Assembly (NCBI GenBank): GCA_947631705.1
Contig: CANRMJ010000006.1
Coordinates: 1-58,196, forward strand
DNA length: 58,196 nucleotides
Direction: 5' to 3'
Origin: an uncultured Clostridia bacterium
Lineage (GTDB): Bacteria; Bacillota; Clostridia; Oscillospirales; Acutalibacteraceae
Below are positions 1 to 58,196 of this stretch, one piece after another. How positions within the stretch are numbered: position 1 is the stretch's first letter; each line of letters opens with the position of its first letter. The notes under the pieces are model-generated. The model searched no databases, was not told where the DNA came from, and saw only the letters and a program-made list of their open reading frames with translations. A program made the translations under genes and the position numbers.

Positions 1-16
1 GCGTTAATGCCGATAC

Positions 17-50
17 CCCGCTTTCGGTAAGAAAGCGGGAATCGTTTTTT
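17..50 (+). terminator. Intrinsic terminator at left edge
   Basis: A 9-bp perfect stem (17-25 with 31-39, loop GGTAA) is followed on the plus strand by a six-T run at 45-50. The T run is on the plus side, so it would stop a plus-strand transcript coming from outside the window. It does not look like a stop for dnaK, whose transcript runs the other way and meets no T run after the stem. Confidence 0.6.
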
Positions 51-61
51 TATCTTTTAAA

Positions 62-1909
<1,848 letters not shown>

Positions 1910-1915
1910 TTATAG

Positions 1916-2470
1916 TTAATTTGCTGATTTGACCATTGCGGGTCTTATTATTTTATCATTGATTTTGTATCCTTTTTGGAATACGTCAACGATTTCGCCT
2001 TCTTTAAAATTTTCGTCCTCCACGTGCATAACCGCGTTATGAAGATTGGGGTCAAAGGTTTCTCCCGTCTCGCCGAAAATCTCCACACCGAGCTTTCCGA
2101 GAATATTTATCAAACTGTCGTAAGTCATTTGAACGCCTTTTTTCAGACCGTCAAAATCTTCTTTGTCGTTTGCTATTGCGCGTTCAAGATTATCAACGGC
2201 AGGCAAAAGCTCTTTTACGGTTTGAGCCTTTGCGAAAGTAAAGGCGTCTTGCTTTTCTTTTTCGCTGCGTTTGCGAAAATTCGCGTATTCGGCGGTTAAT
2301 CTGAGCAGCTGATCCTTTACTGCGGCAAGCTCTTCTTCAAGAGAATTTTTTTCTTCGCCGTTTTCATCCTGCTTTTCCTTTGCCTTTTTTTCTGCGGCGG
2401 GTTCGGCTTTTACCTCTTCGGTTTTGCTTTCCGCTTGTTTCTCCTTATTTTCTTTTTCCTTTTTACTCAA
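1916..2470 (-). CDS. grpE: Nucleotide exchange factor GrpE
   Basis: Exchange factor that releases ADP from DnaK. The 184-residue protein has a charged Lys/Glu-rich N-terminus, a long coiled-coil helix (about residues 45-100, containing the family stretch LRLTAEYANFRKRSEKEK) and a C-terminal beta domain ending VFQKGYKINDKIIRPAMVKS, which is typical. The start is a TTG at 2470 inside the last codons of hrcA. The AAGGAGG about 8 bases upstream decides it, giving an 8-base overlap and probable translational coupling with hrcA. Confidence 0.96.
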   Translation of the reverse strand: MSKKEKENKEKQAESKTEEVKAEPAAEKKAKEKQDENGEEKNSLEEELAAVKDQLLRLTAEYANFRKRSEKEKQDAFTFAKAQTVKELLPAVDNLERAIANDKEDFDGLKKGVQMTYDSLINILGKLGVEIFGETGETFDPNLHNAVMHVEDENFKEGEIVDVFQKGYKINDKIIRPAMVKSAN

Positions 2471-3500
2471 ATGTTATACCTCCTTTTTGGAGAAAATCTT
2501 TAACAGTGTTCATTATATATTCAACTCTCGGCAAAACAGAGGAATAATCTATTCTGAGAGAGCCTATAATGCCCAAAATTGCGGTTTGGCTGTTGTTATA
2601 ATCGAATTTAGAGAGCACAGACGCTGTGTTTTTCATTTCATATATATAATTTTCATCGCCTATAAGCAATTCGTTTTCCTTACCCTGCAACGCATATTGC
2701 GAAAGTAAGTCTTTCAGCCTTTTTTTCTCGGTAAGAAAAGACAGCAGCTTGTAAACCTCGTTTCCGAGTTCCTCGTGCGAAAGAAGATTTGTTTCGCCCT
2801 CAATAACAAGCGTGCTTTCCGACGCTTCCCTGCAAAGCGAGCAAATGCTTGTGAGAGCGGGGAGCATATCAAAAACTCTTTCTCCGAGAACGGGAGCGGT
2901 GCTCTGTATAAGACCGAGATTTATATCGGTGAGGGGCGTGCCTGTGAAAAATTCGGATACAATATAATAAAAAAGCGATTTGAATTCCTTGTCTATCGGG
3001 CAGTCCATTTTGCATACAGAGGATTTAATTTTTCCTCCGACAGTCAGCATAACAAGCATTGCTCTGCCGTTTCCGGCGGGGATAATATCCACGCCCTGAA
3101 CGCTGTCTAACTTATCTTTAACAGTGTTGAAAAAGGCGGCGCAGTGAGTTGTTTCGGCAAGAAGAGCGGCGGCATCCCGCAAAAGTCTTTCGGGATCTCC
3201 GGCATTCACGGAAAGCCTTTCAATTATATATTCCTTTTCAAAATCCGAAAGCGGTTTGGGTATCATCAGATTGTTCACATAATAGCGGTAAGAAGATTTG
3301 CTCGGAATTCTTCCGCCGCTCGTGTGCATCTGCTCTAAAAAACCGAGATTTGAGAGATATGCCATTTCATTTCTTATAGTGGCGCTTGAAATGCGATAGG
3401 GCAAAAGTCCGGCGATCGTTTTGGAACCGATCGGCTCGCCTGTTTTTATATAGCTGTCGATAATCAGGGCGAGTATTGCGTCGCGCCTTTCACCTATCAT
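2463..3500 (-). CDS. hrcA: Heat-inducible transcription repressor HrcA
   Basis: Repressor that binds CIRCE and controls class I heat-shock genes. The protein (345 residues) opens with the winged-helix DNA-binding domain (MIGERRDAILALIIDSYIKT, then GEPIGSKTIA and SSATIRNEM) and continues with the GAF-like HrcA domain. A longer reading frame reaches 3593, but it would run back through the CIRCE operator and promoter. The ATG at 3500 has AAGGCGG upstream and matches the family N-terminus, so it is preferred. First gene of hrcA-grpE-dnaK and expected to repress its own operon. Confidence 0.96.
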   Translation of the reverse strand: MIGERRDAILALIIDSYIKTGEPIGSKTIAGLLPYRISSATIRNEMAYLSNLGFLEQMHTSGGRIPSKSSYRYYVNNLMIPKPLSDFEKEYIIERLSVNAGDPERLLRDAAALLAETTHCAAFFNTVKDKLDSVQGVDIIPAGNGRAMLVMLTVGGKIKSSVCKMDCPIDKEFKSLFYYIVSEFFTGTPLTDINLGLIQSTAPVLGERVFDMLPALTSICSLCREASESTLVIEGETNLLSHEELGNEVYKLLSFLTEKKRLKDLLSQYALQGKENELLIGDENYIYEMKNTASVLSKFDYNNSQTAILGIIGSLRIDYSSVLPRVEYIMNTVKDFLQKGGITFE

Positions 3501-3523
3501 TTTTTCACACCGCCTTTTTAAGT

Positions 3524-3550
3524 TTAGCACTCTCAACCCAAGAGTGCTAA
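3524..3550. promoter_or_regulatory. CIRCE operator (HrcA binding site)
   Basis: Perfect consensus inverted repeat TTAGCACTC - 9 bases - GAGTGCTAA. It lies between the hrcA promoter and the hrcA start, in the transcribed leader. HrcA binding here represses hrcA-grpE-dnaK at normal temperature. Confidence 0.97.
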
Positions 3551-3563
3551 CTACATTATTTAT

Positions 3564-3590
3564 ATTATATCCATTAAATGGTTTTGTCAA
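3564..3590 (-). promoter_or_regulatory. SigA-type promoter of hrcA-grpE-dnaK
   Basis: On the minus strand TTGACA (3590-3585) is followed after 15 bases by TATAAT (3569-3564); the register TAATAT gives 17-base spacing. The -10 box lies 13 bases from the CIRCE element, so transcription would start just before the operator. Confidence 0.8.
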
Positions 3591-3643
3591 CACTTTTTTT
3601 GAAAATTATTTGTTAATACAGCCTGTTTTATTACTTTAAACGT

Positions 3644-3674
3644 AAAAAAAGAGGATATCCGAAAATATCCCCTT
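3644..3674 (-). terminator. Intrinsic terminator of the CHAP gene
   Basis: On the minus strand a 9-bp stem (one G-U pair) with loop TTTCGG is followed by seven Ts. It lies directly downstream of the CHAP amidase stop codon and upstream of the hrcA promoter. Confidence 0.85.
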
Positions 3675-3695
3675 AATATTATATCATATTATATT

Positions 3696-4367
3696 TTATC
3701 CTATTGCTTTGGCTAACATTCGGCTGTTTATCATCAAAGGAGCTTTTTGCCCTCCCGATAAATCTTGGCAGGCAAATTGATTTGCGTTTTGCTGCTCGGC
3801 GGTTTCAAACAGCGGCTTTTCAATTTTGTAGGCAGCGTCGGTTTTTTCCTCTTCCTTTTCTTCAAAAACCGAATCGCTTGCGTAAATATATCCGTAAAAC
3901 CTTTGCCCGAAATGCCTTTCTCCGCTTGTAAACGTGCAGGTGTCAAAATAAGTGCCGCGCCAGTGTGACTGTGAAACGGTAACGGTGTTTTCGTCTATTT
4001 CCTCCACAACCGCAACATGGTTGCTCCAGCAGGCTATGGCGCCAAGCTTGGGCTCCTGACCGTATTCGTAATAATTGTTTCTTTTGTTTATATTCCACCA
4101 AGAGGCGGCGTTGCCTCTGCCGATAAGAGGTTCCTCGCCCGTGATTTCGTATATTCTTCCGTAGGCGTATGCCGTGCAGTTCGGCATACCGTAGCCCGTT
4201 TTTGAAAATGCGTTAAGGCTTCTGTTGTAATAAGAATTGCTTCTTGAGGGAGCAGTCAGTCTTGGTTCAAATGAGCTCTCCTCAGCAAATGCCGCCGCCG
4301 GAAATACCAATACTATAATAATAAAGGCAAGCAGAGCAAGCACTGTTGATTTGATTGCTTTTTTCAT
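3696..4367 (-). CDS. Secreted CHAP-domain cell-wall amidase/endopeptidase
   Basis: Probable peptidoglycan hydrolase exported by Sec. The 223-residue product has a signal peptide (KK at 2-3, hydrophobic 8-23, AFA cleavage site near residue 28). A CHAP domain follows: the catalytic Cys64 sits in MPNCTAYAYG and the catalytic His117 in WSNHVAVVEE, the usual Cys-His spacing for CHAP. The tail after about residue 170 is Glu-rich and then low in recognisable features; there is no LPXTG or cell-wall repeat. It is monocistronic, with a good terminator after it. Two WalR-like boxes upstream fit a cell-wall-stress hydrolase. Substrate bond is unknown. Confidence 0.85.
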   Translation of the reverse strand: MKKAIKSTVLALLAFIIIVLVFPAAAFAEESSFEPRLTAPSRSNSYYNRSLNAFSKTGYGMPNCTAYAYGRIYEITGEEPLIGRGNAASWWNINKRNNYYEYGQEPKLGAIACWSNHVAVVEEIDENTVTVSQSHWRGTYFDTCTFTSGERHFGQRFYGYIYASDSVFEEKEEEKTDAAYKIEKPLFETAEQQNANQFACQDLSGGQKAPLMINSRMLAKAIG

Positions 4368-4424
4368 TTTTTCCTCCTCAGGTTGATTGGTCTGTATTGA
4401 CCTTTCGCTCTAAGACTCAGAAAT

Positions 4425-4441
4425 TGTAACACATTTGTAAC
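4425..4441 (+). promoter_or_regulatory. WalR-like box 1 upstream of CHAP gene
   Basis: TGTAAC - 5 bases - TGTAAC, an exact match to the WalR/YycF consensus TGTWAH-N5-TGTWAH of Firmicutes. It lies about 58 bases upstream of the divergently read CHAP amidase start, a class of gene typical of WalRK regulons. Confidence 0.65.
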
Positions 4442-4474
4442 TTTTTAATCAATGTGAAATATAAACAAGCATTT

Positions 4475-4491
4475 TGTAACCAATTTGTAAT
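4475..4491 (+). promoter_or_regulatory. WalR-like box 2 upstream of CHAP gene
   Basis: TGTAAC - 5 bases - TGTAAT, a second consensus match. It is 50 bases from box 1, close to five helical turns, so both would face the same side of the DNA. Confidence 0.65.
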
Positions 4492-4599
4492 AATTAGTCA
4501 TAATAAACAAAATTGTTTTAAAAGGCTTGACAGAATTATTTACTATTTTAGATATCTGTAAAAATTATTGTTTTAAGTTTTAACTAAATTATTACATTT

Positions 4600-4630
4600 T
4601 TGATATAAAATAACTGCCGGATTGTATAAT
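4600..4630 (+). promoter_or_regulatory. Promoter candidate for the small-gene pair
   Basis: TTGATA (4600-4605) and TATAAT (4625-4630) with 19-base spacing, 55 bases before the first small gene. The spacing is long; the call rests mainly on the perfect -10. Confidence 0.45.
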
Positions 4631-4685
4631 TGTAACAAATAGGATAAGAAAAAACGGGAATAATGATTTTGAAAGGAATGATAAT

Positions 4686-4844
4686 ATGCCTGATATGTTT
4701 AATTTTACGCCTGAGATGAACAACTATTTTAATTCGCTGCCGAAAAATCTTCAGGAAACAATACTTCAAACGGGAGCGAAAATAAACAGTCTTACAGATT
4801 TAAAAGAAATAGCAAAGGGGTTTTCGGGAAATGAAAATGCCTAA
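4686..4844 (+). CDS. Small conserved-looking protein, 52 aa
   Basis: A short gene with a good ribosome site (GAAAGGA, 7 bases before ATG). The product begins MPDMFNFTPEMNNYFNSLP and continues with a probable amphipathic helix (LQETILQTGAKINSLTDLKE). No membrane segment and no metal motif. It overlaps the next small gene by 14 bases, which supports both being real and translated together. Function not recognised. Coding character (sensible start site, overlap, upstream promoter) is the evidence, not homology. Confidence 0.65.
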   Translation: MPDMFNFTPEMNNYFNSLPKNLQETILQTGAKINSLTDLKEIAKGFSGNENA

Positions 4845-5043
4845 AAAGGACAGGGCGGTTTCCTCGCCGCACGGCAGCTATAAAAAGAAATACAGGCTAA
4901 AAGCCTCTTTGACTAACAAATACTGTGTAAACGTGAGCAATCCCACTGTTCAGCCGGATGCGCGCACAGAGATGGGCGTTGCTGTTCCAAGCACCGAAAA
5001 TGTTGAATATTCAAAGGAATATCAAGAGGAAAACAAACTATAA
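4831..5043 (+). CDS. Small basic protein of unknown function, 70 aa
   Basis: Second gene of the small pair, starting inside the end of the first (ATG 4831; an alternative ATG lies at 4837). The N-terminal half is strongly basic (KKDRAVSS, then KKKYRLKASL) and the C-terminal half acidic (EYSKEYQEENKL). One cysteine; no membrane segment. A strong hairpin follows the stop. Function not recognised; nucleic-acid contact by the basic half is only a guess. Confidence 0.55.
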   Translation: MKMPKKDRAVSSPHGSYKKKYRLKASLTNKYCVNVSNPTVQPDARTEMGVAVPSTENVEYSKEYQEENKL

Positions 5044-5055
5044 TTAATAAAAAAA

Positions 5056-5080
5056 CCGCTGCCTGCCGGCAGCGGAAAAA
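5056..5080. terminator. Bidirectional terminator
   Basis: Perfect 8-bp GC-rich stem (5056-5063 with 5068-5075, loop TGCC). The minus strand runs into seven Ts; the plus strand runs into five As and then TTTT. It separates the convergent small-gene pair and the ABC permease gene. Confidence 0.85.
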
Positions 5081-5091
5081 TTTTATTTCTG

Positions 5092-5931
5092 TTACATATG
5101 AAAAATAAGGTCGTCGCTCTTTTTTCTGAAAATCCAAATTCCCACGAAAAGCGTTGCAAACGCCCACACAGATGCATAGAGCAATAATTTCCAGCTCATC
5201 GGAGTGCAATAAAGCACGCACTGTCTGAAAAGCTCCAGCATTGAATAAAGCGGATTTATCTTTATAACTATCTGCACCCACGGCGTTGTAACAGCTTTAA
5301 GGTGATAAATAATCGGCACGCAATAGAAAAGCAAAGTGCAGAAAACGTCCCAAATATATTCAATATCCCTAAAATAAACCTGAAGAACAGAAAGAATAAG
5401 ACCGATTCCCACAACAAATAAAAGCAGAATCGCCATCGGAACAAAGAAAAGCAGAGCGTGGTAATTGATTTTTAGCCCGTCGCCCCCGCTGATTCCCGTC
5501 AGCTTAAAAAATATCCACACACAGATATAGCAGATTATTGAAATGGCAAACGTTACAAAATTTGAAAAAATTCCCGAAAGGGGATACATATATTTGGGAA
5601 CGTAAACCTTTTTTATAATCGGTGCGTTTGCACGAAACGAGCTAAGCGCTCTTTTTGTTGACGAGGTGAAGAATTCAAACAGCAGTCTGCCCGTAAACAG
5701 ATAGACGGGGTAGCAGACTATATTTTTTCTTTCCGCTCCGAAAATATTGCTGAACACAACGGTGAGAACAATCATATTGAGGAGAGGCTGAACAAAGCTC
5801 CACAATATTCCGAGCCATGAATCTCTGTATTTAAGTTTAACGTTTTTGCGCGTTAACTCTCTCAGAAGATTTTTATATTTTTGAAACGTTTCAATAAAAT
5901 GAGACGCTTCATCCTTTTTAATTGCTTTCAT
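5092..5931 (-). CDS. ABC-2 type polysaccharide/teichoic acid export permease (TagG/Wzm-like)
   Basis: Membrane subunit of an ABC exporter for surface polysaccharide or wall teichoic acid. The 279-residue protein has the N-terminal cytoplasmic signature of this family (RKNVKLKYRDSWLGILWSFVQPLLNM) followed by about six membrane segments, ending close to the last one. The ATG at 5931 has an AGGT ribosome site. The usual ATP-binding partner (TagH/Wzt) is not next to it: the downstream neighbours are convergent small genes and the upstream gene is aroK. It must pair with an ATPase encoded elsewhere, or be a remnant. The substrate is unknown; the polysaccharide genes at 24.7-34.5 kb are possible clients. 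Confidence 0.85.
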   Translation of the reverse strand: MKAIKKDEASHFIETFQKYKNLLRELTRKNVKLKYRDSWLGILWSFVQPLLNMIVLTVVFSNIFGAERKNIVCYPVYLFTGRLLFEFFTSSTKRALSSFRANAPIIKKVYVPKYMYPLSGIFSNFVTFAISIICYICVWIFFKLTGISGGDGLKINYHALLFFVPMAILLLFVVGIGLILSVLQVYFRDIEYIWDVFCTLLFYCVPIIYHLKAVTTPWVQIVIKINPLYSMLELFRQCVLYCTPMSWKLLLYASVWAFATLFVGIWIFRKKSDDLIFHM

Positions 5932-6047
5932 TTGAAACCTCTGATTACCAAATTATTCAATGATAGAAGATTATATCACAAGATAATAAATTTTTCAATA
6001 TGTATATTTGGTGTGCTGTTTTGCTATGTTAAATACAGTGTGCGCGT

Positions 6048-6536
6048 CTATTTAACGATTTCTGAGATGAAAACTGCCACCTTTCTTGCCGAAATGTTTC
6101 CGTCAACAACATAGTCGGCAGCGGCGAGATATTTTACTCTGCGTTCGTCAAACAGTTTTTTTGCGTTTTCACGGCTTTTAAAAAGCGGGCGAGACGCGCC
6201 GTTGCCTACCCTGTCGCATATAACGTCAAACGAAGCGTCAAGAAAAATCACTTTTGAGCCTTCCTTAACGGCTTTAACGTTGCGTTCAAAGGTCATGGCG
6301 CCGCCGCCTGTTGAAACAACAACGTTTTTCATTTTTGCAACCTCTTTGCACGCCTCAAATTCAAGCTCTCTGAAATAATCCTCGCCTCTTGCCGCGAAAA
6401 TCGCGGGAACAGACATTCCGGTCTTCTGCTCAACAAGCTCGTCGGTATCCACAAATTTTCTGCCCATAACCTTTGAAAGCTCTTTTCCCACAACGGTTTT
6501 TCCCGCTCCCATAAATCCGCAAAGCACAATATTCAT
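6048..6536 (-). CDS. aroK: Shikimate kinase
   Basis: Phosphorylates shikimate at the 3-position in the chorismate pathway. The 162-residue P-loop kinase has Walker A GFMGAGKT (residues 7-14), the shikimate-binding Asp/Arg region (DTDELVEQKTG; FRELE) and the glycine-rich STGGGA motif, all diagnostic. The ATG at 6536 follows GAGGTT. It sits directly downstream of aroE with a 31-base gap, so the two probably form one transcript. Confidence 0.95.
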   Translation of the reverse strand: MNIVLCGFMGAGKTVVGKELSKVMGRKFVDTDELVEQKTGMSVPAIFAARGEDYFRELEFEACKEVAKMKNVVVSTGGGAMTFERNVKAVKEGSKVIFLDASFDVICDRVGNGASRPLFKSRENAKKLFDERRVKYLAAADYVVDGNISARKVAVFISEIVK

Positions 6537-6567
6537 AAGTTAACCTCTATATTTAAAAATTATGAAT

Positions 6568-7386
6568 TTATAAATTATTTTTACAAATCTCAATCACGCC
6601 GTTTATATCTTCGCTTGTGAATTTTGTTCCGTTCCATATTTCTTCGGCTACCGCCGCCTGCCATACAAGCATGGGAAGACCGTTTGAATATTTGATTCCC
6701 GATTCACGCGCGTATTTCAAAAACAGCGTTTCCTCAGGATTGTATACGGCGTCGAAAGCGGCGCGCGATTTTTCAATGATTTTTTTAGGAAGAACACTGA
6801 AACCGACTTTCGGATACATTCCTACCGGCGTCCCGTTTATAATAAGATCATATCCGTCGCAAATATCGGAGAGGTCGGCAACCTTAACGCTTTTTCCGAG
6901 CTTTTCTTTTATTTCATTCTTAATTGTTTTTGCCGCCTCAAGATCGGCAGTTCTTGCTCCTATGATAAGGCGGCAGTCTGCAAGAGCGGCTTCAAAAGCA
7001 AACATTCTTGAAACGCCTCCGGCTCCGCACACAAGCACATTTCCCGCAAGCTCTATACCCGCCGTTTCAAGCGCGCGCAGAAATCCCGCGCAGTCTGTAT
7101 TGAATCCTTTCGCTCTTTCTCCGCATTTAACTGTGTTAACGGCTCCGAAAAGAGCGGCTTTTTCATCTAATTCATCAAGAAACGGAATAACGTTGATTTT
7201 ATGGGGAATAGTTACATTGAAACCGCTGAGAGCCTTCAGTTTTCCGATTTCATCACCAAACCTTGCGGGCTCGATTTCATAAAGATCGTATTCTCCGCTT
7301 ATGCCGCTGATTTTAAGCAATTCGCTGTGAATAAGGGGCGAAAGCGAGTGACCGAGCGGATATCCGGCAAGTCCGAAATATTTCAT
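6568..7386 (-). CDS. aroE: Shikimate dehydrogenase
   Basis: NADPH-dependent reduction of 3-dehydroshikimate to shikimate. The product (272 residues) begins with the substrate-binding motif GYPLGHSLSP, contains FNVTIPHK with the catalytic lysine, the AVNTV stretch, the nucleotide-binding GAGGVSR loop and the NGTPVGM block. A TTG one codon upstream (7389) is possible, but the ATG at 7386 is better spaced from AGGTGA. Paired with aroK downstream. Confidence 0.95.
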   Translation of the reverse strand: MKYFGLAGYPLGHSLSPLIHSELLKISGISGEYDLYEIEPARFGDEIGKLKALSGFNVTIPHKINVIPFLDELDEKAALFGAVNTVKCGERAKGFNTDCAGFLRALETAGIELAGNVLVCGAGGVSRMFAFEAALADCRLIIGARTADLEAAKTIKNEIKEKLGKSVKVADLSDICDGYDLIINGTPVGMYPKVGFSVLPKKIIEKSRAAFDAVYNPEETLFLKYARESGIKYSNGLPMLVWQAAVAEEIWNGTKFTSEDINGVIEICKNNL

Positions 7387-7408
7387 CAAATCACCTCTGT
7401 TAAAACTA

Positions 7409-7437
7409 TTGACAACCGAGTTTAAATTTTATAATAT
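7409..7437 (+). promoter_or_regulatory. Promoter of acpP
   Basis: TTGACA (7409-7414) followed by TATAATAT (7430-7437): 15-base spacing to TATAAT or 17 to TAATAT, the same arrangement as the hrcA promoter. It lies 54 bases before the acyl carrier protein start. Confidence 0.75.
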
Positions 7438-7490
7438 GATAATAACACAACAGTTAAATATTAACAACTATTTTTTAGGGGAGACCGATT

Positions 7491-7721
7491 ATGGTATTTG
7501 AAAAAGTCAAAGAAATTCTTGCGGAGCAGCTTGATATTGAGGATATTGATTCAATAACTATGGACAGCTTGCTTGTAGACGATCTCGGAGCGGACAGTCT
7601 TGATTCGATAGACATTGTTATGAGCGTTGAAGATGAATTCAAGCTTGAGGTGCCCGACGAGATTGTTGAAAATATATCTTCTGTTGCGGATATTGTTGAT
7701 TATATAGAAAATAATATGTAA
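7491..7721 (+). CDS. acpP: Acyl carrier protein
   Basis: Carries acyl chains on a phosphopantetheine arm during fatty-acid synthesis. The 76-residue acidic protein has the modification motif LGADSLDSID with Ser36 as attachment site, and the usual four-helix layout. A GGGGAG ribosome site precedes the ATG. It stands alone between its own promoter and terminator and is not in a fab cluster, so it could be a housekeeping copy moved away from fab genes or a specialised ACP. Confidence 0.93.
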   Translation: MVFEKVKEILAEQLDIEDIDSITMDSLLVDDLGADSLDSIDIVMSVEDEFKLEVPDEIVENISSVADIVDYIENNM

Positions 7722-7762
7722 TCTTTTTACAAATATTTGACATAAGTAATAAAAGATATTAA

Positions 7763-7796
7763 AATAAAAGAGTAAGTTTTTAACTTGCTCTTTTAT
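7763..7796 (+). terminator. Terminator after acpP
   Basis: A stem of about 13 pairs (AATAAAAGAGTAAG with CTTGCTCTTTTATT, one wobble) with the second arm T-rich. It lies 41 bases after the acpP stop. Confidence 0.75.
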
Positions 7797-7926
7797 TGAT
7801 TGCTTTATATGCGGTTGATAACGCTGTGATTTGTTTTGCAAGGCGCAAGAGATGTTTTTGCTTTAAAAGTGCGGGCAAAATCACTTTGAAAGAGCGAGTT
7901 GATTTTTGGCACGGAGGGGGATTTTC

Positions 7927-9429
7927 TTGAGTAAAAAGTACGTTATGGCTCTCGATCAGGGCACAACGAGTTCAAGAGTTATCATTTTTGATAAAAAAGG
8001 AGAAATCGTTGCAAAGGCTCAAAATGAATTCACGCAATATTATCCGCAAAACGGCTGGGTTGAGCATGATCCAAACGAAATTCTGTTTTCGGAAATGCAG
8101 GCAATATTGGGCGTTTTGCAGCAGAATAAGATTTCTCCGAACGAGATTGCGGGAATAGGCATAACAAATCAACGTGAAACAACAATCGTGTGGGATAAGG
8201 AAACAGGCAAACCTGTTTATAATGCTATCGTGTGGCAATGCCGTCGAACCGCGGAATATTGCGAACAGCTCAAAGCGGAGGGACTCGGCGATTATATTAA
8301 GTCTACAACCGGTCTTCTTATAGACGCTTATTTTTCCGCAACAAAAATCAAATGGATTCTTGATAATGTTAACGGCGCAAGGGAAAAAGCCGAAAAAGGA
8401 GAACTTCTTTTCGGAACCGTTGATACTTGGCTTATTTGGAATTTGACCTGCGGCAAGGTTCATGTTACGGATTACAGTAATGCGTGCCGCACTATGCTGT
8501 TTGATATTGATAAGCTGCAATGGGATCCATATCTCTGCGAAAAGCTTGGAATACCGATGTCTATGCTGCCGGAAGTGAAGCCCTCAAGCTGCATATACGG
8601 TGAATGCGCGAAATTCCCCGGTATGGAGGCAATAGAGGGAATACCGATTGCCGGCGCGATAGGCGATCAGCCGGGCGCGCTGTTCGGTCAGGGCTGCTTT
8701 GAAGAGGGTCAGGCGAAAAACACTTACGGCACCGGCTGTTTTCTTCTGATGAATACGGGAGAAAACCGCATCAACTCGCGTTCAAATCTTTTAACGGGCG
8801 TTGCGTGGGGACTTAACGGTAAAATCACTTATGATCTTGAAGGCTCCGCGTTTAATGCGGGTTCGGTAATTAAATGGCTGAGAGATGAGCTTGAAATGAT
8901 TAAGGACGCACCCGAGTGTGATGTGCTCGCAAGTCAGGTTGAGGATTCAAACGGTCTTTATTTTGTGCCGGCTTTCACAGGGCTCGGCGCTCCTTACTGG
9001 GATATGTATGCACGCGGTTGCATGATAGGTCTTACAAGAGGAATTAACAAAAAGCATATCTGCCGTGCTGTGCTTGAAAGCATTACATATCAGATGACCG
9101 ATTTGCTTGAAGCCATGATGAGCGACAGCGGAATTCTTTTAAAGGATTTAAGAGTTGACGGCGGCGCGTCTGTTTCAGACATTATGATGCAGATTCAGGC
9201 GGATATGACAGGCGTTAACGTAAACCGCCCCGTAAACAGAGAGGCAACGGCTCTCGGCGCGGCTTACCTTGCGGGTCTTGCAACAGGCGTATGGGAAAGC
9301 ACCGATGAAATTGAGGCAAACAGGAAAGTGGATAAAATTTTCGTTCCCTCTATGGAAGAGGCTAAGCGAAATAAAATTTACGCAAATTGGAAAAGAGCGG
9401 TTGAGCGCTCAAGAAATTGGGAAAGATAG
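7927..9429 (+). CDS. glpK: Glycerol kinase
   Basis: Converts glycerol and ATP to glycerol-3-phosphate. The protein (500 residues, normal length) has the FGGY-family N-terminal ATP motif [15 protein letters not shown], the NQRETT and WQCRRT substrate blocks, the [10 protein letters not shown] region and the C-terminal [12 protein letters not shown] motif. An in-frame TTG at 7906 would put the GGAGGGGG ribosome site inside the gene. The TTG at 7927, six bases after that site, matches the family N-terminus and is preferred. It heads a co-directional run with a 20-base gap to the next gene. No glycerol facilitator or glycerol-3-phosphate dehydrogenase is adjacent. Confidence 0.96.
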
Positions 9430-9449
9430 ATTAACAGGAGGAAATTGTT

Positions 9450-10613
9450 ATGTCTAAAGTAATTTGCCCTTGGTGCTTGATTTCGGATTTTGTAACAGAC
9501 GCATTTGCGGGCTACGGCGTTCCCGAAAAAGACGCGGAAATCTGCACGGATGTGCTTTTGGAATCGGATAAAAGAGGTATTGAAAGCCACGGCTGCAACC
9601 GTTTTAAGCCCATATATATAGACAGGATTATAGCCGGAATTCAAAATCCTGTAACCGAATTTGAAATTTTGAAGGAAACGCCAACCACCGCTGTTGTTGA
9701 CGGGCACAACGGTATGGGTCAGGTTATCGGCGTTAAATCAATGCAGATGGCGATAGACAAGGCAAAGCAATACGGTATGGGCATGGTTGCTGTTCGCAAT
9801 TCCTGCCACTACGGCATTGCCGGATATTATGCGACCATGGCAACGCAACAGGGCTGTATCGGTATGACCGGCACTAACGCAAGACCGTCCGTTGCTCCCA
9901 CGTTTGGCGTTGACGGTATGTTTGGCACAAACCCGTTTACAATCGGTATTCCGACCGATGAAAAATTTGATTTTATTTTCGACTGCGCCACGTCAATAAC
10001 ACAAAACGGCAAAATTGAGTATTATGAAAGAATCGGCGAAGACGTTCATCCGGGCACAATAATCGGAAGAGATGGCAATCCGATTGAAGGAGATTCAGGT
10101 GCTGCGCTCAAAATGATACGTCATGGGCAGGCTGCGCTGACTACTCTCGGCGGTATAGGAGAGGCTCTCGGAGGATACAAGGGATATGGCTTTGCTATGG
10201 CGGTTGAGCTTCTCTCCGCAGTTCTTCAAGACGGCAGCTACGGAAAGGCTCTTAACGGAAAAGACGAAAACGGAAAAATCAGCCCTTATCATCTCGGTCA
10301 CTTCTTTATTGCAATTGATGCAGACCACTTTCTCGGTGAGGATATTTTGAGAAAGAAAGCGGGAGAAATTCTGCGTTCTGTGCGCAATTCGCAGAAGGCG
10401 CCCGGCTGTGAGAGAATTTACACGGCGGGAGAAAAGGAATACGAAATATGGAAAGAACGTGAAAACAGCGGCGTTCCGATTAACGATGCTGTTCAGAAAG
10501 AGATAATCGCAGTAAGGGATGAGCTTGGTCTTGATTATATTTTCCCGTGGGAGGATAACTATAAGCCGTATTCCGACAGCCGCAAAACGGTGTCGCACAT
10601 AGAGAATAAATAA
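9450..10613 (+). CDS. Ldh_2-family malate/L-lactate-type dehydrogenase
   Basis: NAD(P)-dependent 2-hydroxyacid dehydrogenase of the MDH/LDH type-2 family, distinct from classical MDH. The 387-residue protein shows the family blocks GIESHGCNRF (catalytic His region), VVDGHNGMGQV, VRNSCHYGIAGYY, NPFTIGIPT and GYKGYGFAMAVELLS. The N-terminus carries an unusual CPWC pair. GGAGG precedes the ATG. The malic enzyme gene follows after 24 bases, so malate is a likely substrate, but ureidoglycolate or other hydroxyacids cannot be excluded from sequence. Confidence 0.85.
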   Translation: MSKVICPWCLISDFVTDAFAGYGVPEKDAEICTDVLLESDKRGIESHGCNRFKPIYIDRIIAGIQNPVTEFEILKETPTTAVVDGHNGMGQVIGVKSMQMAIDKAKQYGMGMVAVRNSCHYGIAGYYATMATQQGCIGMTGTNARPSVAPTFGVDGMFGTNPFTIGIPTDEKFDFIFDCATSITQNGKIEYYERIGEDVHPGTIIGRDGNPIEGDSGAALKMIRHGQAALTTLGGIGEALGGYKGYGFAMAVELLSAVLQDGSYGKALNGKDENGKISPYHLGHFFIAIDADHFLGEDILRKKAGEILRSVRNSQKAPGCERIYTAGEKEYEIWKERENSGVPINDAVQKEIIAVRDELGLDYIFPWEDNYKPYSDSRKTVSHIENK

Positions 10614-10637
10614 TTTTTACAACAGAGGACAAGGAAG

Positions 10638-11813
10638 ATGGATTACAGAAAAGAATCGTTAAAGCTGCATGAAGAATGGAAGGGAAAGGTTGAAGTAGTC
10701 GCGCGGGCAAAGGTTGGAGATAAAGATTCACTTTCGCTTGCTTACACACCCGGCGTCGCCGAGCCCTGCCTTGAAATTCAGAAAGATTATAATAAAAGCT
10801 GGGAGCTTACGCGCCGCTGGAATATGGTTGCGGTAATCACAGACGGAACGGCTGTTCTCGGGCTCGGCGATATAGGACCCGAGGCAGGTATGCCTGTTAT
10901 GGAGGGCAAATGCGTTCTGTTTAAGGAATTCGGCGGAGTAGATGCGTTTCCGCTTTGCGTTCGCACCAAAAATGTTGATGAATTCGTGCAGACCGTATAT
11001 AATATCAGTGGCTCGTTCGGCGGGATAAATCTTGAGGATATCGCTGCTCCGCGTTGCTTTGAAATAGAAGAAAAGCTCAAGAAAATCTGCGATATTCCGA
11101 TTTTTCACGATGATCAGCACGGCACTGCGGTAGTCGTTTCCGCCGCGCTTATAAACGCAACAAAGCTCACGGGCAAGCCGCTCGGCGGGTGCAAGGCTGT
11201 AATAAACGGCTCCGGCGCGGCAGGCATTGCGATTGCAAAATTACTTATGACGCTCGGTCTGAAGGATGTTATTCTTTGCGACAGAACGGGAGCGATTTAC
11301 GAGGGCAGAGAAAAACTGAATTCCGCCAAAGAGGAAATATCTAAAATCACAAACAGGGGCAAGACCGCCGGAAGTCTTAAAGACGCCGTTAAAGGAACGG
11401 ATATATTTATCGGAGTTTCGGCGCCGGGCGTGCTCACTCCCGAAATGATTAAAACGATGAACGAAAATCCCGTTGTGCTTGCAATGGCAAATCCAACTCC
11501 CGAAATTATGCCCGATGAGGCAAAGGCGGCAGGCGCAAAAATAGTTGGCACCGGGCGTTCGGATTTCCCGAATCAAATAAACAATGTTGTTGCGTTTCCG
11601 GGAATATTCCGCGGCGCGCTTGACGTTCGCGCAAGCCAAATTACCGAAAATATGAAAATTGCGGCGGCGTATGCGATAGCGTCACTTGTGGATGACAAGG
11701 ATTTAAGCGAGGATTATATTCTTCCTTATGCCTTTGATGAAAGAATCAAGAATACCGTTGCAAAAGCGGTTGCGGACGCTGCAAGAAAAGACGGAGTAGC
11801 CCGAATTTTATAA
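10638..11813 (+). CDS. Malic enzyme (oxaloacetate-decarboxylating malate dehydrogenase)
   Basis: Oxidative decarboxylation of malate to pyruvate and CO2 with NAD(P). The 391-residue short bacterial form has YTPGVAEPC near residue 35, the GLGDIGPEAGMPVMEGK block, INLEDIAAPRCFEIE with metal-binding acids, DDQHGTAVV, and the Rossmann loop NGSGAAGIAIAKLL. It lacks the C-terminal phosphotransacetylase-like domain of MaeB. Cofactor preference is not readable here. Directly downstream of the Ldh_2 gene, suggesting linked malate metabolism. Confidence 0.94.
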   Translation: MDYRKESLKLHEEWKGKVEVVARAKVGDKDSLSLAYTPGVAEPCLEIQKDYNKSWELTRRWNMVAVITDGTAVLGLGDIGPEAGMPVMEGKCVLFKEFGGVDAFPLCVRTKNVDEFVQTVYNISGSFGGINLEDIAAPRCFEIEEKLKKICDIPIFHDDQHGTAVVVSAALINATKLTGKPLGGCKAVINGSGAAGIAIAKLLMTLGLKDVILCDRTGAIYEGREKLNSAKEEISKITNRGKTAGSLKDAVKGTDIFIGVSAPGVLTPEMIKTMNENPVVLAMANPTPEIMPDEAKAAGAKIVGTGRSDFPNQINNVVAFPGIFRGALDVRASQITENMKIAAAYAIASLVDDKDLSEDYILPYAFDERIKNTVAKAVADAARKDGVARIL

Positions 11814-11834
11814 TTATATGAGAGGAGATATCTT

Positions 11835-12323
11835 ATGTTTTGTTCAAAATGCGGAAGTCAGATAACAGACGGTGCGCTTTTCTGCCCGAATTGCGGTGCC
11901 GCTGTTGAGCAAAATAACAATTATTACAACACGGAAGAACAGATGCCGGAAAATAATTATTATAATCCTTCGGCACAGAATGACGGGTATCAAAATCCCG
12001 TTCAGCAGCAATATCAGTACGGAAATGACGCCGGATTTTTAGCTCAAAAGGAATTGTCAACGGCGCGCACGCTTGGCATAGTTTCAATAGTTCTCGGAAT
12101 ATTAGGGATTAATTTGATTGCATGGATTTGCGGCGGTGTTGGATTGTCAAAAGCAAACCGATATCTGAATATATATGATCCGCAGCTACAAATTCTGGCT
12201 AAAGAATCAAGAAAGCTGAATATTATCGGTCTTGTAATAACAAGCGTTTTAGCACTTTTTTATACTGTGTTAACAATTTTAACCGCTGTCGGTTCCGCCT
12301 CATTTATGGGATTGTATAGCTGA
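11835..12323 (+). CDS. Zinc-ribbon membrane protein
   Basis: The 162-residue protein starts with a zinc ribbon (CSKCGSQITDGALFCPNCG, residues 3-21), followed by an Asn/Tyr/Gln-rich linker (about 25-70). Two hydrophobic segments follow (about 80-105 and 133-155), in the DUF4190-like arrangement. AGAGGAGA precedes the ATG. It is the last gene before a strong terminator. Such zinc-ribbon/two-TM proteins are common in clostridia and have no assigned role; nothing in the sequence ties it to the metabolic genes upstream. Confidence 0.75.
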   Translation: MFCSKCGSQITDGALFCPNCGAAVEQNNNYYNTEEQMPENNYYNPSAQNDGYQNPVQQQYQYGNDAGFLAQKELSTARTLGIVSIVLGILGINLIAWICGGVGLSKANRYLNIYDPQLQILAKESRKLNIIGLVITSVLALFYTVLTILTAVGSASFMGLYS

Positions 12324-12349
12324 CAAGAATCATAATCGCGTGTTATAAC

Positions 12350-12384
12350 AAAAAAGCTGTCCTAAAAACAGGGCAGCTTTTTTT
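12350..12384. terminator. Bidirectional terminator between convergent genes
   Basis: A 10-bp stem AAGCTGTCCT with AGGGCAGCTT (one G-U), flanked by As on the left and seven Ts on the right. It serves the zinc-ribbon gene on plus and hemW on minus. Confidence 0.88.
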
Positions 12385-12398
12385 GTATATTTATGATA

Positions 12399-13436
12399 TT
12401 AGATCAAGTCGGCGATTATTGTGTTTGAAACAAGAAAGCCTTTTGGTGTAAGAGAAATGTTTTCGCCGTTTTCCTCCATATAGCCCAATTTTATATACGG
12501 CGATACGTCTTTTTTAATAAGCGATTTTTTTATGCCCTCTTTCAGCCGCAGACCAAGCATTATGCGTTCTTCCGTGCCTCCGCCCGTTCCGTCGTCAACA
12601 ATGTTGAATCTGTCGTCATAATAAAAACGCTTTCCGTTTATGAATGAGTGGGCGGATACGCCGAGTCCGAGATACGGTTGAAGATGCCAGTACTTCATAT
12701 TATGTCTGCTCTCAAAGCCCGGTTTTGCAAAGTTGCTTATTTCATACTGCTCAAATCCCGCTTTTCTAAGCTCCGAAACGGCTTTTAAATACATATTGCA
12801 CACCTCATCTTCACTCGGAAGGGCAAGCTTGCTTTGAAGTTTGTAAAACGGAGTGTTTCTTTCAATTTTAAGCATATACGCGGAGATATGGGTAACACCC
12901 GCGTTTCTGATAAATTCAAAAGTTTCTTCAAGGCTTTCGGCGGTCTGCTTGGGGGTTCCCATCATTAAATCAAGGCTTATATTTGTTATGCCGGCGCTCT
13001 TTGCATTGCAAATTGCCCTAAAAACATCGCTTTTATCGGCAGTTCTGCCGAGCGCGAGCCGCTCTGATTTAACGGCGCTCTGCATACCGAGTGAGATTCT
13101 GTTTATTCCCGCGTTTGAGTAAATCTTAAAATCCTCGGCAAGATTTTTGCTTGGATTGCATTCTATCGTTATTTCCGAATTATCGTCTATTTTATAAAAG
13201 GAACGAGCCGCGCTGAGAATCCTTTCAATCAGGCGCGGGTCAAGAATACTTGGGGTGCCGCCGCCGAAATAAACTGTGTCAAACTCAGCGCCGCTGTATT
13301 TTTCCATCTCCGAAATAAGGCGGGAAACATATTTTTCCGCAAGCTCCGCGCTGTATTTTACAGAGAAAAAATCGCAGTAGGGGCATTTGCCCGAACAAAA
13401 CGGGATGTGAATATAAAGACCGCTTTTTTCACTCAT
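12399..13436 (-). CDS. hemW: HemW-like radical SAM protein
   Basis: Related to oxygen-independent coproporphyrinogen oxidase; HemW proteins are haem chaperones rather than the oxidase. The protein (345 residues) has the radical-SAM cluster motif with Cys14, Cys18 and Cys21 (CSGKCPYCDF). A Phe stands where true HemN has its additional Cys. YFGGGTPS, the SLGMQS stretch and a short C-terminal HemN domain follow. A GTG at 13445 would extend it; ATG 13436, with AAGGGAT upstream, is preferred. It follows typA by 22 bases on the same strand. Confidence 0.88.
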   Translation of the reverse strand: MSEKSGLYIHIPFCSGKCPYCDFFSVKYSAELAEKYVSRLISEMEKYSGAEFDTVYFGGGTPSILDPRLIERILSAARSFYKIDDNSEITIECNPSKNLAEDFKIYSNAGINRISLGMQSAVKSERLALGRTADKSDVFRAICNAKSAGITNISLDLMMGTPKQTAESLEETFEFIRNAGVTHISAYMLKIERNTPFYKLQSKLALPSEDEVCNMYLKAVSELRKAGFEQYEISNFAKPGFESRHNMKYWHLQPYLGLGVSAHSFINGKRFYYDDRFNIVDDGTGGGTEERIMLGLRLKEGIKKSLIKKDVSPYIKLGYMEENGENISLTPKGFLVSNTIIADLI

Positions 13437-13458
13437 TATATTCACATCCCTTATAAAT

Positions 13459-15291
13459 TTATTTGTTTTTAGTTCTGCTTTCCGCTTTCAGCCGCAGGCT
13501 TTTATCAAGAATTGTTTTTCTTAGCCTGATCGACTTAGGAGTGATTTCAAGCAGCTCGTCGTCCGCAAGAAATTCCATGCTCTGTTCAAGCGAAAGCACC
13601 GTTGGCGGCACAAGCTTTAATGCCTCGTCCGAGCCGCTTGCTCGTGTGTTTGTAACGTGCTTTTTTTTGCACACGTTGCATATAACATCTTCGTTTTTGG
13701 CGCATTCGCCAACAATCATACCCTCATACACTTCAATGCCGGGACCAACGAAAAGTCTGCCCCTGTCTTGCGTGTTCCAAAGTCCGTAGCCCGTAGTTGT
13801 TCCCGTTTCGTGAACAACGATTGAGCCCCTCGTTCTTACGGCGATTTCGCCCGCATATGGTTGATATCCGCCGAAAAGCTGATTCATTATGCCATAGCCG
13901 TTTGTGTCTGTCAGAAATTCGCTGCGATAGCCGATAAGCCCTCTTGACGGAATTTTGATTTCAAGATGAGTCATACCCGTGGAGCGCGTGTCCATATTTT
14001 CTATTTCGCCTTTGCGGGAACAGAGCTTTTCAACAACGGAGCCCACGTATTCTTCCGGCACTTCAATGATTGCAAGCTCATACGGTTCAAGCGTTTGCCC
14101 TGTCTTTTCGTCTTTTTTCAGAATAACCTGCGGTCTTGAAACCTGGAATTCATATCCTTCGCGCCGCATGGTTTCTATAAGTATTGACAGGTGAAGTTCG
14201 CCCCTTCCGCTTACCTTAAAGGTATCCATCGAATCTGTTTCCTCAACGCGCATTGAAACGTTGGTTTCAACCTCTTTGAACAGACGGTCGCGGATATTTC
14301 GGCTTGTAACGTATTTTCCCTCTTTTCCGGCAAACGGAGAATCGTTTACGATAAAGTTCATACTTATTGTGGGTTCGTCTATTTTAACGAACGGGAGCGG
14401 CTCTATGCAGTTTACGTCGCAGGCCGTTTCGCCTATGTTCAAATCGGGTATGCCCGCAACGCAAATTATGTCTCCGAGCGACGCCTCGTTGCAAGCAACT
14501 CTTTTAAGTCCATCAAACTGATAAAGCTTTGAAAGGCGTATGTTTTCGGTGCTGCCGTCCTGTTTGCAGAGCACATAAGGAGTGTTGATTTTAACAACGC
14601 CCCTTTCAACTCTGCCGATTCCGATTCTGCCGATATAATCGTCGTATTCAAGTGATGAAAACAGAATCTGTGTCGGTGCGTTCGGATCGCCTTCAGGAGA
14701 AGGTATGTTTTCAAGTATTGCGTCAAGCAGCGGGCGCATATCTCCCTCGCGAACGGTTGGGTCAAGGCTTGAATATCCGTCTTTAGCTGATGCGAAAACA
14801 ACGGGAAAATCAATCTGGCTGTCGTCAGCGCCGAGTTCTATGAAAAGGTCGAGCACCTCGTCTATAACCTCGTTTGGGCGTGCTCCGTCACGGTCTATTT
14901 TGTTTATTACAACAAGAGGTGTTTTGCGAAGTCCCAATGCTTTTTTCAAAACAAATCTTGTTTGCGGCATACAGCCCTCAAACGCGTCTACGAGCAACAG
15001 AACGCCGTCCACCATCATTAAAATGCGTTCAACTTCTCCGCCGAAATCAGCGTGTCCGGGAGTATCAACTATATTAATTTTAGTGCCGTTATAGTGGATT
15101 GCGGTGTTTTTTGAAAGAATCGTGATGCCGCGTTCTTTTTCAAGGTCGTTGCTGTCCATAACACGTTCGTCAACCACTTCATTTGCTCGGAAAATGCCGC
15201 TTTGACGCAGCATTTCGTCTACAAGAGTTGTTTTGCCATGGTCAACGTGGGCAATAATTGCAATGTTTCTGATATCTTTTCTTTTGCTCAA
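13459..15291 (-). CDS. typA: Ribosome-associated GTPase TypA/BipA
   Basis: Translational GTPase of the EF-G family involved in ribosome assembly and stress or cold adaptation. The 610-residue protein has G1 AHVDHGKTTL, the ERGITI effector region, G3 DTPGHADFGGE and G4 NKIDR. The C-terminal BipA blocks include SRGLIGYRSEFLTDTNGYGIMN and the NVCKKKHVTNTRASGSDEAL signature. The start is a TTG at 15291 decided by AGGAGA. Length is normal. Confidence 0.97.
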   Translation of the reverse strand: MSKRKDIRNIAIIAHVDHGKTTLVDEMLRQSGIFRANEVVDERVMDSNDLEKERGITILSKNTAIHYNGTKINIVDTPGHADFGGEVERILMMVDGVLLLVDAFEGCMPQTRFVLKKALGLRKTPLVVINKIDRDGARPNEVIDEVLDLFIELGADDSQIDFPVVFASAKDGYSSLDPTVREGDMRPLLDAILENIPSPEGDPNAPTQILFSSLEYDDYIGRIGIGRVERGVVKINTPYVLCKQDGSTENIRLSKLYQFDGLKRVACNEASLGDIICVAGIPDLNIGETACDVNCIEPLPFVKIDEPTISMNFIVNDSPFAGKEGKYVTSRNIRDRLFKEVETNVSMRVEETDSMDTFKVSGRGELHLSILIETMRREGYEFQVSRPQVILKKDEKTGQTLEPYELAIIEVPEEYVGSVVEKLCSRKGEIENMDTRSTGMTHLEIKIPSRGLIGYRSEFLTDTNGYGIMNQLFGGYQPYAGEIAVRTRGSIVVHETGTTTGYGLWNTQDRGRLFVGPGIEVYEGMIVGECAKNEDVICNVCKKKHVTNTRASGSDEALKLVPPTVLSLEQSMEFLADDELLEITPKSIRLRKTILDKSLRLKAESRTKNK

Positions 15292-15335
15292 TTTTTATCT
15301 CCTGTAATTATTTGGAACTGTCGGGTCGGTAAATT

Positions 15336-17015
15336 TTATTTTTTTGTGTTAAAGCTGTCACGCAGAGGAACCGTGCGGTTGAAAACAAGCTTGCCGTTTG
15401 TTGAATCTGAATCAACACAGAAATAGCCGTTTCTCATAAACTGGAATCTGTCGCCCGGCTTTGCGCTTGCAAGGCTTTTTTCGCAGTAAGCCTCAACGAT
15501 TTTAAGCGAATCGGGATTTAAATTGTCTTCAAAAGAGCTTACGCCCTCTTCGTCGCTCGGATTTTCAACATTGAAAAGCCTGTCGTAAAGACGAACCTCG
15601 GCTTTAACGTTTTCCGTTGCCGATACCCAGTGGATAGTGCCTTTTATTTTTCTGCCGTCGGGGCTGTCGCCTCCGAAGGTTTCGGGGTCATAGGTGCAGT
15701 GAACGCATATCACGTTTCCGTTTTCGTCGGAGTCATAGCCTGTGCAGGTTATGAAATACGCTTTGATGAGCCTTACCTCGTTCCCCGGGAAAAGGCGGAA
15801 ATATTTTTTGATGGGCTCAACCATAAAATCGTTTTTCTCAATGTATATTTCTTTGGAAAACGTCATTTTTCTTGTGCCGTATTCGGGGTGATCGGGGTGG
15901 TATTCAACCTCAATTTCCTCCGTCTTGCCGTCGGGATAATTGTCTATAACAACTTTAAGCGGGTCAAGAACAGCCATTGCGCGGCGTGAGGTTACATTGA
16001 GATTGTTTCTTACACAGCTTTCAAGAAGTGCGAAATCAATAACGCTGTGTGCTTTTGAAACACCTATGCGTTCGCAAAAATCACGAATTGCCTCGGGCGG
16101 GTATCCTCGTCTGCGCATACCGCTGAGTGTTGCCATGCGCGGGTCGTTCCAGCCGTCAACAATACCGTCCTTAACAAGGCGAAGGCATTTGCGCTTTGAA
16201 GTGAGAGTGTAGTTGATATTCATTCTCGCGAATTCGATCTGACGCGGTTTTTCACCTTCAACGCATTCGTTGACAAACCAGTCGTAAAGCGGTCTGTGGT
16301 TTTCAAATTCAAGGGTGCAAAGAGAGTGGGTAACCTTTTCACAGGCGTCCGATAGCGGGTGAGCAAAATCATACATGGGATAAACGCACCACTTGTTGCC
16401 CGTTCTGTGATGATGCGCATACATAATGCGGTAGATTATGGGATCTCTCATATTTAGATTCGGACTTGCCATATCAATTTTCGCTCTCAAAACCCTTGAG
16501 CCTTCGGGAAATTCGCCGTTCGTCATTCTTGTGAACAAATCAAGGTTTTCTTCAACAGAGCGGTTTCTGTATGGGCTTTCCCTGCCGGGCTGAGTAAGTG
16601 TTCCGCGATATTCGCGCTGCTGTTCGGGCGTGAGATCGCAGACGAACGCTTTGCCTTTCTTTATGAGCTTTATAGCGCAGTCGTATATATAATCAAAATA
16701 ATCAGAGGCAAAATAAAGGTTGTCCCAATCAAAGCCGAGCCAATGTATATCCTCTTTAATTGCGTCTACATATTCTGTATCCTCTTTTGTGGGATTTGTG
16801 TCGTCAAGGCGGAGATTGCAAATGCCGTTGTATTTTTCCTTTGCCCCGAAATTTATGCATATTGCCTTTGCGTGACCTATATGCAGATATCCGTTAGGTT
16901 CAGGAGGAAAACGGGTTTGGACTCTTGAATAAACTCCGTCTGACAGATCTTTTTCTATAAAATCATGAATAAAATTAGAGTTTTCCTTGATTTCGGGGGT
17001 GTTTTCTTTTGCCAT
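15336..17015 (-). CDS. glnS: Glutaminyl-tRNA synthetase
   Basis: Charges tRNA-Gln directly. The 559-residue class I enzyme has [17 protein letters not shown] (HIGH motif), the LRLDDTNP block, the MSKS-equivalent [10 protein letters not shown] and a full C-terminal anticodon-binding beta-barrel (from about residue 340). The ATG overlaps the stop of gltX (TAATG), so the two are translationally coupled. GlnRS is not universal in Firmicutes, many of which use GatCAB, so the pairing with GluRS is notable but known in clostridia. Confidence 0.97.
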
Positions 17016-18676
17016 TATTTTTCCTCCTTATAATATTCAAAAGCGGCATTTAGCCTCTGTTTAACTCTTTTCTCTCCCAAAAGAGCGGTAATAGCGAATA
17101 AATCGGGTGTGTTTGTTCTGCCGGTTAAGGCAACGCGGATTACTGTTGAAACGTCACCCACGTGACCCTTAAAAGCAGTTGGATTCTGTTTAAATTCCTT
17201 AACATTGGGAGTGCAGCCGCACGGTTCGCATATTGATTTGATTTTTTCAAACCATGTGTCCTTATCGTCGCCGATATCAACTATTCCCATATATTTTTCA
17301 AGCACTTGAACCGCAAGCTCAGGTGTGGCGTTTCCGCTCAAATCATAGCAGGGAATAAATGTTTCGTCAAACATATAGCTGATGTAATCGGGTATATCGC
17401 TCCATTTTGCAATATCTTTTCTGGGCTTTTTATTTTCACGGTCAATATTTAAAACAGCGGTGGCGTAAGCCTTGTCCTGCTCATAGAGAGCGGCAAGCTG
17501 AGGATGATATTTTTTTGCCCATTCGTATGACAGGGCGAAAACCTCGTCCGCTTTCATAGTGCTGATAACGTTTTTCGATACGTCTGTGAACTTTACGATA
17601 TCAAACAGAGCGCCGGAGGCGCTGATTTTTTTGAAATTCATTGGGAATTCGCCTAAATCGGCATCTTTGTTTGCTCTGCGCCAATCTTCAAAATTAGAAT
17701 TGATAAGCGTCATTATATATTCGTTTACAGAGGAGGCAGGATATCCTTCGCTTATATAGTAGCTTGCTGCCGCCTCCGGATCTTTTCTTTTGGAAAGCTT
17801 GCGTTTGCCGCCGTTTTCCTCTTTCATAATAGTTGCAACATGGGCGTATTTTACGGGCTTGAATCCAAGGCAGCGGAAGAGCTGGAGGTGAAGGGGAACG
17901 GAGGCTATCCATTCGTCACCCCTTATAACGTGGGTGGTGCGCATAAGATGATCGTCAACAACATGGGCAAAATGGTATGTGGGAATACCGTTGGTTTTAA
18001 GCAAAACAACGTCTATAACGTTTTCACCCATTTCAATTTTGCCCTTTATCATATCGTCAAATGTGATTTTTTTACTTATATCGCCTGATGATTTAAGACG
18101 CAGAGTCCACGTTTTGCCGGCGTTGATTCTTTTCTTGATTTCGTCAAAGCTCAAATCGCGGCACTTTGCGTATTTTCCGTAGTAGCCTTTTATATCTTCG
18201 TTTTCCTGAGCTGCACGAATTTCGTTAAGCTCCTCCTCCGAACAAAAGCAGGGGTACGCAAGACCTTGCTCAACAAGATATTTTGCATAAGTTTGATATA
18301 TTTCTTTTCTTTGGCTCTGAACGTAAGGAGCGTATGCGCCTTTCTGCGTGCCGTCGGGCATAATGCCCTCATCGGGAATTATATCGAATGCCGAAAGACT
18401 TTCAAGCATAGCCTCAACAGCGCCTTCAACCTTGCGTTTATTATCCGTGTCCTCAACTCTTACATAGAATATTCCATTTGTTGTTTTGGCTGCTCTGTAA
18501 GCAACTGTGCCCGTGAAAAGATGCCCGAAATGAATAAAACCCGTAGGGCTCGGCGCAAGCCTTGTTACTCTTGCGCCTTCTTTTAAATTTCTCGGCGGGT
18601 AGAGCTTTTCATAATATTCGGGGGTTTTGGTGATGTTTGGAAACAAAAGCTCGGCTAATTTTTTAAAGTCGCTCAT
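17015..18676 (-). CDS. gltX: Glutamyl-tRNA synthetase, long clostridial form
   Basis: Charges tRNA-Glu. Motifs: [18 protein letters not shown] (HIGH-like HFGH), [11 protein letters not shown], the [11 protein letters not shown] block and KLSKRKD (KMSKS). At 553 residues it is longer than the usual form of about 480-490, and its HIGH box reads HFGH rather than the common H-I/V-G-G. It belongs to a divergent GluRS subgroup. Whether it can also charge tRNA-Gln cannot be told; the neighbouring glnS suggests discrimination. First gene of the gltX-glnS pair. Confidence 0.95.
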
Positions 18677-18811
18677 ATATATAAATCTCCGTAAAATTAA
18701 TTATTATATTATCGCACATATCTTCAAAATATTCAATATTATTATTGTGTAATTTTAATAAATATGGTAAAATTTATTTGTTAAATTCATATAAAAAGGG
18801 GATTTTTGAAA

Positions 18812-18988
18812 ATGAGTTTGCCGAGCAATCCCATAATTCTTTTAAGCGTGATTAATACAAAGCTGCGCGATTGTTATTCGAGTCTTGATTCTCTTTGCGA
18901 TGATTTGAATGAGAATAAGGCGGATATTATATCCACGCTTTCTGCGGCGGGTTATGAATACAGCGAGCCGTTAAATCAATTTGTGTAA
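18812..18988 (+). CDS. DUF4250 family protein, 58 aa
   Basis: A small protein matching DUF4250 as remembered: LPSNPIILLSVINTKLRDCYSSLDSLCDDL, then a C-terminal GYEYSEPLNQFV. The family is found in Firmicutes and has no known function. An in-frame TTG at 18806 exists, but the ATG at 18812 fits the AAAGGGG site and the family N-terminus. Single gene with its own terminator, divergent from gltX. Confidence 0.85.
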   Translation: MSLPSNPIILLSVINTKLRDCYSSLDSLCDDLNENKADIISTLSAAGYEYSEPLNQFV

Positions 18989-19014
18989 AAGCGCAGAAAA
19001 TTTATTAGAAAATC

Positions 19015-19047
19015 AAAACCGCCGATTCAGTTTGAAACGGCGGTTTT
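19015..19047. terminator. Bidirectional terminator
   Basis: Stem AAAACCGCCG with CGGCGGTTTT around a 13-base loop. It separates the convergent DUF4250 gene and the GH18-like lipoprotein gene. Confidence 0.85.
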
Positions 19048-19053
19048 GTTAAC

Positions 19054-20094
19054 TTATTGGTTTGCCTTGGCATTTTCAACTCTTTCTGTCATTGCTTTGA
19101 AAAGTGATTTATCATTATCGGCGGGAACATCGCACGCATAATGCCAAATCATCATTCCTCCGAGACCGTTTTCCAAGGCGTAATCTGTCTTTTGTTTGAT
19201 CAAATCGCAAGTGTTGAATGAAAATATGAGCCCTGTTTCGGCAGCGTCGTTATAAAGCCCGTTTTCATCAAGCTTGTCATAATAGTCTTTGTAATCATAC
19301 CAGTACGCGTCGTGTGTGGTTGGTCTTGCGTAAAACGGAACGCCTAAATCTATTTTTGATTTGTCGTAGCCTTTTTTAACAAGCTTTTCAACATTTTGCA
19401 CCGCAAGCTCATATGTTGCGTGATTTCCGTTGTCGTCCCAATTGTCATAGCTCATAAGCTCAATCATATCGGTGGCGTCCATAGCCTTTTTGCTCTGCTT
19501 TAAATCCCAATCAACCATAGACATACCTATTATATAATCATCTCCGAGGACTTCGTCAAGAGAAACAATAAAATTGTTATAAGGTTTCCAGAATTTGCCC
19601 TTTATCGGGAATTCATAGTCGAAGAAAACCCCGTCAAAGCCGTATTTTTCAAGAACGGATTTTATATTCCCTTCAAGATTGCCGCTGTTAAACGCGTTTG
19701 TGTGGCGCGCGGCAAGATCCGCCATTTGGTCATACCAGTCATCGGAATTGCTTTGATTCCCTGGGCCTAAAACGTTAAGATAAAGATTTTGGCTGCCGTC
19801 TGTTTTCATAACGGAACGCAGATTTTTAAGGCTGCTTTCAAAATCGTCTGTAAGGTTTATATTGCCCGCTTCGTCAAAAGTTGCAACTCCGAATAAAATA
19901 ATATCCGTAAGCCGATTGATATTTGATGCGTCAAATGTTGATAAATCGCTGCATGTACTTCCCACAACATATGCCGTTATGCGAAAATTTGTTGGGTCAA
20001 CGGGCGTGGATTCGTTTCCTTTTGAGCATGAAACAAGTGTTGCCGCCATAACGGCAGCCAATATTAAAGACACAAGTTTAACAGCTTTTTTCAT
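19054..20094 (-). CDS. GH18-like glycosidase-fold lipoprotein
   Basis: A lipoprotein on the outer face of the membrane. The 346-residue product has a signal peptide ending in a lipobox (LVSC, Cys23), then a TIM-barrel of the chitinase-like GH18 family. The catalytic strand reads YGFDGVFFDYEFP: the family pattern DGxDxDxE keeps the first Asp, the last Asp and the acid Glu, but the middle Asp is Phe. MSYD, the GVPFYAR block and a late Trp (MIWHY) are also family features. Start ATG 20094 is chosen because it begins the KK signal peptide; an upstream extension to 20124 is unlikely. Possible roles: peptidoglycan or host-glycan hydrolysis, or binding only. Confidence 0.8.
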   Translation of the reverse strand: MKKAVKLVSLILAAVMAATLVSCSKGNESTPVDPTNFRITAYVVGSTCSDLSTFDASNINRLTDIILFGVATFDEAGNINLTDDFESSLKNLRSVMKTDGSQNLYLNVLGPGNQSNSDDWYDQMADLAARHTNAFNSGNLEGNIKSVLEKYGFDGVFFDYEFPIKGKFWKPYNNFIVSLDEVLGDDYIIGMSMVDWDLKQSKKAMDATDMIELMSYDNWDDNGNHATYELAVQNVEKLVKKGYDKSKIDLGVPFYARPTTHDAYWYDYKDYYDKLDENGLYNDAAETGLIFSFNTCDLIKQKTDYALENGLGGMMIWHYACDVPADNDKSLFKAMTERVENAKANQ

Positions 20095-20292
20095 AATAAA
20101 ACCCTCTCTGCTTAATATGCACATATTATAAAACTGTTATAAAAATAGTATCACAGGGGAAAAATTTTGTCAATCATACAGAAATTGTCTTTAATTGATA
20201 ATTTATATGCTTAATTTATTCTCCGTAATTCGGTCAACGGCGCTTTAAAATTTTTCAAAACATTTTTTTGGTTTTCAGTCATCTGAATAAAT

Positions 20293-21603
20293 TTAACGTG
20301 CCGAACCGCTCTTTCTGTTAAATATTATATTAAAGTGGAATTCTTTTTTTATATCATCATAGATCCATTCGCATTCACCGTTATATTTTTTAACTGTTTT
20401 CTCAATGCTTTTTATTCCGAATCCGTGAAATGACGCATCGGACTTGCTCGTTATAATGTTATTTCCACGTGTTTCCGGCTTGCGGGAACTGCTGTTTATC
20501 AAACTTAATACTTCAAAATACTCATCGCTTTTTAAATAAAATTTAATAGATGCGTTATCTACTCCTGTTGCCGCCTCAACAGCGTTATCCAATAAATTGC
20601 CGAGCAGAGAAACCAAATCATTGTCATCTATAAATTCTAAGTTGGACGCTCTTATATCCACGAAAAAATCAATGCCGTTTACCGAACAAATATGAGAATA
20701 TTTGCTCAGTATCAGATCAAGCATTTTATTATCGCTTTTTCCGATATACTGATATTTTTCAAACTCTGTTTGAACCTTTGAAAGGTAATTTCTTACGCTC
20801 TCTATATCGTCCATGGAATTTATTGCGGAAAAATGATGCTTGATATCATGTGCCAAAAGGCGCTGATCGTTGTTTTTCTTTTCAAGCATTTCGTAAAATG
20901 TTTTGTTTATCTCGTTTTTTTGCTTTTCGGATTGAAGATTTATCAATTCTTTTTCCTTAACCTGTATAGTGCCGTAAAATATAAATACAAAGCAACTGAA
21001 AGCAAGCGATAAAATGCTGACCGAAACATATATAGCATTCAGATTTCTTGAAAATTCATAAGTGATGGACGCGTAAGAGAGCAAACTGAGCGTTATCGTG
21101 CTCATTATCGGATAAAGAAGAAGAGCGGGAAACATTTTTAAGTCGCTTGAATTAAGTTTTTTATATGAAAATATATAAGAAAGCACCTTGCATATTGTTA
21201 GGTATATAAGCTTGTTTATAATGCCGCACACAATCAAAAGCTGAATATTATTTCTGTAGGCGTCAAGATTCAAATTAAAAACAGAAACAAGAAAGGATTC
21301 AACAACAAGTTCGGACGCGAACATAATTGCCAGCAATATGGCGCTGTGAAAAATCGCGCTTTTAAATGAAATTGAATACAAAATTTTTGCAAAAATAATA
21401 TTTATCAGAAAAAATGTTATCAAATTTAATGCAATTGAATTATTGCTTATAAGATTCACGGCAAATCCAATTAAATATATCGGAACGCCTGTTATAAACG
21501 TGAGCGGTATATTCAGCTTTTTTTCAAAATTATCCGAAAAATATATGTTTGCAATTACGGATTCAATTATATATAAAAACAGATAAAAGCAATTTATAAC
21601 CAA
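20293..21603 (-). CDS. agrC: AgrC-like membrane sensor histidine kinase (GHKL)
   Basis: Receptor kinase for a cyclic peptide signal. The N-terminal half (about 1-200) has roughly six hydrophobic segments. A coiled stretch and the dimerisation region AHDIKHHFSAI with the phosphoacceptor His follow, then a GHKL ATPase domain with the N box LLGNLLDNAVEAA and a G box GFGIKSI. It follows agrA with a one-base gap if the TTG at 21603 is the start. A GTG at 21612 would overlap agrA, but the TTG is better spaced from AAAGGTGA. Neighbouring agrD/agrB make the ligand. Confidence 0.9.
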   Translation of the reverse strand: MVINCFYLFLYIIESVIANIYFSDNFEKKLNIPLTFITGVPIYLIGFAVNLISNNSIALNLITFFLINIIFAKILYSISFKSAIFHSAILLAIMFASELVVESFLVSVFNLNLDAYRNNIQLLIVCGIINKLIYLTICKVLSYIFSYKKLNSSDLKMFPALLLYPIMSTITLSLLSYASITYEFSRNLNAIYVSVSILSLAFSCFVFIFYGTIQVKEKELINLQSEKQKNEINKTFYEMLEKKNNDQRLLAHDIKHHFSAINSMDDIESVRNYLSKVQTEFEKYQYIGKSDNKMLDLILSKYSHICSVNGIDFFVDIRASNLEFIDDNDLVSLLGNLLDNAVEAATGVDNASIKFYLKSDEYFEVLSLINSSSRKPETRGNNIITSKSDASFHGFGIKSIEKTVKKYNGECEWIYDDIKKEFHFNIIFNRKSGSAR

Positions 21604-21604
21604 T

Positions 21605-22306
21605 TTATTCACCTTTCAGCATCATAAATTTTCTTTTAAAATCAGCCTTTTTTGAAGAGGCTATCGGAACAAGGTATTTATCGTCCAAAACAATATAATC
21701 ACGGCAATAATATGTAATATAGTTGGTGTTAACTATAAAACTGTTGTGCGGGTGCTCAAAATAAGATTTGTTCAGCTTGTCTCTCCAAAATCTGATATTA
21801 TCACTTGAAAAATATTCTTTATCCCTTGTAACCACTTTTGTTTTTCGTCCCTGGATTTCAATATATATTATATCTTTACTGAAAACCGTGACAACACCCT
21901 TGCCATCGTCTTTCTTTAAATAAAATTTGATTTCCGTGTTGTCAACTTTAGATATGGCACGGTCTAAGCCGGCATAAAAACGGGCGCTGTTTATCGGCTT
22001 GCCGAAAAATCTTGTTATACCGAGGTCAAGAGCGTTGTCAAGATAATTATCGTAATTTGTAACAAAAATCAAAACCGTGTTAGGGTTTGTTTTTTTAAGC
22101 TCCCTTGCAATTTCAATACCGTTGGCTCCGTCCATTTCAATATCAAGAAAAGCTATGTCAAAATTTTTACTGCTGTTCAAAATTGAGGCGCTGCTGCCAA
22201 ATTTGAATAGCTCAAATGATAAACCGTGTTCCGAAAAATATTGATTAAGATGCATTTCAACGTCGTTTATATATTCCTGTTCATCATCACAAACGGCAAT
22301 TTTCAA
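21605..22306 (-). CDS. agrA: AgrA-like response regulator with LytTR domain
   Basis: Response regulator partner of AgrC. The N-terminal receiver domain has acidic residues Asp7/Asp8 and the phosphoacceptor Asp55 (FLDIEMDG). The C-terminal LytTR DNA-binding domain starts near residue 135 (IIYIEIQGRKTKV, later FEHPHNSFIVNTNYI). The start is a TTG at 22306, six bases from AAGGTG; a GTG at 22315 would put that site inside the gene. Probably binds the agrD promoter region. Confidence 0.9.
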   Translation of the reverse strand: MKIAVCDDEQEYINDVEMHLNQYFSEHGLSFELFKFGSSASILNSSKNFDIAFLDIEMDGANGIEIARELKKTNPNTVLIFVTNYDNYLDNALDLGITRFFGKPINSARFYAGLDRAISKVDNTEIKFYLKKDDGKGVVTVFSKDIIYIEIQGRKTKVVTRDKEYFSSDNIRFWRDKLNKSYFEHPHNSFIVNTNYITYYCRDYIVLDDKYLVPIASSKKADFKRKFMMLKGE

Positions 22307-22383
22307 ATAAAACACCTTCTAAAGACAAAAACTGCAAGCTTATTACAAAGTTTACAGTATTTTGCGGTTAATTGTCAATTATT

Positions 22384-22704
22384 TTAATTATGTTTGCTCG
22401 CGCATATTTGCACAAGCTCTTTTATAACACGTTTGTCCTCTTGCGAACAGAGTTTAAGATTATCAACTATGTCCGATTCAACGTCTTTTTTTATGTTTCC
22501 GAGAAGAAAATAATCGGGGGTTGCGTTTAAAGCGTCGCATAATACGGCGATCAATTCAAGGTTCGCGTGCCTTTTTCCCGTTTCTATGTTGGAAAGATAT
22601 TTTGAGGAGATGCCGATTGCCTCCGCAAGCTCGCGCTGTTTAAGATTTAATTCCCGCCGCCTCTGGGCTATTCTGAAACCGATTTTTACATAGTCCATAC
22701 TCAT
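22384..22704 (-). CDS. XRE-family (Cro/CI) transcriptional regulator
   Basis: A 106-residue protein with an N-terminal helix-turn-helix of the HTH_3 type (LNLKQRELAEAIGISSKYLSNIETGKRHANLE, about residues 18-50). A short C-terminal region may mediate dimerisation. It lies upstream of agrA on the same strand with a 77-base gap and divergent from agrD. It may therefore add a second input to agr, but the target is unknown. Confidence 0.85.
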   Translation of the reverse strand: MSMDYVKIGFRIAQRRRELNLKQRELAEAIGISSKYLSNIETGKRHANLELIAVLCDALNATPDYFLLGNIKKDVESDIVDNLKLCSQEDKRVIKELVQICASKHN

Positions 22705-22849
22705 TTCATAATCACCAAAATAATTGTATCATTTAAATAAATTCAAAAAAACACACTAAATGTTATATTTTCTATCTATTTGACAGAATATTACAACAAA
22801 TTTATATAAAATATGCTATTAGTTTGAATATTGTTGTTTTTGTAATCAA

Positions 22850-22914
22850 AACTTGCACTTTATGAAATGTGTATTGTATAAATAACTCAATTTGTTAAAA
22901 TTTAATTGCAAGTT
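22850..22914 (+). promoter_or_regulatory. agrD promoter with flanking inverted repeat
   Basis: TTGCAC (22853-22858) and TATAAA (22877-22882) at 18-base spacing make a plausible promoter. An exact 8-base inverted repeat, AACTTGCA at 22850-22857 and TGCAAGTT at 22907-22914, flanks it, one arm overlapping the -35. This could be the AgrA/LytTR or XRE binding site. The assignment is inference. Confidence 0.4.
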
Positions 22915-22945
22915 GCATTAAATTTAAAAGAAAGGAACTGTTATT

Positions 22946-23092
22946 ATGAAAAAAACAACTGCATCAGTATTGAAAAAGGCTACTATGACCGCCGTTAAGG
23001 GCAGCGCCAACAGCGCAACCTGCGGAATGTTTTATCAGCCCAAGGCTCCGGCTGCACTCAAAAAGTTCAGCAAGGTAGAGAATGATAAATAA
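22946..23092 (+). CDS. agrD: Cyclic-peptide autoinducer precursor, AgrD family, 48 aa
   Basis: Precursor of a secreted thiolactone peptide signal. The 48-residue product has the AgrD layout: a basic amphipathic leader (MKKTTASVLKKATMTAVKG), a small-residue stretch NSAT, a single Cys26, an aromatic-rich core (CGMFYQPKAP) and a charged C-terminal tail. The YQPKxPxxL block is typical of clostridial AgrD peptides. AAAGGA precedes the ATG. It overlaps the start of agrB by 11 bases. The ring probably uses Cys26; its closing residue and the mature ends are not certain from sequence. Confidence 0.88.
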   Translation: MKKTTASVLKKATMTAVKGSANSATCGMFYQPKAPAALKKFSKVENDK

Positions 23093-23672
23093 TCTGTCAA
23101 AACGCCTAACCGAAAAGTTGCTTTCGGCAGGCAGCATTACCGAGGATGAACGCGAGCTTTATGTGTATGGGCTCTTTATGCTGCTTTCGCAGCTTATGTA
23201 TCTCATTCTTGTGTGCATTCTCGGATTAATATGCGGCTGCATTGCCGAAAGCATAATTTTCTATTTTGCATTTCAGTTTATAAGAAAATATGCGGGAGGA
23301 TATCACGCGTCCACCGAAACTCGGTGCGAAATTTTGTCGACCCTTTCGCTTGCAGCTTGTGTTGTTGTAATTAAGATTTCAGGAATGTTTGATTTTCAAA
23401 CAGTGCTGTTCGCCGTTTCGTTAGTATCGGCAGTCTGCATTTTTTTCCTTTGTCCTCTTGATACTCCCGAAAAGCCGTTATCGGAAAAAGAGTTCAAGTA
23501 TTTCCGCAGAATCTCTTGGTTGATATTGATGATAATAACAGCAGCAGTAATTGTTTCGTTTGTTTTCAAATTAAGATTTTTGCTTGTTCCGTGCGGTTTG
23601 AGCCTTATTCTCGAAAGCGTTTTGCTTCTTTCAGGAAAGGCAAAAGAGCTTCACTTAAAAAGAAAAGCTTAA
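23082..23672 (+). CDS. agrB: AgrB-like peptide-processing membrane protease
   Basis: Membrane endopeptidase that trims the AgrD C-terminus and forms the thiolactone. The 196-residue protein has the signature FIRKYAGGYHAST with catalytic His75, followed by Cys82 (TRCEIL), and about five membrane segments. These positions match the family catalytic pair. Its ATG lies within the end of agrD, so the two are translationally coupled. Order agrD-agrB is the reverse of the staphylococcal order. Confidence 0.93.
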   Translation: MINNLSKRLTEKLLSAGSITEDERELYVYGLFMLLSQLMYLILVCILGLICGCIAESIIFYFAFQFIRKYAGGYHASTETRCEILSTLSLAACVVVIKISGMFDFQTVLFAVSLVSAVCIFFLCPLDTPEKPLSEKEFKYFRRISWLILMIITAAVIVSFVFKLRFLLVPCGLSLILESVLLLSGKAKELHLKRKA

Positions 23673-23692
23673 TAGTGTTATTAAATGCTTAA

Positions 23693-23725
23693 AACAGAAG
23701 TCCGGTATTATGCCGGACTTCTGTT
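23693..23725. terminator. Bidirectional terminator after agrB
   Basis: A perfect 13-bp stem (AACAGAAGTCCGG with its complement, 7-base loop) with As on one side and T-rich sequence on the other. It lies between convergent agrB and the HAD gene. Confidence 0.88.
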
Positions 23726-23746
23726 ATTTGTATTGTTTTTGATTGT

Positions 23747-24340
23747 TTATATCAACAGTTTTTCTGCCAGCTCCCTAAAATTGCAGACCGTGTTGCCGGA
23801 ATATACAGAGTTTCTGCTGTTAAACATAATCGCTTTCATTCCTAATTTTTCGGCCGCCTCCAAATTGCCCTCTCTGTCGTCGATATAGAAACAGTCTTGT
23901 GCATTAACTCCCAATTTTTCAATAGTTAAACGGAAAATGCGTTCGTCGGGCTTTTGAATTTTCAATTCCCCGCTTATGCTTATTGCGTCAAAATATCGGT
24001 TAATATCAAATTTTTCGCGGATATACTTGCTCCATTCAGCGGAATCGTTTGATATGATTGCGGTTTTAAAATGATTTCCTGCGCTTTTAATAAAATCAAT
24101 AAATCCGTCGTTAAGCTCAATAGTATCAAGATAATCCTTTTCAACCTTTTCCAAATCGCCGGAAAAGCCGATTTCTTTCCAAATTTGCAGTGAATCTATT
24201 TCCCCTATATCGGCTTTCAGCCACGGACGATATATTACTTCGTCATCAAGCTCGGGAAACGTTTGCCGAACGTGGGGAATAAAATCATCACCCGTCTGCT
24301 TTAAGATTACCCCGTACATATCCAATATAACAGCCTTCAC
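23747..24340 (-). CDS. HAD-superfamily hydrolase
   Basis: Haloacid-dehalogenase-type phosphatase, substrate unknown. The 198-residue product begins with motif I VILDMYGVIL: the nucleophile Asp is present, but the usual second Asp position is Tyr-Gly, as in some HAD-IA proteins. Motif II Ser is in IISNDS, motif III is the lysine in KIQKPDERIF, and motif IV is FYIDDREGN. The open frame extends upstream to 24505, but that extension is Cys/Arg-rich and unlike the family. The GTG at 24340 starts exactly at motif I. Confidence 0.8.
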   Translation of the reverse strand: MKAVILDMYGVILKQTGDDFIPHVRQTFPELDDEVIYRPWLKADIGEIDSLQIWKEIGFSGDLEKVEKDYLDTIELNDGFIDFIKSAGNHFKTAIISNDSAEWSKYIREKFDINRYFDAISISGELKIQKPDERIFRLTIEKLGVNAQDCFYIDDREGNLEAAEKLGMKAIMFNSRNSVYSGNTVCNFRELAEKLLI

Positions 24341-24748
24341 TTCACCACTTCTTTCAGATGAAATAATTATATCAAACTTAAAAAGCGATTTCAATATCGG
24401 AATCAAACGCTGAACACAACGCGCCTTGCTTAGTAAAAAACATATGCGATGCGCTTGATTCGCGCGGTACGTTGTTAAAATTAAATTAGAAATAATTATT
24501 AACAAATAATAATGTTATTATTGGTATTTCTTTAAAACCTATTGATTTTTTAAAATTCATATGATATAATGCCCCTGCTTTGAGGGTTTGCAAAAAACCG
24601 ATTTTTTTAAGCGTTATTAATAAAAAAGTGGGTATTTAAATGCTTTAAATTCGGTTTGAAATGCGATTTTAAGACCGCGGCGCAATAATGATTTCACGCT
24701 GCGGAGCAATAGTGGGAATTGTTTTTGCTGAGGGGAGAGCAAATTCAT
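24341..24748. other. Intergenic region and long leader of the polysaccharide operon
   Basis: About 400 bases without a convincing gene. It holds a strong promoter (24542-24570) and a leader of about 170 bases. Within the leader, a weak GGTTT/AAACC hairpin is followed by GATTTTTTT (about 24586-24610). A stronger 8-bp stem CCGCGGCG with CGCTGCGG lies at about 24677-24706. These could attenuate or regulate the operon. An AT-rich inverted repeat lies near 24490-24520. Confidence 0.5.
24542..24570 (+). promoter_or_regulatory. Promoter of the polysaccharide operon
   Basis: TTGATT (24542-24547) - 17 bases - TATAAT (24565-24570), near consensus. The first gene starts about 180 bases downstream. Confidence 0.8.
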
Positions 24749-25453
24749 ATGGAGAATTTACATAAACCGTATGGACCTTATGAGCGTTTCTTTAAGCGTC
24801 CTTTGGATTTTACCATAGCTTTGGTTGCCCTTATTATACTGTCTCCCGTTTTAATTGTTCTGACAATTATTGGAGCAATCGCCATGAAAGGCAACCCGTT
24901 TTTTGTGCAGCAACGACCCGGAAGAATAGATAAAAATACGGGAGAGGAACGTATTTTTTATCTAATAAAATTTCGCACTATGACAAATGAAAAAGATGAC
25001 GAGGGTAATCTTTTGCCGGATTTGCAGCGAATTAATGCTTACGGCAGATTTTTACGCGAATATTCTTTAGATGAACTGCCGCAAATTATTAATGTGCTGT
25101 TCGGCTCCTGCAGTTTTATCGGGCCAAGACCTCTGCTCGTTTCTTATATTGATTTGTATAGCAGAAAACAGCGTCACAGGCACGATGTTCGACCCGGCTT
25201 AACAGGTTATGCTCAAGTCAACGGCAGAAATGCGTTGGAGTGGGAAGAACGTTTTGAAATGGACGTATGGTACACAAAAAACGTTTGTTTAAAAACGGAT
25301 GTAAAAATCATTTTAGATACCGTTAGAGTGGTGTTGAATCACGAAAACGTTGATTCACCGTCATCAACGGCAACAACGATGGAAAAGTTTAAAGGAACAA
25401 AAGAAGTTGAAGATGAAAACGCCGTATTTTTTAATTATAGAGAAAAAGCTTGA
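24749..25453 (+). CDS. Initiating phosphoglycosyl transferase (bacterial sugar transferase, PglC/WcaJ type)
   Basis: Transfers a sugar-1-phosphate to undecaprenyl phosphate, the first step of surface polysaccharide assembly. The product (234 residues) is the short monotopic form: a re-entrant hydrophobic helix (about residues 20-43), then QQRPGR, LIKFRTM, the catalytic Asp-Glu pair in SLDELPQIINVLFG, GPRPLLV, and VRPGLTGYAQVNGRN. ATG 24749 follows AGGGGAG. Its end overlaps the decarboxylase gene by 41 bases, showing an operon. The sugar is unknown. Confidence 0.92.
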   Translation: MENLHKPYGPYERFFKRPLDFTIALVALIILSPVLIVLTIIGAIAMKGNPFFVQQRPGRIDKNTGEERIFYLIKFRTMTNEKDDEGNLLPDLQRINAYGRFLREYSLDELPQIINVLFGSCSFIGPRPLLVSYIDLYSRKQRHRHDVRPGLTGYAQVNGRNALEWEERFEMDVWYTKNVCLKTDVKIILDTVRVVLNHENVDSPSSTATTMEKFKGTKEVEDENAVFFNYREKA

Positions 25454-26585
25454 TAAGAACATTTTTGATTTTCAACAGGCTTTAAATAAATATTGGCCGA
25501 ATTCAAGGATTGCATATTCCGTAAAAACAAATTCTTTGCCATGGCTTCTTTCTTATCTGCAAAAAAAGCAATTATTTGCGGAGGTTGTGTCAGACGAGGA
25601 ATATACGCTTTCAAATATGTGTGGTTTTAAAGACTGCAATATAGTTTTTAACGGACCGATAAAATCTGATGAGAAATTGATAGAGGCGGTCCGTAAAGGC
25701 GCTATCGTTAATCTTGATTCAAAGAATGACGTAAGAGCCGTGCTTGAAAGTAAATTTGATACGATTGAAAATATAGGCATTAGAGTAAATGTTTCGCCGT
25801 CTGCGTTTAATCCCGATGATATCGGTTATACACAAGACGGCTTTCGCTTTGGATTTTCTGATGAAACAGGCGAGTTGTCGTCTGTAATAGAAAATTTGCG
25901 TAAAAATTACGGCAATTGCCGTTTTGGCTTGCATTTGCATTGTAATAGCGTAAGCAGAAGCCTAAATGTTTATAAGACGCTTGCAAAAAATGCGGCGAAA
26001 ATTATTGAAAAATATAAACTTTCTCCATCGTTTTTAGACGTCGGGGGGGGGTTCTTTGGCGGCGTGGAAGGAAAGCCAACGGCTGCGCAATATTTGTCGG
26101 TAATTAAAGACGAACTTAAAAATGTTGTTGACTTATCCGAAACGATGCTGATTTTAGAACCGGGGTCGGCAATCATCGGCTCTGCCGTTGATTTGGTAAC
26201 TTCCGTGATAGACGTGAAAGATACGGAATGTTCAAGAATCGTAACAACAGACGGCAGCAGGATACATATAGACCCGTTATGGATAAAAAAGAACTACAGA
26301 TACTCAATATGTCAAAAGGCTGAAAGTGAAAACCTTATAAATAAACAGGTGATATGCGGATATACCTGCATGGATCATGATCGCTTAATGATAATCGAAC
26401 GCCAACCTGAACTTTTTGTGGGCGATCAAATTGTTTATCACAGGGTAGGCGCTTATTCCATGACTTTCGGAGGAGCATTTATTCGCTATTTTCCCGATGT
26501 TTATGTTGAAAGAAGCAACGGTCAGAGGATTCTTGCCAGATCAAAAATGACTGTTGATGAATATTTTAAAATACATTCTGTATAA
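25413..26585 (+). CDS. PLP-dependent decarboxylase (fold type III, LysA-like)
   Basis: Amino-acid decarboxylase of the diaminopimelate/ornithine decarboxylase fold. The 390-residue product has the PLP lysine Lys38 in AYSVKTN, the HLHCNS and DVGGGFFGG phosphate-binding loop (about 209-217), EPGSAIIGS, and the dimer-contributed motif CGYTCMDHDRL near the C-terminus. Diaminopimelate decarboxylases usually read CGPxC there, so the substrate may differ. The gene overlaps the sugar transferase by 41 bases. The glycine loop is encoded by a run of nine G, described separately. In a polysaccharide operon it probably makes an amine or amino acid for decorating the glycan. Confidence 0.85.
   Translation: MKTPYFLIIEKKLDKNIFDFQQALNKYWPNSRIAYSVKTNSLPWLLSYLQKKQLFAEVVSDEEYTLSNMCGFKDCNIVFNGPIKSDEKLIEAVRKGAIVNLDSKNDVRAVLESKFDTIENIGIRVNVSPSAFNPDDIGYTQDGFRFGFSDETGELSSVIENLRKNYGNCRFGLHLHCNSVSRSLNVYKTLAKNAAKIIEKYKLSPSFLDVGGGFFGGVEGKPTAAQYLSVIKDELKNVVDLSETMLILEPGSAIIGSAVDLVTSVIDVKDTECSRIVTTDGSRIHIDPLWIKKNYRYSICQKAESENLINKQVICGYTCMDHDRLMIIERQPELFVGDQIVYHRVGAYSMTFGGAFIRYFPDVYVERSNGQRILARSKMTVDEYFKIHSV
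26043..26051 (+). repeat. G9 homopolymer inside the decarboxylase gene
   Basis: Nine consecutive G encoding the three glycines of the PLP phosphate loop. The frame is open with nine. One G more or less reaches a stop within about 25 codons. Candidate slippage site. Confidence 0.6.
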
Positions 26586-26601
26586 ATAGGAGAGATACAT
26601 C

Positions 26602-27645
26602 ATGACTAACGGAAAAGTTCTGGTGCTCGGAGCAACCGGTAATCTTGGTGGGTATTCCGCTGTGGCGCTCAAGGCGGCAGGATTTGATGTTATTGCCGCA
26701 GGGCACAGAAAATCTGATAACGGTTTTTTTGCCGAGCAGGGAATACCATATTATTCATTTGATATTACAGACGGAAATGCGTTTGATGTTTTGCTGGATC
26801 AGAATATTACCACGGTGGCGGATTTTGCCGGTGAATTGCCTTCCCGATATGCTTTTGATCCGCAAGCCCTGTTGCGCAGCATAACAAATTCAACAATAAA
26901 TGTTCTTGAATTTATGAGAAAGGCGGGCGCGAAAAAAATAATTTTTCCAACAACGCCGTATGATTTGTTTTATCTGCATGAAACAGGTAAGCCTATCGAC
27001 CCTGATGCCCGCAGATCTTTTCCCGCAACAGGCGATCACAGTATTTATACAATTGCGAAAAATGCTGCGGTTGATTTGATTGAGTATTATCACAATGTAT
27101 ATGGTTTTGACCGCTTTATTCTGCGTCATTTCACAATTTACCAATATCATCCCAACGCATATCATTTTGCCGATCACCGAATGAGAAAAATGCCTTATCG
27201 TATGTTAATGGACAGAGCCGCTAACGGTGATCCCATCAGCATTTACGGCGATCCAACCAGAGTGAAAGAGATGGTTTATATAAAGGACTACACAAAGGTT
27301 GTTGTTGCTGCCGCAAAGTCTGATTTGCCCGGCGGTTTTTATAATATCGGTTCACCTACAAGAGTTTCGCTTGATGAAATGATTCACGGTATTGTTGAAG
27401 TTTTTTCTCCTGCGGATAAAAAGTCGGAAATAACATATGACCCCACTAAGCCGGACACGCTGCAATCAATGCTGGATTGGAGCAAAACCGCAAAGGATCT
27501 TGGTTATCGGCCGGAATATTCTTTTATAGAAATGATGAGAGATTTTAAACGGGAAATGGCAGATGAACCGTTTGCCAAGCTATGGGGAACCGGAAAAGAA
27601 TATGACGAACTCTACAAAAACAGTTGTGAAAGAGAGAATAAATGA
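26602..27645 (+). CDS. NAD-dependent epimerase/dehydratase (extended SDR)
   Basis: Nucleotide-sugar modifying enzyme. The 347-residue protein has the N-terminal GATGNLGGY cofactor loop, a catalytic Tyr/Lys pair in SIYTIAK (YxxxK), and the VYIKDYTKVV and FYNIGS blocks of sugar-nucleotide SDRs. Exact reaction (4-epimerase, 4,6-dehydratase or other) is not readable. Good AGGAGA ribosome site. Its stop overlaps the next start by 4 bases (ATGA), so it is coupled to the ATP-grasp gene. Confidence 0.88.
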   Translation: MTNGKVLVLGATGNLGGYSAVALKAAGFDVIAAGHRKSDNGFFAEQGIPYYSFDITDGNAFDVLLDQNITTVADFAGELPSRYAFDPQALLRSITNSTINVLEFMRKAGAKKIIFPTTPYDLFYLHETGKPIDPDARRSFPATGDHSIYTIAKNAAVDLIEYYHNVYGFDRFILRHFTIYQYHPNAYHFADHRMRKMPYRMLMDRAANGDPISIYGDPTRVKEMVYIKDYTKVVVAAAKSDLPGGFYNIGSPTRVSLDEMIHGIVEVFSPADKKSEITYDPTKPDTLQSMLDWSKTAKDLGYRPEYSFIEMMRDFKREMADEPFAKLWGTGKEYDELYKNSCERENK

Positions 27646-28625
27646 ATTATTTAATGTTGAGCGTAGGTCGCCGGGGCGAGTTGTTAAAATATTTCAGAAA
27701 GTCTATGTCTCGGGATTCAAAATTGATTGCGGCAGATTTGAGCCCGTATGCTCCTGCTTTATATATGGCGGACAAGCAGTATATTGTTCCGCGTATTGAT
27801 TCTCCGAATTATGTAAATACAATATTGGAAATTTGCAAAAAAGAAAATATTAACGCTGTTACAACATTTATTGATCCCGAAATAGAAATTCTTGCAAAAA
27901 ACAGAAAGAAATTTGAGGCGCTCGGCGCAGAAGTTCTTGCACCCTATGAAAATACCGCCAAGTTGTGTTTTGATAAGTATTTGTTGTTTAAACATCTGCA
28001 AGAGCACAATATTCCAACAGTGATGACGTGGGGAACGCTTGATTCGTTTACAAGGTCTTATAACGAAAAAAAAGTGACGTTTCCTGTTTTTGTGAAACCT
28101 CGTACGGGCAGCGGCAGCGTAGGTGCCGGAATAATTGAAAATTACGAAGGTCTTGCCAAGGCAATGAAAGAAAATCCCTCGCTGATTATACAGGAATATA
28201 TGGATTGCACCGATGTGGACGCCGATGTGTATATTGATACAATTTCACATAAAGCCGTTACCGCTTTTACAAAAAAGAAAATAGAAACGCGAATCGGCGG
28301 GGCAAGCAAAACGGTTTCTTTTAAAGATATAAAATTGTTTGATTTTATTAGCCGTATTTGCCAAACGTTGGAATTTAACGGACCTGTTGACATGGATTTC
28401 TTCTGCCGAGACGGCAAGTATTATTTATCTGAAGTTAATCCCCGTTTCGGCGGTGCATATCTTCATGCATACGGCGCCGGCGTGGATTTTATCAAAGCAA
28501 TTGAAAATAATCTTAAAGGAATTGAAAACAAACCCGTGTTTGGAAATTACGACGAGGGTATTGTTATGATGATGTATGACAGTGTTGTGATTAAAAACAG
28601 CAATGAATTGGCTCATAACAGTTAA
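27642..28625 (+). CDS. ATP-grasp ligase (carbamoyl-phosphate-synthase-like)
   Basis: Carboxylate-amine or carboxylate-thiol ligase of unknown partner. The 327-residue protein has an N-terminal pre-ATP-grasp domain (MNYLMLSVGRRGELLKYF), the ATP-binding strand FPVFVKPRTGSGSVGAG, IIQEYMDCTDVDADVYID, and the metal-binding end YYLSEVNPRFGGAY. Such enzymes often attach amino acids to carboxylated sugars or peptides. Its place next to a PLP decarboxylase suggests amide decoration of the glycan; this is inference. Confidence 0.85.
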   Translation: MNYLMLSVGRRGELLKYFRKSMSRDSKLIAADLSPYAPALYMADKQYIVPRIDSPNYVNTILEICKKENINAVTTFIDPEIEILAKNRKKFEALGAEVLAPYENTAKLCFDKYLLFKHLQEHNIPTVMTWGTLDSFTRSYNEKKVTFPVFVKPRTGSGSVGAGIIENYEGLAKAMKENPSLIIQEYMDCTDVDADVYIDTISHKAVTAFTKKKIETRIGGASKTVSFKDIKLFDFISRICQTLEFNGPVDMDFFCRDGKYYLSEVNPRFGGAYLHAYGAGVDFIKAIENNLKGIENKPVFGNYDEGIVMMMYDSVVIKNSNELAHNS

Positions 28626-28686
28626 AAGCGGCAAATTTATCAGCTGAGTGACGAAATACTAATTCTAATATAATATAGGAGAAAAA

Positions 28687-29805
28687 ATGCCGGAGAAAAT
28701 AAGTAAAGCTATACATATATTTGAACATTATTTTATATACGTTTTTTCAAAAACGGTTTCTTTCGTTTTTTCTGTTTTTTGGACTGTTTTATGGCTCCCG
28801 ATGTCAATAAAATATGCGCTTGCCGCAAGCTATTTTCCCGAAGAAAAGCATAAAAATGTTATTGTGAGAATATCAGAAAATCTTGTTTGGACCATCAGGC
28901 ATCAAAGAGCCAACAAATTTTATACTTTGTACGGCTTCGATGTTACAGGTAAAAGCAGTAAAGAATATGTGGATGAAAACGAATTTTGGAAAGGGCTTAA
29001 TAAGTTAAATTACAAATCCGCGTCGGGGGGGGGTAGTCATATTTGCCTGTTGAGAGATAAATTTCTCTTCTACAGATTTATGACTGCAAATTGCCAATCG
29101 GTACCGAAAGTTTTTGCCGTGATTAAAAACGGAAAGCTTTATGACAACTTTATGAATGAAACGGATTATTCCGTTTTGCGCGAAAGAAAAAATTACTTTT
29201 TAAAGTCAATAGACGGCGAATGCGCTTCATTCGTAAAGCATATTCATTCATATGATGATTTGCTACAAACAATTTCAACTGTTGATAACGGTATGTATAT
29301 CCTGCAGGAAGCGATTTCTCAGTCTAAAGAAATGGACAAATTATACAGCGGCGCTGTTAATACCCTGCGCATTGTTACAATCTATAATAACGGCAACCCA
29401 TATGTTATGACATCTTTGTTGAGAGTGGGAACAAAATCAAGCGGCAATGTGGACAATTGGGCTGTAGGCGGATTGGCTGTAGGAATTCGTGAAGACGGCC
29501 GGTTGAATAAATATGGATTTTATAAACCCGGATTGGGTCTGAAATCCGAGATCCATCCCGATTCAAAAATTAAGTTTGAGGATTTTGTTATTCCTCAATA
29601 CAAAAAAGCGTTAAAAGCAGCCTGCGAAGCTCATAAGTTTTTTTATAACGTTGGCGCAATAGGCTGGGATGTTGCCATAACCGATGAGGGACCTGTATTT
29701 ATTGAAGGAAACGATAATTTTGAAATAACTTTGGTGCAGGCGGGTAACGGAGGCCTTAAAGAAGAGTGGAAAAAGGCTTGCTCTGCTTGTATCGCAAAAC
29801 AATAA
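28687..29805 (+). CDS. Sugar-transfer-associated ATP-grasp protein
   Basis: Resembles the ATPgrasp_ST family (PF14397 as remembered), found beside glycosyltransferases. The 372-residue protein has a hydrophobic N-terminal segment (about 19-45) that may anchor it to the membrane, then LLRDKFLFYRFM, YFLKSIDGECASFV, YILQEAI, VNTLRIVTI and the metal-binding VFIEGNDNFE. The codons for Ser-Gly-Gly-Gly-Ser near residue 113 contain a second G9 run. One added G gives an immediate TAG. A 61-base gap separates it from the previous gene, and GGAG precedes the ATG. Confidence 0.85.
   Translation: MPEKISKAIHIFEHYFIYVFSKTVSFVFSVFWTVLWLPMSIKYALAASYFPEEKHKNVIVRISENLVWTIRHQRANKFYTLYGFDVTGKSSKEYVDENEFWKGLNKLNYKSASGGGSHICLLRDKFLFYRFMTANCQSVPKVFAVIKNGKLYDNFMNETDYSVLRERKNYFLKSIDGECASFVKHIHSYDDLLQTISTVDNGMYILQEAISQSKEMDKLYSGAVNTLRIVTIYNNGNPYVMTSLLRVGTKSSGNVDNWAVGGLAVGIREDGRLNKYGFYKPGLGLKSEIHPDSKIKFEDFVIPQYKKALKAACEAHKFFYNVGAIGWDVAITDEGPVFIEGNDNFEITLVQAGNGGLKEEWKKACSACIAKQ
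29025..29033 (+). repeat. G9 homopolymer inside the second ATP-grasp gene
   Basis: Nine consecutive G after GCGTC, in frame as TCG GGG GGG GGT. Gain of one G puts TAG directly after the run; loss of one gives a TGA six codons beyond it. Same length and nearly the same left flank as the run at 26043. Confidence 0.65.
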
Positions 29806-29851
29806 ACATCAATTATGGATTTTAGTTTGGCGGCAATGGGGGCGGAATGTA

Positions 29852-30973
29852 ATTAAAATATTATATATAACCACCATAGGCGGCACGATGTCTTTTTTCA
29901 CATCGCTGATCCGTGATTTAACAGAAAGAGGGCATATAGTTGATATTGCGGCAAATGAAAGCGGTTCGGAGGTGGCGGATTGCTACCGTGAATGGGGTTG
30001 CAAGATATATCCGTTGTCATGCTCTCGTTCGCCGTTAAAAATTGATAATCTTAAAGCCGTTAATCAAATCAGGCATATTGCCGAAGAGGGGCAATACGAT
30101 GTGATTCACTGTCATACGCCGATTGCGGCAATGTGCACAAGATTGGCTTGCCGTTCGGCGCGCAAAAAAGGAACAACGGTTATTTACACTGCCCACGGTT
30201 TTCATTTTTATAAAGGGGCTCCTCTGAAAAATTGGCTGATTTTCTATCCGGTGGAGTGGATTTGCTCTTATTGGACGGATATATTGATCACCATTAATCG
30301 TGAAGATTATGCGCGCGCTCAAAAGCATATGCATGCTAAGAGAGTGGAATATATACCGGGCGTAGGTATTGATACAAAGTTGTTTTCTCTTAATTCCGTG
30401 GAAAAAGAAAAGCGCAAAGAATTTCGGTTATCTATGGGAGTCGGTGAAGAAGATACGCTGTTGCTTTCTGTTGGAGAATTAAACGAAAACAAGAATCACT
30501 CTGCTGTGATTAGGGCATTGGCGCAACTGAAAAATCCGCATATCCATTATGCGATTGCAGGAGTCGGAGACTTACAGGATTCGCTTATAAACCTTTCAAA
30601 AGAGTTAAAACTGGACAGTCGGATCCATCTTTTGGGATTCAGAACGGATATGCCGGATTTGTATAAAGCGGCAGATGTGTATATTCATCCGTCTTTTCGT
30701 GAAGGGCTGCCGGTTTCGTTGATGGAGGCTATGGCAAGCGGATTGCCCTGCATTGCTTCAAATATAAGGGGCAACAGGGATTTGTTGGAAGATAAGCGTT
30801 TGGTTGAGCCGTCTGACATAAGCGGTTTCGCAAAGAAAATAGAAGAATTTACGGATCGTGATTTTTGCCGCACCGTCGGTATTGAAAATAAGAGCAGAAT
30901 TAATAAATTTGACCATCTCGAAATCAACAGGCAGATTTCTGCTCTGTATAATGAGAAACGGCACGCTGTTTAA
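29852..30973 (+). CDS. GT4-family glycosyltransferase
   Basis: GT-B fold retaining glycosyltransferase acting on the lipid-linked glycan. Visible are the acceptor-side block VIHCHTPIAAMCTRLA, TAHGFHFYKG, the donor-side SVGELNENKNH, DVYIHPSFREGLPVSLMEAMASGLPCIAS (E-x7-E motif) and a normal C-terminus. The first ATG is at 29888, but the codons before it read KILYITTIGGT, the usual first beta strand of these enzymes. No ATG, GTG or TTG is in frame there. An ATT at 29852, six bases after GGGGGCGG, is the best full-length start. If only ATG 29888 is used (AGGCGG precedes it) the first strand is missing. Last gene of the operon. Confidence 0.85.
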   Translation: MKILYITTIGGTMSFFTSLIRDLTERGHIVDIAANESGSEVADCYREWGCKIYPLSCSRSPLKIDNLKAVNQIRHIAEEGQYDVIHCHTPIAAMCTRLACRSARKKGTTVIYTAHGFHFYKGAPLKNWLIFYPVEWICSYWTDILITINREDYARAQKHMHAKRVEYIPGVGIDTKLFSLNSVEKEKRKEFRLSMGVGEEDTLLLSVGELNENKNHSAVIRALAQLKNPHIHYAIAGVGDLQDSLINLSKELKLDSRIHLLGFRTDMPDLYKAADVYIHPSFREGLPVSLMEAMASGLPCIASNIRGNRDLLEDKRLVEPSDISGFAKKIEEFTDRDFCRTVGIENKSRINKFDHLEINRQISALYNEKRHAV

Positions 30974-30985
30974 TTGCGTTAATTT

Positions 30986-31020
30986 AAAAGGACTTCGAAT
31001 ATAATTGTCGAAGTCCTTTT
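30986..31020 (+). terminator. Terminator of the polysaccharide operon
   Basis: A perfect 13-bp stem AAAAGGACTTCGA with its complement and 9-base loop, second arm ending in four Ts. It closes the operon begun at 24749. Confidence 0.85.
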
Positions 31021-31066
31021 ATAATTGTTGTTTATATGTTGAAATATTTTATCGTGGGCGTTTTTG

Positions 31067-31095
31067 TTGACGATTTCTGTTTTTTAATATATACT
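31067..31095 (+). promoter_or_regulatory. Promoter of the dTDP-rhamnose operon
   Basis: TTGACG (31067-31072) - 17 bases - TATACT (31090-31095), 68 bases before rfbA. Confidence 0.75.
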
Positions 31096-31163
31096 TAGAT
31101 TAGCGGTGCGCTTCGCTGAGAGGCGTGCAGAATCGCGCTTTTGCGCCAGGGGGCTGTGATAAA

Positions 31164-32051
31164 ATGAAGGGAATTATTCTTGCCGGGGGCTCAGGAACGC
31201 GACTTTATCCCAACACTCGGGTAACTTCCAAGCAGTTGCTGCCTATTTACGACAAGCCTATGATATATTATCCGCTTTCAACGCTTATGCTTGCGGGAAT
31301 TAAGGATATTCTGATTATATCAACCCCGTTTGATTTGCCAAGATTCAGGTCTTTGCTCGGCAGCGGGGAAATGTATGGAATTAATTTGGCGTATAAGGAG
31401 CAACCATCGCCCGATGGTCTTGCACAGGCGTTTATAATCGGTGAGGATTTTATAAACGGCGACTCGTGCGCAATGATACTCGGAGATAATTTTTTCTATG
31501 GCGGTGGGCTTTCAAAGCTTTTGAAAAAAGCCGCCTTGAACACAAGCGGCGCAACGATTTTCGGTTATGCCGTTGAAGATCCCCAGCGATTCGGTATCGT
31601 TGAGTTTGATGAAAGCGGCAAGGTGCTTTCCGTTGAGGAAAAGCCTAAAAATCCAAAGTCAAATTACTGCATAACCGGTCTTTATTTTTATGACAGCCGA
31701 GTAGTTGAAATGGCAAAAAAAGTTAAGCCGTCCGCAAGAGGCGAACTTGAAATCACCGATTTAAACAGATTATATCTTGAAGAGGGCAAGCTAAATGCCG
31801 AACTGCTTTCGCGAGGCTTTGTTTGGTTTGACGCCGGAACTATGGACAGCCTGCTTGAGGCCTCCCAATTTGTTCAGATAGTTGAAAAAAGGCAATCGGT
31901 TAATATTTCAGTGCCTGAGGAAATCGGATATTTGAACGGCTGGATAAATAAGGAGCAGCTTTTGGAGAGCGCCGAGAGATACGGAAAATCCCCCTACGGC
32001 GATTATCTTAAAAAGGTTGCGGAGACGAGAACAAAAGGAGAAAGATTATGA
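31164..32051 (+). CDS. rfbA: Glucose-1-phosphate thymidylyltransferase
   Basis: Makes dTDP-glucose from dTTP and glucose-1-phosphate, step one of dTDP-L-rhamnose synthesis. The product (295 residues) starts [16 protein letters not shown], with [44 protein letters not shown] and [16 protein letters not shown], all diagnostic. ATG 31164 is chosen over an upstream frame to 31125 because it begins the nucleotide-binding motif. It overlaps rfbB by 4 bases. Confidence 0.96.
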
Positions 32052-33066
32052 AGCTGCTGATTACCGGCGGTGCGGGATTTATTGGCGCGAATTTCATTTA
32101 TTATATGCTTGGCAATCACCCTGATTATGATTTGATTTGCGTTGATTTGCTTACATATGCGGGGAATCTGAAAACACTTGACTCCGCTATGAAAAAGCCT
32201 AATTTTAAATTTTATAAGGCAGATATTGCAGACAGGGAAACGATTTATTCTGTTTTTGAAACGGAAAAGCCCGATATAGTTGTAAATTTTGCCGCGGAAT
32301 CCCATGTTGACCGCTCAATTGAAAGCCCCGATGTGTTTTTGAAAACAAACATTATCGGAACGGGCGTTCTGCTTGACGCTTGCCGAAAGTATGGGATAAA
32401 ACGTTTTCACCAGGTGTCCACCGACGAGGTGTACGGGGATTTGCCTCTGAACCGACCCGATTTGCTGTTTAGAGAGGATACGCCGCTGAATGCGTCAAGT
32501 CCTTATTCCGCATCTAAAGCGTCTGCCGATTTGCTCGTGGGAGCATATCACAGAACTTACGGACTGCCGTGCACAATTTCACGATGCTCAAATAATTACG
32601 GAGAATATCAGTTTCCCGAAAAGCTGATACCGCTGATGATTGCAAACGCGCTTGAAAACAAACCGCTGCCCGTTTACGGCAAGGGCTGAATGTCCGTGAC
32701 TGGCTTTATGTTGAGGATCACTGCCGGGCGATTGATTTAATTATTCGCAACGGCAAAGACGGCGAGATTTATAATGTAGGCGGGCACAACGAAATGAGAA
32801 ATATTGATATAGTTAAAATCATTCTTGCCTCTCTCGGAAAAAGTGAAGAGCTTATCACATTTGTTAAAGACCGCAGCGGGCATGATTTGAGATATGCGAT
32901 TGATCCTTCAAAAATCAGCAGCGAGCTCGGTTGGAATCCCGAAACAGACTTTGAGAGCGGAATAAAAAAGACCATAGAATGGTATCTCGCAAACAAAGAA
33001 TGGTGGCAGGAGATTATAAACGGCGAATACAGAAACTATTATGAAAAAATGTATGGTAACAGATAG
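32048..33066 (+). pseudogene. rfbB: dTDP-glucose 4,6-dehydratase, one-base frameshift
   Basis: Step two of dTDP-rhamnose synthesis. The first 213 codons (GGAGFIGANF cofactor loop, STDEVYGDL, YSASKASAD with the catalytic Tyr/Lys, FPEKLIPLMI) run into a TGA at 32687. Immediately after, the +1 frame continues the same protein without loss (LNVRDWLYVEDHCRAID, EIYNVGGHNEMRNIDIV, GWNPETDFESGI) to 33066. The break is in a GGG run at 32683-32685; one missing G would restore a 339-residue protein of normal length. Either a recent frameshift mutation, slippage, or a sequencing/assembly error. The C-terminal open frame at 32794 is not an independent gene. Confidence 0.93.
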
Positions 33067-33936
33067 ATGAAAATTATTGTAACAGGCGCGAAAGGGCAGC
33101 TTGGCAAGGATCTTGTTGAAGAATTGAATAAAAGAGGACACACGGTAATCGGTGCGGACAAAGAAGAGCTTGATATAACCGACCTTCGCGCGGTGAGCTG
33201 TTTTCTTAAATCGGAAAAGCCGGACGCCGTTATTCATTGCGCGGCGTGGACAGCCGTTGACGCGGCGGAAAAGAGCGAGAATGAAAAAATATGCCGCCTT
33301 GTTAACAAAACAGGAACGGAAAATATTGCAAAGCTCTGCCGCGAGCTTTCCGCAAAAATGATTTATATATCAACAGATTACGTTTTCAGCGGAAAAGGAG
33401 ATAAACCGTGGGATCCCGACGATGAGAGAACGCCGATAAATGTTTACGGTCAAACAAAATATGAGGGTGAGCTTGCGGTTGAAAAGCTCGAAAAATATTT
33501 TATCGTCCGCACCTCTTGGGTATTCGGCGCAGGCGGAAATAATTTTGTTAAAACAGTGTTAAGGCTTGCAAAATCAAACAAAAGGCTTTCTTTTGTTTGC
33601 GATCAGTTCGGTTCGCCCACCTATACCCGCGATCTTTCAAGATTGCTTGCCGATATGGTTCAAACCGATAAATACGGAGCATATCACGCCTCAAACGAGG
33701 GAATATGCAGTTGGTATGAGTTTACGCTTGAAATATTAAAACAGGCGGGCATAAAGAACGTAGAGGTTTCTCCAATAAGCGCAAGTGAATTCGGAGCCGC
33801 CGCAAAGCGCCCCGAAAACAGCCGCTTGAATAAGGACAAACTTACCGAAAACGGTTTTGAAAGGCTTCCCGATTGGCGGAATGCGCTTTCAAGGTATCTT
33901 GATGAAACGGGAGAAAAGCGTGATGGGAAAAATTAA
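33067..33936 (+). CDS. rfbD: dTDP-4-dehydrorhamnose reductase
   Basis: Last step of dTDP-L-rhamnose synthesis, NADPH-dependent. The 289-residue SDR has GAKGQLGKDL, the ELDITD stretch, IHCAAWTAVDAAE, ISTDYVFSG, VYGQTKYEGE (catalytic YxxxK) and RTSWVFG. It starts at the base after the rfbB stop and overlaps rfbC by 14 bases. Standard length. Confidence 0.95.
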   Translation: MKIIVTGAKGQLGKDLVEELNKRGHTVIGADKEELDITDLRAVSCFLKSEKPDAVIHCAAWTAVDAAEKSENEKICRLVNKTGTENIAKLCRELSAKMIYISTDYVFSGKGDKPWDPDDERTPINVYGQTKYEGELAVEKLEKYFIVRTSWVFGAGGNNFVKTVLRLAKSNKRLSFVCDQFGSPTYTRDLSRLLADMVQTDKYGAYHASNEGICSWYEFTLEILKQAGIKNVEVSPISASEFGAAAKRPENSRLNKDKLTENGFERLPDWRNALSRYLDETGEKRDGKN

Positions 33937-34465
33937 AGTGGAAAAAAACGCGGGCGGAATAGAGGGGCTCATGATTATTGAACCAACGGTTTTCGGTGAC
34001 AGCCGCGGTTATTTTATGGAAACTTACAACAAAAACGATTTGGCAGAGGCGGGGCTAACAAAGGAATTTGTGCAGGACAATCAAAGCGCCTCCGTTTACG
34101 GTGTGCTGCGCGGGCTTCACAGGCAGATAAATTATCCGCAGGGTAAGCTTGTGCGCGTTATTTCGGGCAAGGTATGGGATGTTGCCGTTGATTTACGCGA
34201 GGGGAGCAAAACATACAAAAAATGGTTTGGAATTGAGCTTTCCGCCGATAATAAAAAACAGTTTTATATTCCCGAGGGATTTGCCCACGGCTTTCTTGTG
34301 CTTTCCGATTATGCGGAATTTTGCTATAAGGTAACCGATTTTTTCCATCCTAATGATGAGGACGGAATAGCGTGGAACGACAGCTCGCTCAAAATTGATT
34401 GGCCGATTCCGAACGGCATGGAGATTATTCTTTCGGAAAAAGACAGAAAGTGGGGCTCCCTTTAA
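33923..34465 (+). CDS. rfbC: dTDP-4-dehydrorhamnose 3,5-epimerase
   Basis: Epimerises dTDP-4-keto-6-deoxyglucose. The 180-residue cupin-fold protein has FGDSRGYFMETYN, FVQDNQSAS, VLRGLHRQ (active-site His), GKVWDVAVDLR and IPEGFAHGFLVLSD. ATG 33923 is inside the end of rfbD; a longer frame from 33857 would overlap further and is not needed. Last gene of the rhamnose operon (order A-B-D-C). Confidence 0.95.
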   Translation: MGKIKVEKNAGGIEGLMIIEPTVFGDSRGYFMETYNKNDLAEAGLTKEFVQDNQSASVYGVLRGLHRQINYPQGKLVRVISGKVWDVAVDLREGSKTYKKWFGIELSADNKKQFYIPEGFAHGFLVLSDYAEFCYKVTDFFHPNDEDGIAWNDSSLKIDWPIPNGMEIILSEKDRKWGSL

Positions 34466-34525
34466 TAATTATCGCTTTAAATTAACTTTGTTAATAATAT
34501 GTTTACTTAATTTTTATATGTATTA

Positions 34526-34554
34526 TTGATTTTTTCAGATAAGATAAGTATAAT
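34526..34554 (+). promoter_or_regulatory. Promoter upstream of the RING/zinc-ribbon gene
   Basis: TTGATT (34526-34531) - 17 bases - TATAAT (34549-34554), about 43 bases before the start codon. Confidence 0.78.
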
Positions 34555-34596
34555 AAATTTGATTATCGTATTGTAAAAAAATTACAGGAGAAAATG

Positions 34597-35634
34597 ATGT
34601 CATTATACGAAAATATTAAATGCCCGGTGTGCAATGAAACATTCAAAGAGGGCGACGATATCGTAACGTGCCCCGATTGCGGAACACCGCATCACAGGGA
34701 ATGTTATGAAAAGCTTGGAAAATGTGTTAACGCATCGCTTCACAACACAGAATTTATTTTTAGCAGAGAATCGGAAAGCGTTGCGGAGCCTGAAATTAAA
34801 AAAGCGGAGCTCACCCAAGATGAATACTATGTTCCGTCTGAAAACAAGGGTGAACAAAATGCAACGAAAGTATGCGCCGTCTGCAAAACGGAAATTCCGG
34901 CAGACGCTGAAATTTGCCCAAATTGCGGCACGGCACAGTTGAATGCTGATACATCTGCGGGTCATCAGGAAAATAACGCAGGCACTAATTTTAAAAATGC
35001 AAACGATGAAATAGACGGCGTTAAAATCACCGATGTTGCATCGGCTATTGCGGTAAATCCGCTTAAATATCTTGTAAAATTCAAAAAAAATAAAAAAATA
35101 AACTGGAACTGGAGCGCGTTTATTTTTGGGCCGTACTTTTTCTTTTTCAGAAAACTCTATCTGCCCGGAGTAATTATCACCGCACTTCAGCTTGCTTGCA
35201 AATTAGTCGTTTTCACGTTTTATTCTAAAGAGCTTTCTGTTGTAATGAACGGAATTGAAAGCGCATATTCTGCGAAAGACAGAAATCAGATATTTGAAGC
35301 CGTTATGCAGCTTTCACAGACGCCGGAATACGCCAAGGTGTCTCTCGCGATGACGATTATATTTGCTGTTACATTGGTTTTGCACATTATATGTGCCATA
35401 ACGGCAGATTCGCTTTACAGAAAAAAGATTATAAATATAGTTAAAAATGTGGATGAAAAAATAGAAAACTTTGATTCGTTTTCTATTTCAAATCCGTTTT
35501 TGGATATATATGATAAGAATTTAAGCATGGATGAAGTAAGAAAACAGCTTCTTATGCGGCAGGGCGGAGTGAGCACGTTTGCGCCGCTGATCGCGTTTCT
35601 TGCTGTTTATCTTATTACCGGATTTATGCCGTAA
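34597..35634 (+). CDS. Membrane protein with prokaryotic RING-like finger, zinc ribbon and DUF2628-like domain
   Basis: A 345-residue protein in three parts. The N-terminal Cys/His finger CPVCNETFKEGDDIVTCPDC followed by HHRECYEKLGKC (about residues 8-46) is of the prokaryotic RING type. A second zinc ribbon CAVCKTEIPADAEICPNCG lies near 95-113. The C-terminal half has INWNWSAFIFGPYFFFFRKLY, typical of DUF2628, and about four membrane segments. Two ATGs overlap (34594, 34597); the second is better spaced from AGGAG. The RING may only be a metal-binding fold; no ubiquitin-like system is visible. Function unknown. Confidence 0.8.
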   Translation: MSLYENIKCPVCNETFKEGDDIVTCPDCGTPHHRECYEKLGKCVNASLHNTEFIFSRESESVAEPEIKKAELTQDEYYVPSENKGEQNATKVCAVCKTEIPADAEICPNCGTAQLNADTSAGHQENNAGTNFKNANDEIDGVKITDVASAIAVNPLKYLVKFKKNKKINWNWSAFIFGPYFFFFRKLYLPGVIITALQLACKLVVFTFYSKELSVVMNGIESAYSAKDRNQIFEAVMQLSQTPEYAKVSLAMTIIFAVTLVLHIICAITADSLYRKKIINIVKNVDEKIENFDSFSISNPFLDIYDKNLSMDEVRKQLLMRQGGVSTFAPLIAFLAVYLITGFMP

Positions 35635-35689
35635 ATTTTATTTTCAGTTTTATATCTTTAAATTTTTTGCGAAAGGCAGTGTGAATATT

Positions 35690-36565
35690 ATGAAAATCAG
35701 AAAAGCTATTATACCCGCCGCGGGAATGGGCACAAGAGTTCTTCCCGCGTCTAAGGCAGTTCCGAAGGAAATGCTGAATATCGTTGACAAGCCGGCGATT
35801 CAGTATATTGTTGAGGAGGCTTTCAAGTCGGGAATTGAGGAAGTTCTCGTTATCACAAACAGAAACAAGGGCGCTATTGAGGATCATTTTGACCATGCGT
35901 TTGAGCTTGAGGCAAAGCTTGCGGGAAATGAAAGCAAAAGAGCCATATATGAAGATGTTATGGCGTGCTCGAATTTCGGAAATATATACTTTTTAAGGCA
36001 AAAGGAAACAAAAGGTCTCGGTCACGCCGTTCTTTGCGCAAAGAATTTTGTGGGAAATGAACCGTTTGCCGTGCTTTACGGCGATGATGTTATTCTGTCT
36101 GAAACGCCGGCAACAAAGCAGCTTTGCGACGCGTATGAGAAATACGGAAAAGGTGTGGTAGGCGTTAAAGAAGTTCCGGGTCTTGCCATCACAAAATACT
36201 GCTCGCTTAAAACTGATCTTATTGAGGGAAATTGCTACAAATGCACAGATATGATTGAAAAGCCCAAGCCCGAAGAGATTATGGGTAATTTCTCTATCCT
36301 CGGAAGAGTTGTTTTGCCGCCCGAAATTTTTGACATTCTTGAAAATACTCCTCTCGGGGCAGGCAACGAGCTTCAGCTTACAGATGCTATGAAAACTCTT
36401 GCGCAAACAAAGGGCGTTATCGCTGTTGAATATGAAGGAAAGCGCTATGATATGGGCAACAAATTCGGCATACTTGAGGCAAATATTGAAGTTGGACTTC
36501 GGCATCCTGAAACTAAGGATGAGCTTAAAAAATATTTAAAGAAAATTGCCGCCGAGCTTGATTGA
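35690..36565 (+). CDS. galU: UTP-glucose-1-phosphate uridylyltransferase
   Basis: Makes UDP-glucose for glycolipids and polysaccharides. The 291-residue protein has IRKAIIPAAGMGTRVLPASKAVPKEML, VDKPAIQYIVEEA, the LGHAVLCAK block, VLYGDDVI and YDMGNKFG. ATG 35690 begins the family N-terminus; the open frame to 35600 overlaps the preceding gene and is not coding. Co-directional with the sugar genes upstream but in a separate unit. Confidence 0.95.
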   Translation: MKIRKAIIPAAGMGTRVLPASKAVPKEMLNIVDKPAIQYIVEEAFKSGIEEVLVITNRNKGAIEDHFDHAFELEAKLAGNESKRAIYEDVMACSNFGNIYFLRQKETKGLGHAVLCAKNFVGNEPFAVLYGDDVILSETPATKQLCDAYEKYGKGVVGVKEVPGLAITKYCSLKTDLIEGNCYKCTDMIEKPKPEEIMGNFSILGRVVLPPEIFDILENTPLGAGNELQLTDAMKTLAQTKGVIAVEYEGKRYDMGNKFGILEANIEVGLRHPETKDELKKYLKKIAAELD

Positions 36566-36593
36566 TGCGGCGTATTGAAATTGAGGGAAAACG

Positions 36594-37646
36594 TTGGACT
36601 ATTATTATCAGCCGCCGGAAATGAATCAAAATTATAATTCGCAATATAACGATGAAATGTTTCGGCAAAATATGTTTTATCAGAATAAAGCTATTAATAA
36701 AGCTTTTGAGGAAAGAAAAGAGATAAGAAAACTCGGCAATATTTTTGGTATAGTTATAACCGTGTTTTTAGTTTTCCAAATTTTTTCCGTTTCATTGCTT
36801 AATTCATTTGGTCTTTACGATATTTATAATTCATCACAGCTGTTTAATTCATGCTTCAACACCTTGGCAATAGAAGTGTTTGCGCTTGTTATCCCTTTCG
36901 GAATGATGGCGTTTTTAAACAGAAAAAAATATGAATCAGAACTTATACCAACTGAAAAATTGCCGTTCGGCCGCTTTTGCGCTTGGGTTGGTTTCGGAAT
37001 GCTCTGCTGTGTGGGAGCCAATTACATTGTGGGATTTCTTGTAATGGTGATGAATTCCTTAGGTTTTGATCTTGTTCAGACAGAAACTATGGATCCCGAT
37101 TCACCTATAACGTGTATTGCCAATATAGTGAGCACTGCTGTTGTTCCCGCGGTTTGCGAGGAATTTGCAATGCGTTGCTGCGCGCTCGGTCTTTTGAAAA
37201 AATACGGCAAGGCATTTGGCGTTACGGCGGTTTCAATTGTATTCGGTCTTTTGCACGCAAACGTGCTTCAGTTTGTTTTTGCCGCAATTGTGGGTCTTAC
37301 CTTAGGTTTTATAACTGTTAAAACAAACAGTATTCTTCCCGCCGTTTTTATTCACGCGTTTAATAACGGGATAAGCGCTTTTTCAAGTATATTTGCATAT
37401 GCTTTTGACGATAAGGCGCAAGAAGTTTCAGTATATGTACTTTTCTTCTTCTGGATTATTGTAGGTATAATTTCAACTATTTATCTGTCTTACAAAAAGC
37501 AATTAAGCAGAGAATGGCGTGCTCCAAAAGAACCTTTTGCAAATTCCGTGTCGAAAAAGCTTGGATCGTTTTTCCTTGTTCCCGGAATGATTGTTCCATT
37601 TATTTTCCTTATCTATTTCACTGTGACTACTATTGAAAAAATTTAG
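36594..37646 (+). CDS. CPBP-family intramembrane metalloprotease
   Basis: Membrane protease of the CAAX/Abi family. The 350-residue protein has a Tyr/Asn/Gln-rich cytoplasmic N-terminus and about eight membrane segments. The metal-binding motifs are CEEFAMRCC (EExxxR), FGLLHAN (FxxxH) and HAFNN (HxxxN). The start is a TTG at 36594 behind GAGGGA. In other bacteria such proteins process membrane peptides or bacteriocins or give self-immunity; the substrate here is unknown. It directly abuts tadA. Confidence 0.88.
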   Translation: MDYYYQPPEMNQNYNSQYNDEMFRQNMFYQNKAINKAFEERKEIRKLGNIFGIVITVFLVFQIFSVSLLNSFGLYDIYNSSQLFNSCFNTLAIEVFALVIPFGMMAFLNRKKYESELIPTEKLPFGRFCAWVGFGMLCCVGANYIVGFLVMVMNSLGFDLVQTETMDPDSPITCIANIVSTAVVPAVCEEFAMRCCALGLLKKYGKAFGVTAVSIVFGLLHANVLQFVFAAIVGLTLGFITVKTNSILPAVFIHAFNNGISAFSSIFAYAFDDKAQEVSVYVLFFFWIIVGIISTIYLSYKKQLSREWRAPKEPFANSVSKKLGSFFLVPGMIVPFIFLIYFTVTTIEKI

Positions 37647-38093
37647 ATGAACGATTTTATGAAAAGAGCCGTTAGGCTTGCTGAAATAAGCGCGGCTGAA
37701 GGGGAAATTCCCGTAGGCGCGGTGGTGGTTAAAGATAACGTTATAGTAGGCGAGGGAAGAAACAGACGCGAGCTCGGCAAAAACGCTCTTTATCACGCTG
37801 AAATAGAGGCGATTGATAAAGCGTGCAGGCGGCTCGGCGGCTGGCGCCTGTGGCAGTGTGAAATGTATGTTACGCTTGAACCGTGCCCCATGTGCGCCGG
37901 CGCCATTATAAACTCGCGGATTAAAAAGGTTACCTTTGGCGCATATGATAAAAAGGCGGGCTCTTTCGGTTCGGTTGTGAATTTCAATGATTTTCCTTAT
38001 AATCATAAGCCCAAAATAGAGGGCGGAGTAAACGAGGCGGAATGTGCCGCTTTGCTATCGGAATTCTTTAAAAATTTAAGAAAAAATAAATAA
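37647..38093 (+). CDS. tadA: tRNA-specific adenosine deaminase
   Basis: Deaminates A34 of tRNA-Arg to inosine. The 148-residue cytidine-deaminase-fold protein has the zinc motifs HAEIEAI and EPCPMCAGAIINSRI, and GAYDKKAGSFGSV. It starts on the base after the CPBP stop codon and ends before a terminator, so the two share a transcript. Confidence 0.95.
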   Translation: MNDFMKRAVRLAEISAAEGEIPVGAVVVKDNVIVGEGRNRRELGKNALYHAEIEAIDKACRRLGGWRLWQCEMYVTLEPCPMCAGAIINSRIKKVTFGAYDKKAGSFGSVVNFNDFPYNHKPKIEGGVNEAECAALLSEFFKNLRKNK

Positions 38094-38100
38094 AACTTTT

Positions 38101-38133
38101 CGGCAGAGCATCATTTTTACTCTGCCGTTTTTT
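38101..38133 (+). terminator. Terminator after tadA
   Basis: Perfect 8-bp stem CGGCAGAG with CTCTGCCG (11-base loop) followed by six Ts. Confidence 0.9.
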
Positions 38134-38168
38134 AAAATGTATTATTAAAATTTTTTCGGGTGATATCT

Positions 38169-39815
38169 ATGGAAAAAATAATTATAAATTATAAATCAGG
38201 CAATAAGAGCTTTTGCTGTGAAGGCGGAAATTCTCCTCATTTTACAATTGAAACAGAAGAAAAAAACGGCAGAACAACAGTTGTGCTTGACGCAAAAACG
38301 CCGATAACGGTTGATAAGTTTCAAATAGTGCTGCCGTACAGCTTTTCGGAGAGGCAGAGAATTTTTGTTAACGGTTATCAGTCGTGGACCGACAGTCGGG
38401 AATACTTTATAGATGAGAAAATGGACGGGCTCAGCCGATTTGCCGAAAGATATATTCATAATCCTGTTGTTAAAAAAATCGGTCTCGGAAAATCAGGCGA
38501 TTATTTTATATGCGATTATCCGCGCGAAAACGGAGTTTTTTACGGCTTTTCATACGGTTATGTAAGGAACGGAAAGGATATTGATATTCTCGGCTCGCTC
38601 AGCGAACGCTGCGGATTCACAATTATCCGTTTCGACGTTCCGAGATTGAGGATTTTTATAGAAAAGGATCTTGCCGGCGTCGTTTTTACCGGGCGAAACA
38701 CAGTTGCCGATTTTGCCGTTATCAGCGGTGAATATGATGAGGCGTTTGACAAATATTTTAATATGATGAATGTGCGCCCAATCCGAAATGAGCAAAAATG
38801 CGGCTATACCACATGGTATAATTATTACGGCGGCGTTACCGAGCAAATCGTTCTTCGCGATTTAGAGGCTCTTTCGGCTCTTGATGAAAAGGTTGATATT
38901 TTTCAGATAGACGACGGATATCAGAAAGCAATAGGCGACTGGCTCAATACGAAAGAAAAGAAATTTCCGGGCGGAATGAAGAAAATAGCCGACTCTATAC
39001 ACAAAAAGAATATGCTTGCGGGAATATGGCTTGCCCCGTTTTCCGCCACAAGGCAATCCTCCGTCTATAAAGAGCACAGAGATTGGCTTGTCAGTGATGA
39101 AAAGGGCAAACCCTACGTTGCGGGGCATAATTGGGGTTCGTTTTATGCTATAGATTTCTATAATAAAGACGCGGCTCAATATATCAGAAATTTTTTCAGT
39201 GTGATATTAAACGACTGGGGCTTTGATATGGTTAAGCTTGATTTTCTGTACGCGGCCTGCGTTTTGCCTATTCATAATAAAACACGCGGCGAGGTTATGT
39301 GTGATGCTATGGATTTTCTGCGTGATTGCGTGGGAAATAAAATGATACTCGGTTGCGGCGTTCCGCTTATGCCGGCATTTGGCAAGGTCGATTTTTGCAG
39401 AGTGGGCGCCGATGTTGCGCTTAACTGGAATCGAAGAAAGCACACAATAAGGGAGGATGTAAGCACTCCGAACACGGTAAACTGTACCATATTCCGCCGT
39501 CATCTTGATAACAGAGCATTTTTGAATGATCCCGATGTTTTTTTGCTTCGAGGAAATAATATCAATCTCAGCTTTGAGCAGAGAAAGCTGCTTGCGAAAA
39601 TCAACGGTATTTTCGGCAAACTTCTTTTTGTGTCGGATAATGTGAATGATTATAACGGGGAACAGATGCGTGTGTTTTCGGATACGATAAGAAAAAAAGA
39701 TGTTAAAATCATAAGCGCCGAATATGTTGAAAAGGATATTATTGAAGTTAACTATTTACTGAACGGCGCAAAACATTCTCTTAAATTTAATTCCGAAACG
39801 GGAACTGTTTGCTGA
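38169..39815 (+). CDS. GH36-type alpha-galactosidase
   Basis: Cytoplasmic glycosidase (no signal peptide) that probably cleaves alpha-1,6-galactosides such as melibiose or raffinose. The product (548 residues) has an N-terminal beta-sandwich, then a TIM barrel. Motifs: VDIFQIDDGYQ, GIWLAPF, the catalytic nucleophile Asp358 in MVKLDFLYAA, the cysteine-containing GCGVPL, and the probable acid/base Asp415 in CRVGAD. It is shorter than the classic tetrameric enzymes (about 730 residues), as in the minimal GH36 subgroup. ATG 38169 follows GGGTGA. Convergent with the AraC gene, which may not control it. Confidence 0.85.
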   Translation: MEKIIINYKSGNKSFCCEGGNSPHFTIETEEKNGRTTVVLDAKTPITVDKFQIVLPYSFSERQRIFVNGYQSWTDSREYFIDEKMDGLSRFAERYIHNPVVKKIGLGKSGDYFICDYPRENGVFYGFSYGYVRNGKDIDILGSLSERCGFTIIRFDVPRLRIFIEKDLAGVVFTGRNTVADFAVISGEYDEAFDKYFNMMNVRPIRNEQKCGYTTWYNYYGGVTEQIVLRDLEALSALDEKVDIFQIDDGYQKAIGDWLNTKEKKFPGGMKKIADSIHKKNMLAGIWLAPFSATRQSSVYKEHRDWLVSDEKGKPYVAGHNWGSFYAIDFYNKDAAQYIRNFFSVILNDWGFDMVKLDFLYAACVLPIHNKTRGEVMCDAMDFLRDCVGNKMILGCGVPLMPAFGKVDFCRVGADVALNWNRRKHTIREDVSTPNTVNCTIFRRHLDNRAFLNDPDVFLLRGNNINLSFEQRKLLAKINGIFGKLLFVSDNVNDYNGEQMRVFSDTIRKKDVKIISAEYVEKDIIEVNYLLNGAKHSLKFNSETGTVC

Positions 39816-39837
39816 AAGCAATTTTCAAACGTAATCA

Positions 39838-39869
39838 AAAAACAGGCTGTAAATCTCACAGTCTGTTTT
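39838..39869. terminator. Bidirectional terminator
   Basis: An 11-bp stem AAACAGGCTGT with ACAGTCTGTTT (one G-U), As on the left and Ts on the right. It overlaps the last codons of the AraC gene and serves both convergent genes. Confidence 0.8.
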
Positions 39870-40761
39870 CTTTAATTAATTCTATCGGGATTGCTGCTCT
39901 TGCACCGATTTTCTGCTGTGCGCCGTAATTAAATGAAGGATATTTGTTATTAACAACTGAATAGGAAAAGCGTTTGTAATCAAATTTCTCAACAGCCTTA
40001 TCAACACTCGCTATCGCAAGCGCAAAATCGTCTTCATTTTCATATGGATCGCTTTGAAAGCAGAGGTAAAGCGATTGAGAAAGATACGCTGTTTCGTATC
40101 CGTCAATCTCAAAATTATAATCGGCAGGCACTTCAATTCCCGCAGCTATTCTTGAGTACCCCGATTTTATTAAATTGTCGGGCAGTTCAATAATGGCGGC
40201 GGTGTCCGTTTTTTCTTTTATGCTGTTTAATAAGCCTTCCCAATCGCAGCCGTTTTCCTCACAGTAAGACAAATAACCCGTTGCATATTTGGCTCGTTTA
40301 AAAATTATTTTTCTTTCGGGTTTGAATTTTGCAGTTGCCGTGCAGATCATCGGTTTTTTATTCGTTTGACGGGATTCTTTGTCTTTAATTATAAAATAGT
40401 GATTTGCGGGATATTGTGTAAATAAAGGAATGGGGCAGGGGGATTTTCTATAGCTGTTTGGGTTTATTGAAAATTTGTTTTTAAAAGAACGCGTAAAGCC
40501 CTCATTAGTTTTAAATCCGCTGTCAACGGCAACTGAAAGAATAGACTTGTCACTTGCAGTAAGCGCCTCGGCGCTGTTGCTCAGACGTATTGATTTTATG
40601 TACTCAGTGGGTGTCATTCCCAAAACACCTTTAAATAATCTAAAACAATGGCGCTCTGTGTAACCGATAAAGGAATAAACTTCGTCAATGCAAAAGTCAT
40701 CGTCTTCAATATGTTCCTTTATATATTTCTGCATTTTTGTTACAGTATCAATTTTGTTCAT
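39856..40761 (-). CDS. AraC-family regulator with GyrI-like effector domain
   Basis: A 301-residue regulator. The N-terminal AraC double helix-turn-helix spans about residues 1-105 (IDEVYSFIGYTERHCFRLFKG, then ILSVAVDSGFKTNEGFTRSFKNKFSINPNSYR). The C-terminal half resembles the GyrI/SOUL small-molecule-binding fold (AraC_E_bind). This Rob/TetD-like layout usually responds to amphipathic or toxic compounds. ATG 40761 is preferred to the GTG at 40770, which forms part of the GGTGAT ribosome site. Its targets are unknown. Confidence 0.85.
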   Translation of the reverse strand: MNKIDTVTKMQKYIKEHIEDDDFCIDEVYSFIGYTERHCFRLFKGVLGMTPTEYIKSIRLSNSAEALTASDKSILSVAVDSGFKTNEGFTRSFKNKFSINPNSYRKSPCPIPLFTQYPANHYFIIKDKESRQTNKKPMICTATAKFKPERKIIFKRAKYATGYLSYCEENGCDWEGLLNSIKEKTDTAAIIELPDNLIKSGYSRIAAGIEVPADYNFEIDGYETAYLSQSLYLCFQSDPYENEDDFALAIASVDKAVEKFDYKRFSYSVVNNKYPSFNYGAQQKIGARAAIPIELIKENRL

Positions 40762-40836
40762 TTCAATCACCGTAAATATTATAAATCATTTAAATTAAAT
40801 TGTCTTGATTTAAACGGACATTATTAAATGTTTATG

Positions 40837-40863
40837 AAAAAAAGGCACGGCGGTAGCCGTACC
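40837..40863 (-). terminator. Terminator downstream of the serine recombinase
   Basis: On the minus strand an 8-bp stem GGTACGGC with GCCGTGCC (one T-G pair, loop TACC) is followed by seven Ts. It stops transcription from the recombinase before the AraC gene and lies near the presumed left boundary of the mobile element. Confidence 0.8.
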
Positions 40864-40997
40864 CATGGATCACTTTTTAGCAATCAAAAAAATGAATCGG
40901 TCAAAAATAAAGTGTTTTACAAACACGCAATATAGACTCACATTCATTTCGTTTTTATCAATCCGAATCAAATTAAAGATTTATAAAAACGTTAATC

Positions 40998-42671
40998 TTA
41001 CTTCATAGATTCCTCGTAAGCTTTGATCATCTTTTTACTCATATGACCTGTACGACCACGAGTGTTTTCAAGCAATTTTTCTACCGTTGTGCCTGCATTC
41101 AGGCGGATTTCAAATCTTGTTACACCATTTTCGGGATAAACTATAATTTCTTTGATATACCTGTCCACAAAGGCTTTGTCAATTTCTTCATCGTCAATAT
41201 GTTTTTCCGCCGCTTTGAGTATTGCTTTAATGTTGGCTAACTCTTTTTTCATTTCCAGTTCGGTTTTTTCTGTTGCAGTCAGCATATCAAGTTTTTGGTG
41301 TAATTTTTCAATTTCTAAATTACAATCGGCAGTCATTTTTACAAAGTCATCGTCAGTGATATTGCCGTTAGTATTGTGTTCAAGCAATTTGGTTTTCATT
41401 CTTTCTTGCGTAATAATGTCTTTATTAATCTTATTTATCTCTGCTTGATTGTCCTTTGCGTCAAGCAGTTCCGATACAAGTTTTAATACACAGGCTGATA
41501 ATTCTTCAATATTCTGCTGACCCGATTTGAAAATGTCCTCAATAATCGGCTTAATTTCACTTTCATAAATTGCATGTGACGGACAACTGCCGGCGCCGTT
41601 TTTTATTTTACCTGAGCATACCCATTTGGAGATTTTTTCTCCGTTTTTGCCAACGGCGTCTTTTCGGTAATAAGGCTTGCCGCAGTGTGAGCATATCAAC
41701 TTGCCTGTCAGCAGATTTTGATGAACCGTTTTGTGCTGGGCAGTGATAACATCCTGACTTCGCATATACAAAACCTCGTTCGCCTTTTCCCACAGCTCTT
41801 CACTAACGATGGCAGGTACGGTTTCGCCTGTTTTGTCCTTATACATAACCCATTCTTCTTCAGGCAGAAATTTCTGTTTTTTTGTGAACAAGTCTGTTAT
41901 AACAACCTTGTTGCCGACAAAGTAACCCTTGTATTTTGGATTGCGTATAATGTTTCCCATTGTTGAGTGGGATAGCTTGTTGCCCTTGCTGTTTCGTATG
42001 CCTTTCTGATAGAAATGCTTTTCCATCTGCTTCATACTGAATTTGCCTGTTGCGTACATTTCAAATAATTCCCGAACAAACCCGGCTTGCTCTTCGTCAA
42101 TCATCAGCTTGCCGTCTTTTTTTGTGTAGCCGAACATATTGTTCGTGCCGAGCACAGTGCCGTTTTTGATTGCCTGATGATGACCGAACCGCACACGGTT
42201 TGAGATTTTTCTCGACTCATCCTGCGCCATTGATGACATAATCGTCAATCTCAATTCCGAGTCCTCATCAAGAGTATTGATGTTATCACTTTGAAAGTAC
42301 ACAGCAACTCCGTTTGAAAGCAGTTCACGGGTAAACCTGATACTGTCAAGTGTGTTACGGGCAAATCTCGATACCTCTTTTGTGATTACCAAATCGAATA
42401 ATCCAAGCTTTCCATCCTCAATCATTTCATTAAACCGTTCACGCTTGGCAGTTGACACACCCGATATACCCTCGTCAACATAACCGTCAACATATTCCCA
42501 ATTAGGATTGCTCTTGATAAAATCTGTATAGTAGGTTATCTGATTATCAAGGGAGTTAAGCTGGACATTGAATTCCGTACTTACACGGGCATAGAATGTC
42601 ACCCGCAAGGGTAGGTTCATAAAGCTGATATTTTCTTTTTTTATCCTTTCTCTCACAGCGTATATATCCAT
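40998..42671 (-). CDS. Large serine recombinase (integrase of the element)
   Basis: Site-specific recombinase of the TndX/TnpX type. The product (557 residues) has the resolvase domain with catalytic Ser31 in FYARVSTEF and DEGISG, and ITKEVSRFARNTLDSI. A recombinase domain with FGYTKKDGKLMID and NPKYKGY follows, then a zinc ribbon (CSHCGKPYYRK to WVCSGKIKNGAGSC), a long coiled coil (about 425-500) and a C-terminal domain. The ATG at 42671 follows GAGGTGA. The longer frame to 42695 is not needed. It sits at the left end of the element, the usual place. Confidence 0.93.
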   Translation of the reverse strand: MDIYAVRERIKKENISFMNLPLRVTFYARVSTEFNVQLNSLDNQITYYTDFIKSNPNWEYVDGYVDEGISGVSTAKRERFNEMIEDGKLGLFDLVITKEVSRFARNTLDSIRFTRELLSNGVAVYFQSDNINTLDEDSELRLTIMSSMAQDESRKISNRVRFGHHQAIKNGTVLGTNNMFGYTKKDGKLMIDEEQAGFVRELFEMYATGKFSMKQMEKHFYQKGIRNSKGNKLSHSTMGNIIRNPKYKGYFVGNKVVITDLFTKKQKFLPEEEWVMYKDKTGETVPAIVSEELWEKANEVLYMRSQDVITAQHKTVHQNLLTGKLICSHCGKPYYRKDAVGKNGEKISKWVCSGKIKNGAGSCPSHAIYESEIKPIIEDIFKSGQQNIEELSACVLKLVSELLDAKDNQAEINKINKDIITQERMKTKLLEHNTNGNITDDDFVKMTADCNLEIEKLHQKLDMLTATEKTELEMKKELANIKAILKAAEKHIDDEEIDKAFVDRYIKEIIVYPENGVTRFEIRLNAGTTVEKLLENTRGRTGHMSKKMIKAYEESMK

Positions 42672-42796
42672 AATTTTCACCTCTCTTAGTGCCACAATAT
42701 CACAGTTTTTCTGTTTAATCCAGTCAATATGATATTGTTTTCCACTTTTATTTTACAATAATAACAGTTCCCTTTCATTAGGAAACTGTTACCATT

Positions 42797-43027
42797 TTAA
42801 TGTGTGTTATATCTACGGTTAACTTCGGTGTTGATTTTTGCTATCAGTTTTTTATAAGTTTTTTCGTCAATCGCGTTTTGAGCGACAAGCGCATTTGCAA
42901 AATGCTCCATCCAAAGCTCAGTACTTATCTTATCATTCGTGTTTTGAGTATTGATTTTATCTCCGCCTTTTGAAGTTTTATCAATACTATTATTACCTCT
43001 GTTTCCAAGATTTATTTGTTTTGCCAT
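42797..43027 (-). CDS. Small element-borne protein, 76 aa
   Basis: A small hydrophilic protein: Asn/Lys/Thr-rich N-terminal half without predicted structure, then helical STELWMEHFANALVAQNAIDEKTYKKLIAKINTEVNRR. The end loosely resembles SHOCT-type short C-terminal helices. It lies between the relaxase and recombinase genes on the same strand. Function not recognised. Confidence 0.6.
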   Translation of the reverse strand: MAKQINLGNRGNNSIDKTSKGGDKINTQNTNDKISTELWMEHFANALVAQNAIDEKTYKKLIAKINTEVNRRYNTH

Positions 43028-43064
43028 ACGGCAACACTACTTATTTATTTTCCGTTTCACTCCT

Positions 43065-44015
43065 TTACATAAACATTCCGATACCGTGATACTCATCGTA
43101 TTCTTCGTCATAATCTTCATTCGTGATTTTAAGACCCTGAGCGATGAGTTTTTCAATTTCTTTCTTGCTGTGGTGTGGCATCCATTTGCGTTTTGTGTTG
43201 TTTTGCATTTCCAAATCAAGTAGGTTGCCTATAAGCTTGAATAAATCATCAGAAATAATTCCTGTCTGCGGTGTTTCATATTCCTGATATTCTTCTGAAA
43301 TTATACTGTCACAACCGCCGAGTTCAAAGTAAACTTCAAGATTTTCTTTTAGAAAACGTTCGTCAAATAACTTGTTGGCACGGCATTTGTGATTGTCATC
43401 CGTTGTAAAAGTGATGTACTTGTGATTGTCCAGCCAGTCAACCTTAACACCCATTCTGCCAAGCAAATAAATAAAATCTTTTTTCGTTGCGCTATGTTCC
43501 ATTACGTACTCAACTTTTATAAGCAGTTTGCGTTTCCATTTCGGCATATTGTATCTGGTGGCCTTTGCCTCTGTAAGAGTGAGTCCGTACTCCTGACAAA
43601 TCTTGTTTGAATACTCTTTTGCCTGTATCATTTCATCTCTTGTCTGGTGAAATTTCTTGCCGTTTACAAAATTAACTGAGTTGAAAACGATATGGTTGTG
43701 GATATGATTTTTATCTGTGTGAGTAGCAATTACCATTTGATAACTGCCAAAGTATTCTGCAAATTTTAAGCCTATCTCGTGAGCAGTTTCGGGTGAAATG
43801 TTATCTTCGGGACTGAAAGATTGCACTACATGATAATACTGCCTGCCGTCTGTTTTACCAAATTGTTTTTTAACATTTATAAATTCTTCCATAACTGTTT
43901 CAGGCATACAGTTGATACCGCTGATTAATTTTTGCTCCGTTTTTTCTTCTTTCATAATATATGGAAAGATATTATTCATCGGACTGCCTGAGGTAACGAA
44001 TTTAACGATTGCCAA
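43065..44015 (-). CDS. MobP-type relaxase
   Basis: Nicks DNA at oriT and pilots the strand during mobilization. The 316-residue protein has the relaxase N-terminus VKFVTSGSPMNNIFPYIM, a tyrosine-containing YYHVVQSFSPEDNISPE, and the histidine triad region HTDKNHIHNHIVFNSVNF (His104, 106 and 108). The C-terminus is short, with no primase or helicase domain. The start is a TTG at 44015 eight bases after GGAGGTG. It overlaps mobC by 40 bases. Confidence 0.9.
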   Translation of the reverse strand: MAIVKFVTSGSPMNNIFPYIMKEEKTEQKLISGINCMPETVMEEFINVKKQFGKTDGRQYYHVVQSFSPEDNISPETAHEIGLKFAEYFGSYQMVIATHTDKNHIHNHIVFNSVNFVNGKKFHQTRDEMIQAKEYSNKICQEYGLTLTEAKATRYNMPKWKRKLLIKVEYVMEHSATKKDFIYLLGRMGVKVDWLDNHKYITFTTDDNHKCRANKLFDERFLKENLEVYFELGGCDSIISEEYQEYETPQTGIISDDLFKLIGNLLDLEMQNNTKRKWMPHHSKKEIEKLIAQGLKITNEDYDEEYDEYHGIGMFM

Positions 44016-44287
44016 ATTTTTTGCACCTCCTTTTTCGTTTCAGTTAAGTCAACAGCAAAGACTCCGCTGTTGACCGCTTTTGTAATTTGATTTAGGTTAT
44101 TTCCTATTCTACGGAGCTCTGCTGATAATTCTTTTACTCCGTCAATTACAATGATTTCTTTATCCAAAGCACAATCACGGAGGTACATACTGACAAGTCT
44201 GTATGATGAAAGTGCTTTTGTTTCAATCAATTTCTTCTCTTCAGGAGTTGCTCTGAAGGTTAGTATTTCTGTTCTATTTTTACTTAT
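43976..44287 (-). CDS. MobC-like relaxosome accessory protein
   Basis: Ribbon-helix-helix type mobilization protein that helps the relaxase at oriT. The recognisable protein begins SKNRTEILTFRATPEEKKLIETKA and ends in the MobC signature ELRRIGNNLNQITKAVNSG. No ATG, GTG or TTG lies at that point; an ATA at 44287, five bases after AAAGGTG, is the best-placed start. A GTG at 44386 gives a longer frame, but the extra 33 codons run through the palindromic oriT candidate and look non-coding. The start is therefore uncertain; the C-terminus is clear. Confidence 0.75.
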   Translation of the reverse strand: MSKNRTEILTFRATPEEKKLIETKALSSYRLVSMYLRDCALDKEIIVIDGVKELSAELRRIGNNLNQITKAVNSGVFAVDLTETKKEVQKIWQSLNSLPQAVR

Positions 44288-44310
44288 ATTATCACCTTTA
44301 TCCTTTCCTA

Positions 44311-44365
44311 ATAGGGGTATGGGCTTAGCCCGAATGCATTTGTTATCGCCGTGGCGTAATACAAA
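44311..44365. other. Candidate oriT upstream of mobC
   Basis: An 11-base palindrome GGGCTTAGCCC at 44321-44331, preceded by ATAGGGGTAT and followed by a second inverted repeat CGCC-GT-GGCG at 44347-44356. It lies directly upstream of mobC and the relaxase, the usual oriT place, and resembles hairpin-plus-nic layouts of MobP systems. The nic position is not known. Confidence 0.5.
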
Positions 44366-44461
44366 TGCGAAACCTGCAATAAACACGCTAAACCACTACA
44401 CCCTTTATTTGAATTTTTGTCCGTATGCCGATATTTGGCTTTAAAAATTTGATTAGGGTAG

Positions 44462-45562
44462 TTATTCTATTTTTCTTTCATCTGCCCAAATTTTGCCGAC
44501 AGGGTCGCAAGGGACGAAAGGAACGGAAGTTATGACACTGACAATTTCTTCGTCACTTACGGCACTTGAGTCACTTACAGAAAGATAGGAAACTTCAACG
44601 AGCCTTTGTCCATTACTTCTGTGGCTTGCAAAATTAACACCATTATCTTCAAGGTCATATCTGTATTTGTTCATCATCTGCTTTAATGATTTTGCAGTAA
44701 GATTGTAATTTGCAAATTTATTAAATTCGTTTACCAAATCAGTATTGCTACCTTTGAAATGTTTTTGTGATTTCATAAACTCAATGAAGTCAATCATCTC
44801 TTGCGGTATAATTGGAACAGGATTTTCAAGGCTATCGTTTAACAAATCCCAAGTGCAGTTTTCTTTGTTGAAAGATAATTGAAATTCTCTTTGTTCAATA
44901 TCCCTGCCGGTGCAAAGTAGATTTGCTTTGTTTTCATTTCGTTTGTCTTTGTCCAAAATAAACACAGCATCAACTGCACCACTGATTCCTGTTGTACCGG
45001 ATAGCTTGTTCAACGGATCACTGTCACCTTGTTTTCTAAGATGATGAACCAGCAGAATAGAGATTGACATTTCATCAGCATATTTTTTCAATTTCCCGAT
45101 TTCATTGTAATCATTTGCATAGGATAATTCTGAACTTGAATTCCTTATCATCTGAAATGTATCAATTACAATCAAATTTGTATCACTATGATTGATAATG
45201 AAATTTTGAATCTGCTGAATCAATCCTGTTTCAATACTTTCAGACTTTGTTGCAACATATAAGTTCGACGGTACTTCATCAGTTATGCGATTCAGCCTGT
45301 CCTGAATTCTTGCGAGACTATCTTCAAGACAGAGATAAAGAACCGTTCCTCTTTCGGTGGGAAGATTCCAGATTTTTTCTCCTTTAGCAATTTGTACACA
45401 CCAGTCAAGTACCATCCACGATTTACCAATCTTTGGCGCACCGCCGAGAATTGAAACACCCTGTGGCAACAAAGACTGAATACAAAATCTTGATTTAGGG
45501 AACTTCATATCCATCAGAGTTTCACCGTCAACTACTTCAAGTAACTTAATTTCTTTTTCCAC
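44462..45562 (-). CDS. RepA-like AAA ATPase (AAA_25)
   Basis: A RecA-fold ATPase of the plasmid RepA helicase group. The 366-residue protein has Walker A GGAPKIGKSW (about residues 40-49), the Walker B strand LIVIDTFQ, the sensor stretch LLVHHLRKQ and SGTTGISGAVDAVF. The C-terminal region has no clear domain and may bind DNA. On mobile elements such proteins support replication or unwinding after excision. GGGAGGT precedes the ATG. Confidence 0.85.
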   Translation of the reverse strand: MEKEIKLLEVVDGETLMDMKFPKSRFCIQSLLPQGVSILGGAPKIGKSWMVLDWCVQIAKGEKIWNLPTERGTVLYLCLEDSLARIQDRLNRITDEVPSNLYVATKSESIETGLIQQIQNFIINHSDTNLIVIDTFQMIRNSSSELSYANDYNEIGKLKKYADEMSISILLVHHLRKQGDSDPLNKLSGTTGISGAVDAVFILDKDKRNENKANLLCTGRDIEQREFQLSFNKENCTWDLLNDSLENPVPIIPQEMIDFIEFMKSQKHFKGSNTDLVNEFNKFANYNLTAKSLKQMMNKYRYDLEDNGVNFASHRSNGQRLVEVSYLSVSDSSAVSDEEIVSVITSVPFVPCDPVGKIWADERKIE

Positions 45563-45601
45563 AATGTTTACCTCCCTTCTTTTTAAACTAAATATATCTT
45601 C

Positions 45602-45630
45602 TTGTTAAGAATTTCTATTTATGTTATGAT
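45602..45630 (+). promoter_or_regulatory. Promoter upstream of the DUF6076-like gene
   Basis: TTGTTA (45602-45607) - 17 bases - TATGAT (45625-45630), 92 bases before the start codon and divergent from the RepA-like gene. Confidence 0.6.
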
Positions 45631-45722
45631 TTTAGCAGATTGATATTTTTTGAAAAGGTTTCAGCGTGGTAAATTGTAAATTCAAAATTTTTAAAAGATC
45701 GATTATTCACAGGAGGGATAGT

Positions 45723-46763
45723 ATGAGATGGAGCGACTTTGATGATAGTTATTTTGCGATCAGCATAAATTTCAGTGATGATAAGAAAACTTTTCACGCG
45801 TATACTAATCCTATTTCAAGTTCTGATACGGATATGCTAAATGTATCTGATAGCGTATTTGATGAATTAAATCGGTTTATTGAATTTGATTTCAGGTTTG
45901 TCTTTCAATACAGAAAAGAATTAAAATCTATTTATGATAAAGTTTTGAATTCTTATATTGATAACAGTAGGGCATTAGAACTGTTCAATGAATATATAAA
46001 TATTTTCAAAAGTATATCTGCTGAAATTGAAAAAGAGTTACCAATGCTTTCTCGTGCATTAAATATTTTCATTGAAGAAAAACAATCAATAGAGAATTAT
46101 GTTAAATTTGATTTCATATCACCGATGGATGAACTGTGGTATGAACTTGACGGCGTACTTGTACTGCAAAGAGATTTGTATATGAGGTTTGAAGAATTAA
46201 GTGAAGAGCAGTTAAAAACGGCAGACAGAAAGCATCTGCCTGTACTTGATGATTTAGGAAGTTTTAATGTAAAGGTTGATTTGAGTTATGACAATGGTGA
46301 ATTGAAACAAATCTATTTAGTTAATTCGGCGGAAATACTTTATTCACTGCTTACGAGTTACTTCTTTGCCTCAAAGCCCAATATTACACTTTGTCAGAAC
46401 TGTAACCGTTTCTTTGAACCAAAAACAAAAAAGGTTACGCTGTACTGTGACAGAATAACCCCAAATGGCTCGACCTGCAAAAAAGTGGGAGCAGTATCTA
46501 AATATCAAAATAGCATTGATGAGGATCCTGTACTCAAAAAATATAATTCAGAAAAACACAGAATCTATATGTACTGCGACCGAAGCAAGCTGGATGAATA
46601 TGATTTCTTTGATGATTATTATGATTGGCTTGATATTTTTGAACCAAAGATTAAGGAGTATAAAGCAGGGAATATTTCTGCTGATGAAGTGTTAAGCTTA
46701 CTTGAAGCTGAAAGTAAAAACTATATTCCTTACAGCAAGGATAGACACGATACGGATTGGTAA
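45723..46763 (+). CDS. DUF6076-like zinc-binding protein
   Basis: A 346-residue soluble protein. The N-terminal two thirds are helical and acidic without a familiar motif. Around residue 230 a zinc-finger-like region appears (CQNCNRFFEPKTKKVTLYCDR, then STCKK), with a further Cys-Asp at MYCDRSKLDEYDFFDDYYDW. This fits DUF6076 as I remember it, a family common on clostridial mobile elements. ATG 45723 follows AGGAGGGA; an upstream frame to 45666 is not needed. Divergent from the RepA-like gene and upstream of the RM operon. Function unknown. Confidence 0.65.
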   Translation: MRWSDFDDSYFAISINFSDDKKTFHAYTNPISSSDTDMLNVSDSVFDELNRFIEFDFRFVFQYRKELKSIYDKVLNSYIDNSRALELFNEYINIFKSISAEIEKELPMLSRALNIFIEEKQSIENYVKFDFISPMDELWYELDGVLVLQRDLYMRFEELSEEQLKTADRKHLPVLDDLGSFNVKVDLSYDNGELKQIYLVNSAEILYSLLTSYFFASKPNITLCQNCNRFFEPKTKKVTLYCDRITPNGSTCKKVGAVSKYQNSIDEDPVLKKYNSEKHRIYMYCDRSKLDEYDFFDDYYDWLDIFEPKIKEYKAGNISADEVLSLLEAESKNYIPYSKDRHDTDW

Positions 46764-46837
46764 TTTTAGCAAATATAATAAACATATAAAAAGCAATCAG
46801 TATATGTACATATTTATGGACTTGAAATTTCATAATA

Positions 46838-46866
46838 TTGTATTTGATTATATTTTATGATAAAAT
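46838..46866 (+). promoter_or_regulatory. Promoter of hsdM
   Basis: TTGTAT (46838-46843) - 17 bases - TAAAAT (46861-46866), 46 bases before hsdM. It would drive hsdM and whichever hsdS arrangement lies next to it. Confidence 0.6.
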
Positions 46867-46911
46867 TTATTTTGTAATATTATAACTAATTTTGTTTATT
46901 GAGGTAAATAT

Positions 46912-48480
46912 ATGGCTAAAGCAAATAAAAAAGAAATACCAATGGAAGAAGCACTTTGGAAAAGTGCTGATAAATTAAGAGGTTCGGTAGAACCGTCAGA
47001 ATATAAACATGTTGTTTTAAGTTTGTTTTTTCTGAAGTTTGCAAATGATAAGTTTCAAAAGCAAAGGGAAAAGCTTATTGCTGAGGGCAGAGAATCTTTT
47101 GTTGATAAAAGTTTTGCTTATACAAAGGACAATGTTTTCTATGTTCCGGAGGAAAGCAGATGGTCATATCTTATGGAAAATGCAAAGCAGGAGAATATTG
47201 CTTTGCTTATAGATACTGCTCTTTATACAATAGAAAAGAATAATCCGGCTCTTAAAGGTGCTTTGCCGGATAATTATTACTCGCGTCTTAATATTGATAC
47301 AACCAAACTTGCTTCATTACTTGATGAGATAGATAAAATAGATACACAAAAAGATGAAGAGAATGATGTTATCGGTCGTGTGTATGAATATTTTCTAGCC
47401 AAGTTTGCGCTTAAAGAAGGTAAGGGCAAAGGAGAATTCTATACCCCAAAATCAATTGTTAATCTTATTGCAGAAATGATTGAACCATATAAGGGTAAAA
47501 TCTATGATCCTTGTTGTGGTTCAGGAGGTATGTTTGTTCAGTCATATAAATTTATAGAAAGTCATCAAGGTAATACTCGTGATGTTTCCGTTTATGGACA
47601 AGAGTATACAAATACAACTTTCAAACTGGCAAAGATGAATTTAGCAATTAGAGGTATTACTTGCAATCTTGGTGAACAGGCTGCAAATACTTTCTCAAAC
47701 GATCAGCATAAAGATTTGAAAGCAGATTTTATAATGGCTAATCCGCCCTTTAATCAGAAAGAATGGCGTGCGGAAAATGAACTTGTTGATGATCCGAGAT
47801 GGAATGGTTATGAAGTTCCGCCAACAAGTAATGCAAACTATGGTTGGATTTTGAATATTGTTTCAAAACTATCGCAGGATGGTGTTGCCGGATTTCTGCT
47901 TGCTAATGGTGCTTTGTCAGATGATGGTACGGAGCTAAAAATCAGAAAGCAACTTATTGAAAATCATCTTGTTGAAGCAATAGTAATTCTTCCAAGAAAT
48001 TTATTTTATACAACAGATATCAGTGTTACACTTTGGATTTTGAATAAAAATAAAAAAGAACGCACTATTGAGCAAAATGGAAAATTAAAAAAGTATCGTA
48101 ATAGAGAAAATGAAGTTTTGTTTATGGATCTTCGTCAGATGGGTTCACCATATGAGAAGAAATATATCGAGCTAACAGTTGATGATAGAAAAAAAGTTGC
48201 AGATACATATCATAATTGGCAACAGATTGATTTTGAAGAAACTTATGAAAATGTGCCTGAATTCTGTTATAGTGCAGATATAGATGAAATCGCTGAAAAA
48301 GGTTATACTCTTGTACCAAGCAGATATATTGAATTTGTTAATAGAGATGAAAACATTGATTTCGATACCAAAATGAAAGCCTTGCAGGGCGAACTGAAAG
48401 ACCTGCTTGTGCAAGAGGAAAAGTCAAAGGCTGATTTGCTGAGTGTGTTCAAGGAGTTGGGATATGAAATCGAAATGTAA
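46912..48480 (+). CDS. hsdM: Type I restriction-modification methyltransferase subunit
   Basis: N6-adenine methyltransferase subunit, acting as M2S or R2M2S with HsdS and HsdR. The 522-residue protein has the N-terminal HsdM helical domain (LWKSADKLRGSVEPSEYKHVVL), the S-adenosylmethionine motif DPCCGSGGMF near residue 199, and the catalytic NPPF near residue 277. The C-terminal coiled region contacts HsdS. GAGGTAA precedes the ATG. Its last 17 bases overlap the start of the adjacent hsdS half gene, so that position is translationally coupled to hsdM. Confidence 0.97.
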   Translation: MAKANKKEIPMEEALWKSADKLRGSVEPSEYKHVVLSLFFLKFANDKFQKQREKLIAEGRESFVDKSFAYTKDNVFYVPEESRWSYLMENAKQENIALLIDTALYTIEKNNPALKGALPDNYYSRLNIDTTKLASLLDEIDKIDTQKDEENDVIGRVYEYFLAKFALKEGKGKGEFYTPKSIVNLIAEMIEPYKGKIYDPCCGSGGMFVQSYKFIESHQGNTRDVSVYGQEYTNTTFKLAKMNLAIRGITCNLGEQAANTFSNDQHKDLKADFIMANPPFNQKEWRAENELVDDPRWNGYEVPPTSNANYGWILNIVSKLSQDGVAGFLLANGALSDDGTELKIRKQLIENHLVEAIVILPRNLFYTTDISVTLWILNKNKKERTIEQNGKLKKYRNRENEVLFMDLRQMGSPYEKKYIELTVDDRKKVADTYHNWQQIDFEETYENVPEFCYSADIDEIAEKGYTLVPSRYIEFVNRDENIDFDTKMKALQGELKDLLVQEEKSKADLLSVFKELGYEIEM

Positions 48481-48964
48481 ACTTGGAGATATCATCTCTC
48501 AAAGGAGAGAAAAGTATAACGGTGAAAATCTTCCGATATGTGGCGTTACACGCGATGGCTTTATTCCGCCAAAGCAAAAGGACGCTGATTTAAGTCTATA
48601 TAATGTATTCTACAAAGATGATTTCGTTTTTAACCCGGCAAGAATGGAACTCAATGCCATTGTTTTTAATGACATATACGAAAAGGCGATATGCTCATCT
48701 TTGTATGAAATATTCTATGTAAGCAAACCCGACATAGTATTGCCAAGCTTCCTTGCATTATTAGTTAAGCAAGCTTGGTTCACACGCTATTGTGAGTTCT
48801 TGGGTAGTGGTTCTGCCCGTGAATATTGCAGAGTAGCTAATATATCTGAGATAGAAATAGAATATCCGGATTTAGACGAACAGAGAAGAATAGTAAACGA
48901 ATACGATGTGATAAGAAACCGTATAGCGTTAAAAAGGAGGATAAATGATAATTTAGCGGCTTGA
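48464..48964 (+). CDS. hsdS: HsdS half gene A (N-terminal target-recognition domain, expression site)
   Basis: Specificity subunit half: one target-recognition domain (KCKLGDIISQRREKY to SEIEIEYPDLDEQRRIV) plus the central conserved helix ALKRRINDNLAA. It then stops at TGA 48962, exactly after the inversion repeat. 166 residues against about 370-400 for a full HsdS. ATG 48464 lies within hsdM. Inverting the adjacent 0.66-kb segment would fuse it in frame to half gene B and restore a full protein. A half HsdS might also act as a homodimer, which is known for some truncated HsdS proteins. Confidence 0.88.
   Translation: MKSKCKLGDIISQRREKYNGENLPICGVTRDGFIPPKQKDADLSLYNVFYKDDFVFNPARMELNAIVFNDIYEKAICSSLYEIFYVSKPDIVLPSFLALLVKQAWFTRYCEFLGSGSAREYCRVANISEIEIEYPDLDEQRRIVNEYDVIRNRIALKRRINDNLAA
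48941..48960 (+). repeat. Inversion site S1 (end of half gene A)
   Basis: The 18-bp core TAAATGATAATTTAGCGG in plus orientation within a 20-bp match to S2. It encodes the conserved NDNLA of HsdS. Confidence 0.92.
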
Positions 48965-49576
48965 TAATGTGGTTAAAACCGTTGTTTGAAGTTCCACCAA
49001 TTCAAATATTTCAGCATTATTTAAGGAAATCGCCCTTCTTATTATATCGGCTTTCCTCGTGAATTCAGACTGTAATTCGATAGGTGGAATTAGCAGTTGG
49101 TAATTAAGGAGATAATCTATCTTCATATTTGGTCTAACTGATGTGGCACTATTCATTCGACTGATATAGTTTATAAAATCCGTGGTATTGATTGCCCAAT
49201 AAACAAATAGCGGTAATGCTTTTTGATTATCAACTTTCAATCTTATCAAACCGTTGTTATAAACCGCGGAAATATCATTAGGAATATATTGTGTTATGCC
49301 GAGAGTTGCAGTCCTCGTAACGAGAATATCTCCTGCTTGTAGTTTATAGTTCTCGTAAACTACTTTTGTAGCTCTACAAAATGACCAAGAAGCATATTCT
49401 CGACCATTAGTTATATCACCAACTCTCGCACATTTAATTCCAGTATTGTAATTCACTATAGGTACTTTTTGAATTGCGTCTCCTCCTGTATTTGCAGAAA
49501 CAACTACGTCACCTAATGTCGCTTGTTTCCATTTTTCATTACTTTGGGAGAGAAAATCAGAAAACAATGTAGTCAC
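48953..49576 (-). CDS. hsdS: HsdS half gene B (inverted, silent C-terminal target-recognition domain)
   Basis: Second-half HsdS module in reverse orientation: WKQATLGDVVVSANTGG opens a target-recognition domain, which ends with the C-terminal conserved helix LVELQTTVLTTLSSR. The same type of C-terminus ends the complete hsdS downstream. Its frame is open upstream through S2 (NDNLAAQVTTLF), so fusion to half A at the repeat keeps frame. The nominal GTG at 49576 has no ribosome site and no promoter, so it is best read as a storage cassette, not an expressed gene. Confidence 0.85.
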   Translation of the reverse strand: MTTLFSDFLSQSNEKWKQATLGDVVVSANTGGDAIQKVPIVNYNTGIKCARVGDITNGREYASWSFCRATKVVYENYKLQAGDILVTRTATLGITQYIPNDISAVYNNGLIRLKVDNQKALPLFVYWAINTTDFINYISRMNSATSVRPNMKIDYLLNYQLLIPPIELQSEFTRKADIIRRAISLNNAEIFELVELQTTVLTTLSSR

Positions 49577-49580
49577 TTGC

Positions 49581-49600
49581 GCCGCTAAATTATCATTTAT
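49581..49600 (-). repeat. Inversion site S2 (start of half gene B)
   Basis: Exact reverse complement of the 20 bases of S1. It lies at the N-terminal edge of half gene B. Confidence 0.92.
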
Positions 49601-49618
49601 AATGTATATAAACTTCCA

Positions 49619-49662
49619 ACAGCGGTGGGAGTTAAAACAAAGAACTGCCGCTGGTTTTGTTC
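49619..49662 (+). terminator. Terminator-like hairpin before the recombinase gene
   Basis: Nested stem CAGCGG with CCGCTG plus AGTT with AACT inside it, followed by GGTTTTGTT. It lies between S2 and the recombinase ribosome site, and could separate hsdM-hsdS transcription from the recombinase in the present orientation. Confidence 0.55.
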
Positions 49663-49683
49663 TCTGTTATAAGGAGGATGAAT

Positions 49684-50664
49684 ATGGAAAATAAATTAAC
49701 TACAGAAATAATTCAAAGAATGCTGCCGTATTTGGATAATGCACAGCTGATTAAACTTCGGGAGATTCTCGGAAAAGTTTTGGTTGGTGTTGAACTATCT
49801 GAAAACTATTTAGAGGAAGAGAGTAATGAATGTCTATTAAACTCTTTTATTTCGGCAAAAAGAGTTGAAGGATGTTCTGAAAAATCTCTTAATTATTACT
49901 TGTCGACAATTAATAAAATGCTTCTAACTGTTGATAAGCCTGTTAAGCATATACAAACAGATGATTTAAGAGTGTATTTAACAGAGTATCAATCAGCAAA
50001 ATCCTCAAGTAAAGCAACCATGGATAATATAAGAAGAATTCTTTCAAGTTTCTTTACATGGCTTGAAGATGAAGACTATATTGTAAAAAGTCCTGTGAGA
50101 AGAATACATAAAGTAAAAACAGAAACAAAGATCAAAGAAACTTACAGCGATGAAGCATTAGAATTGATGCGGGATAATTGTAAAAATCTGCGAGATTTAG
50201 CAATCATCGATTTGTTATCATCAACCGGCATGAGAGTTGGTGAAATGGTGTTACTGAATAAAGAAGATATTGATTTTGCGGAACGAGAGTGCGTTGTATT
50301 CGGTAAAGGTAAAAAAGAAAGAATAGTTTATTTTGATGCAAGAACAAAAATACATTTAAAAAATTATATTGACAGCAGGAAAGATGATAATCCGGCCCTT
50401 TTTGTTACATTAAATAAACCTAACACAAGACTTACAATTTGTGGAGTTGAAATAAGGTTAAGAGAACTGGGGAAAAGACTTAATATAGAAAAAGTTCACC
50501 CACATAAATTCAGAAGAACATTAGCAACAATGGCTATTGATAAGGGGATGCCGGTTGAACAATTGCAATGCCTTTTAGGGCACAAAAGAGTAGACACTAC
50601 ATTGCAATACGCAATGGTTAAACAGAGCAATGTGAAACTTGCTCATAGGAAATACATCGGTTGA
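49684..50664 (+). CDS. Tyrosine recombinase of the hsdS inversion system
   Basis: XerC/D-like site-specific recombinase, presumed to act on S1-S4. The product (326 residues) has an N-terminal SAM-like core-binding domain (about 55-140, YYLSTINKMLL to FFTWLEDEDYI) and a catalytic domain. The catalytic residues are Arg184 in STGMRVGEM, the HPHKFRRT box, the LGHKRVDTT box and Tyr309 in LQYAMV. ATG 49684 follows AAGGAGG; a frame from 49657 is not needed. Its position inside the hsdS cluster is typical of phase-variable type I systems. Confidence 0.92.
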   Translation: MENKLTTEIIQRMLPYLDNAQLIKLREILGKVLVGVELSENYLEEESNECLLNSFISAKRVEGCSEKSLNYYLSTINKMLLTVDKPVKHIQTDDLRVYLTEYQSAKSSSKATMDNIRRILSSFFTWLEDEDYIVKSPVRRIHKVKTETKIKETYSDEALELMRDNCKNLRDLAIIDLLSSTGMRVGEMVLLNKEDIDFAERECVVFGKGKKERIVYFDARTKIHLKNYIDSRKDDNPALFVTLNKPNTRLTICGVEIRLRELGKRLNIEKVHPHKFRRTLATMAIDKGMPVEQLQCLLGHKRVDTTLQYAMVKQSNVKLAHRKYIG

Positions 50665-50674
50665 GGTGAAAGAA

Positions 50675-51778
50675 ATGAAGGAAGGCTACAAAGCACTTGG
50701 TGAATTTATCCGTCAGATAGATATTCGTAATACCGAGGGCAAAGAGGATAACCTGTTGGGCGTCTCTGTTCAGAAACGGTTTATCCCCTCTATTGCAAAT
50801 ACAGTCGGAACTGATTTCACAAAATACAAGGTTGTGAAAAAGGGACAGTTTACATATATTCCTGACACCTCTCGCAGAGGAGACAAAATTGCCATTGCTT
50901 TACTCCAAGACTATGAAAAAGGTCTTGTAAGCAATGTCTATACTGTATTTGAAGTGATAGATGAAGAAAAACTCTTGCCGGAATATCTTATGCTTTGGTT
51001 TAGTCGCCCTGAGTTTGATAGATATGCTCGCTTCAAGTCACACGGAAGCGTTCGTGAGATTATGGACTGGGACGAAATGTGCAAGGTCGAATTGCCCGTA
51101 CCGTCCATTGAGAAACAAAGAAGCATAGTAAAGGCTTACAAAGCCATAACAGATAGAATTGAGTTGAAAAGGAAGATAAATGATAATTTAGCGGATACGG
51201 CGCAAACAATTTTTAAGCACCTATTCATTGATACATCAAAGGAAGCAATGCCAGCAAATTGGGAAAAGACACCACTATATCATGTAGCAGATCTTGGAGC
51301 TGGCGGTGATCGTCCTGACGTATTCTCGGAAATCAAAACATCCGAATGTCCTATCCCGATATTTTCAAATGGAATCGAGAATGAAGGTCTTTATGGATTT
51401 ACAGACAAGCCTAAAGTACAAACGGAAAGTGTCACAATTTCTGCCAGAGGCACCGTTGGATATGTATTTCTCAGACAGGAACCTTTTGTTCCTATTGTAA
51501 GGCTTATATATATAACCCCAAACACAACAAGAGTGACGGCGAAATACCTGTACTTTGCTTTGCGATATGCAGAGATGAACAGCACAGGAACGTCCCAGCA
51601 ACAAATCACAGTTCCTGATTTCAGGAATACACCGATTATTGTCCCAGATGCTGCCACTCTCACGGCGTTTATGCACCTTATTGATCCATTGTTCGATGAA
51701 ATTAAACAGCACAAGGAAGAAATCGAACAATTAAGAACCCTTCAAGCAGTATTGTTGCAAACAATATCAAGCCGCTAA
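50675..51778 (+). CDS. hsdS: HsdS complete specificity subunit (domains C and D)
   Basis: DNA-recognition subunit of the type I complex. The product (367 residues) has target-recognition domain C (KALGEFIRQIDIRN to CKVELPVPSIEKQRSIV), the central helix ELKRKINDNLAD at repeat S3, domain D (PLYHVADLGAGGDRPD onward) and the conserved end LRTLQAVLLQTISSR at S4. ATG 50675 lies 11 bases after the recombinase stop with GAGGTGA upstream. It is intact and in the same direction as the recombinase, TIR gene and hsdR. Confidence 0.92.
   Translation: MKEGYKALGEFIRQIDIRNTEGKEDNLLGVSVQKRFIPSIANTVGTDFTKYKVVKKGQFTYIPDTSRRGDKIAIALLQDYEKGLVSNVYTVFEVIDEEKLLPEYLMLWFSRPEFDRYARFKSHGSVREIMDWDEMCKVELPVPSIEKQRSIVKAYKAITDRIELKRKINDNLADTAQTIFKHLFIDTSKEAMPANWEKTPLYHVADLGAGGDRPDVFSEIKTSECPIPIFSNGIENEGLYGFTDKPKVQTESVTISARGTVGYVFLRQEPFVPIVRLIYITPNTTRVTAKYLYFALRYAEMNSTGTSQQQITVPDFRNTPIIVPDAATLTAFMHLIDPLFDEIKQHKEEIEQLRTLQAVLLQTISSR
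51176..51194 (+). repeat. Inversion site S3 (centre of complete hsdS)
   Basis: 19 bases identical to S1, in plus orientation, encoding NDNLA between domains C and D. Confidence 0.92.
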
Positions 51779-51789
51779 ATTATCATTTA
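51771..51789 (-). repeat. Inversion site S4 (end of complete hsdS)
   Basis: 19 bases identical to S2, in minus orientation, spanning the stop codon of the complete hsdS. Confidence 0.92.
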
Positions 51790-51812
51790 GACATAAATAG
51801 GAGATGAATTGG

Positions 51813-52667
51813 ATGAAGAATGATTTGTTAACTCTAATTGAAGCTATTCCTAAAATAGAATCGAAATTCAGAAAAATTGAACCATCACCTGGGCTTTGCA
51901 TTCCGTCGGGAGAGTTCATATATGATGCCCCGGAATTTATAGAGTGGAAAGAAGCGGTCAAATTTGAATTACAAGAGATTTATGACAGAACTCACGATAC
52001 ATATATTTGGAATATTATAAATGTGAATGGAGTTATCCATAAATTCAACGGAAAAAATTTTGATGAGAGAGATAATTTTAATAGGCTAAAAAGCTCTCTT
52101 ATGGTGATACAAAAGAATCTTAATAAATACTATCCGGATGAACCGGGAGGAAGTGAAAATACCGTGATGCTAAAATCTAAATTATTTATAAGCCATGCTT
52201 CAGCGGATATAGAATATGTAAAACCCTTTGTTGAGCTTCTTGCTGACATTGGAATGACTAACGACAATTTATTCTGTTCCTCTGTTCCTGATTATGCTAT
52301 ACCGTTAAATCAGGATATATACGAATATTTGGCTGATTTATTCCGCAATAATAAGCTATATGTTCTTTTTATGCTATCTAATAACTATTATACAAGTCCC
52401 GTCAGTTTGAATGAAATGGGAGCGGCATGGGTCTTGAAGAGCGAATATACGACAATTCTTCTTCCTAAATTTGAGTACAAAGAAATTAAAGGAGCTGTTA
52501 ATCCCAATAAAATAGGAATGACATATGATGATAAAGATGAACTGCTCAAAAAGCGTTTGGGAGAGTTAAAAAATATCATTTCTGAAGAATTTGGAATAAG
52601 TGTTCCAGATATGCGTTGGGAAAAGAAGCGAAATGACTTTATAGATGCAATAAGAAAAATGTCTTGA
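51813..52667 (+). CDS. TIR-domain protein embedded in the type I RM locus
   Basis: The product (284 residues) has an N-terminal helical domain (about 1-115) with no recognised family and a C-terminal TIR domain from about residue 123. The TIR begins KLFISHASADIEYVKPFVELL, continues with FRNNKLYVLFMLSNNYYTS, and has the candidate catalytic Glu201 in SLNEMGAAW. TIR domains of bacterial defence systems cleave NAD or make signalling nucleotides. ATG 51813 is nine bases past GGAG; the ATG at 51804 is too close to it. The gene starts 24 bases after S4 and ends 16 bases before hsdR, so it is cotranscribed with hsdR and fixed outside the inverting segment. A defence or restriction-alleviation role is inference. 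Confidence 0.85.
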   Translation: MKNDLLTLIEAIPKIESKFRKIEPSPGLCIPSGEFIYDAPEFIEWKEAVKFELQEIYDRTHDTYIWNIINVNGVIHKFNGKNFDERDNFNRLKSSLMVIQKNLNKYYPDEPGGSENTVMLKSKLFISHASADIEYVKPFVELLADIGMTNDNLFCSSVPDYAIPLNQDIYEYLADLFRNNKLYVLFMLSNNYYTSPVSLNEMGAAWVLKSEYTTILLPKFEYKEIKGAVNPNKIGMTYDDKDELLKKRLGELKNIISEEFGISVPDMRWEKKRNDFIDAIRKMS

Positions 52668-52683
52668 CAAAGGAGTGACCGCA

Positions 52684-55600
52684 ATGGCGAATTTTAACGA
52701 ACACGCTTTGGAAATGTCAATAATGGAGCTTTTTCAGAATGAAGGGTACATATATGCAAATGGCAGTACTATACATAGAGAAAAGACAGAAGTTTTATTG
52801 CTTGATGATTTGAAAAACTATCTTTTAGACAGATACTCTGCTGATGGAATTACTTTAAATGAGATATACAGTATTGTTCAAATGCTTCGTTATTCTTCAG
52901 GTTCATTATATCAGGATAATAAAGCTATTTTTAAAATGATTTCTGACGGTTTTATATTTAATCGTGAAGACAGAAATCTTAAAGATTTATTTATTGAACT
53001 TATTGATTTTGAAAATCCACAGAATAATATATTCAAGATTATAAATCAAACAGAAATCCAAGGAAGAGAACAATTAAGAATTCCTGACGGAATAGTTTAC
53101 ATTAACGGCTTGCCGTTAGTTGTGCTTGAATTCAAATCTGCTATAAAAGAAAATACTACAATTAAAGATGCTTATACTCAGCTTACTGTTCGATATCGCA
53201 GAGATATTCCAGATTTATTCAAATACAATGCATTTGTTATAATTAGTGATGGTGTTAATAACAAATATGGTTCTTTATTCAGTTCTTATGAATTCTTCTA
53301 TGCATGGAGGAAAATTGATGATAATGATGAAGAAGTTGATGGTATAAATTCTCTTATTACAATGGTAAAAGGTCTGTTTAGAAGGGACAGATTGCTTGGT
53401 GTTATAAGGAATTTTGTTTATTTTCCAGACGATAGCGAAAAAGAAATTAAAGTAGTTTGTCGATATCCACAGTATTTTGCAGCAACAAAGTTGTTTGAGA
53501 ATATCAAAAAAGAAATGAAACCTGCTGGTAGCGGTAAAGGTGGAACATATTTCGGTGCTACAGGCTGTGGTAAAAGCTATACAATGCTTTTTCTTTCAAG
53601 AATGTTGATGAAAAGTATAGAATTTTATAGTCCTACAATTGTAATTATTACCGACAGAACTGATTTAGATGATCAGATGTCTAAACAATTTGTCGCATCA
53701 AAAACATATATTGGTGATGATAATGTTGTAAGTATAACTTCAAGAGCAGAGTTGCGTAATTCTCTTGCGGGAAGAACAAGTGGTGGTGTTTATTTAACTA
53801 CTATTCAGAAATTTACAGAGGATTTGGAATTACTGTCTGATAGAAATAATATTATTTGTATTTCTGATGAAGCACATAGGTCACAAGTTAACTTAAAGCG
53901 AAAAGACAAAGTTACGGAGCGTGGCTTTGAAAGAAAGTATGGCTTTGCCAAATATTTGCATGACTCATTGCCTAATGCCACATATGTTGGATTTACAGGA
54001 ACTCCTATTGATGCAACTATTGATGTATTTGGTAATGTTGTTGATGCTTATACAATGACTGAATCTGTTAAAGATGGTATAACTGTCAATCTTGTTTATG
54101 ACGGACGAGCTGCAAAGGTAAATCTTGATCAACAAAAAATTCGTGAAATCGAAGATTATTATGATAAGTGTGCTATAGAAGGCGCAAATGAATATCAGAT
54201 TGAGGAAAGTCAAAAAGCAGTAGCTAATTTAGAAGCCATTATTGGCGATCCCGATAGACTTCGTTCAGTGGCAAATGACTTTATTAATCATTATGAAACA
54301 AGGGTTAGCGAAGGAGCAACAGTTGCGGGTAAGGCAATGTTTGTGTGTTCAAATAGAAATATTGCTTATAATTTTTATAAAATACTTATTGAAATGCGAC
54401 CTGAGTGGGCAGAAGTTAAAGAGTGTGACGATGGTGCAATTTTAACGGATAAAGAGAAAAAAGAGTTGAAACCTATTGAAAAAGTAAAAATAGTTATGAC
54501 TCGAAATAAAGATGACGATGAAGTTCTTTACAATATGCTTGGCACAAAAGAAGATAGAAAAGAGCTTGATCGTCAATTTAAGAATGTTAAATCAAACTTT
54601 AAAATTGCCATTGTTGTTGATATGTGGCTGACAGGATTTGATGTTCCTGAACTTGATACAATATATATTGACAAGCCTATTAAACAGCACACTCTTATTC
54701 AAACAATCTCTCGTGTTAACCGTGTGTGCGAGGGTAAAGATAAGGGACTTATTGTAGATTATATCGGCATAAAAAAGAATATGAATATTGCCCTGAAGAA
54801 GTACACTAACTTTGAAAAAGAGGAGTTTGAGGGTGTTGAGCAAGCTGTAAAAATTGTAAAAGATCAATTAGAAGTTCTTGATCAAATGTTTTATGGTTTT
54901 AACAAGGATAATTATTTTAATGGCTCACCTACAGAGCAATTAGAATGCTTAAATTTAGCTGTGGAATTTATTCAGCATAGCGAGAATCTTGAACTTAGAT
55001 TTATGGCAGGTGTTAAACGCTTAAAACAGGCTTATAATTTGTGTGCAACTAGTGAAAGTATAAATGAAAAGGAAAAAGATTTAATCTATTTTTATTCAGC
55101 TGTTAGATCTATTCTTTTTAAGTTGACCAAAGGAGAGGCTCCTGATACTGCACAGATGAATGCTCGAGTTAATGAAATGCTTAAAGAAGCAATTCAGTCT
55201 GATGGTATTGAGGAACTTTTTGAAACTGGTACGCATATCAATGTTGACATATTTAGTGATGAATATATTGAAAAAATTAATCGTATTAATCTTCCAAATA
55301 CCAAAGTTAAGATATTAGCAAGATTGCTTGCACAAGCAATCGACGAATTCAGAAAAGTTAATAAAATAAAAGGTGTTGAGTTTTCTGAACGAATGAAAAA
55401 AGTTGTTGATGATTATAACAACAGAAGAAAAGAAGAAGCGTATGCAAAAGAAGTTTTAGATGATGTTGCTAATCAATTAACAAATCTTTTAGAAGAATTA
55501 AAAAGTGAAAAAAATTCTTTTGAAGGTATGGGAATTAATTTTGAAGAAAAAGCATTTTATGATATTCTTGAATCGATTGCCAAAAAGTATGAGTTTGATT

Positions 55601-55818
55601 ATTCAGATGAAAAGATGATTGAATTGTCAAAGGCAATTAAAGTTATTGTTGATGATAAATCTAAATATACTGATTGGGCTACAAGGGAAGATATTAAGGC
55701 TAATCTTCAGTTCGATTTGGCGATTGTACTTGATGAGTATGGTTATCCTCCTGTTACAATTGATGATGTTTATAAAGAGGTTCTTGAACAAGCAGAAAAC
55801 TTCAAAAAGTATGCATGA
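52684..55818 (+). CDS. hsdR: Type I restriction endonuclease subunit R
   Basis: Motor and nuclease subunit that translocates and cuts unmodified DNA. The product (1044 residues) has the N-terminal PD-(D/E)xK nuclease (GIVYINGLPLVVLEFKSA, Glu/Lys near 147-151). The superfamily 2 translocase follows, with Walker A GATGCGKSY near 294, Walker B/DEAH near 396 (SDEAHRSQ), TGTP, and motif VI QTISRVNR. A long helical C-terminus contacts HsdM. Full length, no disruption. ATG 52684 follows AAGGAGTG. Confidence 0.96.
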   Translation: MANFNEHALEMSIMELFQNEGYIYANGSTIHREKTEVLLLDDLKNYLLDRYSADGITLNEIYSIVQMLRYSSGSLYQDNKAIFKMISDGFIFNREDRNLKDLFIELIDFENPQNNIFKIINQTEIQGREQLRIPDGIVYINGLPLVVLEFKSAIKENTTIKDAYTQLTVRYRRDIPDLFKYNAFVIISDGVNNKYGSLFSSYEFFYAWRKIDDNDEEVDGINSLITMVKGLFRRDRLLGVIRNFVYFPDDSEKEIKVVCRYPQYFAATKLFENIKKEMKPAGSGKGGTYFGATGCGKSYTMLFLSRMLMKSIEFYSPTIVIITDRTDLDDQMSKQFVASKTYIGDDNVVSITSRAELRNSLAGRTSGGVYLTTIQKFTEDLELLSDRNNIICISDEAHRSQVNLKRKDKVTERGFERKYGFAKYLHDSLPNATYVGFTGTPIDATIDVFGNVVDAYTMTESVKDGITVNLVYDGRAAKVNLDQQKIREIEDYYDKCAIEGANEYQIEESQKAVANLEAIIGDPDRLRSVANDFINHYETRVSEGATVAGKAMFVCSNRNIAYNFYKILIEMRPEWAEVKECDDGAILTDKEKKELKPIEKVKIVMTRNKDDDEVLYNMLGTKEDRKELDRQFKNVKSNFKIAIVVDMWLTGFDVPELDTIYIDKPIKQHTLIQTISRVNRVCEGKDKGLIVDYIGIKKNMNIALKKYTNFEKEEFEGVEQAVKIVKDQLEVLDQMFYGFNKDNYFNGSPTEQLECLNLAVEFIQHSENLELRFMAGVKRLKQAYNLCATSESINEKEKDLIYFYSAVRSILFKLTKGEAPDTAQMNARVNEMLKEAIQSDGIEELFETGTHINVDIFSDEYIEKINRINLPNTKVKILARLLAQAIDEFRKVNKIKGVEFSERMKKVVDDYNNRRKEEAYAKEVLDDVANQLTNLLEELKSEKNSFEGMGINFEEKAFYDILESIAKKYEFDYSDEKMIELSKAIKVIVDDKSKYTDWATREDIKANLQFDLAIVLDEYGYPPVTIDDVYKEVLEQAENFKKYA

Positions 55819-55843
55819 ATAAATAAATTTTGAAAGGAGTATA

Positions 55844-55951
55844 ATGTTTAAACTAATATTTGAATTATTAACAGACCCTTTGGGTTTGCCTATTTGTGTT
55901 TCTTGCTATAGATTACTATTTAAATACAGAAAAGTTCATAAACGAATTTAA
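55844..55951 (+). CDS. Tiny hydrophobic protein after hsdR, 35 aa
   Basis: A 35-codon gene with a strong AAAGGAG site four bases before the ATG. The product starts with a hydrophobic stretch and the block LLTDPLGLPI, has two cysteines (ICVSCY), and ends with a basic tail (KYRKVHKRI), as for a small membrane-associated peptide. It begins 26 bases after the hsdR stop on the same strand. Function not recognised. A role as a toxin-like peptide is possible but unsupported. Confidence 0.5.
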   Translation: MFKLIFELLTDPLGLPICVSCYRLLFKYRKVHKRI

Positions 55952-56008
55952 TTTCAATTAATGCCATTTGGAAAATAAAAATCAAATAAAGAGAGTTGAT
56001 ACACTATT

Positions 56009-56548
56009 ATGAAATATACTCTTAGACTGGACTTAGACGGCATAGTGATGAGTATGCGAATAAATGGTTATAATAAACACTACAAAGACGGAGATGATTG
56101 GCTAAAAGTTGATTTTAGTTTAGAAAGCCATAAATGGCTGAATTATCAAATTAGCAGTGAAATTATTCAGTGTTGTGAAGTTGATTCATTCATTGACGCT
56201 TTATCTAATTTGTTAACTGATAGAATTGAAAAGGAAAGTTATTTTGAATTAACTGAACCGGATTTGGCTTTTATTTTGAAGCCTAGATTTGATGTACGTG
56301 AAAACGAAAATGTTCTTTATGTTAGAAAAGGTTTTGAAATAATTGATATCTCTATGACGATGGAAGTTCATTTTTGGGATAACGAAGATACTTTAACAGC
56401 TAATTATATGTCATTAGATTTCGATAGGGACGATATAGAATGTCTGCTACATTATCTTAAACTTGTATCAGGAAGAGAAAATGTTGATGATGAATCAATT
56501 GTTAAACTAATAGAAGAAGGAATTGTTCTTCCGGAATATAAATTATAG
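56009..56548 (+). CDS. Hypothetical acidic protein, 179 aa
   Basis: A soluble acidic protein starting MKYTLRLDLDGIVMSMRING and ending ECLLHYLKLVSGRENVDDES. The pattern of alternating beta strands followed by a C-terminal helix resembles small immunity-type proteins, but no family was recognised. It is followed 9 bases later by the DUF1653 gene, so it is part of a short operon of element cargo. Confidence 0.65.
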   Translation: MKYTLRLDLDGIVMSMRINGYNKHYKDGDDWLKVDFSLESHKWLNYQISSEIIQCCEVDSFIDALSNLLTDRIEKESYFELTEPDLAFILKPRFDVRENENVLYVRKGFEIIDISMTMEVHFWDNEDTLTANYMSLDFDRDDIECLLHYLKLVSGRENVDDESIVKLIEEGIVLPEYKL

Positions 56549-56557
56549 GTGAAATTT

Positions 56558-56779
56558 ATGAGTGAAATTAAGTTGGGTATTTATCGTCATTATAAAGGTA
56601 ATACATATAAGGTTTTGCATATCGCAAAGCACAGCGAAACGCTTGAGGATATGGTGATTTATCAGGATGTTAATTCTCCTGATAAAATATGGGCAAGACC
56701 TGCATCTATGTGGAATGATGATGTTGAAATTGACGGGGAAACTGTAAAGCGCTTTGAATTAATGGTGGAAATTCTGTGA
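56558..56779 (+). CDS. DUF1653 protein, 73 aa
   Basis: Matches DUF1653 as remembered: GIYRHYKGNTYKVLHIAKHSET, then MVIYQDV, WARPASMWND and the C-terminal VKRFELM. The fold is probably a small beta-barrel of unknown function. ATG 56558 follows AGGTGA; a GTG at 56549 is part of that site. Overlaps the next gene by 4 bases. Confidence 0.88.
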   Translation: MSEIKLGIYRHYKGNTYKVLHIAKHSETLEDMVIYQDVNSPDKIWARPASMWNDDVEIDGETVKRFELMVEIL

Positions 56780-57219
56780 ACAACATAATATGGATGCTGA
56801 TTATATTGGCCGTTTTAGTGGTTTTTATAATCCTTATAATTGCAGCAATAAAGTCGAAATCAGAAGAGAAAAGTGAAAAATATAATCCCCCTGCAAGAAA
56901 TATTCAACTTGAGCAGCAACAGATTGAAAATGTTCCGATCATGACGAACCACGCATCACAGAGAATGACAGAGAGATTAGGAGTAGTTGGTTACAGGCAG
57001 ACAGAATTGATGAATAACGCTTTCATGTACGGAAAAACTTTCGACAGAGCAATGGGTGATTTAAGAGTGAAATTAGAATCTGTTGAGAAAAATTATGACG
57101 TAGAAACAGTTGCAAAATTTTACGGTAATTCAATTTACATATTCACTGCTGAGGATAATATATTGAAAACTGTATATTCTTTTGATAACAATAATGTGTA
57201 TCATTGGAAAAACACATAA
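56776..57219 (+). CDS. Single-pass membrane protein with DUF4258-like C-terminus
   Basis: Starts with GTG at 56776, overlapping DUF1653 (GTGA). One N-terminal membrane helix (residues 4-25, IIWMLIILAVLVVFIILIIA), a charged linker, then HASQRMTERLG and a beta-rich end (VETVAKFYGNSIYIFTAEDNILKTVYS). The HAxxRMxxR opening recalls DUF4258/RelE-like folds, but the similarity is weak. Function unknown. Confidence 0.6.
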   Translation: MNNIIWMLIILAVLVVFIILIIAAIKSKSEEKSEKYNPPARNIQLEQQQIENVPIMTNHASQRMTERLGVVGYRQTELMNNAFMYGKTFDRAMGDLRVKLESVEKNYDVETVAKFYGNSIYIFTAEDNILKTVYSFDNNNVYHWKNT

Positions 57220-57276
57220 ATTGAGTGTAAAATAGTTATATTGATAAATTAAGATATATTTTAAGGAGATTATATT

Positions 57277-58125
57277 ATGTTGAAATTTGAGGATTTTCTA
57301 CCAGTTGATTTTCCAGATAAAACAAAGGTAAAGTTTAATATGAATGCGGGAAACACAGATTTTCCGGCATGGGATTATTTGCGTGATGATAATCCGGAAT
57401 GGATTAATATGAATGCTTATAAAACTAAACAAGCAAATAATAATTTAAACCATGCTGATTATTTATTGGCATTTGCACAGTACTATCCTTACGGTTCAAA
57501 TTATTTTATATTCGGAGGAATGTATAAAGTAGAGAAAATTTTTCCTGAAGTTTTTGGGCAGGTTGGATATAATTTGATTTTAATGGATGATTATATTGAT
57601 TACAGAAAAAGGCTTATAATAAAACTTGAAAGACCAATTGGACGGGATATATATAATAAGCCTTATAATGCTGTGTTGCGTAATTTTAATCCTATAATAC
57701 ACGAATTGACACCATCAACTAAATTAGGCTCATTTCCTGGATATAATAATGTTTTATTAACACATAATGAATTGCAACTAATCACTAGAATGGAAACTTA
57801 TGAATGGAAAATAGCATTATCAAATGTAAAAGGCGTTTATTGTATTACAGATAAATCTACAGGCAAACTTTACATAGGCTCAGCCTCTGGAGACAGTGAA
57901 GGTATTTGGCAGCGATGGTCTGCTTATGTAAATGTAAACAATCTAACTGGTGGAAACAAAACATTTGAAGAATTAAAAAATAATGGGGCAGATTATATAA
58001 TCGATAATTTTACATATTCCATTCTTGAAATATTTGATATGCGCACCAACCGAGAAGATATAATTCATCGTGAAGAGTATTGGAAAAGAGTATTTCAGAC
58101 TATTAAATTTGGAATGAATAATTAA
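57277..58125 (+). CDS. GIY-YIG nuclease-domain protein
   Basis: A 282-residue protein. The N-terminal part (about 1-180) is unrecognised and contains many aromatic residues. The C-terminal GIY-YIG domain starts near residue 186 (GVYCITDKSTGKLYIGSA), with the conserved Arg in WQRWSAY and a later Glu in REEYWKRVF. This arrangement is common in putative defence or mobile-element nucleases. AAGGAG precedes the ATG. The last 71 bases of the window after it show no feature. Confidence 0.82.
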   Translation: MLKFEDFLPVDFPDKTKVKFNMNAGNTDFPAWDYLRDDNPEWINMNAYKTKQANNNLNHADYLLAFAQYYPYGSNYFIFGGMYKVEKIFPEVFGQVGYNLILMDDYIDYRKRLIIKLERPIGRDIYNKPYNAVLRNFNPIIHELTPSTKLGSFPGYNNVLLTHNELQLITRMETYEWKIALSNVKGVYCITDKSTGKLYIGSASGDSEGIWQRWSAYVNVNNLTGGNKTFEELKNNGADYIIDNFTYSILEIFDMRTNREDIIHREEYWKRVFQTIKFGMNN

Positions 58126-58196
58126 AACCTGCTAAGTAAAGTCAATAGGTAAATTAAAGAAAAACAGATAAAAAAGAGTATAACAAATAAAGCCGA

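Follow-up and report, generated by a model that had tools for sequence, protein, structure and literature searches.

The stretch of DNA analysed here (hereafter the window, 58,196 bases), from a gut bacterium, carries a complete Type I restriction-modification locus, with hsdM, hsdS and hsdR all present in profile searches. The genes run in the order hsdM, a half hsdS gene (A), an inverted C-terminal half (B), a tyrosine recombinase, hsdS C-D, a gene for an SpbK-like TIR protein and hsdR. The hsdS content of the window is one complete gene, one half gene and one inverted C-terminal half:

46912..48480, + strand: hsdM, Type I adenine methyltransferase (Pfam N6_Mtase 7.2e-102, HsdM_N 4.5e-23)
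48464..48964, + strand: hsdS N-terminal half A, an open reading frame, unjoined, ending INDNLAA-stop (Methylase_S 1.7e-7)
48942..48959, + strand: site S1, exact repeat; joint of A, and stop end of cassette B in the backward direction
48953..49599, - strand: C-terminal half cassette B, inverted, open frame (Methylase_S 1.3e-10)
49582..49599, - strand: site S2, exact repeat; start end of cassette B
49684..50664, + strand: tyrosine recombinase, XerA-like (Phage_integrase 8.6e-32; NCBIfam XerA_Arch 236.6 bits, cut-off 220)
50675..51778, + strand: complete hsdS C-D, 367 aa (Methylase_S 7.4e-25, two stretches)
51177..51194, + strand: site S3, exact repeat; C-D joint, within the first long helix (I168-L172, AlphaFold model)
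51772..51789, - strand: site S4, exact repeat; stop end of cassette D
51804..52667, + strand: SpbK-like defence protein with a TIR domain, encoded within the operon (PADLOC spbK 9.5e-65)
52675..55818, + strand: hsdR (NCBIfam TIGR00348 487 bits, cut-off 284.55)

As an earlier note on this DNA had stated, half gene A stops right after S1, B lies inverted in a frame that continues A (the minus strand is open from S2), and a complete hsdS gene is present. The AlphaFold model of C-D has a mean pLDDT of 89.7. C carries its own ATG and is complete, and the inversion affects only the C-terminal half B, whose listed start (GTG at 49576) is mechanical. In the translated recombinase, R, K, HxxR, H and Y can be read, which we take to be the tyrosine recombinase motif. 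The SpbK-like protein scores 24.9 bits against Pfam TIR_2, under the cut-off of 28, and a promoter scan around the locus was uninformative (25 found, 25.3 expected). All four joins between the halves are open (A-B 374 aa, A-D 359 aa, C-B 382 aa and C-D 367 aa), in keeping with the four proteins that the earlier note had derived from successive inversions, but two of them need no multi-step route: from the order and directions of the sites, single events suffice, with S1xS2 giving A-B and S2xS3 giving C-B.

The sites are four exact copies of one 18-nt sequence, TAAATGATAATTTAGCGG, at the positions and on the strands first described. With up to two mismatches allowed, they are still the only copies in the 58,196 bases (chance mean 0.02), and four copies were reached in 0 of 100 shuffles. 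This one sequence has a dual role. Read forward it is the I-N-D-N-L joint, while read backward it supplies the HsdS stop codon, with the TAA inside the site. The original placement of the sites at HsdS domain joints is accurate for S1 and S3, at present the only joints of a coding N-terminal half, but not for S4, which marks the C-terminus of D; nor is S1 solely a joint, as its backward reading ends B. Site directions alternate, and S1/S3 and S2/S4 are direct pairs.

The variant is found in many Clostridia, in lactic-acid bacteria and in plasmids of the latter. A census, which also took in 22 loci from viral contigs, covered 125 related loci; both slots were readable in 78, and hsdM and the recombinase were codirectional in 74. 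In 69 of these 74 codirectional loci a single N-terminal half is joined while its counterpart stands as a half gene (p about 1e-15 against independence), and the rule holds in 64 of 69 once near-identical recombinases are clustered. Across the 78 loci, A is joined in 33, C in 36 (including the window), both in 2 and neither in 3, and the recombinase is flipped in 4. A half gene in the hsdM slot with a complete copy elsewhere is one phase of two that alternate, seen in 36 loci, and not the design that had been supposed, as 33 loci are in the opposite phase. All four 13-nt cores are identical within 72 of the 78 loci, while 12 core variants exist between loci; because S2 and S4 lie outside translated genes in unflipped loci, protein selection does not explain this identity. 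Between loci, similar N-terminal halves kept their slot in 30 of 35 pairs and similar C-terminal halves in 24 of 57, counts of non-independent pairs from which flipped and duplicate loci were excluded. An all-against-all locus comparison returned no close copies of the window's own halves, the sole match being that of C to an N-terminal half of locus L007 (76.5%).

On a 62-row recombinase tree the identity of the joined N-terminal half is unclustered (22 and 20 changes, with shuffled values of 20.8 and 20.2), which indicates that the phase switches and turns over across the family. Half gene A is short and has no C-terminal half in the present assembly, as a decayed remnant or frozen relic would be, but this explanation is barely credible: A is unjoined in 36 loci and joined in 33 with no clustering on the tree, of 148 unjoined slot ends, 129 have their stop 6 codons away from the site, and the recombinase, hsdM and hsdR are intact. 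Given the census, the tree and the plasmid arrangements described below, the likeliest reading of the half gene in the window is that it represents one phase and not damage.

Four Lactococcus plasmids show three arrangements: A-X in pJM2A and pUC073A, A-Y in pUCCL627F and C-X in pJM1A. Outside the sites they match at 1200 of 1200 nt at all four junctions, and the breakpoints fall at the site, where identity stops 15, 16 or 23 nt after its start. The same cassette occupies both slots of pJM1A; unless this is a misassembly, an intermolecular event is required. The plasmid recombinase is just 61% identical to that of the window. RecA-driven homologous recombination between hsdS copies, in place of site-specific recombination, could make use of the up to 59-60 nt that like cassette ends share in some loci, yet like ends stay exactly identical for a median of 2 nt outside the 13-nt core (69 loci) and the plasmid breakpoints lie 15-23 nt into the site, so that this route is very improbable. 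Switching of specificity by recombination at the sites, as first proposed, is strongly supported by these relatives, from the census and the plasmids, the window itself being one assembly.

The same counts bear on how the cassettes move. In the earlier note's model the four sites are equivalent and inversion among them is free, whichever N-terminal half ends up joined. Four equal sites give 16 arrangements: the recombinase is flipped in 8, and 4 of the 8 unflipped ones are one-joined; inversions alone can reach all four proteins among them, and the rare both-joined, neither-joined and flipped loci do exist. In a uniform walk, however, half of the loci would be one-joined and half flipped, whereas 69/74 and 4/78 are seen, and moves or surviving states must therefore be constrained. 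As a neutral model free inversion is disfavoured and in our judgement unlikely, since cells in the both-joined, neither-joined and flipped states would have to be strongly selected against. Alternatively, cassettes may be moved chiefly through a recombinase-bearing circle that is excised and reintegrated, as in pneumococcal tvr/SpnIV, which would keep both the direction of the recombinase and the one-joined rule. The direct pairs S1/S3 and S2/S4, the direction kept in 74 of 78 loci and a 2274-nt tandem duplication in L007, with a site at both ends and a unit that is exactly S2-S4, all favour such a circle, but the change from A-X to A-Y in Lactococcus turned both cassettes round, which direct-repeat excision alone cannot do; the circle is a possible route, though a somewhat doubtful one. 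A pairing of like with like through the shared cassette end (S1 with S4, S2 with S3) was also considered and set aside, save as an idea. It would explain the one-joined rule, with like pairs direct and deletion-prone in both-joined or neither-joined states, and like-ended flanks do match at 23.8 and 23.1 of 40 positions, where unlike ends reach about 11 of 40. Outside the core, however, the exact match runs on for a median of just 2 nt, and homologous protein ends are enough to account for the remainder.

Upstream of the recombinase lies a structured RNA:

49597..49686, + strand: leader RNA of the recombinase, structured (fold z -3.40, its stability matched by 1 of 200 shuffles)
49611-49617/49627-49633, + strand: helix P1 of the leader
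49620-49626/49647-49653, + strand: pseudoknot of the leader
49673-49677, + strand: Shine-Dalgarno sequence, covered by a hairpin of the leader

The structure covaries among relatives, with 90.0% of cells paired against at most 54.3% in slid versions and two-sided changes in 13 of 24 pairs; a control on further pair types was weak (33 against 31.0 shuffled, a value reached by 64 of 500 shuffles). The window leader scores 61.7 bits against model R1, which contains the window's own row, and all 33 matches of that model with E < 1e-8 end at most 12 nt from a recombinase start. The four-site loci L036, L052, L075, L082, L099, L101, L103 (the plasmid locus tested) and L107 have no match to the leader model, and the RNA is thus not a universal part. 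Rfam 15 gave no match to the leader in window positions 48900-51820 up to E 5, or in nine relatives at the gathering score, and a literature search of titles and abstract openings returned no account of such a leader. It may be among the thousands of candidate RNAs that PMC8040213 reports from human microbiomes; for 28 of those candidates, integrase, sortase or phage domains lie nearby. By masking the ribosome-binding site, the leader probably holds back translation of the recombinase.

Taken together, these features very probably make up a switching hsdS locus with fixed N-terminal halves, movable C-terminal cassettes and a neighbouring, leader-restrained recombinase that recombines the sites. 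The N-terminal halves would be stationary, A behind hsdM and C behind the recombinase, and the half genes B and D would be the cassettes, each with a copy of one short site at either end. The tyrosine recombinase, as the presumed catalyst, would connect B or D with A or C in the correct frame, so that as many as four recognition specificities could arise, and a switch would be expected to change the methylated motif. The far end of a reversed cassette would close the unjoined N-terminal half with a stop two codons past I-N-x-N-L. Most of the genomes sampled have one complete HsdS and one clean half at a time. The leader, by restraining recombinase translation, may in turn control switching. 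A stronger version is tentative: that the locus always keeps one complete HsdS and one clean single-TRD half, that this half works as a partner (it might homodimerise or compete as a specificity subunit), and that a pseudoknot RNA not listed before gates switching through its control over translation of the recombinase. A role for the half protein, if it has one, might be compared with Esub1, a single-TRD HsdS-like protein that the C-D model matches over about 190 columns. Going by the titles of PDB entries 8vsr and 8vsq, a one-TRD protein of HsdS fold has been solved alone or with a partner, which bears on A by likeness only; a search of the available literature found no paper on it.

A switch of restriction specificity re-marks the whole genome and alters which phages and plasmids enter. 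The rule of one whole and one half puts a quantitative demand on every mechanism proposed and opens a natural use of half HsdS subunits to direct test, while a conserved RNA ahead of a DNA recombinase offers a handle on what sets switching rates.

Shuffling of hsdS is already known; what is new is the present layout with its RNA leader, and a search of titles and abstract openings returned no account of this layout. In the parts of the reports available for SpnD39III/ivr and for Listeria ST8 and CC4 (PMC4190663, PMC4783014, PMC7662400), TRDs are likewise shuffled between inverted repeats beside a tyrosine recombinase, yielding alleles with their own methylation targets, six for SpnD39III and four for CC4. 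As those parts describe them, SpnD39III and CC4 pair an expressed complete hsdS with silent copies that lack a proper start, and ST8 pairs it with an oppositely oriented hsdS, whereas in the window both N-terminal halves have starts and run in the same direction. Those loci also use two or three different repeats, in contrast to the one short repeat here, and the window's family differs from them in that C-terminal halves move and the second state is normally a half gene left unjoined. SpnIV/tvr, from what the available text of PMC6265443 gives, similarly combines shuffling hsdS genes with its own tyrosine recombinase, the output of which is limited by RNA structure, but that RNA is a terminator-like attenuator and not a pseudoknot with a Shine-Dalgarno hairpin, and the locus has direct repeats, circular intermediates and toxin-antitoxin homologues, whereas the window's sites alternate in direction. 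A REBASE survey of duplicated hsdS loci found the same general class to be widely distributed, with a threshold, in the accessible part of PMC7394358, of 20 bp for the perfect inverted repeats that it required. The cores shared in the present family measure about 15 nt, and part of this variant could therefore escape surveys of that kind. The window's own S1/S4 pair, a repeat of 25 nt, would pass the threshold.

The window carries a complete Type I restriction-modification operon, consisting of hsdM, an N-terminal half hsdS (A), an inverted C-terminal half cassette (B), an XerA-like recombinase, the hsdS gene C-D, an SpbK-like TIR gene and hsdR. The four repeat sites claimed in the earlier note proved to be exact copies and non-random. 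They are listed here in order along the window, together with the recombinase gene and its leader:

48942-48959 (+), site S1
49582-49599 (-), site S2
49597-49686 (+), RNA leader
49684-50664 (+), XerA-like recombinase
51177-51194 (+), site S3
51772-51789 (-), site S4

The site serves two roles. In its forward reading it encodes the joint I-N-D-N-L, while in its backward reading it carries the TAA that ends both B and D, with each cassette finishing S-S-R-stop. A reversed cassette end reads A-A-stop in the N-half frame, and in relatives the frame facing such an end closes six codons from the joint start at 129 of 148 slot ends. All four of the proteins foreseen earlier (A-B, A-D, C-D and C-B) have open joins in the window, where C-D is a complete hsdS. 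Its predicted structure (mean pLDDT 89.7) runs TRD1, helix 145-185, TRD2, helix 326-366, and the closest fold matches are S subunits of Type I and related systems. The site motif, I168-L172, falls within the first long helix of the model, and half A would thus, by homology, keep TRD1 and most of that helix. The TIR defence gene (51804-52667) lies between hsdS and hsdR within the operon, and a mobilisation module encoding a large serine recombinase, a MobA/VirD2 relaxase, a NikA/MobC protein and a DnaB-like AAA protein (40998-45562) adjoins the locus.

Relatives were sought with the recombinase in one genome per species (84,980 species), giving at least 516, of which the best 80 were kept. Further searches covered 80 genus and 300 family genomes as well as plasmids, phages and viral contigs; 11 of the 16 plasmid hits (H1-H11) were retrieved, and 1 of the 7 phage hits. 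Removal of duplicates (L012, L050, L092, L106, L142) reduced 130 loci with a recombinase to 125. In 47 of these at least one slot was unreadable (contig ends, other site types, degenerate), leaving 78. Only A is joined in frame to a cassette in 33 loci, only C in 36 (the window among them), both in 2 and neither in 3; in 4 the recombinase is flipped, i.e., not codirectional with hsdM, including L027, whose hsdM direction comes from a 21% match. Three of the unread loci (L052, L073, L125) also look flipped. Exactly one N-half is therefore joined in 69 of the 74 unflipped loci (p 9e-16 if each half were joined independently at one half). When recombinases sharing 95% identity or more are pooled, 73 groups result, of which 64 obey this one-whole-one-half rule, 5 contain an exception and 4 are flipped (p 2e-14). 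The four 13-nt site cores are identical within 72 of 78 loci, with 12 variants between loci. In a recombinase tree with 62 members, built before plasmid and viral loci joined the set, the A-joined and C-joined labels cluster no more than after shuffling, with 20 and 22 changes where shuffled labels gave 20.2 and 20.8. Phase turnover is thus quick, and yet the rule holds.

The absence of alternative junctions from relatives, named earlier as evidence against shuffling, is contradicted by four Lactococcus plasmids, which show three arrangements with breakpoints at the site. Outside every site the four match at all 1200 of 1200 nt, and the differences lie inside. With cassettes X and Y, A-X plus a reversed Y is found in pJM2A and pUC073A, A-Y plus a reversed X in pUCCL627F, and C-X plus a second, reversed X behind A in pJM1A; in each differing pair, identity stops 15, 16 or 23 nt from the site start. 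Of four L. salivarius plasmids, the census counts three, two of them C-joined and one with neither half joined; the fourth (L102) is A-joined in appearance, from annotation only.

By enumeration, successive inversions of the kind proposed earlier yield 16 arrangements. Of these, 8 are flipped and 4 of the 8 unflipped obey the rule, and the observed counts depart strongly from both figures. Passing from A-X in pJM2A and pUC073A to A-Y in pUCCL627F needs both cassettes to be swapped and turned, with recombinase direction restored. In locus L007 (3564-8126), the recombinase, N-half C and cassette D stand in tandem copy, bounded exactly by a site at both ends. This is the product expected when an excised circle integrates, and suggests that circles also occur. 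Separately, the same cassette fills both slots in pJM1A (5275-8184, 665 nt identical) and in locus L080 (729 nt), suggesting intermolecular exchange or misassembly.

Situated between S2 and the recombinase gene, the leader has a conserved fold (alignment A1) comprising a P1 hairpin with a 9-nt loop, a pairing of the loop with downstream sequence that forms a pseudoknot, and a hairpin over the Shine-Dalgarno. The 45 aligned leaders were selected from 65 extracted (7 similar and 13 visibly unlike omitted), and the percentages therefore apply to this subset. In it, 90.0% of cells are paired, against at most 54.3% for slid versions of the structure, and two-sided changes occur at 13 of the 24 pairs (P1 6/7, pseudoknot 4/7, Shine-Dalgarno hairpin 3/10). 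Covariation scores 0.346, with shuffles at 0.198 (sd 0.010; 0 of 500 as high), while further pair types are no more numerous than shuffles give (33 against 31.0, reached in 64 of 500). RNAalifold, which cannot show pseudoknots, unprompted chose the pseudoknot helix together with five pairs from the final hairpin.

Searches of Rfam 15 gave no match to the leader, either at 48900-51820 of the window (up to E 5) or, at gathering score, in nine relatives. A covariance model gave 35 matches over 64 sources; several Clostridia loci among these, and the lactic-acid plasmids tested (L099, L101, L102, L103, L107), gave none. All 33 matches with E <1e-8, of which only the window had been in the model-building set, end at most 12 nt from the recombinase start, and where additional sequence follows S2 the leader stays beside the recombinase. 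In whole genomes the model matches 4 of the 148 relatives searched and 11 of the 341 genomes from the class, and both sets include the genome of the window. This recombinase, whole or as a fragment, lies beside or overlaps 12 of the 15 distinct places; the other three (E 7e-5 to 7e-4) are likely to be chance hits.

Shuffling of hsdS as such is already known. Taken together, the use of one dual-role site, C-half cassettes that move, the rule of one whole and one half gene, and an RNA leader make this layout appear new. The recombinase family serves other layouts too, since relatives lacking the locus core (L070, L072, L095, L147) lie between or beside complete hsdS genes. In a stretch with no hsdS annotated, the archaeal Methanosphaera plasmid pNP174 (L109) carries a 66%-identical recombinase.
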